Below are positions 1 through 64,000 of a stretch of DNA of 64,000 bases, in pieces. The notes beneath the pieces are model-generated. The model made no database searches, had not been told where the DNA came from, and saw nothing but the letters and a program-made list of their open reading frames with translations. The translations under genes and the position numbers were made by a program. The first letter of the stretch is position 1; the number at the start of each line of letters is the position of its first letter. The DNA is taken from positions 19,099,432-19,163,431 of the forward strand of contig OY997592.1 in NCBI GenBank assembly GCA_963921825.1, in the 5' to 3' direction. Source of the DNA: Erodium maritimum (lineage: Eukaryota; Streptophyta; Magnoliopsida; Geraniales; Geraniaceae).

Positions 1-300
1 GACACTTGGGTGTCGTGGGTTAAGTAGGTTATCGAATATTAGAAATGCATGTGACACTTGGGGTGTCGTGGGTTAAGTAGGTTATCGAAGATTGGAAATG
101 CATGTGACACTTAGTAGTGTCGTAGGAGCAGAGAACTTATCGATGTTAGAATTACTGGAGGCATATGACCAAGCCCGGAGGTTGATTGTGAACTTATCGA
201 TATTAGGAGTACTGGAGGCATATGACCATGCCCGGAGGTTGATTGTGAAACTGTTGATATTAGAACTGCTGGAGGCATTGGTTATGCCCGGAGGTTGTTT
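1..300 (+). repeat. two short tandem repeat arrays in the LTR
   Basis: A unit of about 52 bp containing GACACTTGGGTGTCGTGG recurs near 1, 53 and 104. It is followed by about three copies of a ~57 bp unit containing CTGGAGGCATATGACC and CCCGGAGGTTG. Both types are also present, in reverse, near 38900-39100 of the minus-strand LTR. Confidence 0.75.
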
Positions 301-1246
301 GTGTAATTTGTGTCTTGGGTGGCCATGAGAGCCCGTGTTTTACTGTAGTGTCTTGGGTTGCCGTGAGTGTCGTGGGGTTGTTGAGCCCGTGAGTTACTGT
401 TGGTGAGTCTCGGGAGGTTGCGAGCGTTCTTTGGCTAGCTTGACCGAGTTCGAGTCTCGGGAATTTGCGAGCGTTCTTTGGCTAGCCTGACCGAGTTCGA
501 GTCTCGGGAGGTTGTGAGCGTTTTTAGGCGATGAGAGAGCAGCTCCCCTTCCGACTAGCTATCGGAAAAGCAGCGCTGTATATATCGCCAACAGGTCGAC
601 CGCCTGGAGCCTGACAGGGATCGGCAAAGCGCGTGGGGCATGCTCGAGCCCAGCCGGTTAGCAACCGGCACTGAGCAGCTGACAGGAGTGCGATCCTTTG
701 TGATCTTGTTTGGTGTGCGATCCTTTGTGATCTTGGGTGTTACGTGGTGGTCTGTCGTGTCTTTGGAGGAGGTCGTCGATCGTTATGTCGGGTCTACCTT
801 ACGAGTCCGGTGTTGAGTCGGTTGAGGAAAGTATCAGTGTGTGGGTGTCGGTCCGGTTACTTGAGTTTGGGGATAGTGATCCCCGACGTTGAGTTGGTGG
901 TTGGTGTTACCGGCATTGTTTGCTAAGTATGTCGTAGTCAGTCTGTTTTTCGTGGTGGTGAGCGAACGCTCACCCCTAGCTGATTTTCCTACAGGTACCG
1001 GTCGCAGGTTGGACTAGGTGAACTTCTGAAGCTTGAAGAGCTAGGAGCGGGATTCTGGGTTTGTTTTGAGTCTAGTGACGGATACCTTGTATTTTGTCCA
1101 CTTGTTGGGACGCATTTTGAGTTGTAAATACTATTTTTATTCACTAAACGACGATTTTAAAGTGTTTATTTAAAACAGGTTTCAATTGTTTTATTGTTTT
1201 AAACGTTCGCGTCCTGAGTTCGGTTTACTGAAATTGGGGCGTGACA
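1..1246 (+). repeat. 3' part of a long LARD-type LTR
   Basis: The segment ends in GGGGCGTGACA, and its last ~60 bases are the reverse complement of the starts of the LTRs at 37314, 37662 and 41014 (TGTCACGCCCC, then AACCGAAC and ACGCGAAC). It is therefore the downstream part of the same long LTR in plus orientation; the upstream part lies before the window. It holds short direct repeats (next entry) and about two copies of a 56-58 bp unit near 313-410 that is amplified in the other copies. No primer-binding site follows base 1246; Athila gag sequence starts at once. It is thus either the end of a solo LTR or of a 3' LTR. The 60-aa and 78-aa open frames here are chance. Confidence 0.8.
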
Positions 1247-2765
1247 CTGGAGGTCTGTAGTTTGCTTTTGTGGCAACCTGTCCTAGCTGAGTATTTATTG
1301 ATTTATAATTATTATCTGCTTCAGCTTGTTTCCTAAGCAGCTCCCTTATTTGTTGATCTTTTTCCTCTAACCGCTTATGTATTTTCCTGTTCTCCTCATC
1401 ATGTATCCTATTCTTCTCCTCCTGTATCTGCAACATTTTTTAAATTAAAGAAGTTGGGTCAGAAGAGGGTTGTTGGTTACATGAATTTTGCTGAGGTTGA
1501 GGATTTCTCTGCTGGTTGCCTTGATTTTGAGGTCTCTGATTGAATCCGGGGGGGGGGGGGGGTGTTGGATTTTGACTTCTTTGATTCTGATCTCCTCCCC
1601 ATTTGAACTCAGGGCGATCCTTCCAACCCTCATTATAAGTATTGGAATAAGGGTCGTACTTCCTCCCTTGGTTGCTGTTGTGATTCACCTAGTTAGCCTC
1701 CTCACAGTCTATTGGATTAGGTTGTGGTGACTGCCCCTGCATGCTTGCCATCATCAGCTTCATTTCTTTTAATTTCTCCATGACTTGATTTATTTCTGCT
1801 GCTGAGTTGACTGAATTGACTGTAGAACCTCCAGGTCCTCTTTCAGAATGCCAAGCATCATTGGACATAATATTCTCTAGAATTTCTTGGCATTCTTGCA
1901 GAGTGTGTTTGGTGAACGAGCCACCAGATGCGGCGTTCAGCTCAGCTTGACTTGGTATGTTTAACCCTTGGTAAAATGTCTGCAGCTGCAACCACAACTC
2001 TTGTCCATGGTGAGGACACTTTCTCATGAGGCCTTGATAACTCGCCCAAGCTTCTGCCAGTGATTCAAAGTTTGATTGAGCAAATTTCTGGATCTTGGCT
2101 CTAAGCTCCTTAGTCTTCCTTGGCGAGTAGAATCTAGCTAGAAACTTTTGTGATAAATCGCTCCATGTTGTAATTGCGTGGTTAGGTAGGCTTGAAATCC
2201 AGTCAGCTGCCTCATCCCTTAAAGTAAACTTGAAGACCCGCAGTTTAGTTGCTTCGTCTGACACTCCATTGTACCTAAAAGTAGCATAAATCTCATTAAA
2301 TTTAGTCAGATGCGTAGCGGGATCGGGATCAGTGTTTGGATTCCCGCTAAATGTATTTTGTTGAAGTAATTGGATGGTAGAGGTTTTAATCTCGAATTGG
2401 TGAGCTGTCACTGGTGGATAGAGAATGCTCTGATGTAGGTTATTAGTATGAGGTGTGCCATAGTCACAGAGATATCTTAATGGCTCCGCGACAGCTAAAG
2501 GATCCTCTTGTTGATTTACTTGGACCACCTCATTATTCTGCTGTCCACCTCCTGCATTCTGCCTAGTGGCATCAGCGACCACATTTTCCATTGTGTCTGA
2601 ATTGACACTTCCCTCACCAAGTTTCTTCTTTAACGCTCTTATCTTCAACTGTCCTGTTTCTCGTAAATCTGTATCACTAAGCAAATCACTTTGAGTGGAT
2701 TTAGATCTTGTGAGCATAAAATAACTTAAGTGACAGACACACGATGAAAGCTGAATGTAAAACAA
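1247..2765 (-). pseudogene. Athila-like Gypsy gag, interrupted
   Basis: One minus-strand frame runs from about 2765 (more likely start at 2714, MLTRSKS) to 1247. It reads as a Gypsy capsid protein: the retrotransposon gag core lies around residues 130-290 and includes LRVFKFTLRDEAADW, TTWSDLSQKFLARF and RKCPHHGQELW, the pattern typical of Athila-group gags. Behind it come a Pro/Gln/Asn-rich stretch and a coiled-coil-like Glu/Lys segment. The frame has a TAG at 1689-1691 and a second stop at about 1440, and it breaks at 1247 where the unrelated LTR starts; protease, RT and integrase are missing. The primer site and LTR lie directly upstream (2824-4174), which fixes the orientation. A run of 12 G at 1550-1561 encodes prolines and could be a slippage site. 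This is a dead fragment. Confidence 0.85.
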
Positions 2766-2823
2766 AAATTAAAAAATGAAATAGTCGAAACACAACTTTT
2801 ATAGAAAGGGTTGGCTCAATTGC

Positions 2824-2841
2824 TCCCCGGCAACGACGCCA
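2824..2841 (-). promoter_or_regulatory. primer-binding site, tRNA-Asp type
   Basis: The minus strand reads TGGCGTCGTTGCCGGGGA. This differs by one base from the complement of the 3' end of plant tRNA-Asp, the primer used by Athila-type elements. It lies just inside the LTR and about 110 bases upstream of the likely gag start. Confidence 0.8.
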
Positions 2842-2847
2842 TTAACT

Positions 2848-4174
2848 TGACGCCCTGTGGTTTTAGCACTAGAAAAGGACACGACAAGCGTACCGGTCGT
2901 CAAGTAGTATTTCAGCAGTTTTAGTTCCGAGTTATCGAACCCAAAGGAGCACGAGTCAAGCACGTTCTATCTCAAAGTCGTTGTCAAGCTATTTCGATTA
3001 AATGATGGATTTGTTTTAAAACATGAAAAGTAAACAATAAGCGAAATGACAGTGAACCAGTACTCACAAAGATTAGAAGAGTTTTAATTCAGAGAAAAAG
3101 TAATCTAAGGTTGTGGGTTCATAGATACCGTTTCCAATGCATTTAAATGACGATGAACATTGTGAAATTGTTATGATTTTAGGGGCAACGAATCATCTCT
3201 CAAACTAGTCCTAACTCCTCACGTTGTTTCGGACCGTAATGGAATCTAACCACCCAGCTCTCACGAATCAGGATGTAGGGAGACCCAAAGCATTACGTTC
3301 TTTGATAATTTCTAACTTTCGGTTTGAACCCTATGGTTATTGCAATCGTGTTAACCTAGCTATCACTAGTCTAGATTTAAACCCAATTTGTATAAGATTT
3401 CTGACCTAATTGCAACCCACCTCTCACGAGTGTCAGATTGCAATTCCCACCTTCTATCAAGCCTACCCGGGAGATAGAGCATTAAGCTTAAATCAAATAC
3501 AAACCATAAATCAAATCATTCAAGACAATACCCATTCATACATTCAAGACATTGGAACGTAAATCTCTACTCCCCTATAACCCTAGATTATGGGGTTTTA
3601 GTTACTCATGAGCAAGGAAGAAGAAGATGTCATTGATGAACATAAACAAAGCTTCATAATTGAATAAAGTAGAGAAATACAATACCCAATATAGATTACA
3701 ATGATGTTCTTCCAAGTCGAAATCCTCTCCCTTAGCTTGCTCTCAACTCTCATCTCTTCTGAACTCTAAAAAATACAAGTTAGATCTATTGGGAGGATGA
3801 TTTTAGGGTTAAAAAGGGTAAAACTCGAGTCTGAAACAAATTTGGGAAACAGGCATGCGCGCGTGTCACGGCTCCGTGATGCTGTCCGTCACGGCCACCG
3901 TCACGGATCCGTGACGGATTAGAGCGTTTTGGCGAATTTGTGTCTTCATCACGGATCCGTGACCCTACATGTGACGGTTTATGTCACGGATCCGTGATGC
4001 CCTGCTTTGTTCCACCATCTTGACTGCTGCTTCCGAATTTCTTCCCTTTTTATGTGTTTTCGCTCGTATTCCATGATATACCCTGTGAAACATGAAAAAC
4101 GCTAGAAACGAGCAAAACATAAGAGAGTGAGACAATAATGGGCTATAATCAACAATAAAATCCCTCTAAATGTG
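2848..4174 (-). repeat. 5' LTR of the Athila-like element
   Basis: In element orientation (minus) it starts TGCCACATTTAGAGGG and ends GGGCGTCA, giving TG...CA ends next to the primer site. The length of about 1.33 kb fits Athila LTRs. The outer boundary at 4174 is inferred from the TG start alone; no second LTR is in the window, so no target duplication can be checked. The plus strand abuts DUF4283 sequence at 4186, so the element appears to have landed in or next to it. Small open frames inside are chance. Confidence 0.7.
3866..3997. repeat. palindromic TCACGGATCCGTGA repeats
   Basis: The perfect 14-base palindrome TCACGGATCCGTGA occurs at 3901-3914, 3949-3962 and 3984-3997. A one-base variant with GGCTCC in the middle is at 3866-3879, with further half-sites CGTCACGG between. 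All lie within the Athila LTR. Confidence 0.9.
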
Positions 4175-4185
4175 GCATTTTAATG

Positions 4186-4720
4186 CTAAGATGCGTCCGC
4201 ATCCCCCACATAAACCCTAGCCGGATCCAGGGTGAGGGAGGTTAGAAAAACATATACCGGTGTGTCCCATGGTCCTTGTGGGGCCCTCCAAGCAATATTG
4301 AGGAGGCGATCCACATCCAGCTGTTTTGGCACCCGGATGGACCCATCGTACCAGATTTCCTCCCGGCCAATACCAAGCAGATAGGCCGTACAATCTGTCT
4401 TACGGTGTGTCAATCTACCACATCGAGTACAGAAACCAGGTAGACGTTCATATTGTAACCACATCAAGAGGGTATGAGCATGACCTAGGAATCGAAAACG
4501 AATACATCTCCTCAACGGGTGGCCCACATCCAGTCCGACCCTCATCCATAGAAAATCTTCCGATCAACGAACAATCGTAATGGGGGAAGTAGTTACCTGA
4601 TTTCCCAAGAGCGAGGAAAGAAGAGCACGACCCGAGGCGTTTCGGGCATCCCTTGGGACATCTCATACTCGGACCCCGATCTCCAAACACCCGAAATGGA
4701 TGTCCTCGGGTTGCATGTAG
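4186..4720 (-). pseudogene. DUF4283/zinc-knuckle fragment, C-terminal half
   Basis: Reading leftward, one frame gives RVGLDVGHPLRRC, then YERLPGFCTRCGRLTHRKTDC. That is the DUF4283 C-terminal strand followed by a CX2CX4HX4C zinc knuckle (zf-CCHC_4), the usual layout of plant LINE ORF1-like proteins. About 60 more residues follow before a stop near 4186, next to the Athila LTR. Upstream, toward 4720, the frame is broken. The Copia element starts at 4721, and a matching N-terminal DUF4283 piece reappears at its far side (14303-14990). I infer one retroposon-derived gene split by the Copia insertion, with some sequence lost. The protein family binds nucleic acid; this copy is not functional. Confidence 0.75.
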
Positions 4721-6408
4721 TGTTAGTCTTAGTGCCCGTATTTCAATCCTAAATGTCCAAATGTATATATCATCGTTAGCAATAAAATTAAAGCGGCTTT
4801 ATATTACTTATGTGTTGGAGTAATATATCGATGTGTGCTCTGATCTATGCCCACCATGCGAATAGAACCATAGATCGAGATAGATCACACTCGATGGGTC
4901 CCTAGTCAACAAAGCTTCACTAGAAGCGACTAGTATGAAAGATGGCTCTTTATGGCTTACGTTCTGTTAGTCATTGGAATGAGATTCCGGAGTCTGATCA
5001 TAGATATCATGTGGGACATGATATTGGACGACCCGCCCTGAATATGTGCCATAGATTAAGTCATGAACATATTCAGTGTTGTAGCTTGTCATGTATCCTT
5101 AGACCAAGGAGTCTTTGTGATCGCTATGTAGTCAACAATTGAGTTTGACCTGAGCCTAACGTTGTCCGTAACAGGGCTTCCATAACGGCCAGGATTGGCT
5201 TGGGGACGGGCTACATGAGTGACACGAAAGACGGCTAAGGGATTTATCCCTCATACTAAGGTATGGGAAAGATATCGGTTCTCGGCCACTTGATCGAGAG
5301 TGACTGGAAGAATAGCATGGCCATGCACATGATACTGGGTATCATATCTTCAGTCATCTCACATATCAAGGAACGGTGATTGAGAATAATAAGGATGACG
5401 GCTCTATGCCTTATCTCAATCAGGATATCGGAGATAAAAGGATAATGACAGGGACGACGGAAAGGTTAGAATCGACAGGGTCGATTCGTTATGTAGTGTC
5501 AGGCAATACTAAAGTCTCGTTAGTTGCCACTTAAATAGGATCAAGTAAAATGGGATTTTACGTTGATCTATTGACATGCATAAACCTAAGGGTTACACCG
5601 GAGGATGAAACTCATTGACACATTTATGGAGAATGGCCAAAAGGGAGTTGTCTCGGGACATGACCAAAACTGGGTTTTGGGTCATGTGCCCGTAAGTGAA
5701 TAGGACTTTACGGATCGAGACAAGGCTTGGAGTCTTGGGATTGATTGCGTCGGATAATGTTGGACATTTCCGGTATGGAAGGCTTGGAGGCGATGAGCGA
5801 ATCACGGGACCTCGTTGGAAATGGCCACGGGCCATGTTCCAAGAGGCCCATGAAAGGCCCATGCAACCAAGGCCCATGGAACTAATTAATCAAGTCTTGA
5901 TTAATTAGTACTAAGTAAGCAAGACAAGGATTAAGGTGTTGGTGATTCACCACCTAACCCAATCTTGTCTTGCCATACTTTGTCCTATTTATTCCTTACT
6001 TGACACCATACTTGTCCCATGCCTTTAGTTGGACAAGTATGGGTTTTGTTATGTTTAAGTCATCTTTTTTCAACATAACAAACACAAGACAAGAATAGGA
6101 AACACAACTTCTCTCTCCCTTCCCTTGCAATTTCGGGTTTGGCAAGCTCCCACCTCCAGTTTTGTGTTCTTGAGTCCTCAAAGAGAAGAACTACGTGGCT
6201 TTGATTCCCATGTGGATACGTAGGCGTCTTGGAGACTCAAGCCAATCATTCGTTACCCGGTGTTCTTGTTTTGGTAAGAACTAGTGCTGAATTTTTCTCT
6301 TGTGAATCCATTCTTTGTTAGTTGTTTCATGGTTTTAATCGTCTCTTGGTTTTCCTTGATTTTCCGCTGCGAGTTGGTTCATCTCCAACCCTACCTCGAG
6401 ACCCAACA
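4721..6408 (+). repeat. Copia-1 5' LTR
   Basis: The 1688-bp LTR starts TGTTAGTCTTAGTGCCC and ends CGAGACCCAACA, followed by a primer-binding site. It is nearly identical to 11494-13181: by eye I find about five substitutions (for example cccgtaTttc/cccgtaGttc and cctaaCgttg/cctaaTgttg). Short open frames in it occur identically in both LTR copies and are not genes. Confidence 0.95.
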
Positions 6409-6409
6409 G

Positions 6410-6422
6410 TGGTATCAGAGCC
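6410..6422 (+). promoter_or_regulatory. primer-binding site, initiator tRNA-Met type
   Basis: TGGTATCAGAGCC, complementary to the 3' end of plant initiator tRNA-Met, lies one base past the LTR end. A second copy follows the other LTR at 13183-13195. Confidence 0.95.
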
Positions 6423-7964
6423 GTGCTACCTTCGGGATTCACAAGACGGTGTTCAAAGTTTCGGTTTTGCTTGAAAGTTTCGTTTTTGGCGTGTTGTTTT
6501 GCTAAATTGTTTGATAACATGTTTTAAATACTTGTTTATGGATTTAATGCATGTAAAATGAAATTTTGAAAATTATTTCAAATCTGGAAATTTTGAAAAA
6601 AATTTGATTTTTCGGGTCTCGGGAGCGGGACTCTCGGGGAGCCGAAACCGGGACCGAACGGGGCTCCGTTGGACGGAGCTAGGCCAAGCATGACCTTTGG
6701 ATGGTTGATATGCCAAGGCTAAACCGTTTTGTTAGTTATGACGAGTTTGGAACCGTCATGACGAACTCGAAGATCAAATGTTCAAAAGTTTCATTTTTGA
6801 ACGGTTTCGATAAACCGAGAATCAAAAAATTTCGAAACTTGGCTATTAATTAAAACCGGAAAATCACATGATGTTTGATAACATGCTTGTTTGATAACAC
6901 GATGTGTGATGTGATGTTGGCATGGTGTACATAATAGCCCCGAGCTCAATTTAATTATTTATCGCTTTTCACGGCCTGCGAGCCGTTAGTGTTAGCGTGT
7001 AATTATTCTTTCAAGGTGTGGTCGTCGAACCACTTGTTTGTAATATTTATTTATTCCCGACCTGCGAGTCGTGTATTAAATTGTAATATTTTACTCAAGA
7101 CGAAGAAAGGGCGAAAAGGTCATTTGGTGGCTTTTCGGGTGTTGGCATCGGCTTGGAGTCGGTGGAGCTCAAGAAGCTAGTGGGAGTTAGTTTAGGGGGC
7201 TATTATGTGCACATTTATCGCTTTATGCTTGGTTTAGTTTATGCATGATTAAATCTATGTGTTTTAGAATTGCATGCTTAACTTTATTTACCGAGCATAT
7301 CACCTCACATGCAAAGATAAAATTGGAATTTTAATCCTTGTGTGTGAGCCCTTAGAATCGTCATTACATTGGATGTAGTTGACGGGTTCAAAGGAAGAAT
7401 TACATTGGATGTAATTTGAGGCATCATTGCATTTGGAATGTAGTTGATGTGCTCATCGCATCTAGGATGTGCCAAAGTTTTGAACACAACTGGACAAGTA
7501 AAAGCGGGTCATGTCCGATACCTCCCAATCATCAACACCTTACTACCTCCCCGTCCTATGGTTGTCGTGCGCATTAGCAGAGCATCCATGGGGAAGCGGG
7601 GTAGTAGGTTTGGACGACATATGTGGGTGTCTTGCGCATTAGCGGAGCACCTACATAGTGACGAGCCATAGTTGAAAATTGGTGGACCCGACTACGATTC
7701 TCGGCCTGAGGTTGAGCTAGGGTAACAGATAGGGTAAGTCTTGTACATAAGTACATACCCTAGCCAAGAGTCACATTGGATGTGATTGGATGGAGTCCTA
7801 CCTACATAGCTCGATTAAGTGGTGAGCATTAGTTCAGCTTAATCGAGTGAATCAAGGATCTTGGTTTCAGATTCTAAAGGTTTAGAATTGATTGTTGGTG
7901 TTTAAGCTTGATCTTCATAAAATTTATTCAGTTTACTGATTGAATTTTATCTGTTGTAGATCAA
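6423..7964 (+). other. Copia-1 untranslated leader
   Basis: This stretch of about 1.5 kb lies between the primer site and gag and has no convincing coding frame. Its first 1.1 kb (to 7528) is repeated almost exactly at 13182-14302. Confidence 0.8.
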
Positions 7965-8673
7965 ATGGCAAATTCAGCGAACATTAATAGTTTGTCATTA
8001 AAAACCATTCTTGACAGGGTCAAGCTAAATGGGACAAACTATTTGGACTGGTACAGAATTTTGAGGATAGTCCTCAAGTCTGAACGCAAAGAATATGTCC
8101 TTGACAAGGCTGTCTCTAAGACTATATCAGAGTTACATGAAGTGTCATCAGCTGCTGAAAAGAATATCTCAGGGATCTGGGATCCAAGGATATTCTGATG
8201 GTCAACAAGGGAATTGGAAGTGGCAAGGGCTGGGCCCATGCGCACTTGGCAGGAAAGATGAGACACCTGAGAATGTCTGCTTCTACTGCCAACAGCCTGG
8301 TCATTGGAACCGGGATTACAGGAAGTTCACGGCTGATCTGAAGAAGGGCAGTGGGACTGCGCCTTCATCAAATAGCCTGGATGATCTGAAGAAGGGCAGT
8401 AGGACTGCGCCTTCATCAGGAAACCTGGATGATCTAAGGAAGGGCGGTGGGATCGTGCCTTCATTCGGTATTAACTCTATAGAGCTACATCTCTCTACTT
8501 CCAAAGATTCATGGGTATTAGATACCATGACTGAATCTCACACATGCACTAATATATGGTGGCTGAAAGTAGGAGAGATTTGGAAAGCACGAAATGGACC
8601 TCAGAGTTGTGGCAACTGCTGTAGGATCCATGAGTCTTGCTTTGCCAAGAGGCCTTGTCTTAGTATTGTATAA
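7965..8673 (+). pseudogene. Copia-1 gag, internally deleted
   Basis: The frame starts MANSANINSLSLKTILD at 7965 with the Copia gag signature NGTNYLDWYRILRIVLKS. After about 70 residues it jumps, with a frame change, straight to the zinc-knuckle region, so most of the central gag domain is deleted. The knuckle reads CFYCQQPGHWNRDY; the fourth ligand Cys is Tyr. Three direct copies of a DDLKKGS-type unit of about 20 residues follow. A normal gag of this group has roughly 250-300 residues before the knuckle, so this protein could not build particles. Confidence 0.85.
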
Positions 8674-9850
8674 TGTATATTGCATACCTACTTTTAGTAG
8701 GAATATTATATCTGTATCCGTGTTTGACAAGGAATGATATAATGTTAATATTGGAAATAGAGTTTTCAATGTTCTATGCAATGATATGTTTTATACCAGT
8801 ACTGACATGGTTGGAGGATTGTACATATTAGATATGGGTAACAATGCCTCAAGTTCTATATATTCCGTTAATACCAAGAGGTCTAAATCCAACGATTTAA
8901 ACCTAACTCTGTTATGGTACTGTCATTTGGGTCGCATAAACAAGAAGCGCCTATCAGCACTTCAGAAGTGCGGGCTTTCAGGTTCATTCGAATTCCATTC
9001 GATCGATAGGTGCAAGGTTTGTTTGATGGGAAAAATGACTAAAGTGCCCTTTATCGATCGCGATGAAAGGGCGGGTGAATTATTGGGGCTGATACACTCG
9101 AATGTGTGTAGACCAATAAGTTCACTTGCCAGGAGGGGTTTTAGCTACTTTATCACATTTACTGATGATTACAATAAATATGGTTATGTCTATTCGGTGA
9201 GACATAAGTCTGAAGCTTTTGATAAATTCAAAGAGTTTAAGACTATAGTAGAAAACCATCTCGACAAAGGTATTAAGGCACTTCGATTGGATCGAGGTGG
9301 AAAATACTTGACCACGGAGTTATTTGATCATCTAAAAGAGAATGGGATCCTTTTGGAATGGACTCCTCCTAGGTTACTGTAGTTGAAAGGTGTAGCCAAA
9401 CGGAGAAATCGGACATTGTTAGACAATGGTCTGTTCCATGATTAGTTGGACTGATCTCCCAATCTCTTTTAGGGGTTTTGCTCTAGAGACGACCGCATTC
9501 ATAGTGAATCGGGCTTCGACGAATGGTGTGGAAGGGACACCATTTTAAAAATGGTACGGGATGATGCCCGCTTTGTCCTTCCTAAAGATTTGTGGTTGCG
9601 AGGCTTATGTGAAACATTTGGTTTCGACTAAGCTCGAACCAAGATCTGAGATATGCACCTTCGTGTGGTATCCCAAAGCAACAAGGGGATACTATTTCTA
9701 CAATCCCAGTGAGAACATGGTGTTCGTCGCTTGGGGTGGGGTCTTTATGGAAAAGAAGTTTTGTTTCCAAAGACGTCATTGGGAGGACTGTGCATCTCGA
9801 AGAAATTCAGGATGGTACAGATCTGTCTAAACCAATTGGCAACCCAGTAG
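8490..9850 (+). pseudogene. Copia-1 protease and integrase, decayed
   Basis: A protease remnant (SWVLDTMTESHTCTN) keeps only the outline of the DTGA site. From 8786 the pre-integrase zinc region is readable (LWYCHLGRINKKRL ... CKVCLMGKMTK), then the integrase core. The first catalytic Asp region reads LIHSNVCRP (Asp to Asn), and the second region reads LRLDRGGKYL. The frame breaks near 9382 and resumes through VAKRRNRTLLD and an intact-looking C-terminal part at 9561-9830 (KICGCEAYVKHLVSTKLEPRS). With catalytic changes and at least two frameshifts, no active enzyme can be made. Order and strand agree with gag upstream and RT downstream. Confidence 0.9.
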
Positions 9851-9918
9851 AAAGGAGCCAGAGATTGTCGTAGAGTAAGAACCAATTCCTGTTACAATTC
9901 CGGAAGGTCCAAGGCGAT

Positions 9919-11342
9919 TTGAAAGGATCAATCTTCCACCTCCAAGATATGGTATCCGGAGGTGACAATGAAGTCATGGTGGATCACGATGATCCAGCCA
10001 CCTTTCAGGAAGTCGTGGATGGGCCCAACTCCGAGTTATGGCTGGGAGCCATGAGGGAGGAAATGCAATCCATGTCGGACAACCGAGTCTGGGAACCGGT
10101 TGATCCCATCAATGGTTTGAGGACCATAGGATGCAAATGGATCTTCAAGGTGAAGATGGACATGGACGGCAACCCTCTGACCTACAAAGCTCAACTGGTG
10201 GCGAAAGGTTATAGGCAGATCCAATGGATTGACTATGAGGAAACCTTCTCCTTAGTGGCTATGGTCAAAATCGATCCAAATTCTTCTTGACATAACTGCG
10301 TATCATAATTACGAGATATGGCAAGTGGATGTCAAAACCGCTTTCCTAAATGGAAATTTGACTGAGTACGTTTGTATGTCTCGACCCAAAGGTTTTGACG
10401 ATCCGAAGAATAAAGGAAAGATTTATAAGTTGTTGAAATCCATTTATGGATTGAAACGAACTTCTCGGAGTTGGATCCTTCGTTTTGATGAAGCTGTAAT
10501 TGGATTTGGCTTAATCAAGAACGAGGATGAATCTTGCGTTTATAAGAAGGCTAGTGGGAGCAATATTACCTTTCTGGTTCTCATTGAAAACGACATCCCA
10601 ACCTTGCACGAGACTAAAGCTTGGTTGAGGAAGTGTTTTTCAATAAAGGACTTAGGCGATGCTTCTCATATCTTAAGGATTAAGATATGTAGAGATCACA
10701 CCGAGAGGGTCTTGGATTTAAGTCAGGGAACCTATGTGAACAAGGCATTGAGTAGGTTCTTAATGCTCGATTCAAAGAAAGGACTCTTACCCACTAGTCA
10801 TGGCATTCATCTCAGCAAGACTCAGTGTCCTAAGACACCTGATGAGTTGAAAAGGATGATGAGAATCCTATGCGCCTGGGGGCAGGATCGATCATATATG
10901 CCATGACATGTATGAGACCAGACGTCTCGTAAGCCTTATGTTGTACCAGTAGACATCATTCTAACCCGGGGGAAAGATGATGCTGAACTAGTCGTCGAAG
11001 GATGAGTAGACGCTAGTTTTCCAAGACAAATCCAGATGACTTTAGAAGTCAATCAGGATATGTGTTTACGCTGAATGGCAGAGCTTTAGCTGGGAAAGCG
11101 TAAAGCAAGATACCATTGCCGATTCTACGACAGAGGCCAAGTACATGGATGCTGCAGAGGCAGCTAAGGAGGCTATGTGGATTTGGAAATTCATGGCAGG
11201 GCTGGGTGTAATTAAAAACCCATCCAGTCCGGTGAATCCATTTTGCGACAACACAAGGGCCATTGCGCAAGCTAAAAGCCTAGATCGCATAACAAATCCA
11301 AACATGTACTGCGGCGTAACCACCTCATCAGATAAATACTGA
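9919..11342 (+). pseudogene. Copia-1 reverse transcriptase and RNase H, decayed
   Basis: The Copia RT (RVT_2) starts at SELWLGAMREEMQSM (about 10030) with IGCKWIFKVKMDMDG. The frame shifts near 10285 and continues from 10325 with VKTAFLNGNLTEYV and KSIYGLKRTSRSW. Where YVDD should stand the sequence reads LVLIENDIPT: the catalytic Asp pair is gone. RNase H follows in pieces: DSTTEAKYMDAAEAAKEAMW near 11130 and FCDNTRAIAQAKS to 11342. The enzyme is dead, although the flanking LTRs are almost identical. Confidence 0.9.
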
Positions 11343-11482
11343 ACTGAGGTGAAGTGAAGATAACCGATATTGCAACAGATGATAACATAGCCAACCCTTT
11401 GACTAAGGCAGTGTCACTGCCTGAAAATGTTAGACATGTAAAGTCGATGGGGACATATTGGAGTTTAGATTGGAACTAGGGC

Positions 11483-11493
11483 AAGTGGGAGAT
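11483..11493 (+). promoter_or_regulatory. Copia-1 polypurine tract
   Basis: AAGTGGGAGAT directly precedes the 3' LTR, the standard position and sequence type for the Copia plus-strand primer. Confidence 0.85.
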
Positions 11494-13181
11494 TGTTAGT
11501 CTTAGTGCCCGTAGTTCAATCCTAAATGTCCAAATGTATATATCATCGTTAGCAATAAAATTAAAGCGGCTTTATATTACTTATGTGTTGGAGTAATATA
11601 TCGATGTGTGCTCTGATCTATGCCCACCATGCGAATAGAACCATAGATCGAGATAGATCACACTCGATGGGTCCCTAGTCAACAAAGCTTCACTAGAAGC
11701 GACTAGTATGAAAGATGGCTCTTTATGGCTTACGTTCTGTTAGTCATTGGAATGAGATTCCGGAGTCTGATCATAGATATCATGTGGGACATGATATTGG
11801 ACGACCCGCCCTGAATATGTGCCATAGATTAAGTCATGAACATATTCAGTGTTGTAGCTTGTCATGTATCCTTAGACCAAGGAGTCTTTGTGATCGCTAT
11901 GTAGTCAACAATTGAGTTTGACCTGAGCCTAATGTTGTCCGTAACAGGGCTTCCATAACGGCCAGGATTGGCTTGGGGACGGGCTACATGAGTGACACGA
12001 AAGACGGCTAAGGGATTTATCCCTCATACTAAGGTATGGGAAAGATATCGGTTCTCGGCCACTTGATCGAGAGTGACTGGAAGAATAGCATGGCCATGCA
12101 CATGATACTGGGTATCATATCTTCAGTCATCTCACATATCAAGGAACGGTGATTGAGAATAATAAGGATGACGGCTCTATGCCTTATCTCAATCAGGATA
12201 TCGGAGATAAAAGGATAATGACAGGGACGACGGAAAGGTTAGAATCGACAGGGTCGATTCGTTATGTAGTGTCAGGCAATACTAAAGTCTCGTTAGTTGC
12301 CACTTAAATAGGATCAAGTAAAATGGGATTTTACGTTGATCTATTGACATGCATAAACCTAAGGGTCACACCGGAGGATGAAACTCATTGACACATTTAT
12401 GGAGAATGGCCAAAAGGGAGTTGTCTCGGGACATGACCAAAACTGGGTTTTGGGTCATGTGCCCGTAAGTGAATAGGACTTTACGGATCGAGACAAGGCT
12501 TGGAGTCTTGGGATTGATTGCGTCGGATAATGTTGGACATTTCCGGTATGGAAGGCTTGGAGGCGATGAGCGAATCACGGGACCTCGTTGGAAATGGCCA
12601 CGGGCCATGTTCCAAGAGGCCCATGAAAGGCCCATGCAACCAAGGCCCATGGAACTAATTAATCAAGTCTTGATTAATTAGTACTAAGTAAGCAAGACAA
12701 GGATTAAGGTGTTGGTGATTCACCACCTAACCCAATCTTGTCTTGTCATACTTTGTCCTATTTATTCCTTACTTGACACCATACTTGTCCCATGCCTTTA
12801 GTTGGACAAGTATGGGTTTTGTTATGTTTAAGTCATCTTTTTTCAACATAACAAACACAAGACAAGAATAGGAAACACAACTTCTCTCTCCCTTCCCTTG
12901 CAATTTCGGGTTTGGCAAGCTCCCACCTCCAGTTTTGTGTTCTTGAGTCCTCAAAGAGAAGAACTACGTGGCTTTGATTCCCATGTGGATACGTAGGCGT
13001 CTTGGAGACTCAAGCCAATCATTCGTTACCCGGTGTTCTTGTTTTGGTAAGAACTAGTGCTGAATTTTTCTCTTGTGAATCCATTCTTTGTTAGTTGTTT
13101 CATGGTTTTAATCGTCTCTTGGTTTTCCTTGATTTTCCTCTGCGAGTTGGTTCATCTCCAACCCTACCTCGAGACCCAACA
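11494..13181 (+). repeat. Copia-1 second LTR
   Basis: This 1688-bp LTR has the same ends as the one at 4721. Instead of flanking DNA it is followed by a second primer-binding site and leader, so it serves both as the 3' LTR of the first unit and as the 5' LTR of a second, truncated unit. Confidence 0.95.
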
Positions 13182-14302
13182 GTGGTATCAGAGCCGTGCT
13201 ACCTTCGGGATTCACAAGACGGTGTTCAAAGTTTCGGTTTTGCTTGAAAGTTTCGTTTTTGGCGTGTTGTTTTGCTAAATTGTTTGATAACATGTTTTAA
13301 ATACTTGTTTATGGATTTAATGCATGTAAAATGAAATTTTGAAAATTATTTCAAATCTAGAAATTTTGAAAAAAATTTGATTTTTCGGGTCTCGGGAGCG
13401 GGACTCTCGGGGAGCCGAAACCGGGACCGAACGGGGCTCCGTTGGACGGAGCTAGGCCAAGCATGACCTTTGGATGGTTGATATGCCAAGGCTAAACCGT
13501 TTTGTTAGTTATGACGAGTTTGGAACCGTCATGACGAACTCGAAGATCAAATGTTCAAAAGTTTCATTTTTGAACGGTTTCGATAAACCGAGAATCAAAA
13601 AATTTCGAAACTTGGCTATTAATTAAAACCGGAAAATCACATGATGTTTGATAACATGCTTGTTTGATAACACGATGTGTGATGTGATGTTGGCATGGTG
13701 TACATAATAGCCCCGAGCTCAATTTAATTATTTATCGCTTTTCACGGCCTGCGAGCCGTTAGTGTTAGCGTGTAATTATTCTTTTGAAGGTGTGGTCGTC
13801 GAACCACTTGTTTGTAATATTTATTTATTCCCGACCTGCGAGTCGTGTATTAAATTGTAATATTTTACTCAAGACGAAGAAAGGGCGAAAAGGTCATTTG
13901 GTGGCTTTTCGGGTGTTGACATCGGCTTGGAGTCGGTGGAGCTCAAGAAGCTAGTGGGAGTTAGTTTAGGGGGCTATTATGTGCACATTTATCGCTTTAT
14001 GCTTGGTTTAGTTTATGCATGATTAATTCTATGTGTTTTAGAATTGCATGCTTAACTTTATTTACCGAGCATATCACCTCACATGCAAAGATAAAATTGG
14101 AATTTTAATCCTTGTGTGTGAGCCCTTAGAATCGTCATTACATTGGATGTAGTTGACGGGTTCAAAGGAAGAATTACATTGGATGTAATTTGAGGCATCA
14201 TTGCATTTGGAATGTAGTTGATGTGCTCATCGCATCTAGGATGTGCCAAAGTTTTGAACACAACTGGACAAGTAAAAGCGGGTCATGTCCGATACCTCCC
14301 AA
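13182..14302 (+). repeat. second, truncated Copia-1 internal region
   Basis: Bases 13182-14302 repeat 6409-7528 with only a few differences, starting with the primer site. The copy stops at ...GATACCTCCCAA (14302), where the first copy goes on to gag; DUF4283 sequence follows. There is no third LTR. Confidence 0.95.
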
Positions 14303-14990
14303 GAACTCGACTTACAAACCGTTCACCTTCCATAGCTGAAGCATAAGCCCATAGAATACATTCTGGTCGAGACGTCCCACGCCCGCGACCTTCCCCGCGA
14401 GAGGGAAACAATATCGACTATTCACAGCGGCCGGAATAGCCTCTGCCGGGATCTCCAGGATGTCATCATCATTCTCCTAGTCTGGTACCACCGATCTCGT
14501 CCCCGACGACGACTCAGAATGAGATAGGGAAGCCTTCTCCGGATCTAGACCCACATGCATATTCCAGGCCGGAGACAGCTTTAAAGAAGTCATCTCCAGA
14601 CCTCGGGGACGCGATGTGGCCCTCCCGGTCTCTGCATGTGACGGGCGAAGGTTTGGACATGTCGGTGCTTGGCCTCTCGCCGAGACATGGGGTCGGTCCA
14701 AAAATTACATGTACTCTGTTGTACCCCCCGAGTACGTGTGGTGGGTGCATTGAGATATAGAAGGAGAGGAAGGAGCGGTTAGCGTTGAAACTAGATTGGA
14801 AATATGTGGGTGGGAATTATCGGGGAAAACGGGTGGGGCGGCAGGGTGGAATCCACGGTGGAGGTGACCGACATCGATAGGTGGTAGATGTGCATAGAGG
14901 GAGACTGGTAGTGGTGGAGGAAATCTTAGTGACGACGCCTACACAAAAAATGGAGGGGGGGAGAGGCTTTTGCAACCTTAGAGATAACGG
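14303..14990 (-). pseudogene. DUF4283 fragment, N-terminal part
   Basis: Read leftward, the minus strand gives EIPAEAIPAAVNSRYC then FPLAGKVAGVGRLDQNV and FYGLMLQLWKV, the start of a DUF4283 domain (LVGR...LW pattern), then a stop and the Copia boundary. The 78-aa and 74-aa open frames upstream (14477-14750) are not recognisable protein; the segment up to about 14990 probably holds the old 5' untranslated region. Its continuation is plausibly the zinc-knuckle piece at 4186-4720. Confidence 0.6.
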
Positions 14991-15049
14991 TTTTCCCGTG
15001 TAAATGCATATTCAAAAATAAAATTAAGTTATTATGTATTGGACATAAG

Positions 15050-17120
15050 AGACATTAATGATAAAGGACTATGTATATAGCATTGATACATAATGGTTTA
15101 ATAATTCAAACCTTACATTTCTCTATTATCGTCATTTAGGGCACATGAATGAGAGACGTATAATCAAAAACTCTAATGAAATTTTAATTGAAGTGATGTT
15201 TTGAAATATGTGAATCTCATTCTATGAGAAAAACGACAAAGACACCTATTTATGAATATGTGTCTTTGTCATTTTTCCATTAAAACATCACTTGAGTTCA
15301 GACTAAGTGAAGTAACTAGTAGTTTATTAGGCCTTGTACATGTTGATGTATGTAGTCCTTTCAACTACAAGTACTAAAGAAGAAATCTCGTAATTTGTTA
15401 TCAATGGATAAGGTTGTATTTATTTAATGAAATTTGAATCTTTTGAAAATTTCAAATATGAAGTACGAGAAACATTTGGCCAAAAATATTAAAGTATTAC
15501 GATTTTATCGATATGGAAAATATTTAACCCAAGAGGCCAAAGATCATGTAAGTGATTGTGATAGAATTTCTCAATTGAATCCTCAAGGAACACCACAATC
15601 AAAAGGGTGTGTTTAGTTGAGGAATCAAACATTATTAGATAAGAATCGGTCAATGATAAATGCTGGTCTTTTAATCTCATTTTAGGGTTGTGCTCTAGAA
15701 ACCAAAACATTCATTTTGAACAAAGTTTCATCAAAGATGGTGGTGAAGACACCATATACATATGGATGGAAAGAATTCCAAGTTGTCTTTTCTTAAAGAT
15801 ATAGGGTTAAGACTTATAGTTCCAAATAAGTTAAGCACCAAAAAGTAAATAATTATCATATCACGCTATGTCCTATAGAAACTAAGGACATAACTTTTAT
15901 AATGCTATAGAGAAAAAAATATTTTAGTTACTCGAACTAGTACCATTTGGAAAGTACGTTTCAAAAGGAACTAGTGGGTATACAGTACGACCCCGAAGGA
16001 GACTCAAAAGGCCATAGAAGGGTGTTGTAGTTGTATGGAACTCTAAGATTATTTTTATAGTGGTATAGGGAGAAAAGTGTGTGTTGCTCGAAATGGTGTC
16101 ATTTGGAATGAAATGTGCATTTTCAAAGGAACCATGGGAGTACAGTACTACCCAAGGCAATTTAAAAGTCCATGGAATAGCATTCTGATTGTATGGAATT
16201 GTAATAGAATCAACAAGACAAGAAGGAACTTTGTAATGTACCATAAGATCAAAGATGTCAATAGGACAAAGTCAAACTCTACCAAATGGCTAGGAGACAT
16301 GGAAAGAAATCCAACCAACATAAATAATCAAATAAGGAGTTCGATTGACCTAACATATAGTTAGGAGCCATAGGGTGAAAATGGTAAGGAAAGGCTCAAG
16401 AAGACTGTGCATAATAAGCCAAAGCTACGTATACATGATTGTTCAAGCCAGAACACCATGGATTGAAACTCACACTCCTACACTAATTCATTTGTCCAAC
16501 GCTTCGGGAGTTATGTACATAATTGTATGTACATAGACACCCAAAAAAGACAAAATGGATAAAGGTAACATCCATAAGAAGGCTTAAGGTCATGGTGATG
16601 GTTTCACCAATAACCATATTCCAAGTCGTAAGAATTTTTCTTGTCCGAATTATAACACATTTGAATATCAAGACAACGTTTGTTAAACGAAACTTCCATT
16701 AAATGGACGTGTATGAGATACGACTTAATGTCTTAATCGGATTATGGATAGGTATGCAAGTTTAAAGGATCCAATCATGGATTCAATCAAGTGTTTCATA
16801 GAGTTAAAGGATTCTCGTTTTGATAAAGAAGTCAAAAGGTTTGATTTTTATCAAAAATAAGGATAAACCTTGTAAGTGACAAGGAGGTTAGTGGAGCACA
16901 ACTTTTGTACAATGTTGTATGTAAGGGACGTACTTCGAAATTGGAAATACTAAACCCAACTTCAAAGTTTTGAAGCACGATTAGGAAGTTATTTCGCAAT
17001 GAAAACTTGGGCATTGTCGCTTATGAATAAGCGTTAAGATCTATACGGATAGACGAAAAGTATGTTGACCCAAGTATGAGCTCTTGTATTGATAAGATAC
17101 CGATCAAGTTTAAGTGTGTT
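15050..17120 (+). pseudogene. very old Copia relic (integrase and RT)
   Basis: No frame is open for long, but switching frames recovers Copia landmarks in order. These are an integrase zinc region near 15130 (FRLGHMNERRI-like), KNIKVLRFYRYGKYLTQE at about 15480-15535, PQGTPQSKGCV then RNQTLLDKNRSMINAG (15580-15670), and a C-terminal integrase stretch to about 16170. RT pieces lie near 16670 (KTTFVKRNFH...MDVYE) and 16850-17070 (KIRINLVSDKEVSGAQ, ENLGIVAYE). The order matches Copia-1, but there are many more stops and indels, so the relic is much older. I see no LTRs. Confidence 0.7.
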
Positions 17121-17280
17121 ATACTAAACTCGATACATCGTATGCTTGGAGTGTTACGATTAGGTACTAATCAGAACATGATGAAAGTCACCGTACCTTC
17201 GTCCCTACGGGCATTCCTTGATCTGACGTCCCACCTAGTCCCGAATAAAGCAATTATAAGGTAAATATTCATATGAGAGG

Positions 17281-18030
17281 CTAAGTAGTACCATACCTCA
17301 AAGTCCACCTCCCTGGCCAGACTTGGCCCTGTAGCAAGTGTTTCACCTCCAACCGTACTCGAATTCCCATGAAGTCACCCCAAATCATTCCTCCCTCATC
17401 ATCCTCCACCACCAGGAAAGTTCTCAAGCTATCCCTGGCCTGGAAAACCCACCCCTCGCTTCCAAGCACCCAACGGAAAGTTGGTAACCCTTACTCACAC
17501 CGAGAAGTGGGTGAAGGTGATGTCATGTACCCGCATGTGTGGCTAGAGGTATGTGATCACCACCAGGGATCAACGGAATTCCCAGGGCTCTCCGCTAGAA
17601 TCCTCGCCTTTTCCTTAGTCGCCCAGAAAAATAAGGCCACCACACCTCCTTCTAAAAGACATGATACAAACGCCAGGATTCTCCATAATTTCGAGAACCA
17701 ATCAACGAGATGTTTTCAATGGAAAGACCTCAGAGTCAACACCCTCTTAGCCAGAGCATACGCAATGTTTACTCATCGACCGCATACCTCCGTCAGAGGA
17801 ACCACCACCTCCTACATTTCCAGACCCCCCATTGGCTGCCTAGCCCTACCATTTCCTCTGGTGGGTCATGGGGACCCTGTTCGTGGCCTTGCATGTCAGC
17901 CTCCTCTATTTGTTGCACACCGCCGGATCCACCAACCCTCCCCGTGGGACTTCCATCGGTCGTGTGACATGTTGAAGCTCTTTTGGGTCCCTGAACGTGG
18001 AAGAGGCGACGTTAGATCTTACTGATGAAG
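17281..18030 (-). pseudogene. DUF4283 fragment
   Basis: Read leftward, the clearest piece is LGSEGWVFQARDS followed by VVEDDEGGMIWGDFMGIRV and RLEVKHLLQG. This is the second half of DUF4283, just ahead of where the zinc knuckle should be. The knuckle is absent: the sequence meets the old Copia relic at about 17280. Upstream the frame is broken. The 218-aa plus-strand frame across this region (17369-18025) is its antisense shadow. Confidence 0.55.
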
Positions 18031-21000
18031 TCCTTCCACTAGCCACCCGAAGTTCTATAGCGTCGTCCTCGACGTAAACTAGAAGACATGTTCCCCTCCG
18101 TGCCTCGCCGCCTCGGATGCAAACGAGCCGCTACTGTGGACCACTGTCTTGAATCCATATCTAACGAAACAGATTAATATATTACTAATGCGATAAATTT
18201 AGTTTGATCAGGTAAAGACTTTTTTGCGAACAATGTTGGAGAATACGGGGTATCTTATTATAAATATCCCATGGACGAATTATAGTATGATCGTATACAT
18301 CGAAATATATATTCTTTAGATATTTATAATATTTTATAACACTTTCAAAATATGAAATATCCACAACATGATTTGTAATAAGTAGAGATTTATTCTAAAA
18401 GGTTATTTGTTAGGCACAGGCGCTTCGTCGTCGTATCTCCCGACACCGGTTCGGTCCTTCTCCGTTGTAATGAAGCCGCACTACCCCCATCCCTCACTCC
18501 CCACTCCTCCGCCCGCATTCACCACGTCGATTACATCATAATCACCCTCCCCACCTCGTTTACCGCCCCCACTGTCCCGATCCCCTTCGCAAGTCCTCAG
18601 GGGAAGCCACCAAGACCGTCGCCCCCTGCTCAGCACCTGCTGCCTCTGAAACCGTCGTTATTGTTTTCCCCTCCTTGGCCTCCTCCGAGGCCTCCTCCTC
18701 GATCTCTGATCGATTGGTTATGGTTTACTTTATCCATTATGTTCTGTTTTGCAAGGTTAATGATCAATGAACGACGATTCAGGGTTTTTTCCCAAGGAGT
18801 CAAGGACTTTTACCGAGAGGAATCCCTGATTCACATCTACCATCGTCGATATGCTACCATCGACGATTCAGCCACACCTTGAGCAGTCTTCATCAGTTTC
18901 GCAATCAATCTTGCCAGTTAATTTGTAGATTAAGATTCATAAACTGTACTGCTTTCAACTACTTTTTCAAAACGAGAGCCTTGCTCCCGAGTTTGTTAAG
19001 AGAACTGTGAACAAAGTTTTGTTACTTCGTTCTGTCTGTTCTTTAGTGGTCAGAAAATCTTCCTAAGGCACTACAATATATTCTGAATTCTGATCATTAA
19101 TGAAGATTCTTTCGCTAAAAAAAAGTGGAGATTTATTCTTTTTATGTAATATTAATATTCTAGATTTTATTTTTCATTACTAGACAAAATCGTAATGCCC
19201 TCTTTTGGTGGAAAAACTAACTCGGCCATGGACTCTAGAAACAAATTTGTAGAGCAAGGAACAATTCATTGGAACTAAAGCTTTGGCTCAATGTACAAAC
19301 AGTTGGCACTTGGGGTTGAAGTAATACAAAACCAGGTAGAGGTGGATAAACGGTGTTAGACTCTCTCCTGCATTATCCCACCTCCAAGTATTGGAGATGT
19401 TGGGAGAGAGTCAGAAATGTGTGCTTATTACAGGAATCGGATGGTGGGAATGCAAGGCTTGAGCCTGGGCCTGAACTCGTACCAGGGGACCATGTTCGCT
19501 GCTTGCTTTCTTTCTCACCACTGCTTTTAATGCCTCCAACCCATCGCTTCTTGGGCTTGGAGGGAGTGGGAGGCTTTTTGGTGCCGGAGAAAACCCATTG
19601 CCTCACCGGTCGGAAAAGGATTCGGAGCTATAGTAATACAAATGAGTGCATCCTCTGTAAGTACAGTATAACTAAACATGAGCTGAAGGAGACCAGTTTT
19701 AATCAACGAGTTTGGTACAGACGCGCTATTTTGATCCTATAAAATGCATTCACTAAAGCACGTGCGTTGAAATTCTTTTATTAACAGATCATTGTAACTT
19801 CCATTCAAATTTAGGACACAGGTACAGTTTGGTGCGCTGCGTAGATGTCAAGCGTGTACATACTCGATTTTCCTTGATAGTTTTTTTTTTTCAATTTTTA
19901 ATGTGTAAACCAAATTCTGTTATGAGAACCAACATGAAGACAAGTAAAAACCGTACACCAATTCAGATTCTACCCACCCGGTCAACCCGGCCTACCCGGC
20001 CTTAGTGGGTTTGTTCGCATGAGTTATAAGGACGGCCCGGGTTCAGAAATACCAAATCCGGAGTAAGCGGTCCGGGTAGCGGGTTCGTGACATGGTTTCC
20101 TACTTATCCCGGACCACCCGGATATGGTACAAGTGCAAGGCCAAATGCCACACTCTTACAATTTTAATTACTTTTATAAATGAAGATGAAGATTGATGGC
20201 TTGAGTTTTTGAAGATGATTACCAATTTTGTAATAGAACATCAGTTTTGTGTTGAGTTGAACTCATCTTTTGTAACTATAATTTGTTTTGGGTCAATTTG
20301 AACTCCCTATTTGACGTTTGTAATCCTTGAACCTCTGATAAAATTTCAATGGGGTATAGAGTTTTATCATCATTAAGAAGTGACCAAATTGAAAGCTTCT
20401 AAACACTCTTTGTTGACTTTTTAATGGTGTTTGGAAAATGAAAAAAATATTAGAAAGTATATGTGCTACTACTTGCAGTTAATGTGATTAACTGTTAACA
20501 AATTCGGATGGGTTGGTCCAATCCGGTGAACCGGCCCATAATCCGGACGGGCGGGTTCAAAGGTCCCTTTTTGGGACTGGGACTGGGGCCGGGAGTGGGT
20601 TAAATTTTTTGAATCCGGTCACTCTGGGTCGGTTCAAAAATTTGGCCACGGGGCCGGGGATCGGCCCATGGACACCCTTAACTTAGAGTATGTGAGGAGA
20701 TCAACTGATCTTGATGTCGAGTGTCACTGAAGAGCGATATCAAGATAGGCGTTCCCCGGGATACTGATGTCAATGTCCCCTCTATTGTATCTAATTTATG
20801 CTTGTCACTTCCACGACACTTCTTTTATGTGCCTAAAATCTAAATATGTCATTACTTCTTCTTTTTCTTGCCCTCATAACCCTCTTTGCTAATGGTTGCA
20901 ATGGTGTCCTACCTTCGTCGACAGAACCCTCGACACATCCGTAGCTCTAGCCAAGCCAATCAAGTCGGAGCAAGGGGACGTGCTCCTTTCCGAGCCCACC

Positions 21001-21205
21001 ATCCCCGCCCTCATCGACGAACTCGAGAAGCTTCGAAAATCCTATATGTTGACGTACATGAAGAGTGAAACCTATCCCTCAATAATTTTCAAGTCGGGAT
21101 AAGAATATGAAATCTAGTGAGACCAAACATAGTAGGACGGAAACGAGAGATACTTAGGTTTAAGGTTGAATTTAAGATTAATAGGTTCAATGTAAGGTTA
21201 AAATT
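18031..21205. other. no identifiable gene; GC-rich repeat-like blocks
   Basis: I find no protein I recognise in these 3.2 kb. Short frames at 18661-18882, 19353-19742 and 20896-21102 match no family I know. Two GC-rich blocks full of CCCGG and GGGCCGGG runs (about 19965-20145 and 20490-20690), the second ending GGCCCATGGACACCCTT, resemble the ends of plant hAT-type MITEs, but I could not pair terminal inverted repeats. The rest is AT-rich. Confidence 0.5.
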
Positions 21206-22716
21206 GGCCCCTACAAGATTCTTGCCAAAGTGCTCTCTAATCGCTTCCGGCAAGTTCTAAATGATGTTATTAGTGACTCTCAGTCAGGTTTTGTTGCAGG
21301 TAGACAGTTAGTCGATGGGGTTCTGATCGCTTCAGAGGTTATTGATTCGGTCCGGCACTATGGTGAGGAAGTGATTGTTCTCAAACTTGATTTTGAGAAG
21401 GCCTTTGACAAGGTGATTTGGGACTATATAGAAGAGGTGTTGGTTGCTATGGACTTCGGGCAGAAATGGTGTTCTTGGATGACTTCTTGCTTTAGGGCCT
21501 CTATAGCTGTTCTTGTGAATGGCTCCCCTAGTCATGATTTTCCTATACTTAATGGGATCAGGCAGGGTAGCCCCTTTTCCCCTTTTATCTTCTTGATTGA
21601 TGCAGAGGGGTTGCACCAGGTTCTTGAGGAAGGAATCAGGTTGGGGGAATTCTCTGGGGTGCAGATAGGCTCTTCAGGACCTATTATATCTCACTTACAA
21701 TTCGCTGACGACACCCTGCTTTTTGTTAGAGGTTCAGTGGCTGATCTTTTGAGGCTTAAGAGCACTCTTCTCACTATCGAGTTCAGCTTGGGGCTTAAAA
21801 TTAACTTTGACAAGTCCACTACAATTATTCTTAACGCTATATCCCTCATCACTGCCTCTTTTGGTTCGTCTTTGGGTTGCTTGGTAGGATCGCTTCCTAT
21901 CAAGTATCTTGTTTTTCACGTGGGAGCAAACCCGAGACGCGTCTCCTTTTGGGATCCAGTAGTGCAAAAATTCAAAGCCTCCCTTGCTTTTGGAAGACTA
22001 AGGACCTCTCCATGTCTGGAAGGTTAGTTTTGATTAAATCCACTCTTTCTGCACTGCATATCTTCTTTATGTCCTTATTCAGGGCCCCTAAGGGTGTCAT
22101 TCGGGAATTGGAAGCCTGGAGACGACGAATCTTATGGCATAATAGGGCTCGGTTTTGGGTATTTTGCAAAGTCTGTTGGTCTACAGTCTGTAGAACCAAG
22201 ATCGAAGGTGGTCTAGGTATTCGGGGTCTGGAGAGGATAAATAATAGCTTGTTGGTTATGTGGTTCTGGCGATTTGCCTCTGAGAATGACTCTCTTTGGA
22301 AGAGGGTGTTATGTGCGAAGTTTGGTTGGGATTTGGCTGAATGGGACCTCACTGCTCTAGACAAACCTGGCTCGTCTTTCTTATTCGGTCATATAATGGC
22401 ACTTTCAGAGGTTCAGTCTTTCAGGAATCTTTTTGGGAACCAGAGTTTACATTGGAGGCTTGGATGTGGAGATCGCATTCGTTTCTAGAAGGATGTTTGG
22501 GTTGGTGCAGTGGCCCTTCGTTATCGCTTTCTCCGGCTTTACCTTATTTGTACGGGTAAATGGTGGCGTATTGGTGAGATGTGGTATGCTGGTTCTTGGC
22601 ACATTGATTATCGTCGTTCCTTCCTCTTCACTTATGAGTGGGACGACTAGGCTTTGCTCATGGAGCTTTTGAGTTCGGTATGTGTTCGGTCGGATTCATC
22701 AGATCGGGTCGTTTGG
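21206..22716 (+). pseudogene. LINE-1 reverse transcriptase, 5' part
   Basis: This is a 5'-truncated plant LINE. The frame from about 21230 reads through the non-LTR RT domain: SDSQSGFVAGRQLVDG, VLKLDFEKAFDKV, GIRQGSPFSPFIF and the catalytic HLQFADDTLLF. The frame shifts near 21870 and continues to about 22488 with GRLVLIKSTLSALHIFFMS and KIEGGLGIRGLERIN, then a stop and DRVVW at the solo LTR boundary. The endonuclease and ORF1 are missing. The remainder, with the zinc-binding zf-RVT region, resumes at 26890 beyond the LTR. The codon for W in DRVVW lies in the 5-base target duplication, so the LTR landed inside this LINE. Confidence 0.9.
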
Positions 22717-23582
22717 TGTAAGAACCGCCCACGGGCGACCCCGGTCGAACCGGTGAATTTTGACGGAAGTTGACTTTCTGCTGGAAAAGTCAACCGATGA
22801 CTCCGGGAGTCATTCGGGACCCTTCCGGAACCCAAAAACCTTAGCCTTTGTTACGGTTAGTTTAGTTGGGTCGTTTCCTTTCAAACGACTGTGTTTGCGA
22901 AAAAGTCAACCTGGGGTCAAACTAAGCCTAATTAAAGACTAAACCGAATTAAATTAATTGAGCTGGAGATATTTTGGGTAGAGGTGGACCCACATGGACA
23001 TGTTTCCATGATAGCTTGGAGGAGAAGAAATGGGTCTAGAAAGACTCATTTGCCCTTGTATGTGCCAAAAGTGAAGGAAAGGAGCTAGGGGCATTTTGGT
23101 CCATTCTCAAATAGGTTAAAGGGACAAGAGAGAGCATATTTCAGCCCAATTGCTAGTGCTGGCCGAAATTACCAAGAGAGGAGAGAGAGAGTGGGACACC
23201 ATTGAAGCTTGAAGAAGAAGAAAGGAGAAAAGGGAGAGTTTTGACTTGGTTTTCACCTCAAAACTTCTCAAAAACATCATTTTCTTCCTCCTTTCTCCAT
23301 TCCTAAGGTAAAACTTCAAACCGATTTCGTAGGTTTGATAGAGAAAATCTTGAAGTAGTTGGGTTTGAGGTTATTATGGTTTAGATGACGGTTTTGTGAA
23401 GAAAGGTGAAGGTTTTGATAGAAACCTTGTAGGTTTGGTTGATTTTGAGGAGATCCAACTTGGGTATTGAAGTACTGAAGTTATTGGGTCTGTTTTGGAG
23501 GTTTGGGAGGTCATCAATGGAGTTTGGAGGTGGAAAATTCATGGAAACGAGGTTGAGGGAGGAAGAAGAAGGTGCCTGCCTA

Positions 23583-23830
23583 GAATGGCACGGAATGCCG
23601 CACGGACTGGGCCTGATACCGGGCCGGAGTGCCGCACGGACCGGGCATGATACCGGGCCGGAGTGCCGCACGGACCGGGCCAGGTACCGAGCCGGTGTGC
23701 CGCACGGACCGTGCCAGGTACCGGGCCGGTGTGCCGCACGGACCGTGCCAGGTACCGGGCCGGTGTGCCACACGGACCGGGCCAGGTACCGGGCCGGTGT
23801 GTCGCACGGGCCGGGTATCGGGCCTGTGGG
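23583..23830 (+). repeat. 34-bp GC-rich tandem repeat
   Basis: About seven copies of a 34-bp unit (GTGCCGCACGGACCGGGC plus AGGTACCGGGCCG) are arrayed inside the solo LTR. Three frames on each strand stay open through them, giving Arg/Gly/Pro-rich translations that are not proteins. Confidence 0.9.
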
Positions 23831-24123
23831 CCGCCCGGAATGAGCCTTGTTCCGGCCCAATTTTCCCTGCGGTCCATGTTTTGATTTTCGGGAGTAATTC
23901 GGTTATTTTCTCGTTAAACCGCATTTGAATTAGCATTAATTCTCGGATAGTTTTGTGATCTTAGACGTTGGACCCGAGCACGGCAGAGGAGGATGCTAGG
24001 CGTCTCGAGTTGACTAAGCGTTTGGATAGCGATCGATGTAAGGAAAAGTAGCGAATACCGGTTTAATTGCGGAAAGTTACTAGTATGCATATAGGTTACG
24101 ATCGAATGTTATAATTATAGAAT

Positions 24124-25619
24124 GGGTTATTTACGATAAGGTACCCTAATGTTTCGTCCATGAACGATAAGGTACCCTAATGAATTTTATGTCCGATAAG
24201 GTACCCTAATGATTCATCCACGAACGATTTGGTTTAAAATTGGCATATTCCGTTAAAAACTAACGGAATATTCCTCTAAATTAGACATGTGCAGTTAAGT
24301 GGGGTGTGAAATGACGATGTTACCCTTTCTTATTTTAAGCTTATAAATTTGATAGACAAAATTACCATTATACCCTTCATTATATAATACAATAAAAATA
24401 TAATAAATAAATAAATTTTAAATTTAAATTTTAAAAATTAAATTATTCAAAATAATAATAAAAATATTTAAAAATATTTAAAAATTAAAAAAATTAAAAA
24501 TTCATTTTTATTTGTTTAAAAAATTAATTTTATTAAAAAAAACGCAGAACTGTTCGAGTTCGAGCCCCTCCGGCGAAGCTTCGTCCTCTCCGGCGTCGTC
24601 TCAGGCCACCCCATCCTCCGCTGTCGTCGTCCCCGGCCACCCCACCTCCGCCGCCTCCTCCTCCCACCGCCCTCACCGGACGGACGAGCTCAAGCTCCAA
24701 TCCCAGATCTACTCGCAAAAGATGAAGCGACAGCCATGGCCGACCTCACCGTGACGACGCTGGGGAAGGAAGCCGGCTCTGATCGACCCGATTCTGGTGA
24801 CGATGATGACTCGGAGATGGAAATAAAGATGGATGGGCGTGTAGCAGTTCGTGTGAAGCACCTGCAATGGGAGTTCAGCAACGACGAGTCGCTTCAGATT
24901 GAGGCGTTTTGGTTCAGATCTGAACCAAAACGCGATTCGAGGGGAGGGGGAGGAGGTGGAAGAGGGGGGAGGAGGCGGCGGAGGTGGGGTGGCCGGGGAC
25001 GATGACGGCGGCGGAGGGGGTGGCCGGAGACGACGCCGGAGAGGACGAAGCTTCGCCGGAGGGGCTCGAACTCGAACAGTTCTGCGTTTTTTCTTTTTTT
25101 TTAATTTTTTAAAAAATAAAATTAATTTTTTTAAAAAAATAAAATGATTTTTTATATATAAAACTGTTTTTAATAAAAAATTATTTATATATAAAAAAAC
25201 TAATTATTAAAAAAAATAAAACTAATTAAATATAAAATCTGATTTTAAAATATAAAAATATGATTTTTTTTTTAAAAAAAACTTATTTTTGAAAAAAAAC
25301 AAATTCAGTTTTTAAAAAATATAACTTTAAAAAATATATAATTTATTTATTTTATTTTGAAAATTAAAAATAATTAGAAAATATAAATTAAGGAAAAATA
25401 ATAACTGAGGGTATAATTATCATTTCACTCTTAAGTCAAAAGTCAACTGAAATGTCAAAGGGCAAAATAGTCATTCTACATAATTCTGTTAGTTTTTTAA
25501 CAGCATTAAACCAAATCGTTCGTGGACGAATCATTAGGGTACCTTATCGGACATAAAATTCATTAGGGTACCTTATCGTTCGTGGACGAAACATTAGGGT
25601 ACCTTATCGTAAATAACCC
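24124..25619. mobile_element. foldback Mutator-like element MULE-1
   Basis: Both ends read inward GGGTTATTTACGATAAGG, and more than 110 bp of terminal inverted repeat match almost perfectly, including three internal ATAAGGTACCCTAATG units. It is flanked by the 9-bp duplication TTATAGAAT (24115-24123 and 25620-25628), the size typical of Mutator-like elements. The inverted symmetry extends further: the GC-rich block at 24541-24690 recurs inverted at about 24950-25090, and AT-rich arms lie outside both. Only about 24715-24935 is single-copy. It encodes no transposase and is non-autonomous. It sits inside the solo LTR. Confidence 0.9.
24715..24935 (+). other. single-copy core of MULE-1, possible captured exon
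   Basis: From 24736 one frame reads MADLTVTTLGKEAGSDRPDS, then DSEMEIKMDGRVAVRV and KHLQWEFSNDESLQIEAFW, before entering the G-rich inverted repeat. The MDGRVAVRVKHLQWEF stretch reminds me of the conserved core of plant DUF868 proteins (a basic VDG...VKxLxWKF pattern). Mutator-like elements often carry host gene pieces. The resemblance is short and the rest of the domain is absent, so the assignment is tentative. Confidence 0.35.
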
Positions 25620-26054
25620 TTATAGAATTGCATGTAGGATGTGAGGAACGAGTGAAATGAGGGTAACTTGCGGGCCAGGTCGTGCACGTAGGTTTGGGAA
25701 TTGTTGTGATGTAGTATCACATGTGGGTCCTTGGTTGGGCCCGTGGATTGCTTGTTGACTGTGTTGTTGTGATTGATGACTTGTAGCGCTTGATATGTGG
25801 GTTATCCGTTGTTGAATTGAGGACTAGGATATGGTATGCTCGGTAAGATATGTTGATCTGATATGTCTGGTATGATATGTTTGGTATGACGTGAACTAAT
25901 GCCTTGTGATATGATCGGGTGATTGATAGACCGATGTGAGGTGTTTCGGTATGATTGTTTGGTTTGGTATGCTGTTCTTGGAACTATGACTTTGTGATAT
26001 GTTTGAGATATTCGTGAGTGTGATCCGATATGATCTGTTCCGAGATGAGGTGTT

Positions 26055-26330
26055 CCGGTACGATACCTACATCGAGGGGGTATTCCGGTGTAGGATATCT
26101 AGGCCGAGGTTGATGTCCCACGTACGCGGTCCCCCGGGGCTAAGAGTTCCGATACGATACCTACATCGAGGGGGCATTCCAGTTTAGGGTATCTAGGCCG
26201 AGGATGGTGTGATTCGTACCCCGATGGTGTGTGGTCCGGTATGATGTATTGTGAGCTATACCCCGATGATGTGTGGTCCGGGAATATATCTAGGCCGATG
26301 TTGTGTGGTCCGGTACGATATGGTTGAGCC
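26055..26330 (+). repeat. ~95-bp direct repeats in the solo LTR
   Basis: Two copies of a ~95-bp unit start GATACCTACATCGAGGGGG (near 26060 and 26156) and contain TATCTAGGCCGAGG. Shorter partial copies with GATGTGTGGTCCGG follow to about 26330. Confidence 0.8.
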
Positions 26331-26889
26331 GGGCTTTGGAAGCCGGTGACGTAGGGGACTGTTGTACGGGACTTATGCTTGTTTTTATTGTGTGTTGTTG
26401 CGTTATGATTGGTAGTTGATGTGCCTGAGTGTGGTTATAATCGTGTGAGTTGGTTTGTGTTATGTGTTTTCTGTGGATGTCGGTAGTTGTTGTGCCTTGC
26501 TAGTATGCCCTAATTGGACGGTCACTCGTGGTGGGGAGTGGATAACTCATCACCTTAACTACTTTTTCCTACTGAGCGAAAACTCACCCCTCTACTTTAC
26601 TGTTCTACAGGTTTTGAGCGGGATTTGGTCTAGCGGGATTCTTAGAGCTTGGGAGCTAGCGAGAGTCTTAGTCTAGTATGGTCTAGAGACGTACTTTCCT
26701 ATTATTACTAAACATCTTTATTACTTGGCTTCCGAGTTGTTGACTCGGTTTGTCGGGATTTATGAGTTTAAACCATTATTGAAGCTTATAGGGTTTATTG
26801 AAGCTTATTTCGTTTGTAGTTATTTTATTTATTATTATGTTTTTAGTTCATGTCTCGAGTCCGGTCAAAACCGGATTTGGGGCGTGACA

Positions 26890-27618
26890 TTTGGTCCTAG
26901 AGGGAAGCTGGTTTTTCTACATCCTCTACCTTTCTCCTGCTTTCAGATTCTGAGCCTTCTCCTGTTCCTTGGGCCGAAATTCTTTGGATCAAGAATCTTC
27001 CGCCTAAGTATAGTACTTTGGTCTGGTTGCTGGCACATAATGCCGTCCCCACCAAGACTTTTCTAGAGGAACGAGGGATACGGATCTCCATTAACGATAT
27101 GTTGTGTTGCTTTTGCTCCCGAGTTTTTGAGGACTCCTCCCATCTCTTTCTTCATCGTGACTACTCTTGGTTGCTTTGGTCCAAGGTTTATTCTTGGTGG
27201 TCTATCGTTTGGATCATGCCGGGAGATTGCGTATCATCTTTATTTGCTTGGAGAGGACTTGGTCGTCGAAGTTGGTGGCAGAATTGGGTAAAGGTGGATT
27301 ATCTGTGTTTTTGGCAGATATGGTTACAGAGGAACTCCGCCGTTTTCAGACAGCAGCTTGAGCCTATTGATGCTGTTTTCTGCAAACTTCAGCTTCACAG
27401 TTTCAACATCTGTAAAATGTCTGGTGTTTTAGTGGAGGACTCTAACTTTTCTCTTTGGTTGAGCTCTCATTCTTTTTGTTTTGCTCCTGCTTACTGGAGA
27501 TGATTCTTATCTTGGGTTGTTTTTTGTCTTTTGGAGTTTATTGGGGAATTTTTTTTCCCCAGCTTCGTAATTCGTTATTCCAAAGCTATTGAATAAAACC
27601 ATCATTTATCAAAAAAAA
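26890..27618 (+). pseudogene. LINE-1, 3' part with zinc-binding domain and poly(A)
   Basis: This continues the LINE interrupted at 22716. It reads SPVPWAEILWIKNLPPKYST, then LLAHNAVPTKTFLEERG, LCCFCSRVFEDSSHLFLHRD and WSKVYSWW, the zf-RVT region at the C-terminus of plant LINE ORF2. Coding sequence ends at about 27500. A short 3' untranslated region follows, with AATAAAACC close to its end and a poly(A) tail at about 27609-27618. I could not find a clear target duplication to pair with the truncated 5' end. Confidence 0.85.
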
Positions 27619-28789
27619 ATTGTATTTGGGGGTTAAAAGGTTGAACTTACGGTTTGAAATGTAGATTTTCTCCATCATTTACCTATTGTAGGTGTCCAAA
27701 ACCAAGCATCTTCATTGTACGTGATCTTAGTTGAAAATTCTAGTTAAGTGTAATAGCAAGATGTCGTCCAAGATGTTATGACATGTTGACTGACATCTTT
27801 CTTTCAAACAGAATGGAGATATAAACGATATGAACAAGCAAACACAATAAAGAAACGAAGTTTGTTACTTAGTTCGATGCATCATCACCTACGTCTAGGG
27901 GAATTCTACCAGTGGAATGGTTTTCACTATCACGTAATTAGTCAACATACAATTTATCAGATCATCCACATCAACCTTATGCTATTTATTATAAAGTGCA
28001 AAACCTATCTCAGGGCTCCCCTTGAATTCGAGCTCCTCACTCGTTCTCACTCTTCAATCCCTTCAGTCTTGCATTGTTTCGAGCCTTTTTGTCTCAGATT
28101 GATTCTTGTTCTTCAATGAGGTTCGTGAATCTTTCACAATTCAAAACCCAAAACTACTAAATCACTCATTTAGTTATGAATAGAGTTTATGTACTAATAC
28201 GTCCTTCTTTGTTCAATTCATCCAGCTTCCCAACACACTTAGGAACTCTAGAATCAATTCTTAATTTATAGCATATCTTCTAAAAATCAATTTTATTTTT
28301 AGAAAATCATTTCTTTCAACTTATATTATTGTGTTTCTCCTTTATTATTTATTCTTTGTTAAAAAAAATCTAAAGCTTGAATCCACAATCAAATTCCCCA
28401 ATCAAATTGATTCACCAAGCTCGATTCATCAAATTAAATCTGAAACCAAATTACCTCAATTTGATATCATCATATACATATAAACAGAACCCATTGATTC
28501 TACCATGTTCTTTCCATCCCAATATGCCACACACATCCAAAACAAAAACCTCCCCTCAATGATGTACGTTGATGGACAAAGAACAAGGGAGAGACATCCT
28601 TGATGACATCCAACAAAACAAAAATCTGAGAAGGGGGACATCAACCCGCCATTTTTCTGCAACCAAATCACAAATCCAAACAAAAAACAGATATGGAGAG
28701 GGGAGGACATTAGCGTCGCCATTTTTATGCAACCACACCACAAATCCAAAAAAACAGATCTAGAAAGGTCAGGACAAGCTCGGCGAAGA
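27619..28789. other. no gene seen; small direct duplication
   Basis: AT-rich sequence with no coding signal that I trust. Near 28620-28770 an imperfect direct duplication of about 80 bp (CGCCATTTTTCTGCAACC / CGCCATTTTTATGCAACC) lies just ahead of LINE-2. Confidence 0.5.
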
Positions 28790-31572
28790 ACAACTTCTTC
28801 TTTCATGGCGAATGAGAAAATTCGGCTAGCAGTCTTCCAAATGGGACCGTCAAACTCACGAGGTCCGGACGGTCTTAATCCGAAAAAATTTCAAGTATTA
28901 TTGGGATATCCTAAGACCGGAGGTCATCGAGTTCGTCCGAGAAGCGGTCTCCATGGGACATATTGATAGTGACATTAACAAGACTAGTTTGGTTTTGATA
29001 CCCAAGAAAGTGACGGCCTGGAAGATTGCAGATCTTCGACCAATTTCCCTTTGCAACGTCATTTTCAGAATTTTGTCCAAGGTCCTTGCAAATCGTATCA
29101 AGCCATTGTTGGAACCGATTAAATCTATCAATCAGGGAGCTTGTGTCCCAGGGCGAGCAATTCAGGATGATATATTCATCTCGTCTGAGGTAATCCATGC
29201 CCTCAGACGCCGGACATAGGGGCCAAATGGCTTTATGGCCTTAAAACTTGACATGAGTAAGGTATATGATCGAGTGTAGTGCTCTTTTATTCTAGCAATG
29301 ATGGGAGCTTTCGGGTTTGGGACGAGATGGAGATCGTTGGTACTTGCATGTATGAGATCAATTCAGTATACGGTCAATTTGGACGGGAAAAGTACTTCCC
29401 TATTTATGACAGGACAGGGTATTCGCCAGGGAAATCCTCTGTCACCATATTTATGTTTATTCTGTATGGAAGGTTTATCTCGCATGTTGTCACAGGCAGA
29501 AAGGGATGGGACGCTGCATGGGGTCTTAGTGGCCTGGGGAGCTCCAATAATATCACATATCTTTTTCGTAGATGATTGTTATATTTTCTGTAGGGCGAAT
29601 AACAAAGAGGCCGAACGGCTGCATCAGATACCCACTTACTTTGGGAATATGTCGAGACATGTCATCAACAAGGCCAAATCCTCTATTTTTTCAGCACCAA
29701 CACACCCAAGCTGACCGAGACATTTGTTGTACAGTGCTGGGTATATAGGAAATCTCCCGATCATCGATGTATCTGGGGGTCCCAAATATGTTGGGGAGGC
29801 GAAAAGGGCAGAGCTCACAATTCTTATGTGATCGGCTCGTAACGAAAATTGGGGCATGGGATGGTCAAATGCTCTTGGCAGGGGGTAAGGAGGTAATGAT
29901 CCGCTCTGGTCTACAAGAAATGCCAGTTTATGCAATGAGTGTGTTCATGCTTCCACAGGGGTGTATAAAACAGATACATGTTGCTTTGGCTCGTTATTGG
30001 TGGGCGGGTACCCCGCGCGGAAATAAATACATAATTTGGAAGGATTGGAAAAAGTTGTGTCAGCCAAAGGAGGAAGGTGGAATGGGCTTTTGGGACATGA
30101 ATGTGGCATTATTGGCAAAGATGGGCAAGAAATTTCTCACCCAACCGAAACAGTTTGGTGGCCCGTGTTTTTAAAGCCCAGTATTACTCGACATGTGATT
30201 TTCTCAATGTAGGCGGGGGAACTAACCCAAGTCACATATGGACGGGGGTCCGAACTACACAGACCCTCCTTCGCCAAGGTCTACGCCGGACAATCTGGGA
30301 TGGTCGTTCAACACTAGTTCAATGTGTGCCAAGGTTAATGGGAAATGATCTGATCATACCACTGCACACATCCCTTACTCTGAACTTGATGGTCTTGGAT
30401 TTGACTACAGCGCAAGGGACCGATTGGGACGAACCCAAAATCCGTCAAATTTTCCCTTAGAGGATAATGGAGGACATCTTACCGGTACCCGCTCCCATAT
30501 CTCATCATAAGGACAAGTGGTTTCGGCAATATAATGTTCGGGGAGTATACACGGTTAAAGAAGGGTACATGGTCCTATCCAGAGAAAACGGGAGGTGGCA
30601 TTACACTAGGGGAGTCACGACATGGACATGTATCTGTGATCTAGACACTGAACCCCGAATAAAGATTTTCCTGTGGCGGGCTATGTCGGGTATGCTTCAA
30701 GTAGCGGCGAATCTCCATACTAAACATGTCCCAGTATCAATATATTGCCCTGTCTGTCAAATCGGGGAGGAAAATACTTCACACCTCCTCTTACATTGCT
30801 AGTTTGCCCAGGCTGTCTGGGCTTAGGTCGGTTTACAGGTTCGATTCTTACACATCATTCTCTGTTTGATTAATTATCCTTGGTCGTAGCGCTCCCCGAT
30901 ATGGAAACAAAATGCAAGGTGGCGATGACTATATGGGAATTATGGAAAGCTGGAAATAGAGTTGTTTGGGACAATGCCCGCACGACACCATAAGCCATTA
31001 TAGCTACAGTGATCAGTATTCAGCATAGCTGGGTCGAGGCGAATAGTGGACGGACGAAGGTGATTGCCCCCGTCAGAAGTAGACAAATGGGTTGGACCCC
31101 TCCTCCTCTGACGTGGGTCACATTCAATGTGGACAATTGGGATGGTGGTAGATATGCAAGTCGGCATAAGGAGGGGTGATAGAGGGCCAGAGTGGTATAT
31201 GTCAAGGAAATTTGGGGGCTGAAGTTGTTGAGGCAATGGAAATTTAGCAAACACTCTAGTGGATCCAGGACCAAGCTCTCTCCAGAGTGATCGTGCGCAG
31301 TGATGCATAGTACCCGGTGCACTTGATCTAGGGGAGCCATCGGGTTTTCCCCCATTAGGTCGATTAGTTGATGACTGTCGATCTATTTTGTCTCTTCTCG
31401 AGGATGTTAAACTCGAGTATATCTCTTTGACAACGCACGGGTTAGCCCATTGGTTAGCTCAAGAGGCCCGTTCTGTGTCTGTCCAGTCGTGGTCCGGATT
31501 TACCATTCCGGATGCACTAGGTTGTATTTTGAACCAATTCAAGTAATATATCAGGCCTTCGTTTAAAAAAAA
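28790..31572 (+). pseudogene. LINE-2 (RT, zf-RVT, RNase H), decayed
   Basis: This 5'-truncated non-LTR element has domains in normal order. RT begins at MGPSNSRGPDGLNPKKF and continues with TSLVLIPKKV, LRPISLCNVIFRILSKV and QGIRQGNPLSPYLCLF. The catalytic box reads HIFFVDDCYIF (usually FADD). Downstream are YLGVPNMLGRRKGQ, IIWKDWKKLCQPKEEGG, the zinc-binding part (RIKIFLWRAMSG ... CPVCQIGEENTSHLLLHC, to 30802) and a degraded RNase H starting WVTFNVD near 31110. Stops or frameshifts occur near 28900, 29220, 29270, 29714, 30170 and 30460 and throughout RNase H. A short poly(A) at 31564-31572 marks the 3' end. It belongs to a different LINE subgroup from LINE-1, which keeps FADD and shows no RNase H. 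Confidence 0.9.
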
Positions 31573-31608
31573 GTATCACTATCCAACTTTAAAAATATGG
31601 TAAAATAA

Positions 31609-32831
31609 GAGAAGAAATCAAATAGTAACCACCTCTTAACGTAAAAACCGTGTGAACCAATCCAAGTCATCCAATCTAAGAATGGATGGATGAGATGCAA
31701 TTGAGTTGTTGACTTGTTGACTGAAAAAACAGCTCGTTTCCGATTCGTTTGAAATCCGATTGGCTTCAAACTTGCGCCAATATTTTTGTTTTTTCAAGGG
31801 CTTTCTATCAAGATCGGTCATGGATATATTTTGAAGCACAAAAGAAAAAAAATTATTTTGGGGCTGATTTAAAAAAATCATACCTGGGTAATTTTTATCA
31901 ACACTTTACACTGGTTTTATCAACACTTTACACTGGTTTTATCAACACTGGACACTAGGTTTATCACCTCATTTTTCAAAACAAAACATGATTTAATTTT
32001 TCCCGCTTCATTTGAACTCTGATTGGCCTCAAATTTGCTTCAATATCTTTGTTTTTTCAAGGGCTTTCTATCAATATCAGTGGTGAATATGTTTTAAAGC
32101 AAGAAAAAAATAAATTATTTTGGGGGTTATTTAAAAAGAAATTATACTTGGATAATTTTTATCAACACTTCACACTGGTTTTATCAATACTTTACTCTGC
32201 TTTTATCAACACTGAACAATAGTTTTATCACCTCAATTTCCAAAATTGAACATGATTTTTATCACCTCATCACATGTTTTTTTATGAACACTAAGCACTA
32301 GTTTTATCAACACTAAACACTATGTTTATCACTAAGTTACATGTGTTTTATCACCTCATCACATGTTTTTTTATCAACACTAACTCTAGTTTTCATACTT
32401 ATTATAAAATTTGTACACGTTTTTGATCACATCATTAATTGTTTTTTATCACCTCAGTACATGTTTTTATCAACATTTAACACTAGTTATGTACCCCTAT
32501 ATAAAACATTTATTAGTGAAATTTATCAACATTGAACATTATTTTTATCACCCCAATATTGGTGCAACTTTGAAGCTAATCGGAGTTGAAACGAAGCGGG
32601 AATGATTAAATTAGTGAATTGTTGAAGAAAAAATGGACACTTGTCCACATGGCACCATGCTATTGCAATTATGTCCTTGCTTGTGTGAGAAATGAAGAAA
32701 GTGGCATGAGTTTTGGGTGGGATTGAGGTGATGATGTGGCATTATGGTGAATGTTGGATCTTAAAGATGTATGGTTATGATTGGTTCACACGATTTTCAG
32801 GATGAAAAGGGTTTCTATTAGATTTCTCCTC
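31609..32831. mobile_element. non-autonomous Mutator-like element MULE-2
   Basis: The ends are imperfect inverted repeats (GAGAAGAAATCAAATAG left; GAGGAGAAATCTAATAG from the right) sharing CGTGTGAACCAATC. They extend for roughly 200 bp, since the block with GATTGGCTTCAAAC reappears inverted near 32575. The same 10 bases, GGTAAAATAA, flank both sides (31599-31608 and 32832-32841). Inside, a block of about 260 bp is directly duplicated (CAAGGGCTTTCTATCAA at 31795 and 32058), and TTTATCAACACT-type units recur more than a dozen times. No transposase is present. Confidence 0.8.
31890..32560 (+). repeat. TTTATCAACAC short repeats
   Basis: Loosely tandem 20-22 bp units of the form TTTTATCAACACTTTACACTGG, mixed with TTTATCACCTCA units, fill most of the core of MULE-2. 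Confidence 0.85.
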
Positions 32832-33125
32832 GGTAAAATAAAATCAAAGAACGCTAAATTTGTTTTGGGTTAATTTCATAAAGTTACTCTCAACTTTCAC
32901 CTATTCTCAAATGGTTATACTTAACTTTAAAAAGTAACAAACTGGTACCTCAACTTCAAATTTCGCTCAAACTAGTCAACGGTGTTAACTCTCCATCTAA
33001 AAAACGTAGAAAGTCAAAAACACCCCCCACTTACAATTTAATTTTCAAATATTTGCCACTCCACAAATTTTTAGAAACACAAACTATAAAATAGCTAAAA
33101 TACCCATCAATAACCTACATACTTA

Positions 33126-34580
33126 TCGACCAATACTCTGTAAAAGCATTGGAAAAAAACCGACTCTCTCTCTAAAAACTTGTGTTCTCCCTTCTCTCTA
33201 GCTTCTCCCTTCTATCCCTTCTTCTCCGGCGGTGGTGACGGTGGCTTCGGCCACCAAAGCCATCGCCGGACCTTTCTTCTCCTCTAAACCGTCTACCCCT
33301 GTTTCCTTTCGTTGCTTCCCACCTCTTCCCTCTCCGTCATTTGCTCGCCCTCACCCTTCAGATCTGAGCTTACTTTCAGATCTAAGCATATCAACTTCGG
33401 AATCTTGTAGATCTGACCTTCTCCGTTTTAGATCTACAGATTCTTCTGGTTTGAGTGTTGCGGGGTGAGGGTTGGGGGGTTGTTGTCGTGTTTTGTCCCC
33501 CTTGCCTGAGACTGGAGCTCTTCTCTCGGATCTGGCCGTGGGACCTCCTTCCCGGTTGGGATCGTTGCGGATCTAGGTGAATCTCTTCGCAGATCTGGGT
33601 GGTGACGGCGCGTCGCTCTCTCCGGTGCAGCTGCTGTGAAGACCCTTTGCTCTCGACTACTCTTCGGAGACTATAGCTCGCTCGTGGTCGTGCTGTTTCG
33701 TCGCTCTCTTCCTCCCCATGAACCTACTCCGACTTCCCCTCCTGGATCTGTAAGTCCTCGTTTTCCCTCTTTTGGGGCCCCGCCGCCGATGGGTTTCCGG
33801 CCGTGGGGTGGTTCACCAGCGTTGACTGGTTTTAGGCAAGGGAAGGGTTTGGCGGTTGTTGGAGTGATTTGGTTCGGTTGTGGATTTAGATCTTTAGATT
33901 TAATCCACGCCTCTTTTGTTGTGGTGCTGGCCACCGACGAGGATGGATCTGTCATGGGGAGGTCACCGGAGCCTTTACTCCTCTCTCCCGCAAGTTTTTT
34001 GAAGCTAGGCCGAACTCGAGACCATTTCATTTCTCCTGTTCGATTCCGGCGACGGGTTGAAGTTCGGGTGGTCTCGACTCCCCTTTGGGTTGCTCTGTGG
34101 TGTTGGCCATGGACGAGTTCCATTCGGAACTGAGCAGTGTTCGGGGGTTCTATGACTTGGGAGTGTAGGGTGGGCTTCCTCGGTGGTGTTAGTGTTCGTG
34201 GTGGTGGATCTTGAGCCCGGAGGTGCTGGTCAGTCCTTGGTGGTAAGGTGTCTTCGGTTTTCTGCTTTCTGGCTCTGTTTTAGCCTGTTCTTTGTTTGTA
34301 CTTCATGTTTGGTAATATGGGTACTAGACCTGGTTCTTGTTAGTTTTCATTTGTTTTGAAGCAACTTTTTTGTGAATGGTTGTGTACCATTTTAGTTCTC
34401 TTCATGGTTGTAAAATGTGGGTGGTTAGACCTTAGGTTGTACCCAGAAATGGGGTCTGTAGTTCTGGTTTGGATGTCTTGCTGACATGCCTCTTGTTTGT
34501 GTTCTGGTGAGTTCATCTCATGACCTCTTTTTCAGTTCGAAAAACTGGCCCTCAATAAAACATTAGCTGATCAAAAAAAA
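33126..34580 (+). mobile_element. 1.45-kb poly(A) retroposon, copy 1
   Basis: It is flanked by the 14-bp duplication AACCTACATACTTA (33112-33125 and 34581-34594) and ends in AATAAAACATTAGCTGATC plus A8, so it inserted by target-primed reverse transcription. Near its start is CTCTCTCTCTAAAAACTT, followed by a CG-rich hairpin-like stretch (GGTGACGGTGGCTTCGGCC). No known protein is encoded: the best frame (165 aa at 33636-34133) has an open antisense partner and no recognisable domain. A related element with the same start motif and length is at 44371-45783. They are probably non-autonomous derivatives of a LINE. Confidence 0.8.
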
Positions 34581-34872
34581 AACCTACATACTTAAGAATA
34601 TACCATTTTTATCAAATCTTTTGTTTTTTTTTTCTATTTCAATATGTTTTATACTTTCATTAAAGTTTTGTTTTTTTATTCTTATAACTTATTTTTTTAA
34701 TATTAATTGATTTTTTATTAATTTTTCCTTTTCCTTGTTTTCATTAATTTATTTCAACATTTTTTTAACAATTAATTTTTTTATGTTTTTATTATTTCTA
34801 AATTTTTACTATTTTCATGGATTCAAAATCATATTTTATTTTAAAATATATATAAAATAAGATTATATATAT

Positions 34873-35130
34873 AGGGGGCTATCGAGTACAAACCTTGTTT
34901 CGGGTCAGAACGTAGAACTAATCTGGACCATTGATTATCCAAATCGGATGGCCACCGAAATTCAGGGGGGTGGGGGGTGATTGATTACGAAATCAATTAC
35001 AAGATATGCATTAATTAAAATGATATTAAAAGATATGCATTAAATCTGGTCTTTTAATTTTACGATCCAATGGCCTAGATTGAAAGTTCTACGTTCTGAC
35101 GAAAGATACAAGTTTGTACCTGATAGCTAT

Positions 35131-35134
<4 letters not shown>
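34873..35134. mobile_element. ~260-bp MITE next to a TA microsatellite
   Basis: Imperfect terminal inverted repeats: left AGGGGGCTATCGAGTACAAAC, right read inward AGGATAGCTATCAGGTACAAAC, both followed by TCAGAACGTAGAACT. Both ends abut TA repeats, and (TA)n continues to about 35175, so the target duplication cannot be resolved. The superfamily is uncertain. Confidence 0.7.

Positions 35135-35175
<41 letters not shown>
35132..35175. repeat. (TA)n microsatellite
   Basis: About 20 TA dinucleotides lie at the right edge of the MITE. Confidence 0.95.
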
Positions 35176-35179
<4 letters not shown>

Positions 35180-36326
35180 TTTAACTATTTTTCCTTATTC
35201 TATTTTTTTTCATTCTAATTCAATTTCACTATTTATTTTTGTTCTGAACACTAACTCTGGCTAAAGCACAGTGCCAAAATTTGAGAATTACACATCTAAA
35301 CACAAAATTACTATCCAGCATCATCTTCAGAAGTGCAAACGCACCTTCTATGCTACCAATTTTATGTAGTCCATAATTACGACATTTGATATCACTGTAT
35401 TGTGTGTAATTCCAACTACCACAAGCAGAATTTTCAAAAACCAAATGAAATGAAATTAAACCCTAATTCCATTAATCCTATTAAAACTAAACCCGAAACT
35501 TAATTTTATATGAAAAAATCACACAAAAAAACCCAAATTCGAGATTTGGCTACGGGTTTGAGGATTTGAGAGGAGGCTTCAAATCTAGCTACGGGGAAGA
35601 AGAATGTGGTTTGAAGTCGATGGCTCGTGCTCATAGGAAGAGGGAAGAAGATGTAGAAAACAGGACTGGTGGGGCCATGAGCAGAGCATTTTGGCTTCGA
35701 ACTACCGTCGTGCGTAAGGAGGGAGGCGGTGTGGACATGCGTGAGAGGTCTCCAGCTACGTATGCTTGACTAGTGGCTAATATCGAATACGGCTGGCCAA
35801 TCTTGCTGGCGGCGGAGCACGGGCGGGGTATGAATCTTACCTTCCCGAATGTGTAGAGTGGTCTGCGTCGGTTTGGATGATTATGAGGGTTTGGTTTATT
35901 GTGAGGGATTAAGGGTAGTTTAGGACTTGAGAAGACTAAAGGTAGTTTTGGCATTTTTTTTCAAAAAAATATTGTCATGTGCTATGCACCTGACTATTTT
36001 TGTTAAAAAAGAAACGGCGTTAGACTGGTTTGAGCATAGGTAGAAGTCAAGGTGTCGGTTTGTTACTTCTCAAAATTAAATATAACTTTTTGAAAATAGT
36101 TGAAAGTTGAGGGTAACTTTACGATATTATCTCATTTCTTTTTAGTTTTTAATATCTTTACTTCAAATGGCACTTCGACTTTCCTGATATTTTTCGGTCT
36201 AAAATAATGTTAATTGGCGTAAAATGAAACAAAAAACACAAACTGATATATTCAAAAATTAATTGTATGACAACACGCATAAAAAGGATAAACGGATTCT
36301 AGTTTAATCATAATATTTGGAAAGAT

Positions 36327-37313
36327 AAAAAGTTTAAGAATATGAAATCTGAAAAAATTAGGACGAAACCCACTCTCGTAACTTGAGATCTCTCTCTAGC
36401 CCTAACCGCGTGCGATAGCTATGGAGCTTCCCTCTGTCATCGCCGCTGCTCTGACCTTTGTCGTGCCTCCACCTAGGGTTTGCGTCGCTGAGCTTGTCGG
36501 CTCCGCTACCAGTGCAATCCAATCCCTCATAGACTGTGCCCGTTGCTAGGGATAAGACACGCCGAAGGAGGAAACTAAACCACTTGCTCCGACTTCTTCC
36601 TCCTCTCCACCCTCTACGCCTGCACTACCGTCGCTAATTACGGGAACCTCGACGGAGCTGGTTCCCTTCTCCATGGGAGAGGTTTCTTCTTCATCGGTTT
36701 TGAAACCGAGACAGAGAAGGCATGTGCGGCGTCCCACTGTTGCTTATTCCCCAAGCAACATGCGACCGCATCCTCCACCAAACCATAGTCCGTTGAACCT
36801 TAGTCCGCTGAACCCTAGTCCACCGCCCCCAACCAAGCCACGACCTTGCTTTGGCTCCTGTTATGCTTGTCGGCGTGATTCCTAGGGCTGCGAATCCCGC
36901 TCCCCAACACGCCCCTCTACGCATGTTCCCCCACAGGCTCCGCCGTTGTAGCTGGATCCGGCCAAAGGAAAGGCTCCTATAGAGGACCTTCCTAGGACGG
37001 CGGTAAAGACCCTAGGGTTAGGGAAGTGCCTTCCTAATCAAGGGAGGATCCCATTCATTCCTGTAGGCCTCACGACCCCAGCGGGGATGACCCGCGACTG
37101 TTCGCGGCACTTGGATACGGACGAGATATCTTTGTCCACAACTGCCCTGGCTCCGGACCTTCAAGCCTCCCTGGCAGGCCTTTAGGATGGTCCGTCGTCC
37201 TGTTCGCTTGAAGATGAAGACGAGGTCGAGGTCGTTGTTCCGTTCTCTCTGGCCGTCTCAACAGCCATTGCTCGTCAACAATGGGGTATGGTGGGGAAGT
37301 TGTGGTCACCAAA
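36327..37313 (+). pseudogene. DUF4283 retroposon copy A, segment 1 (N-terminus)
   Basis: From the ATG at 36421 (MELPSVIAAALTFVV) one frame, with about five stops, runs through a Pro-rich tail region and GKAPIEDLPRTAVKTLGLGK. It then enters the start of DUF4283 (IARQQWGMVGKLWSPK) at the LARD insertion point. The residues match copy B (48422-50748, minus), which has GKAPMEELPRTAALALGLG and GLLGRLWSPK at the same positions. The 5' end is placed near 36327, where ATTTGGAAAGA resembles the sequence after the poly(A) at 46777; this duplication is imperfect. Segments 2 and 3 follow after the insertions. The coding sequence is decayed and only ORF1-type domains are present. Confidence 0.75.
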
Positions 37314-37463
37314 TGTCACTCCCCAAATTCGGTAGAACCGAACCCAGAACGCGAACGGTGAAACAATAAAACAATTTTCAAACCCTTTTAAGTAAACCGC
37401 TTAAAATCACCATTTAGTTAATCAAAATAATATTTTACAACTTAAAAGTACGTCCAAAACAAG
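37314..37463 (-). repeat. 150-bp LTR end fragment
   Basis: It starts TGTCACTCCCCAAATTCGG and follows the LTR at 41014 almost base for base (ACGCGAACGGTGAAACAAT, AAAAGTACGTCCAAAACAAGC), stopping where that LTR continues with GGACAAAAAC. A SINE follows directly, and then a new LTR start. Confidence 0.9.
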
Positions 37464-37661
37464 CTGCAGCTCAATTGGTGATAGCATCACTCAAGGAAAT
37501 GCTATAAAGGGTGAGGTCTTGGGTTCAAGTCTCACCAACAACCTAAGTTGGTATTTGTCTGTGGACAGTACACCAGAGGGGTAGGGCTGTATTGGGCTGC
37601 AGACCTAACATCGCCGCGCGTGGGGCCCGGGTCTGGCTCGGCGGGATGTTACAAAAAAAGC
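37464..37661 (+). mobile_element. tRNA-derived SINE
   Basis: The ~198-bp unit starts TGCAGCTCAATTGGTGATAGC, which carries an A-box-like stretch. A B-box-like GGTTCAAGTCT follows about 50 bases later. It has a body ending GGCTCGGCGGGATGTTAC and an A-rich tail. This is the usual plan of a plant SINE with an internal RNA polymerase III promoter. The sequences on either side (AAAACAAGC and AAAAAAAGC) could be a worn target duplication, but the LTR does not resume after it; a second LTR begins instead. Confidence 0.75.
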
Positions 37662-40609
37662 TGTCACGCCCCAAATTCAGAAGAACCGAACCCGGAACGC
37701 GAACATTAAAACAATAAAATCATTTTCAAACCTTTTAAATAAATCGCTTAAAATCACCATTTAGTTAATCAAAATAATAATTTACAACTCAAAGCACGCC
37801 CAAACAAGCGGACCAAAGACATGGCGTACGTCGCTAAACTCAAAAGGAAACTCGGACTCCCGCTCCCATCTCTTCAAGCTTCGAGAGCTCCCCTACTCCG
37901 TCTCGCGACCAGTACCTGTGGGAAAAGCAGTTAGGGGTGAGCGTTCGCTCACCACCACGGATACAAGAGTGACTATGGCATACCAGCAGACAATGCCGGA
38001 AACACCAACAACAACCCAAACACCGGGGACTACTATCCCCAACTCAAGTAACCCGACTGACACACAAACTATTACTTTCCCCAACCAACTCAACACTCGG
38101 ACATGTAATGTAGACCCGGCACAGCGGTTACGACCTTCACCAAAGACACAAAAGATAACCACGCAACACCCAAGATCACAAAGGATCGCACACCAAACAA
38201 GATCACAAAGGATCGCACTCCAGCTGCTCAGTGCCGGTTGCTAAGCGGTTGGGCTCGAGCCTGCCCCACGCAACTTCCCCGATCCCTGTCGGGTCAGGCG
38301 GTCGACCTGTCTGCGATATACAACGCAATACTTTTCCGATAGCTGGTCAGAAGGGGAGCTGCCCTTCATCGCCAAAGAATGCTCAACCTTACCGATCTAT
38401 GTCGGGAGGCTAGCCAACACCCACGCAACTTCCCCCGATCTCTATCGGGCCCCCAACCTCAGGCAACCACAATCACAACCAAAGTTCAACAACAAGCGAC
38501 AACACAGGTTTAACACTCCACATGCACTCATGGCCACCCAAGACACCAACAGTAAAACACGGGTTCAACAACCCCACGGGCACTGATGGCCACCCAAGGC
38601 ACACCAACAGTAAAATACGGGTTTAACAACCCCACGGGCACTCATGGCCACCCAAGACAGACCAACAGTAAAATACGGGTTTAACAACCCCACGGGCACT
38701 CATGGCCACCCAAGACACACCAACAGTAAAATACGGGTTTAACAACCCCATGGGCACTCATGGCCACCCAAGACACCAACAGTAAAACACGGGCTCAACA
38801 ACCCCACGGGCACTCATGACCACCCAAGACACACCAACAGTAAAACACGGGCTCAATAACCCCACGGGCACTCATAGCCACCCACAAACAATACAATCAA
38901 CCTCCGGGCATAACCAAATGCCTCCAATATTTCTAATATCAATACGTTCACTGCTCCTACGACACTACTAAGTGTCACATGCATTTATATTGTTCGATAT
39001 GTTCCCGTATCATACGACACCACCCGATGTCGCCTGCCTTTCTATTGTTCGATAAACTTACTTAACACACGACACCTAAGTGTCACATGCATTTCTACTA
39101 TTAACTTTCCCTAGTCAGGGCCGAGATACGGCTGCTTTTCCCTACCTCGTACGCTTTCCCAAAAGTTCCCAACCAAGCACCGGCGTGCTCACGATCACTC
39201 GCCTAGCTTTCCCTTTCCTCTGTCGGTGGCACGATCTAATAAGAACACAATTTAAAACACTTTTAAGTTCGCAGGCATAAACTGAATTTTAATACACTTG
39301 ACGCCCAAACGCAACCCCGACAATGTCGATCACTCCAAAACTTCCCAATTACTCGACATTGTCGATAATGGGCCCGGAAAGGCCCGTTTCGCCCGACCCG
39401 GCGAATCTGCCCGGGATTGGAAAACATCCTTCCGGGGCCCCGAAAATTCCCGTTTTCGTTTCCACGATCTTAGAATAATTCAAGGGTTCCAACGAAATCG
39501 AAAGAATCAATTTCCGACTTCCGAGCAATTTAATTCGCGTTTAAAGTTTCTAAACCCGTCATTTACAATTTTTACAATTTAATTCCAAAATTCGTTTCGG
39601 GTGTGGATTAACGACTTGGGGAACGTTCTAAACCACCCGAACACGAAAACCCGAGACCCGAGCATGTGGGCCCCACTCGGCCATCAAGGGCCGTGGGTGG
39701 CTGGGCCGGTTCACCACCATGGTGGCCGACCCTAGCTCCGGCCAGCCACCCCCCAACTCCGGCAACCACCATCCATGGTGGCCGGAGCTCCCCCGAGCCT
39801 CCGGTCACCGGAAAACGTTCATCTTTCGCTCCAAAACGCCTCCAACGAACCCCACACCTCAACTCACCCATAGTCTACTCGTTTTAACCCAAACCCTAAA
39901 CTTTAAACGTACCAAAACGAAAATCGAAAGGGTGCTCACCGTAGGGAATGACGGTGGGAGCTCGATTCCTTGATCGTTGAGACGATCCACCGGTTGGATA
40001 GTCGGAAAATATCAAAACCCTAACTCCCCCTTCTCTTTTCTCTCCTTCTTCTCTCTTCTTTTCTCTCCCTAAAACTCCCTTCTTTTTCTATTTTTTTGAA
40101 CCTATGGCCGAACCCCCCCCCCCCCATATGGTCTTCCTTTGTTTTGTTCAATGTTACCTAACACCACCACATTGGTGACATGTGGCAAGTGGGTCACATC
40201 CCTATTGGAAAATATCTTCTAAATATTTTTCAGTCAGATTCGCGAAATTCGGCCGTCTCGGACCCCGAACGGGCACATTTTCCAAGAAATTATGAAACTT
40301 CACGAGCTACAAGGAAACGGCTCAACTAAGACCGCTGTGACGACGGCTAAGCCTTTTGGATCCAAAACGGACCTCGAACGGACCAAAACGTCGCTCGGTT
40401 GACTTTTCCAGTAGAAAGTCAACCTTTCCCGAATTGGTCAGAAAGTTGCCCTGAGTCCCCCAGAACTCACTTTGGTCGATATCGGGGTCAACTTAAGTCC
40501 GGTATGACCCTCGGGGTCAAATTAGGTTCATTTAAGTGTCTGTCCCAAAATTTTAAATTTTCCTGCTTTTCGCCGATTTGACTAGCGTTGACCGGGAGTG
40601 GTTCTTACA
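37662..40609 (-). repeat. LARD 3' LTR
   Basis: This 2948-bp LTR runs from TGTCACGCCCC to GGTTCTTACA on the plus strand. It carries about seven 56-58 bp tandem units (38530-38880) and ends in the same TGACCGGGAGTGGTTC... block as the 5' LTR. Numerous substitutions and indels separate it from the LTR at 41014, so the two did not come from one recent insertion. Confidence 0.9.
38520..38885. repeat. 56-58 bp tandem repeat, about 7 units
   Basis: The unit contains CCAACAGTAAAACACGGG, CAACCCCACGGGCACTCATG and GCCACCCAAGACA. The same unit is present about 15 times in the other LTR (41935-42830) and about twice in the LTR at 313-410. Confidence 0.9.
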
Positions 40610-41013
40610 CCAACAAATTTAAACACACGCCCACAGGGCCAACCAATTTTAAAACTTTTCTCCCTTTCATCATAAAATCTCATTTTTGACATCACGTAGT
40701 TACAACCCGGTCCAGGCGTCCCCGAACTACATTGTACCCACTTGACATCAGCACCGTCACGTTCGACTACAGGAGCGCTCCTGAGTCGAGTTGCGACAGC
40801 TAAAAAACGTTTCACGCAGCAACACACAAACATTATGCCAGTAACCACAGTACTGCACATACACACAACACAAACAGGACTCATGTCATTACGGGTCTAC
40901 ACACGGTTTCCGACTTGCGCAACCAACGCACGACGGGACTTTTAATGACTCGACTCTCCCCACCTAATTGACGTACAGTCCGAGGTGTGAAACCTCGAGC
41001 TCTGATACCAAAC
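40610..41013 (-). other. LARD internal region and primer-binding site
   Basis: The element has about 404 bp between its LTRs. On the minus strand it opens with the primer site TGGTATCAGAGC (41010-40999), complementary to initiator tRNA-Met. No Copia or Gypsy protein is encoded. One 100-aa minus frame (40884-40582) crosses into the LTR and looks like chance. I see no clear polypurine tract before the 3' LTR. Confidence 0.85.
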
Positions 41014-44000
41014 TGTCACGCCCCGAATTCGGTAGAACCGAACCCGGAACGCGAACGGTGAAACAATAAAACAATAAAACAATTTTCAAACCGTTTTAAG
41101 TAAACCGCTTAAAATCACCATTTAGTTAATCAAAATAATATTTTACAACTTAAAAGTACGTCCAAAACAAGCGGACAAAAACTAGAGCATACGTCGCTAA
41201 ACTCCCAAAAACCCGGACTCCCACTCCCAGCTCTTCAAGCTTCGAGAGCTCCCCTAGTCCGTCTCGCGACCAGTACCTGTAGGAAAAGCAGCTAGGGGTG
41301 AGCGTTCGCTCACCAACACAGATACCAGACTGACTACGGCATACTAGCAGAAATACCGAGAACACCAACAACGAACAAAACACCGGGGACTACTATCCCC
41401 AAACTCAAATAACCCGACTGTCATGCGAACTGTTACTTTCCCCAACCAACTCAACACCCGGACACGTAATGTAGACCCGACACAGCGGTTACGACCTCAA
41501 CCCAAAGACACAAAAGATAACCACGCAACACCCAAGATCACAAAGGATCGCACTCCAGCTACTCAGTGCCGGTTGCTAACCGGCTGGGCTCGAGCTTGCC
41601 CCACGCAACTTTCCCCGAATGCAGTCGGGCCAGGCGGTCGACCTGTTAGCGATATATTCCGCTATACTTCTCTGATAGCTAGTCGGAAGGGGAGCCGCCC
41701 TCCATCGCCGAAGAATGCACAACTTTACCGATGGTTAGTCAGAAGGCTAGCCCACCCTCACGCGCGCGACCACAGAACCCATTTATTGTCAGGCGGGCCC
41801 CCAACCTCATCGCAGAAGAATGCACAACTTTACCGATTGTTAGTCGGAAGGCAAGCCAACCCCCACGCGCGCGACCACAAGACCCCTTTATTGTCAGGCG
41901 GGCCCCCAACCTCAGGCAATCACAATCAACACCCAAGGTTCAACACGCCAAAGGCACTCATGGCCACCCACGACACACCAACAGTAATACACGGGTCAAC
42001 ACCCCAAAGGCACACATGGCCACCCACGACACACCAACTGTAATACACGGGTCAACACCCCAAAGGCACTCATGGCCACCCAGGACACACCAACAGTAAT
42101 ACACGGGTCAACACCCCAAAGGCACTCATGGCCACCCACGACACACCAACAGTAATACACGGGTCAACACCCCAAAGGCACTCATGGCCACCCAGGACAC
42201 ACCAACAATAATACACGGGTCAACACCCCAAAGGAACTCATGGCCACCCACGACACACCAACAGTAATACACGGGTCAACACCCCAAAGGCACTCATGGC
42301 CACCCACGACACACCAACAGTAATACACGGGTCAACACCCCAAAGGCACACATGGCCACCCACGACACACCAACAGTAAGACACGGGTCAACACCCCAAA
42401 GGCACACATGGCCACCCACGACACACCAACAGTAACACACGGGTCAACACCCCAAAGGCACACATGGCCACCCACGACACACCAACAGTAATACACGGGT
42501 CAACACCCCAAAGGCACACATGGCCACCCACGACACACCAACAGTAATACACGGGTCAACACCCCAAAGGAACACATGGCCACCCACGACACACCAGCAG
42601 TAACACACGGGTTCAACACCCCAAAGGCACACCTGACCACCAACGACACACAAACAGTAAAAACACGGGTCCAACACCCCAAAGGCACACCTGAACACCC
42701 AAGACACGCAACGGTAAAATACGGTTTCAACTCCCCACCGGCACTCATGGCCACCCAAGACAAGCAACAGTAAAATACGAATTCAACTCCCCACGGGAAC
42801 TCATGGCCACCCAAGACACACAACGGTAAAATACGAATTAGAACACTTTTTAAGTTCGCAGGCAAAGCTGAATTTTAATAAGTTTGACGCCCAAAAGCAA
42901 CCCCGACAATGTCGATCACTCCAAAACTTCCAAATTTCTCGACATTGTAAAAAACGGGCCCAGAAATGCCCGATTAGCCCGGCTCGACGAATCTACCCGG
43001 GATCAGAAAACGCCATTCCGAGGCTCCAAAAATTCCCGTTTTCATTTCTACGATCTTAGAATAATTCAAGGGTTCCAATGCAATCAAAGGAATCAATTTC
43101 CGACTTCCGAGCGATTTAATTCGCGTTTAAAGTTTCTAAACCCGAGATTTCTAACTTTCACAATTTAATTCCATAATTCGATCTGGGTGTGAATTATCGA
43201 TTCGGGGATCGTCCAAAACCACCCGAACACGAAAAACCCGAGGCCCGACCAAGTGGGCCCCACACGGCCACAACGAAAAATATTCCTTTTCGCCCCAAAA
43301 CGTTTCTAACGAACCCCAATCCTTAACCCAACCTTAATCAACTCATTTAAACTCAAACCCTAAAATTAAAACGTTCCAAAACGAGAAAAAGACGGGTTCT
43401 TACCGTAGGGAATGACGAGGGGAGTTCGAATCCGCAATCGTTGAGACGATTCGTCGGTCGGATCGTCGGAAAATCGCCAAATACCCTCACTTTTTCTCTT
43501 TTTCTCCTTCTCCTCCTTCTCTCTTCTTTCTCTCTCCTTTTCTCTTTCCTTTTCTCCTTTTTTTTTTCATTTGGCCGACCACTCTCATCTTACCTTTCCT
43601 TTTATTTTGTTCAAAAACCACCAACCACCCTTATTTACAAAACTACCACTCATCCTTTCTTTTTCTTTATTTTAAAAACCAACTACCACCACTTGTGTGA
43701 CATGTGGCAAGTGGGTCCCACCCTTTAGAAAAATATCTTTGTAGATATTTTTCAGCCAGATTCGCGAAATTCGGCCGTCTCGAGCCCCGAACGGGACCAT
43801 TTTCCAAGAAATTGCGAAATTTCACGTGCTACAAGGAAACGGCTCAACTAAGACCGCTGTGATGACGGCTAAGCTTTTTGGATCCAAAACGAGCCTCGAA
43901 CGGACCAAAACGTCGCTCGGTTGACTTTTCCAGCAAAAAGTCAACATTTCCCAAATTGGTCAGAAAGTTGCCCTGGGTCCCTCAGAACTCACTTTGGTCG

Positions 44001-44132
44001 ATATCGGGGTCAACTCAAGTCCGATATGACCCTCGGGGTCAAATTTAGGTTCATTTAGGTGTCTGTCCCAAAATTTTAAATTTTCCTGTTTTTCGCCGAT
44101 TTGACTGGCATTGACCGGGAGTGGTTCTTACA
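41014..44132 (-). repeat. LARD 5' LTR
   Basis: This 3119-bp LTR has TG...CA ends in element orientation and directly adjoins the primer site. It contains an array of about 15 tandem 56-bp units (41935-42830). The 150-bp fragment at 37314 is its closest match in the window. Confidence 0.9.
41935..42830. repeat. 56-bp tandem repeat, about 15 units
   Basis: Near-identical 56-bp units (CAACAGTAATACACGGGTC, AACACCCCAAAGGCAC, CATGGCCACCCACGACACAC) repeat with a regular step (for example GTCAAC at 41995, 42051 and 42107). They diverge toward 42830. Confidence 0.95.
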
Positions 44133-44137
44133 CCAAA

Positions 44138-44359
44138 GGTCACCCGGAAGGAAACCCTCCTACGTATCATCACTACCGCGTGGGGGGTGCTGTCTAGGGA
44201 CTCGTTGTCAAGGACCTAAGGTCATGTCTCTTTGGATTTTATTTCCGATCCTCTGAAATTCGGGCATGGGTCAGGGACAACGAGCCTTGGTGCTTTGACG
44301 GGCATGCCCTCTTGCTCGGGGATCTGGACCCCTGTGCTCGGGAGCTGCTTGTTCTGGAT
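44138..44359 (+). pseudogene. DUF4283 retroposon copy A, segment 2
   Basis: Between the LARD and the next insertion the retroposon resumes with KVTRKETLLRIITTAWGVL (DUF4283 start), then a broken stretch and ARELLVLDRVQ. Copy B reads RKDMLLRVITNAWG and APELPALDRVQLW at the same place, which confirms continuity across both insertions. Confidence 0.85.
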
Positions 44360-44370
44360 CGTGTGCAGTT

Positions 44371-45783
44371 TTTTTTTTATAAAAACCAAGTTTTCAAAAA
44401 GATCGAAAACAAGGTTAAGGGCGAACCCTCAAGAACAAGTTACAAACACGAGCCTGCCAAACAGACAGCTCAAACCAACTACCCAAAGGGTATGAACACC
44501 AACAAAGGGTCTAGTACCCAGATACACTAACCATAAACACAACAAGATAAAACCTAGTCCCAACAAGGGAAACTAAATAGTACAAATCAGGGAAATACAA
44601 ATAAATCACAAATAAACAAAGCCCTAAACAAAACAAGAGCACGGGCCCAAACCAAACCGAACCAGCCCAAAGAAGCAACTGATGTCGCGAGCTCCTCGGG
44701 AGTGATACTCGCGTGCTCCTCGGGCAGTGAGCCACGCGTGCTCCTCGAGCATTGAACGCAATAACCTCGGGCAGTGTACCTTGAAAGCCGCGCCACCACC
44801 GACGATGAGATCAGCAGACGCAGACAACACTTCTCTGAGCACCACCAAGACCAGACGCCGCCAAAGAAACGACGACCGGCAACTCTTCCGACCACTCCCA
44901 CACCGACCTCACCGGACAAGAGCTCCACCAAACAGAGGGAGTCATCGATTCGCTCAGCCCAACGTTACCGAAGAGGTAACACTCCTCCATCCAACACTGG
45001 GAGGAGTCCAGAAGGGGAAGGCCGATATCAAATAGAGACCGAGCAAATAGAATGAAGCCCTCCAACAGATCCAGTCCCCAACCACAAAACCCCCAACAAG
45101 GGACCCAAGACCGCCGGCCAACACCGATTGCAGTCAGTCCGAAATCTCCAAAATGAAGAAAACGAGGAGGAGATGGGGAAGGAAACCATACCTGAGAAGA
45201 GAACTCTCGAACCAAATGAAGCTTGAAGCCGCCGAGGACCCAAACCGAACCACCAGGTGACAAAACAGCGCGTCACGAGTAGAAACCCCAACCCAAAACC
45301 TTCCAAGCTTCCAACACAGCCAAACCTGGCCAAACTCTTCGTCGGAGACATGACACTCCGACGAAGCCCGGAACACCACCATGCCCGAGAAACAAAGAAG
45401 AAATAGAGGAGAAAGGGACAGGTACTACCCGAACAACACCACCCGAAACCCAACAGATCTGAGGGAGGAGGCAACGGGGAGGTCAGATCCGACCACGGGG
45501 AGAGAAAACAAGGCTCAAGGGTGCCGGATCTGAAGCGGAAGACGAAGAAACACGACCAAAACCCAGGAAGAGCCAAGAAGAGAAAAAGAAAACAACGAGA
45601 AAATGGAGAAGGAAAGGAGGGGAAGCAACAAAAAGGGAGGAGGGAGGCTTCACCGGTGACGACCTTGGCCTGAAGGCCATGGCCGTCACCGGCGAAGAAA
45701 GGGCTCGACGAAGGAGAACTGAAAGGGAAGCTTTTTAGAGAGAGGTGGGAGAGAAAGTTTTAGAGAGAGATTAGCTAAGCCCA
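44371..45783 (-). mobile_element. 1.4-kb poly(A) retroposon, copy 2
   Basis: It is flanked by the 11-bp duplication CGTGTGCAGTT (44360-44370 and 45784-45794). The minus strand starts near TTAGCTAATCTCTCTCTAAAAC and ends in poly(A) (T-run at 44371-44378). Copy B of the DUF4283 retroposon has the empty site (GATCGAGTGCAGTTGTGGG). It shares the CTCTCTAAAA start, a CG-rich GGTGACGGCCATGGCC stretch, GGGTACTAGACC and overall length with 33126-34580. Several minus frames are open (182 aa at 45576-45028, 150 aa at 45263-44811), but they overlap and show no domain I know. Confidence 0.85.
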
Positions 45784-45794
45784 CGTGTGCAGTT

Positions 45795-46777
45795 GTGGGC
45801 ACATGCGCGAGGTTTGCCACCTCTTGTTCGGACAAAAGAGACGGGCACATCAATACGGGATGCGTTGGGACGTGTGTGGATGTCCCGAGTGACCAATGGG
45901 AAATGTGGTGGGGTGGCACTATCAGGGTTCGGTTTTGGTACCTTCTTGAGAGGCCCCTCCAGCAAGGCCTGGTCTTTGGGTTTAAGGAATTACCGGAGTC
46001 AGTCAAGATCGAGCTGACATATTCTAAGCTCCCGAGTTTCTACTACAATTGTGGAAGACTTGGACATGTTTTGAAGGATTGCACATGGGTGGTCAGAGGC
46101 ACTCTAAGGTATGACTCCTCTTTGTTGAAATATCAGAGAGATAAGCAGGTAAAGTCATACGCGACGGATTGGGGAGAGGCTCCTCACACACCCGTTTCCT
46201 CGAGCACTGTACCTAAGGGCGCCTTATCTCTAGATACCCCCCCCCCCCCCCCCCGGGTTTCCACGGGCACTATACCTAACGGTATTGTGGCTCGGGGAAT
46301 CGGCCAGCTCTATGTTGACTCGGTTGTTGAAGTTCCAGCGCCCACCTCTTGTGGGTCTAGAGATGATGGTGGGAGTGCTGCGACTGGAGCTTTCAAAAGG
46401 TTGGCAACAGGAGCGCCTCAGGAGGATCAGGCGAGGGCTGGGAAACAACATTTCCATGAGGAATGCTAGACCGGCCGAGCATCAAGGACTGTCCCTAGGA
46501 GGGGTCCCTACACGATGCTTTGCCTCCCACTACTACTGTTGAGGTCCTTGGCCAGCTTTCAGAGTAGGACTTCCGGTACCCCCTTCTCATCCCCCGTATT
46601 CTATCATTGCCCAAGAGGCGTCACAATACCGGTTATGGCGGTTCTAGTATTATAAGGACTAGTGAACCACTGTTCTTTATTCAGTCTCTTTCGTAGTCGG
46701 AGAACCTGATTTTCGATGCACATCATTATAGTTGATTTAAATAATAAAAATTGCACTTTTCGCTCAAAAAAAACTAA
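45795..46777 (+). pseudogene. DUF4283 retroposon copy A, segment 3 (zinc knuckle, 3' end)
   Basis: The segment reads GTCARFATSCSDKRDGH in one frame. A frameshift separates this from the 45795-46469 frame, which carries LTYSKLPSFYYNCGRLG followed by HVLKDCTWVVRG, the DUF4283 end plus a CX2CX4HX4C-type knuckle in which the first Cys is Tyr (YYNC). A C-run of 16 at about 46240-46255 encodes prolines. The frame ends at 46469, and only about 300 bp of 3' sequence follows before TTTTTCGCTC and a poly(A) at 46768-46775. There is no ORF2. The 3' end is the same as in copy B. Confidence 0.85.
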
Positions 46778-48410
46778 TAATTTGGAAAGAATATTATAGT
46801 ACGTAACAGTGTTGGTTTATTAAAAAAAAAACAGTGTTGGTAGTAACCTTAGAAAACAATGACACAGTCCAAAAAGTGTGTTTATTTTATTGTCATAACC
46901 GAAGCACTTTTAGCATAATCCAAAGAGTAATTGAGTAACTCGCCAAACCGGCATACTGAGAACATAGAAATGTGTGGTCAGGAGCAAGGGCCGGTGCAGC
47001 TGACTCATCGCCACGTCTTTCTGGATTGGCGCTGACTCTGATCAACAAAACAAAACGAGTGGCCTTCAATTGTTGGTCTTTTTTATTTACTGATTAATAA
47101 CCTTTATTTATTTGTATACTACAAAACTCATGAAAGCATATAAACCATTTAAATTTCGAAAGCAAAACATTCTTGCATCCGACGGCAAAAGTTGTCCGAC
47201 CTCCATCTTATTTTATTCTCTACGTGTCGTTTTCTATGTGGGACTCCATGTTGGAAATATTATCCACTTAAACAGAGTTCATTTTCTTCATAAGTAAACA
47301 TTATTATTTTCTCCTCCTATTAACATGAAATAAATAATTTTTTGAAAAATAAAAAACAAAAACAATACGATCTTGTTGAACTCTACAACATGTCAATATT
47401 TTTATAATATTTTGTTATTTAAACAATAATGTTTATAAATAATTTAATTTTAAAAATTTATTTAATTATTATATTTATAAAATATTTGATGAATTAATTT
47501 ATATTTAAAATAAGTATATTCATTTTTTATTGTTAAAACTTTATATTTGTAGTATTTGATAGTTCTATATATATGTACTTATGTAGTGTAATATAATCAT
47601 ATTTACATTGTAAATGATGGGTAATTTCTGATGTGAATTAGTGTAATAAAATTTTATTGATATATAGAGAAGAACCAGCAAAAAAAAAAGCTTATGCCAT
47701 GTTCTCTATGTATCTTTTGATATAGCACGTCCACTTTTTTTTTTATCAGGAAAATAAATTTAAATTAAAAACCTATTTCAAGATGATAGAGGAGTCATTT
47801 ATACTATTTTGCTAAGACCATAAACCTCATATACCTGTAGATGGTTGAAGGAAGAGGAATTAGAACCAAAGCCTACCAAATCAAAGCAAAAGACAGGAAA
47901 AAAAGAAGCGAAAATCACGATGTTTCAATAGGGAGATTCGAACTTGGATGGATGGGAATAAGAAGAAGGCTTCAACCATCAAGCCACTTTTCAGTTTGTT
48001 TAGGGTGTTAGAACACTCTAAAGTTTCCCTGGTTCCGCCCCTGATTGGGTGCAAAAAATTAATCTATTATAGTATTTAGGATGTCAGCCTCTTAGTAGGA
48101 AAAGATGTAAAAACTTGTTTTCTTTTCTATCAAACTCAATGAGAATATGTTTTACTTTGGAATAAAGCCTCCTTCTTTATATCTGATGAAAGTTGTGGAT
48201 TAAAGAGGAAGACACGTTGATTTACAAAATTAGATTTGGGTATTTAGAGTTTGAGAAGGTAAAATTGATATTTAAGATAATAAAATCACTCACACACTAC
48301 ACTGAAAGAAATAGGTTAAAGAAGGTGAGAAAAGATTCCAATTAGAATATAATTTTTCCGGTTTATTATGGATTTAAAAACTGAAAAATAAAAGTAATAA
48401 GAAATATACA
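46778..48410. other. AT-rich spacer, no gene seen
   Basis: The sequence is AT-rich with many stops in all frames. Near 47910-48060 the minus strand contains AAGTTCGAATCTCCC, which resembles a polymerase III B-box, and GTGGCTTGATGGTTGAAG upstream, so a worn SINE or tRNA-like remnant is possible. I call nothing firm. Confidence 0.4.
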
Positions 48411-48421
48411 AGTCACACTTT

Positions 48422-50748
48422 TTTTTTTGAGCGAAAAAAACAGTTCCATTTAATAAGTCAAACTACATAGAAGTGCATCGAGGAACAGGCTCTTCGACCA
48501 CTGAGCCAGGGTCAGATAGAGTGAACATAAGTTCTCTGACCCTTTTAGTACCATAACCGTCACCGACGATGTTTTGATGCCACATGAGCAATGAAAGAAG
48601 ATAAACGAAGAGACAAGAAGACCGGAGATCTCTATGGACCTCAACAATAAGAGTGATGGGGGGAGACAACGCATCATACAAGGACCCCTCCCGGATCCAG
48701 TCCCAAATGCATGTGCCAGTACTCATTCCTTTTGGCGGGGCTACTTGCCCGCCCTAGCTTGATCATCCCGGGGATCCTCGAACGCCGGCCTTTTGTTAGT
48801 ACCCTAACAATACCCAGGCCAACCGCTCCAGCTAATATTTCCCCCGTTGCTCCCTCGTCCACACGAGCTCCTGCAAGCTCAGTGGGTCGTGGCAAAACCT
48901 CTAAGCGAGAGACCGGAGGCTGGGGTGGAGCCTTACTAGTTGAGCCCTCAAACTCTGAGCATGAAGCAGGGGGCTGGGCTGGGGCCCTACTAGTCGACCC
49001 CTTAAGTTTCAATCGAGGGGGCGTGGGAATCCGGGGAGCTTTGGAAAACTGCAGATACCTTGCCGGGCCAAAACCCAGGGGTGGTGTAGGCAGACTGCCC
49101 GTTTCCCCCCAGTCAGTGGCATACCGGCTGACCTGCTTTTCCTTATTGTACTCCAGCATGAAAGATCCAAGTCGAGGTGGACCTTGAACTGCCCACGTAC
49201 AGTCCTTCAGGATATGACCTATCCGGCCGCAGTTATAACAGAAGTTCGAAAGCTTTGAGTATGTGAGTTCCACACTGAAGGGGTCTGGAAACTCTAGGAA
49301 CCGGAGCACCAGTCCTTTCCTTTGGGGTCGTTCCAAAAGATGCCATAATCGAACCTTGACAGCCCCTCCCCAGCATATACCCAACTGGTCACATGGGACC
49401 TCTACACACATTCCCAAGGCATCCCCGATAGAGATACCCGTCTCCCTTGTCCGAACCAAGGGCGGTACTCCACTAGCATGGACCCACAACTGCACTCGAT
49501 CTAAGGCGGGCAACTCCGGAGCGCAAGTATCCAAATCCCCCAGCAGTAGAACCCGGCCATCGAAGCATCATGGCTCGTTACGTCGGGCCCACGCCCTAGG
49601 TTCTGACGACCGAAAATAGAAGCCGAATAGTCCCGACCGTATGTCCTTGACCACTATCCCATCCGCAGCCCTACCCCATGCATTGGTAATAACCCGGAGG
49701 AGCATGTCCTTCCGAGGGGGTTTGGGTGACCACAAGCGACCTAGCAGCCCCTATTGTTGGCTAGCTAGTGCCGCTGTTGTTGTTGCCCAGGACGCCAGGA
49801 CCATCACCTCAATCTCCTCCTCCTCATCCAAAGAACAAGACGAAAGCCCGTCCTGCAGACCTTCCAGGGACACCTGGAGCTCAGCCTCCTTGGGGGTCCC
49901 AGCCGAAGGGAATTCCTATGTAAGAAGGTGTTGCGCTCGGTCCCGAGTCATCCCTGGCGGAGTAGTCAGAGCCGCCGGTATGATCAGGCGGTTGGCCGGG
50001 TTGGGAAGGCACCGCCCTAGTCCCAAAGCTAGAGCCGCCGTTCTAGGGAGCTCCTCCATAGGGGCTTTTCCTTTCACTGGGTCTCTCTACAAGACAGGAG
50101 GTACCCTTTGTTGAATCCCCACGTCATCAGATGTAGGAATAACCACATGTTCCCACGTAATTTTGGGAGTCGGTGGTCGAACCGGGTTAGGGTTCAGAGG
50201 GGGAGAAACCCTAGGGAAGATCGGGGTAACCCCGAGAATGGGCGGAACCCTAGAGTCCCCAATAACAACATCGATACTTACCCCAGCCCTAACCCTCCAT
50301 GTTTCCACTCCATTGGCCAGCATAACCCTAGGGTTCCCGTCCCCACGGGTCTGGACCAGAGCAAAGTTGTGACCGATTGGGGAGCCATCATAGAGGGGTT
50401 GAGGGGCAGATGAAGTAGGGTTTGGGGGAGGTAAGGCCAAAAGGCGATTACTTGGAGTAGAAGGTACCCTAGGTTGGCGCAACGGTCGGCCCCTCTTCGG
50501 CTTAGGAGCCGATACCAGAGGTGGCGCACCAAAGGAGAATCCTCCTGTTGAGATTGGATCTAGGGGTAGATTAGTCGTAGGGTGGTGAAGTCACGGTAGC
50601 CTTGAGTTTACGGCGAGGGGAAGGGAGAGGGAGGAGAGGACCACTAGTAGGAGCAGCGGTTTCCGGAGCAGACATCACGGTTGTAGCAGGCGCGACAGCG
50701 GCGGAGGACGGGGTAGAAAGCACTACAACGACGGACGCGGACTAGATT
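48422..50748 (-). mobile_element. DUF4283 retroposon copy B, full length, ORF1 only
   Basis: This 2.33-kb poly(A) retroposon is flanked by the 11-bp duplication AGTCACACTTT (48411-48421 and 50749-50759). The minus strand ends TTTTTTTCGCTC plus poly(A). In one frame from about 50482 to 48674, with stops near 50087, 49917, 49752 and 49565, it reads a Pro-rich N-terminus, then DUF4283 (GLLGRLWSPK, LLRVITNAWG, GLFGFYFRSSEP, ALDRVQLWVHASGVPPLV, VKVRLWHLLERPQRKGLV). The zinc knuckle FCYNCGRIGHILKDC (CX2CX4HX4C) follows, then a Pro/Ser-rich tail. Known plant LINEs have such an ORF1 followed by an RT-encoding ORF2 of several kilobases; here the poly(A) comes about 250 bp after ORF1. Copy A has the same structure. 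RT would have to act in trans. Confidence 0.85.
48674..49534 (-). pseudogene. ORF1 (DUF4283-CCHC) of copy B, longest open part
   Basis: The open 286 codons begin LDTCAPELPALDRVQLW in the middle of DUF4283. They run through VELTYSKLSNFCYNCG and RIGHILKDCTWAVQG (zinc knuckle near residues 120-135) and end in a Pro-rich tail. The plus-strand 158-aa frame opposite is an antisense shadow. The upstream part of the same frame has stops, so the apparent start is not the original one. Confidence 0.8.
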
Positions 50749-50986
50749 AGTCACACTTTAATTAGATATAAGTTTATAATTACACAATTCTTTTTGATGA
50801 ATTGATTAGAAACAGTATTAGTGAATACACGGTTGAAATAAATATAAATGGTGGCCGGGATTGATCACATGTATTAATAATGTATTCCTACAAAACCAAA
50901 CCTAACCAACCCACGCGCTACCTAATATTGATCCATCCATGTTTTTCTTTCACTCAGCACATGACTTGGGTTCTCCTTCTCCATCC

Positions 50987-51009
50987 TATATATATATATA
51001 TATATATTA
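50987..51009 (+). promoter_or_regulatory. TA-rich run, candidate TATA region of the F-box gene
   Basis: CTATATATATATATATATATATATT lies about 290 bases before the ATG. A pyrimidine-rich stretch with (CT)n at about 51179-51199, typical of plant 5' untranslated leaders, lies between. The core promoter assignment is a guess. Confidence 0.4.
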
Positions 51010-51295
51010 TTTGGATTTGACAAACATATTGCAATGGCTGAAATATTATTAAATGTCGCAAATTGACCATATAAACAAAGCGCGTGTTGAATCCAATTCT
51101 CTGGTCCATAGTATATATTCATATTACATGCACACTCATCTCCACGTCCCTATTACACTTTATCCCTTCCTTCCTTCCTCTCTCTCTCTCTCTCTCTCAA
51201 CTGTGTCTTGTGCTTGAAGAAATATTGCATCTATATCTTTCATCCACTACTTATTATTACATCCACCGATCCTTTTGTTGTTGCAAAGAAAGATT

Positions 51296-52303
51296 ATGGG
51301 AGCTTCTCTGTCTGGTTTTTCTGGTGAGATTGATGGACGAACAAGAACCGGTTTGGGTGACTTGCCGGAGAGCTGCGTAGCTTCAGTCCTGATGAACCTG
51401 GATCCGCCGGAGATTTGCAAGCTGGCTCACCTCAACCAGGCTTTCCACGGCGCCTCCTCCGCCGATTTCATCTGGGAGTCCAAGTTGCCTCCCAATTACA
51501 AGTCTCTTGTGGCCAAGATTCTCCATCAGGATCCCAACACTCTTGACAAGAAGCAAATTTATGCCAAGCTCTGCCAACCCAACTCTCTTGACCACGGTGG
51601 CAATATGGTAATTACCTATTAAAACAAATGGGTTTGATTCATATTAAAACAATAGTTTTTTCCTAATATTTTATATTTGCAGGAGGCTTGGATGGACAAG
51701 AAAAGCGGTATGATGTGTGTGTCAATTGCGGCCAAAGCATTGAAAATAATAGGCATTGATGACCGTAGATATTGGAATCAGATTCCAACGGATGAATCCA
51801 GGTATATTTTCTATTTGATTTCCCACCTTGTGATTAGAATATTACTAAGTAATTGATTATTAAAATTGTGTCTCAATTATGTGTGTAGGTTCCACTCAAT
51901 TGCATATCTTCAACAAATTTGGTGGTTTCAAGTGGACGGAGAGCTTGAGTTTGAATTTCCACCAGGCAGCTACAGCTTACACTTCAGGCTTCAGCTGGGA
52001 AAATCTTCAAAGAAATTCGGAAGGCGGACATGTAACGCAGATCAAGTCCATGGATGGAACAAGAAGCCCGTTCGATTCCAGTTATCAACATCAGATAATC
52101 AACAAGTCTCGTCGGAATGCTATTTGAGCCAAACTGGAAAATGGGGGCATTACCACGCCGGTGATTTTACAGTTGACAAGCCTAATGTGCCCGTCAAGAT
52201 CAAATTCTCGATGATGCAGATCGATTGCACGCATACTAAAGGAGGTTTGTGTGTGGATTCCGTGCTGATACATCCCAGTGACTCCAGTGTAGAGAAAATC
52301 TGA
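51296..52303 (+). CDS. PP2-A13: F-box protein, PP2-A12/A13 type
   Basis: There are three coding exons: 51296-51607, 51683-51801 and 51889-52303. Introns are GT-AG (gtaatt...tgcag; gtatat...tgtag), and the total is 281 residues, as expected for this family. The F-box is near residues 20-65 ([32 protein letters not shown]); it binds SKP1/ASK and so recruits an SCF E3 ubiquitin ligase. The rest is a phloem-protein-2-like lectin fold: [58 protein letters not shown], then [19 protein letters not shown]. The substrate, perhaps a glycoprotein, is unknown. The ATG follows a (CT)n leader and begins MGASLSG, like relatives. No lesion is visible. It converges on the SEUSS-LIKE gene 350 bp away. PP2-A12 versus A13 cannot be decided here. 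Confidence 0.9.
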
Positions 52304-52653
52304 AGCAATGGTTGAACTAGGTCTAGGTTTTTGTTTATTTTCTATACTAGCTAGTTCAGAAATGGTTGCATTTCAAGCAAAGTGATGAGCAATTTTTCTC
52401 GCTCTTCACTTGTTAGTCATTGTGGGCTTGGATTGTTGTTTGTAAATAGCTACAATGTCAATTTGCAAAGCAAATGTGGTCAAAGCCAATGGTGATGGTT
52501 TTGTTTAAGTAGTATTATATTGATAAGAAAGTGAGAATGTCCTCAAGGTTGTAGATTACAGTTGCAAGACATGGAGATTACAGAAAGATTTGCTACTCAA
52601 GTACAAGTCATGATGTCACAACAAAGTCATCACATATCCTGTACAAACATATG

Positions 52654-55600
52654 CTATGCCACAAGCTCATACGTGTTCCAGCCATAGCTCATACCATCCT
52701 CAAGGTCGTTAAAGAACCCACCTTCGGTGAGATCATCCGGCAAATGGAGATTCTGTGCATGTTCCGGGTTGCTAGATTCAGGTGCTGGCGAGTCACTGTT
52801 TGAAGAAGCTGTTATTCCTAGTTGGTGCAGCAGGCCTAACACTCCCAGGCTCATTGGCTGCTGATGTGTTGCTCCTGAACCCTGTTCCATTTCTTTCCGG
52901 CAAGCTCTGCATGGATCCTGGGAACAAGGCTGGAGATCTCTGAAACGTTGATGATGGGCCCTGGTTATAATTGTTGAAACAAGGCGAACCTTGTTGTTGT
53001 TGTGAATTAGAGTTAGAATTCATCGAGTTCTGCCTCATGAATAGATTTTGATAGTTACTCAATGCCAGAGCAGCTTGTGGTTGTTGAGGCCAGGATGCAA
53101 TGCCATAAGCTTGTTGAGGGTGTTCCTGTCAGTAGGCACACCTTGAACACTTGCAAGTTGCTCCATCTCCTGCATCTGGAGTTTCGCTGTAGAGGTGTGT
53201 CTAGGATAATTCTTTAACCCCTCTGCAAACTAGTTTCAGTCCATATCTATGCAATTAAATTGTTGCGACACCACAAAGTTGAAACAACTGCATATAAATC
53301 TAATGGCAATTGATACGACCAGGCTCAAGAGAGTAATTACTCCAATCTTAGGTGGAAAGAAACTAGATTTAAAACAAAAAGTTCACCAGGAGTAACTTAG
53401 TTCAGAAGCAAATGGTCCCAGAAAAATATGAGACTACATTCCCAACTATATATTCAAAATTGTCATCATAATGTATCAGATTAAAAGAAAAGAAAAATGT
53501 GATGCTACAGAGGTGATATAGTTTTTTATTTATTAAAGGGTAAATTGCAAAAAAACTACCTTTTGAATTGTCCACATGCGAAAAACTACCTTATGTATTG
53601 CCCATGAATTTAAACTACCCTATCTTGTGACTACAGTTGTCTGTTAGTTTTTTCAACAAAATTACTACCCTTATGTATTGTCCACATGCCAAGACTACCC
53701 TTATGCATTGTCCATGTCCCTAATTTTAACGGAATATTCCAAAATTTGTCAGTAACCGACCATGGTCAAAAGATAGGGTAGTTTAAAAGATGGACAATCA
53801 ATACGGTAGTTTTAGCACGTGGACAATTCATACGGTAGTTTTTAGCAACTAACTCTTTATTAAAATTGGGATTATGAACAGTTGCACAGAAGACTGCTCT
53901 AAATAACCTCCAGCTCAGCCTGCATACGCACATCTCTTACTTACAATCCATGTTCTCGGTTTTTAGGAATGGATTCAAAGTAGTGTTGGCCGGAAACAAG
54001 AAATTAATTTATTTATGGCTTTTAAATTATTGACACAACATTACAAGTATTGAAGGACAACAGCACATTGGAATGAACTGATATGCAACAAGTAGAAACA
54101 AGTACTTACCAATTGGGCCAACTTTCTGCTCCCTGTAGAAATCTATCAGGTCTTTCATGCTATTAACAACCTCAGAGATCTGTAACAAGTTGTGGAGGGC
54201 AATTAAGAACAACTTAATGTCATCGCTAAACATGTGTCAATTCCTACCCCAAATTGTAAAAACATATGCATGTACATACCTGTAAACACCTCACATACAT
54301 TTTGGAAAAACCCAAATCATTCAAAGACTGCAACTCCAAAGTCTTTGCAAGCTGACGCCCAGCTGAGAGAACCCTAAACAAACAAAAATTAACCCATTGA
54401 CTAGTTAGTGTAGTCCAAAAGTTAACGAGTTTGGAATTTTGTTAGCAAGTCGCTGCCGCTTCAAGCTTGCTCAAATAACTAAGGGATGCAACTAAGTGTT
54501 GGTGTTGGGCTTATTATTTTCCTTTTTTTACTTGTTTATTTCCTTTTGGAGCTGAAAGATTTGATTGGCTCACATGTTACTATTTGTCTGTAAACCCTGC
54601 TGTGAGACTCCATCAGATCCACTCTCAGCAATTGTGTTCTGGCATTTCTGTGCAACCTGAAGCAACTGATTCACCTACAAGAGAAGCATTTGGAAGTTAG
54701 AATACTTCAGAGAAAATACCTAGCTGGACAACAAATTACAGGCTCAGGTACACAGAACCAGTACCTACGGTGCAACCAACCTACGAGGAAGAAGTTCTTC
54801 ATGGCGGCGTGCACAAAATTCCCAAGATAATATCTAAAAATGAGAGTAAGTACAAATTTGGTAGCAAGTTAGCTTACGAAGTATGTTAACACTTAACACT
54901 TCAATAGAATTATCATATAACTAGTCTATTAACCTTCAAATCATGGGTGAATATGATCTGAAGCTGACCCTCACGAATAACTCGGAGTTGTTCATACACA
55001 CTTTCTTGAACAGCTTTTCCATACTCCAACATCATTAATCCAGAAGGATACCTACATTCACGTGGCAAGTCCAAAAATAGTAGCTCATCGATAACCCCAC
55101 TGCCAAATTTGATTTCATTAAGTCTAGGGAGTACTTCAAAAGTTGCCTCTGTAAACATCCACAACAAACCAATATGAACGAGTTAAACTGGAAAGGGTAT
55201 ACATCATTATGGAACCAGTGAAAAAGGAAATTCTTCACCAGACAAAGCATCCAGATAAATCAAAGAATATATTATAGATTATAAAACTAAACATGCATCA
55301 TCCTAGAGCATTAATTCCTGATATTGTATAAAAATGTACTTCTTCACTATATAACTGTATACAATGCTAATCTTACCTAAACATTAAAAAAAACTGGAAT
55401 ACATTGATTGCGGGGTAATGAAAATAAATCATAGATGGTTCAAATAACTGAGAACGAATATATTTGATACTATCACCCAATAAATAACAGAAATTATGCT
55501 CATTTTCTTTTAAAGATTTTTTTCATTGGCATATTACACTGAACTGAAATCTTAATGAAGCCATGCTTCCATAAAAAAATCAAATAATATGCACATATCA

Positions 55601-57475
55601 AAAATGACAATAAACAGCTCCAAAGATATAATAGTCAACCCCAAACAAACTAGTATGCATTTACTTACCAAAACCCCTTCCTGACTTAGAACGACAAATG
55701 TCACATTTCCATGCATCCTAACCAAAAAAAACAAAAAACAAAAATGTGATGAAATAAAATGGATCTAGAAATGGTTGACAAAAGAATACACTACAATTAC
55801 TTCCCCAATCTGCAACCTAAGCACACACTTATTAGTACACAAATATCATACTGAACTAGTAACTCTATAAGGAATCACATACCATTGAGAGTGAGGTTTG
55901 GTTTTACAGAGAATATGAGTTTCTAAAACTGGCATTGAAATTTTATGGATACAATGCAACAGAAAATTAATCAAAAACATATTTTTCAGTGAATTGAAGA
56001 TTCTTGTAAATCTCCAAAACACTGACTTCATTTTTAAAAGAGATTATTATTATCCTCAAATTGGAACAAAAAAAACATGATAATATATACTCTTCCTACA
56101 AAAAAATTCCGAGCCGCAAATTAGTTTTTTCTTTTCTTTTCTGAAACAGAACCTCAAAGAGAACAAGACAACAGTGGAAGAACTGACCATAGCTGCCTGA
56201 GGGAAAACACCCAGGGCATGTTGTCCAACATTGTCATACAATGACAAGCACCACCTTTTCTTCGCACATGGAGAATAATACTCCGCCACAAATTTCCTCC
56301 AATAAGCAATGGCATTGTCCTGTCATAATCAATAGTGTTATATATAGATAAAAATTTATAATTCATAGCTCAAGATTCATAATGTAAGGATAATATAATT
56401 ATGCATTCTACTAGACGAACTCCAAGAAATTCTAATATTTTATAATTTGCATACTTGGAAACAAAAGAATAAAAAGTTTCTACCCAAAGAATGTAACCAA
56501 GAACTAAAATGGTCAACTCACAGCTGGACGTTGTCGCTGGTGATACAGATATTGCATTAGTCGACGTGCACATACACCACCATCATAAGGGCGCTTCATG
56601 GCAGCTGCTTGTTGCATGCCCTGTTGTTGCAGTTGCCTCAATTGCATCTGCTGCTGCTGCTGTTGTTGTTGTAAGTGGGCTCTCTGTAATTGCGGCATAG
56701 ACTGCAGAATCTGCTGTTGCTGCTGCTGTTGCTGCCTCAGTCTCTGCTGCTGAATCAAGGCATGTAGTTGTGGATTATTACGCCCTTGTAACAGCAAGGG
56801 ATCCTGCCTCTGCAGCAGCTGTTGTAACATCTGCTGCTGAAGGATATCTTCCTGCTTAATATCCAGTCGAGGCTTCTTCTGAACCTGGGATAGATTATTA
56901 GGATCCTGAATGAATGATCCCGAGACTCGTGAACCCATGGGAATTGGAACCAGGCCACCTTGTGTTGTGTGTAATGAAGTAGCACTAGAAGCACCTTGTT
57001 GCTGCAGTTGTTGACTCTGTGGTGAATATTGTGAGCTATGGTCTTGATGAGAGCTCTGCTGAACAACAGATGACCCATCCATAACTGATGAACCAGAAAT
57101 ACTTGGATTATTTGATGAGAAAGACATGGGTGATGCTGGCAAGCGCATGTGTGATTCATTATTAATGCTTGCACTTCTCTGTAAGTGAGGCCCTCTAGAG
57201 AGCCCTGAGTTTGCATCAGTGACTAATGAACTTGCCCCAATACTTGGTCCTGAGTTTGCCACACTATTCAATACTGCATTGTTAATGTCCCTAGAAATCG
57301 GACCCATATTAGAACGCCCCATTCCAGGAATAGAATTAGATGAGTTTGCGAAAGATGAGCTCAAGTGCGACTTAACTACCGCCTGAGAATGCCCATCTCC
57401 TTGAAAGAAGATTCCAGAACTTGAGGTAGACTGGGTCAACCCTCCAGCCACTCGAGAAGGTGCCATCGGAGGCAT
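52654..57475 (-). pseudogene. SLK: SEUSS-LIKE co-repressor gene with disabling lesions
   Basis: Nine coding exons (high to low): 57475-56522, 56319-56188, 55717-55669, 55148-54934, 54833-54765, 54674-54574, 54373-54280, 54179-54110, 53222-52654; junctions are GT-AG. Exon 1 has the SLK start (MAPSRVAGGLTQS, GASSLVTDANSGLS, QRSASINNESHMRLPASPM) and Gln-rich runs. Exons 2-8 encode the LIM-domain-binding-like region (AYWRKFVAEYYSP, KRWCLSLYDNVG, FEVLPRLNEIKFGSGV, SWEFCARRHEELLPRR, ISEVVNSMKDLIDF). SLKs are nuclear adaptors linking LEUNIG-type co-repressors to DNA-binding factors. Here the last codon of exon 5, normally Gln, is TAG (54765-54767). Exon 9 has a deletion and frameshift after HPGLNN (stop at 53059) and another after RNNSFF. 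The reachable product is about 472 residues, against some 850 normally. It is either a pseudogene or a truncated allele; assembly error is less likely with three lesions. Confidence 0.8.
53538..53855. mobile_element. 318-bp Mutator-type MITE in SLK intron 8
   Basis: The ends read inward GGGTAAATTGCAAAAAAACTACC and GAGTTAGTTGCTAAAAACTACC, with matching repeats of GAATTGTCCAC and AAACTACCCTATCTT. The 9-bp duplication TTTATTAAA flanks it (53529-53537 and 53856-53864). It lies in the intron between exons 8 and 9 and leaves the splice sites alone. Confidence 0.9.
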
Positions 57476-58480
57476 TGCGTCCTGATGGCTGGAGTCTATA
57501 TAGCTATCCGGAGCCAGATCTAGTAAGCCTTCTCAACTATAATGTATTCAATAGACTCCCATACAAAAATCACAACTATTAAAATAATATAGTACTGCTT
57601 GAGATACAAAGTGGTGAGTAGTGACTTTGGTATTTCCACTCCATTTCTTTATCTTAGCACTGCAGCAGCAGCTAGCGGGTCACAACTGAACAGAAGACAA
57701 TTGTTGCAAAAAGTAGATAATAAGCTGGCGCGGTACTGAAAGGTGCCCCATGTTTAACAAATCTGTTCCAGCAATCAACAACTGTTGGGTTCTGATTGTG
57801 CAACTGGTAGAAAATCAAAGCAAGTAAGCTACTTAACCTAACTAACAGGAAGCTAAAAGACGCCAATTTCATCTTATTTCATAAAGAATAATAAAAGAGT
57901 ACAAATTTGACAACAGGATATGTATTCATCCCCAATCTAGTCCCCTCCAACTCCTCCACATGAACCTTAATTTACTAGTTAGCTCCCCAAGCTACCTACA
58001 AAAAAATGCAAAAGAAGCCACAATGTCTCCACATTCGGAACCGCAACAGCGGAAGAATCGAACTAATATCAAGTTCCACCACACACATTGAAAATATAAT
58101 ATATCAATTGAAGCTCAAAATCACTGAAACTGTAGAAGATACAAACAAAACAAAAAATCAACCCCAATATCGACAATTCATCCAGAACCGCGACAAGGAT
58201 AAAAAAACATTGCACTCGAAATTTGAATGAAAATGTTTTTAAGCAGCTCAGCAGATTGATCAAATTAACATACACGAAACTCAATTAACCAAATAAATAA
58301 TAGATTAGAGGAAAAATTAAGGATGAAGTGATCACACATACCTCCAAATAGAGAACTGGAAGAAGATACATGTTTTCTTACGAATTTATTACAGAAAACA
58401 GGCAAGAGAGAGCAGCGGAGTTCGTCATATATCTAGAGAGAATTGCAGGGGGGAGAGTGACTGGCTGCACCAGTTCCTAG
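57476..58480 (-). promoter_or_regulatory. SLK 5' untranslated region and likely leader intron
   Basis: No coding sequence. The minus strand has a possible 3' splice site TTATAG near 57538, just upstream of the first exon, and purine/pyrimidine leader-like sequence near 58370-58440 (GAGAGAGCAGCGG on plus). SLK genes commonly have a non-coding first exon. The boundaries are not determined. Confidence 0.4.
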
Positions 58481-59501
58481 TATGGCGCGACTGGCTGGAG
58501 CCGGTCAACCTTAGGAGACGTGTGCGGCGAGTGAAATCGAAACGTAGCCGGTGCTCGATCCCACGGCAGCGAAGCGGGCTGAGGACAGCGTGTCGCGTCC
58601 TTATTGGCTATCTAAAAGTTCCCTATAATACCTATGATAGATTGCTGGATAGGCGTCTTATATACAGGAGTGCTAATCTAGTGCAGTAGCCTCTTTTCCA
58701 CAACCCTATCAGCGAATGCAACGATGACACGTGGTAGGCACGTGTGGATTTACGCGTATGACAAACAAACAAGGCGTCGTGTCTAGATTATTATTACAGT
58801 ATGCATAAATTTACTAGATTACCCCGCAATTCGCATACTGTCTAAAACAATTGATTTTGAGCCAAACTTGGGCCTTCTGATTGGGCCAGTAATGAATGAA
58901 TATATACGAAGTAAATGAGGTCAATAGGAACAGAAGTTGCAGTTTCCATCCTCCAGAAAAGAACATGCTTCAAAATCTGCCTCCATCATTCTTTATCTTC
59001 ATCCAGTCAACGACACCATCTCACTGTTCTTCATCTTCATCCTTCTATGTAACTGGTAATGGGTGTTTCTGAAATAATGAGAATTAAAAGGTTTTGCAGG
59101 AATTTTGGGTAAATTAACAAATTGACTTCCAAAGGAAAGAGGTCTTTAGAGCATGAACAACAGAAAGGCCCTTGGTGAAGTATTGAGTTTGAGGTCCTTG
59201 TGTTTACTGGACAAAAGTGAAGCCATGAGGATGCAGAATAGTGGGTGTTTTGCAACGGAGAGGACCTCTGAGGTCCTGGGTCTGAGGTCCCTGTGCTGAC
59301 TAGATGCTGACTGGATTATAAATTGATATTTTGTTGTTTTATTTAATTCTTTATCAGAAACCGTTTAAATTATTTATAATGTAAACAATTTTGGAAAAAA
59401 TAATTAATGACAATAAAAAAATTGAACACGAATAAAATTGAACTTTTATTGATTCCGTTGTACTACAACCCACAAAAAACCAACTCCAAGAGCTCAAACG
59501 A
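58481..59501. other. intergenic, SLK promoter side; no gene seen
   Basis: A GC-richer stretch (58490-58780) with ACACGTGG-type G-box-like cores (GACACGTGG near 58728, CACGTG near 58740) lies upstream of SLK. From 59040 to 59300 there are repeated GAGGTCC(T/C)TGTG motifs, possibly the edge of the Harbinger-type element. No open frame is convincing. Confidence 0.45.
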
Positions 59502-59950
59502 CTACTCGTCGTCATGGAAACCAGCTCCATATAGACCCCATAAGTGCTCCATAAGATCATTTTGTAGTTGATGGTGGGTCTCATGACTTATGACACTTTG
59601 TTGACAATCAACTCGTTGTTGGTATTCCAATGGCCCTCCGTGGTGCCATCGTTCCGGTGGTGTCCAATTCGGCATTTCTGGAGGTTGCGCATACAACAAC
59701 TCCTCATCCTCATACTCGTATCGGTCGCGCTCATCCTCTACAATCATGTTGTGTAGAATTATGCAAGTGTGCATGATATCAGCCAAAGTGTGTTTGCTCC
59801 AAGTACGAGCGAGACGGGAAATGATGTGCCACATTGCTTGAAGTACTCCAAAAGCCCTTTCAATATCTTTCTGAGCACCTTCTTGGCATTTAGCAAACAA
59901 CTTCTCTTTGGGCTCGAAGGGATGCTGAATAGTCTTCACGAACCGTGCCC
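59502..59950 (-). pseudogene. PIF/Harbinger transposase, C-terminal fragment
   Basis: The minus frame starts at the Copia boundary and reads KTIQHPFEPKEKLFAKCQEG, QKDIERAFGVLQAMW, ADIMHTCIILHNMIVEDERD, then a less conserved tail ending at 59502. This is the conserved C-terminal block of plant PIF/Harbinger (ALP1-like) DDE transposases. Most of the catalytic domain and the Myb-like ORF2 are absent: the Copia element at 59951 cuts the gene, and the missing N-terminal part would lie beyond the window. The 62-aa and 76-aa plus frames here are shadows. Confidence 0.85.
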
Positions 59951-60368
59951 TGTTAGAATATTCACCACTAGCCCAATTGGGCTTAGCCTAATAATTTAAT
60001 AATTAGTAAAAGCCCATTATTAGTAAGAGTCCATTAGTGGAAGGATGTGAAAGCTTGTAGAAGCATGGAGACAAGTCTTCCATTTGTAGACTTTTAGGAT
60101 ATTTTCATGGAGAGTTCTAGAGGCTAAATCATAGCCACTAATAGTGCTTAGAGTAGAACAAATCCTAACCATCCATTTTAGGATGCTAGTATTATAAATA
60201 GTGGTAGGAACTCATTCGTCAAGCATCCAAGAAACACAAAATGTAGTAGTCTTGTAGAGAGAGTGTCCTAAAAGAGTCTTGTACTGTGAGTAACTCTTAG
60301 TGTTGTAATCTCTTCTTGAGCGGTGTTAATAGAAAGTGTTGCTTTCCATCAAAGAGTTGTGTTCAACA
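59951..60368 (+). repeat. Copia-2 5' LTR
   Basis: The 418-bp LTR starts TGTTAGAATATTCACC and ends GAGTTGTGTTCAACA. It is inserted in Harbinger transposase sequence. The 3' LTR is beyond the window. Confidence 0.9.
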
Positions 60369-60371
60369 ATT

Positions 60372-60387
60372 TGGTATCAGAGCGTGG
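60372..60387 (+). promoter_or_regulatory. Copia-2 primer-binding site
   Basis: TGGTATCAGAGCGTGG, the initiator tRNA-Met type, lies three bases past the LTR. Confidence 0.95.
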
Positions 60388-60582
60388 TTGTGAGTTAGGG
60401 TGTCTAATCTCTCGAAGTTCTTAGTATGCTCTATGGTTGCAGCCGTGACTAATCCTCCACATCAGAAACGATTTCTTGAGATTGTTAGTGAGTGAGTTTC
60501 TTCGTGTCGTGAGTAGTCTGTGACTCTGCAAGTGTTGTGTCGAAACTAGCTTGTTTGGTATTACTGAGGTACTGCCAACACG

Positions 60583-61263
60583 ATGAGTGATCTCCAAGTC
60601 GTCGGAGGAATCAAGAAACTCAACAACAACAACTACAACACGTGGGCAACATGCATGATGTCCTATTTACAAGGACAAGACCTTGGGGAGGTCGTTGGCG
60701 GGAGCGAAACTACGCCGCCGGAGGAGGATGCTAATGGATCCTTGCGCAAATGGAGAATTAAGGCAGGGAAAGCGATGTTTGCCTTAAAGACCACCATCGA
60801 AGAAGAGTTGTTAGAGCACATTCGTGATGAGAAGACGCTGAAAGAAGCAAGGGACATGTTCGTGACGTTGTTCTCAAAGAAGAACGATACGAGACTACAA
60901 CTCTTGGAGAATGAGTTGTTATCAATCTCACAACGAGACATGACGATTGCTCAGTACTTCCACGAGGTCAAGTCGATCTGCCGAGAGATTGCTGAATTGG
61001 ATCTGAAGTCCGTCATTGAAGAAGGTCGAATGAAGAGGATAATCATCCACGGGTTGCGGTCGGAATATAGGAGCTTCATTATTGCCGTACAAGGATGGCC
61101 CGTTCAACCATCACTTGTAGAGTTTGAAAATTTGCTAGCTAGTCAAGAAGTCATGGCTAAGCAAATGGGAGGCCTGACGCTGAAGAGTGAGGACGAAGCA
61201 CTATATGCAAGTAAAAGCCGGAGCAACTTCAAACCGCCCGCAAAAGGTGGATACAAAAAATAG
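60583..61263 (+). pseudogene. Copia-2 gag
   Basis: MSDLQVVGGIKKLNNNNYNT is followed by WATCMMSYLQGQDLGEVV and a full Copia gag (UBN2-type) domain: LKTTIEEELLEHIRD, LFSKKNDTRLQLLENELLS and QYFHEVKSICREIAELD. The 226-codon frame ends at TAG after GGYKK. The zinc knuckle lies in the next frame. The stop is caused by one extra A in an A6 run at about 61255-61260: with five A the frame would continue KNSEKGRS into pol. Gag itself looks intact up to that point. Confidence 0.9.
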
Positions 61264-63994
61264 CGAAAAAGGAAGAAGCCATCAAGGAACCGCACAACCT
61301 TGGAAAGCTCAGAAGACCGACAACAAGAGTTTCCAAGGAAAGAGGTCCGAAGGTATTTGTTACAATTGCGGGAAGAAGGGGCACATGTCCAAGGATTGTT
61401 GGTCGAAGAAAAAGACTGTCGAGAGATATACAGCAACTTCCAAAAAGGAGATGGAGGATGAATGGGATGCCGAAGTACTATGTGCCATAGAAGAAGACGA
61501 GATAGCATTGATGGCGATGAAGGGAGATCAGATCGACTACGAGAACGATTGGATCGTTGATTTGGGATGTTCAAACCACATGAATGGCGACCAGAGGAAA
61601 TTGAGAAACAAGAGGGGGTACAAAGGAAGTCGCGTGGTACGTACAGCCAACAACTCGCAGTTACCGATCGCTCAAATCGGAAGCACAACTATTATGCCTG
61701 GTAATAAACCTGACATGGTTTTACTAGACAATGTCTACCATGTATCCGGTATAAAGAAGAAGTTGTTATCAGTGCCACAACTAACAACATCAGGCAACTA
61801 TGTCTTGTTTGGGCCGGAAGATGTGAAGGTCTTTGAAGACGTTAAGATATTGGGAACGCCAACGATGGAAGGACGGAAAGTGGATTCCGTCTATGTGCTC
61901 TCGGTAGAGTCTGCTTATGTAGACAAGACTCGGAAGAATGAGACGGCTGATTTGTGGCACGCAAGGTTGGGACATGTCGGCTACCACAAGTTGAAGGTAA
62001 TTATGGAACAATCGATGCTCAACGGCCTACCTCAACTTGAAGTCAAAACCGATATTGTTTGTGCTGGATGTCAATATGGCAAAGCCCACCAACTACCATA
62101 CAAGGAGTCAAAGTTCAGAGCAAAGAAACCATTAGACTTAATTCACTCTGATGTGTTCGGTCCAGTCAAGCAAATGTCGATCAGTGGGATGCGGTACATG
62201 GTGACGTTCATTGATGACTACTCGAGGTATGTATGGGTTTTCTTCATGGAAGAAAAGTCTGATACATTCTCAAAATTTCAAGAATTCAAGATGATGGTCG
62301 AATGAGAAGTGGGAATGAAGATTCATTGTCTACGCTTAGACAATGGAGGAGAATACACGTCGGGTGAATTTGATCAATTTCTAAACGAGTCTGGAATACG
62401 TCGTCAACTTACATGTGCCAACATACCACAAAAAAATGGTGTAGCTGAGAGAAAGAATCGACATCTTGTTGAGATTTGTCGAAGCATGCTGCACGCGAAG
62501 AATGTCCCAGGAAGATTTTGGGCCGAAGCTATGCGAACTGCCGCCCATGTGATCAACAAACTTCCCCAACCAAGGTTAGGTTTTATCTCACCATTTGAGA
62601 CGTTATGGAAAATTAAACCTACAGTTAGCTATTTTCGAGTATTTGGCTGTGTTTGCTACGTATTTGTTCCTAGTCATTTACGAAGCAAGTTTCACAAGAA
62701 AGCAATCAGATGTATATTTGTTGGATACGAAAATCAAAGAAAAGGGTGGAAGTGTTGTGATCCAACAAGTGGAAAATGCTACACCTCAAGAGATGTAGTG
62801 TTTGATGAAGCATCTTCGTGGTGGTCCTCAGAGAAGAAAGTCATATCAGACTCAAACAACATGGAAGAAATTCTACAACAGAAGATGGGGGAGCAAACTG
62901 CACACATTTGACCAAGTGGTGACATGCCTGAAGAACCAAGCGACATTGATGAGGAAGAAATTGCTCAACCAAGTGAAGCTGGTGAAAAGGAAATGACACC
63001 TCCACAACTCAGGCGGACAGAAAGAATCCGTAAACCAAATCCCAAGTATGCCAACGTAGCCACTTTAGAAGACGATGTTCAGGAGCCGGAAACGTATGAA
63101 GAAGCATCACAAGACTCGGTATGGCAGAAGGCGATAAAAGAAGAAATTGCAGCCATGGAGAAAAGTCAGACTTCGGAACTGGTGCCAAGACCAAGAGATA
63201 TCAAACCCATTTCCTGCAAGTGGGTCTATAAAATTAAGCGTCGCCCGGATGGATCAATCGAGAGATACAAGGCTCGTCTGGTAGCCCGAGGGTTCTCTCA
63301 ACAATATGGACTAGACTATGATGAAACGTTTAGTCCAGTGGCGAAGATCACTACCGTACGGGTCCTACTAGCACTTGCGGCAAGTAAAGATTAGAAATTA
63401 TGGCAGATGGATGTGAAGAACGCCTTCTTACACGGAGAGCTAGACCGGGAGATCTACATGAACCAACCAAAGGGATTTGAGGATGCAAATAATCCCAACC
63501 ATGTGTGCAAACTGAGGAAAGCTCTTTATGGATTGAAGCAGGCGCCAAGAGCTTGGTATGGTAAGATTGCCGAATTTCTTACTCAAAGTAATTATTTAGT
63601 TGCGCATGCAGACTCAAGCCTATTTATCAAAGAAAGAGAAGGAAAGTTGGCAATTGTGCTGGTTTATGTGGATGACTTAATCATCACCGGGGATGATGAA
63701 AGTGAAATTCAACAAACAAGAGAAAATTTGTCGGTACGCTTCGAAATGAAGGAGCTTGGAATGCTTAAACACTTCTTGGGGCTAGAAGTTGATCGCACCG
63801 AAGAAGGATTGTTCCTCTGCCAACAAAAGTATACAAGAGATATACTTCAAAAGTTTGGAATGTTGGAATGCAAGCCGGTCTCAACACCGATGGAGCCAAA
63901 TGCCAAGATATGTGCACACGAAGGGAATGAGTTGGAAGACGGGACGATGTATGGACAACTAGTAGGTAGTCTCATCTACTTAACTTTAACTTGA
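61187..63994 (+). pseudogene. Copia-2 pol (PR, IN, RT), stop-interrupted
   Basis: A single frame carries everything in Copia order. The zinc knuckle is [14 protein letters not shown]. Protease reads [11 protein letters not shown] (the usual DSG is DLG). The integrase zinc region is [12 protein letters not shown] with [11 protein letters not shown]. The integrase core has [38 protein letters not shown] and [13 protein letters not shown], so all three catalytic acids are present. RT has [48 protein letters not shown] and an intact [13 protein letters not shown]. Four stops interrupt it: TGA 62303-62305, TGA 62909-62911, TAG 63392-63394 (Trp in relatives) and TGA 63992-63994 (Arg in relatives). 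RNase H and the 3' LTR lie beyond the window. Confidence 0.9.
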
Positions 63995-64000
63995 CCTGAC

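Follow-up and report, generated by a model that had tools for sequence, protein, structure and literature searches.

A probable HAL1-like lineage of ORF1-only, non-autonomous LINEs in Erodium maritimum

Introduction

The window considered here, a 64,000-nt stretch of Erodium maritimum DNA, holds two retroposons, A and B, in which an ORF1 with a DUF4283 domain and a zinc knuckle is followed, after a short non-coding stretch, by an A tail. Are these deletion products of full LINEs, or do they belong to a lineage that spread with ORF1 only? DUF4283 is typical of plant LINE ORF1, and Celine of poplar, an autonomous plant L1 LINE, has an ORF1 with this domain, a 189-bp 3'UTR, poly(A) and target duplications that average 15 bp (PMC11288735).

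ORF1-only LINEs are already known in mammals and flies. The mammalian HAL1 (half-L1) elements are derived from L1, carry ORF1 only, have a poly(A) tail and target duplications, number ~2,100 copies in human and depend on the RT/EN of full-length LINEs (PMC5322556, PMC5753468). HeT-A of Drosophila telomeres has one structural ORF1 and no RT, relies on another element, forms tandem arrays attached to chromosome ends and carries a promoter in its 3'UTR (PMC4700185). Among the best matches of the literature searched, a scope that lay outside Repbase and in which 'plant line' also catches transgenic lines, there was no case of a plant ORF1-only LINE. The relevant passages of a plant TE review describe SINEs as riding on LINEs and do not mention ORF1-only LINEs (PMC9033089).

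Results

Structure of the two elements

Element B (Table 1) is flanked on both sides by the 11-nt duplication AAAGTGTGACT and has an A tail, which bears out both boundaries given in the earlier note. A-runs of at least 8 (27 in all, 16 + 11) were scanned for a following exact 11-nt repeat no more than 3 kb away; B was one of three matches, and the controls, in which the 11-mers were reversed, reverse-complemented or complemented, gave 0, 1 and 0 matches. In a looser, family-wide duplication test the B 11-mer was matched or beaten by 32 of 420 swapped pairs. ORF1 of B, which has frame shifts near either end, consists of a basic/proline-rich N-terminus, an acidic stretch, DUF4283, the CCHC knuckle and a proline-rich linker. 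With its four stops read through it matched DUF4283 (E 2e-11) and zf-CCHC_4 (E 2.8e-6), and on these profile matches it can be taken as homologous to LINE ORF1. B is without a leader, and its relatives extend ~40 nt farther at the 5' end.

Element A (36325-46773, plus strand) is split by two later insertions. Its target duplication, TAAT(A)ATTTGGAAAGA, is 15-16 nt long with a 1-nt indel, and 4 of 3000 random pairs score equally well. A matched zf-CCHC_4 at E 1.8e-7, and its DUF4283 part was assigned through 79-80% identity to B. Without the insertions A measures 2,201 nt, against 2.33 kb for B, and the tail joint lies 296 nt (A) and 294 nt (B) from the ORF1 stop, so the size of about 2.2-2.3 kb, the 250-300 bp between ORF and tail and the common 3' end that had been proposed were all recovered. 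Unlike Celine, which has a 3,765-bp ORF2 with EN and RT (PMC11288735), A and B lack both EN and RT; the ORF2 that follows ORF1 in an autonomous plant L1 is absent, and the 294-296 nt after their ORF1 are non-coding.

Table 1. Positions, within the window, of elements A to D and their parts
Feature	Position	Strand	Description	Basis
Element B	48421..50748	-	ORF1-only LINE-type retroposon, 2.33 kb with A tail	target duplication, tail, relatives
ORF1 of B	48677..50578	-	single frame except three TAG and one TGA	
Zinc knuckle of B	49199..49237	-	YNCGRIGHILKDC	
3'UTR of B	48429..48722	-	294 nt, from the stop to the tail joint	stop matched to A (48725-48723)
A piece 1	36325..37313	+	leader common with the B family, ORF1 N-terminus (ATG 36421)	
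A piece 2	44138..44370	+	DUF4283 part	
A piece 3	45795..46773	+	DUF4283 end, CCHC knuckle, ORF1 stop (TAG 46467-46469), 3'UTR, A tail	
3'UTR of A	46470..46765	+	296 nt	
Later LTR-type insertion in A	37314..44132	+	TG..CA ends	5-nt duplication CCAAA
Element D	44371..45783	-	later RT-less retroposon in A, 1.4 kb (1.41 kb)	duplication CGTGTGCAGTT, A tail
Element C	18397..19121	+	RT-less retroposon, 0.72 kb, of a repeated short family	3' end related to A and B

Comparison of A and B

The coding order is the same in A and B, as the earlier note had it, and both ORF1s contain a DPxKGKAPxE motif after the basic/proline-rich N-terminus and a C-terminus with DQARAGK. Over four BLAST segments, which cover ~1.36 of the 2.33 kb, identity is 63-68%; it is 44-45% in the N-terminus/leader and in the linker. 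In nine gap-free blocks chosen by eye, 324 codons in all, A and B differ at 78, 56 and 205 first, second and third codon positions, which corresponds to a pN/pS of 0.23 (0.19-0.28), and 208/324 residues are identical. Three regions that were not picked by eye agree with this result (32/113, 26/113 and 72/112; 18/75, 10/75 and 45/75; 38/144, 28/143 and 91/142). There is little third-position signal in the linker (34/66, 35/66 and 39/66) or in the far N-terminus and leader (104/192, 94/188 and 122/189). Fourfold sites are identical in 29/100 cases against 25.5 expected. Copy ages calculated from stop codons, ~0.07 per site for B and ~0.26 for A, are unreliable, the value for A being too high for a pN of 0.19.

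The alignment runs gap-free through the ORF1 stop (36/61 on the diagonal, next best 27), the first 33 nt past the stop are identical at only 15/33 positions, and over the 3'UTR as a whole 177/274 positions are identical, compared with 42% (sd 2.7) in shuffles. We rejected one segmental duplication as the origin of the pair, an outcome that would have told against the proposed lineage: A and B lie on opposite strands, have different flanks and duplications and are only 63-68% identical, and are therefore separate insertions.

Families that share the ORF1-3'UTR joint

The genome search that the earlier note had suggested was made in the 763-Mb assembly with B, the last 979 nt of A and the 3'UTR of A as queries, and large families with a common joint were found. 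With B, 39 of the 40 scored loci (the best 40 of 2,443 first-look candidates) cross the joint between ORF1 and the 3'UTR; identity is 76-90% in the main rows, and 26/41 typed rows are close to full length. When the query was the last 979 nt of A, 38/40 cross it (best 40 of 3,280 first-look candidates), while the 3'UTR of A alone gave 2,377 candidates, of which the best 40 scored at 83% or more. The joint is thus passed by 77/80 scored loci, and an ORF2 lies between ORF1 and 3'UTR in 0/80, the scored loci being the most similar ones, a selection that could miss rare or more distant ORF2-bearing relatives. In the B-query exception the match starts within ORF1, and one of the 39 joint-crossing B-like loci has 609 nt inserted in its 3'UTR. 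Both A-query exceptions are broken within ORF1 by unrelated DNA; in one, this DNA matches an RT piece at 19% identity (E 0.027), which was taken as chance, and in the other there is no such match. Most related copies continuing into an ORF2, the result that the earlier note had named as contrary to its view, is therefore not what the genome contains among these loci.

The same counts dispose of the idea that A and B are two unrelated internal deletions of full LINEs that look alike by chance. LINEs commonly suffer internal deletions, which gives the idea its general appeal, but a joint common to 77/80 scored loci refutes it, leaving it practically no probability, and the preference already expressed for a stable lineage over two chance deletions holds.

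Twenty near full-length loci of the 40 B-like ones were fetched, making 21 copies with B. The fetched copies are 2.34-2.51 kb long (ends called by the analyst), are 79-90% alike, have no ORF2 and mostly end in TTTCGCT(C/A) followed by A. In 12/21 copies the target-duplication candidate is better than 95% of 420 swapped pairs. An intact ORF1 was found in none of the 21, the longest stop-free stretch being 162-420 codons, and the sampled B family looks to have been dead for long. The leader of A matches 18/21 of these copies (0/500 shuffles for each), the misses being B, L019 and L022; A and the B family therefore share their start point, B being slightly truncated. In searches for homologues elsewhere, none of 7,995 and 1,426 candidates from protein searches reached E <= 0.001 and <= 1, respectively, and contig scans gave 11 and 1 pattern matches, of which 0 were confirmed.

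Selection while the B family spread

Changes were placed by parsimony, by codon position, on a tree of the 21 B-family copies, where terminal branches represent neutral decay after insertion and internal branches the source elements as they spread. Terminal branches carry 704, 603 and 653 changes at the three positions (ratio of third to mean first/second 1.00; transversions 240/215/208), and the third-position count of 653 compares with a permutation mean of 654. Internal branches carry 136, 112 and 237 changes (ratio 1.91; transversions 44/40/79), and here the third-position count of 237 compares with a permutation mean of 162 and a maximum of 206 in 5,000. On internal branches, DUF4283 (23/7/36) and the knuckle region (23/12/56) give the strongest signal, and the N-terminus (33/46/54) and linker (38/32/48) a weak one. 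The internal ratio stays at 1.76-2.00 when copies are left out one at a time, and the result is the same with trees built from the 3'UTR and leader, from third positions or from first plus second positions. A count made without a tree agrees, with less contrast (78/59/110 for minor states seen in 4 or more copies, 307/287/291 for singletons). ORF1 was under purifying selection while the ORF2-less B family spread, which upholds the proposal that the lineage keeps its ORF1.

The 3'UTR was constrained as well. On internal branches it has 0.205 changes per column, third positions have 0.408 and first/second positions 0.214; on terminal branches the values are, in the same order, 1.07, 1.12 and 1.13. 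Since there is no third-position excess on the internal branches (25/23/12), the constraint is not that of a reading frame. A second ORF in the 3'UTR was accordingly rejected: a frame is open in B and several relatives, yet the A-B differences there are 32/30/35. A structured 3'UTR was likewise rejected, the tails folding no better than shuffles (z -0.9, 0.0, -1.0); 4/59 consensus pairs have double changes, which come from two sequences and are not proof of structure, and Rfam gave 0 matches. A structure prediction with a mean pLDDT of 27.7 was not used.

The tail motif and the search for a partner RT

By itself, the 10-mer TTTTTCGCTC does not exceed chance in the window (8 sites at no more than 1 mismatch, 5.3 expected). 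Together with an A tail it occurs at 10 genome sites, and the variant TTTCTTTCGCTM with six A at 61, with 0 for the reversed controls. Tail-motif sites were sampled without the use of ORF1: 8 new sites were read from the 10 exact TTTTTCGCTCAAAAAAAA sites, and 40 of 53 new ones from the 61 TTTCTTTCGCTMAAAAAA sites. With four ORF2 pieces from the window as tblastn queries, RT or zf-RVT was found directly upstream of the tail in 0/8 and 0/40, and a partner LINE with a matching 3' end, which the earlier note had advised looking for, was not among these 48 sites. A zf-RVT match does occur at L050 and L061, but farther up, at ~1.8 and ~2.3 kb from the tail and outside the retroposon.

Grouping of the 40 sites gave 14 of B type, 9 that are C/A-like, 5 in a third family and 12 that remain ungrouped, and target duplications are clear against swapped tails in only 8/40. 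In the B-type group, 10/14 extend up into ORF1. The other four (L067, L073, L074 and L079, the X elements) have a B-type 3'UTR, 87-90% identical to B from ~20 nt past the ORF1 stop, under another body; L067, L073 and L074 share ~1.08 kb up to the tail, including a second, diverged 3'UTR-like module. RT-less families therefore share their 3' ends or have exchanged them. Among the 61 genome sites the end TTTCTTTCGCT(A/C) with an A-run is common to RT-less retroposons whose bodies are unrelated, and this suggests a single RT with a strict 3' end.

The body of element C does not align with A or B (z -0.6 to 0.6), and its tail exceeded shuffles (0/500 twice, 0/1000 twice). The A/B profile finds C only at E 0.96, and the strong match of a three-row profile is circular. 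Three of the 40 tail sites match C over most of its length.

These data bear on two further explanations. The elements might be processed retrocopies, their source being a host gene that arose by domestication of a LINE ORF1; the tail, the duplications, a full ORF with UTRs, the purifying selection and the AATAAA- or ATTAAA-like signals 23-26 nt upstream of the element ends fit this too. Set against it are thousands of first-look candidates in nested subfamilies and several RT-less families with other bodies that end in the same tail motif, and we regard a host-gene origin as very improbable. A less remote explanation is that autonomous LINEs with the same ORF1 and 3'UTR kept yielding copies that had only ORF1, for instance through splicing, or that ORF2 was lost once in the A family and once in the B family. 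Spliced L1 RNA is known to give insertions with the same junction (SpIREs, PMC5860796), HAL1 arose several times independently (PMC5753468) and 3'UTRs have been exchanged between bodies; the selection on internal branches could then reflect the autonomous source. However, such a source should leave ORF2-bearing copies, so that their absence counts against it, both between ORF1 and 3'UTR in the 80 scored loci and, for RT, directly upstream at the 48 tail-motif sites. SpIREs, moreover, are described as dead ends (PMC5860796). Repeated loss is therefore unlikely, if distinctly less so than a host-gene origin.

Discussion

We conclude that A and B probably represent a HAL1-like, ORF1-only, non-autonomous lineage that came from plant L1-type LINEs and used the RT of another LINE. 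The elements of this lineage, 2.2-2.4 kb in length, consist of a short leader, an ORF1 with DUF4283 and zinc knuckle, a stop, a 3'UTR of ~295 nt and an A tail, and A and B are best read as dead members of two large, distantly related families within it. That leader, ORF1, joint and tail are common to both would be explained most simply by a single ancestral loss of ORF2. Given the exchange of 3' ends and the low identity just after the stop, the joint shared by A and B need not mean one loss.

The lineage resembles HAL1 in having ORF1 only, an A tail with target duplications and large multi-copy families with a common joint. It differs in occurring in a plant, in its DUF4283/CCHC ORF1 and in a 3' end common to several RT-less families. 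Mammalian ORF1p is a coiled-coil protein. Selection on ORF1 in an ORF2-less family, as seen in the B family, is an added test and not a feature that defines HAL1. HeT-A is not known to have a two-sided duplication, whereas the A and B families are dispersed and have duplications on both sides, and so do not fit the HeT-A type. The TR-GAG elements of plants also keep gag with pol absent, but these are LTR elements that are copied by a different route. Plants, and a DUF4283/zinc-knuckle ORF1, thus join the short list of RT-less LINE parasites that keep ORF1.

As to the mechanism, an RNA polymerase II transcript would be translated to ORF1p, which would bind the RNA that encoded it; the conserved 3'UTR and end would then capture, in trans, the endonuclease/RT that an autonomous LINE encodes, leading to target-primed reverse transcription. 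In human cells pol II transcripts require ORF1p besides ORF2p (PMC2666806), and ORF1 may be kept for this reason, that is, by ORF1p acting on its own RNA. The RT would be taken in trans, although no partner LINE was found. The selection on internal branches offers natural evidence that a LINE RNA needs the ORF1p that it encodes, whereas another source can supply ORF2p, and the constrained, exchangeable 3'UTR marks the sequence that a borrowed RT may recognise.

A wider reading is conceivable, to which we lean somewhat less than to its opposite. The ORF1-only A and B families, the X elements, the short C family and others would all end in TTTCGCT(C/A)-A as a tag for one LINE RT, under different bodies and without an RT of their own. 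Within this set the ORF1-only lineage would be long-lasting, its silent sites being saturated, and would need its own ORF1p while taking ORF2p in trans.

Other elements in the window

A LINE ending near 27.6 kb was rejected as the partner, its 3' end giving no match (z -0.3, -1.1). The RT-bearing LINE at 28800-31575 (+), whose 3' end near 31.56 kb is CCTTCGTTT followed by A, is weakly similar to the ends of A, B and C: its scores were reached by 6, 12 and 5 of 500 shuffles, by 3, 10 and 0 of 1000 shuffles and by 9, 5 and 12 of 1000 window pieces, with a profile E of 0.028. On this weak similarity of ends it may serve as a lead to the partner group.

Element F (33126-34580, +) is a complete RT-less retroposon of 1.46 kb with a duplication and an A tail. 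It is distantly related to D (z 5.7, 0/200 shuffles), and the two make up one more non-autonomous LINE-like family, whose 3' end is a different one.

The LTR-type insertion in A looks like a LARD, its LTRs of ~3.3 and ~3.1 kb flanking ~0.4 kb, and a stretch that we take to be primer-site-like, CTCTGATACCA, adjoins the right LTR. Near the start of the left LTR lies a tRNA-like stretch at 37464-37657 (GCTCAATTGGT ... GGTTCAAGTC), which we presume is possibly a SINE, after which a second LTR start follows. A tandem array of 56-bp units occupies 41822-42737 inside the right LTR, with related units at 38515-38884.

At 4721-14082 a near-identical pair of direct repeats, 6.77 kb apart, is probably a young LTR element; beside it lies a decayed knuckle ORF (4363-4518, minus) that matches ORF1 of B at E 3.5e-5. 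Just before element C, a decayed stretch at 17290-18170 (-), read by eye, may be a fragment of a DUF4283-like ORF1.
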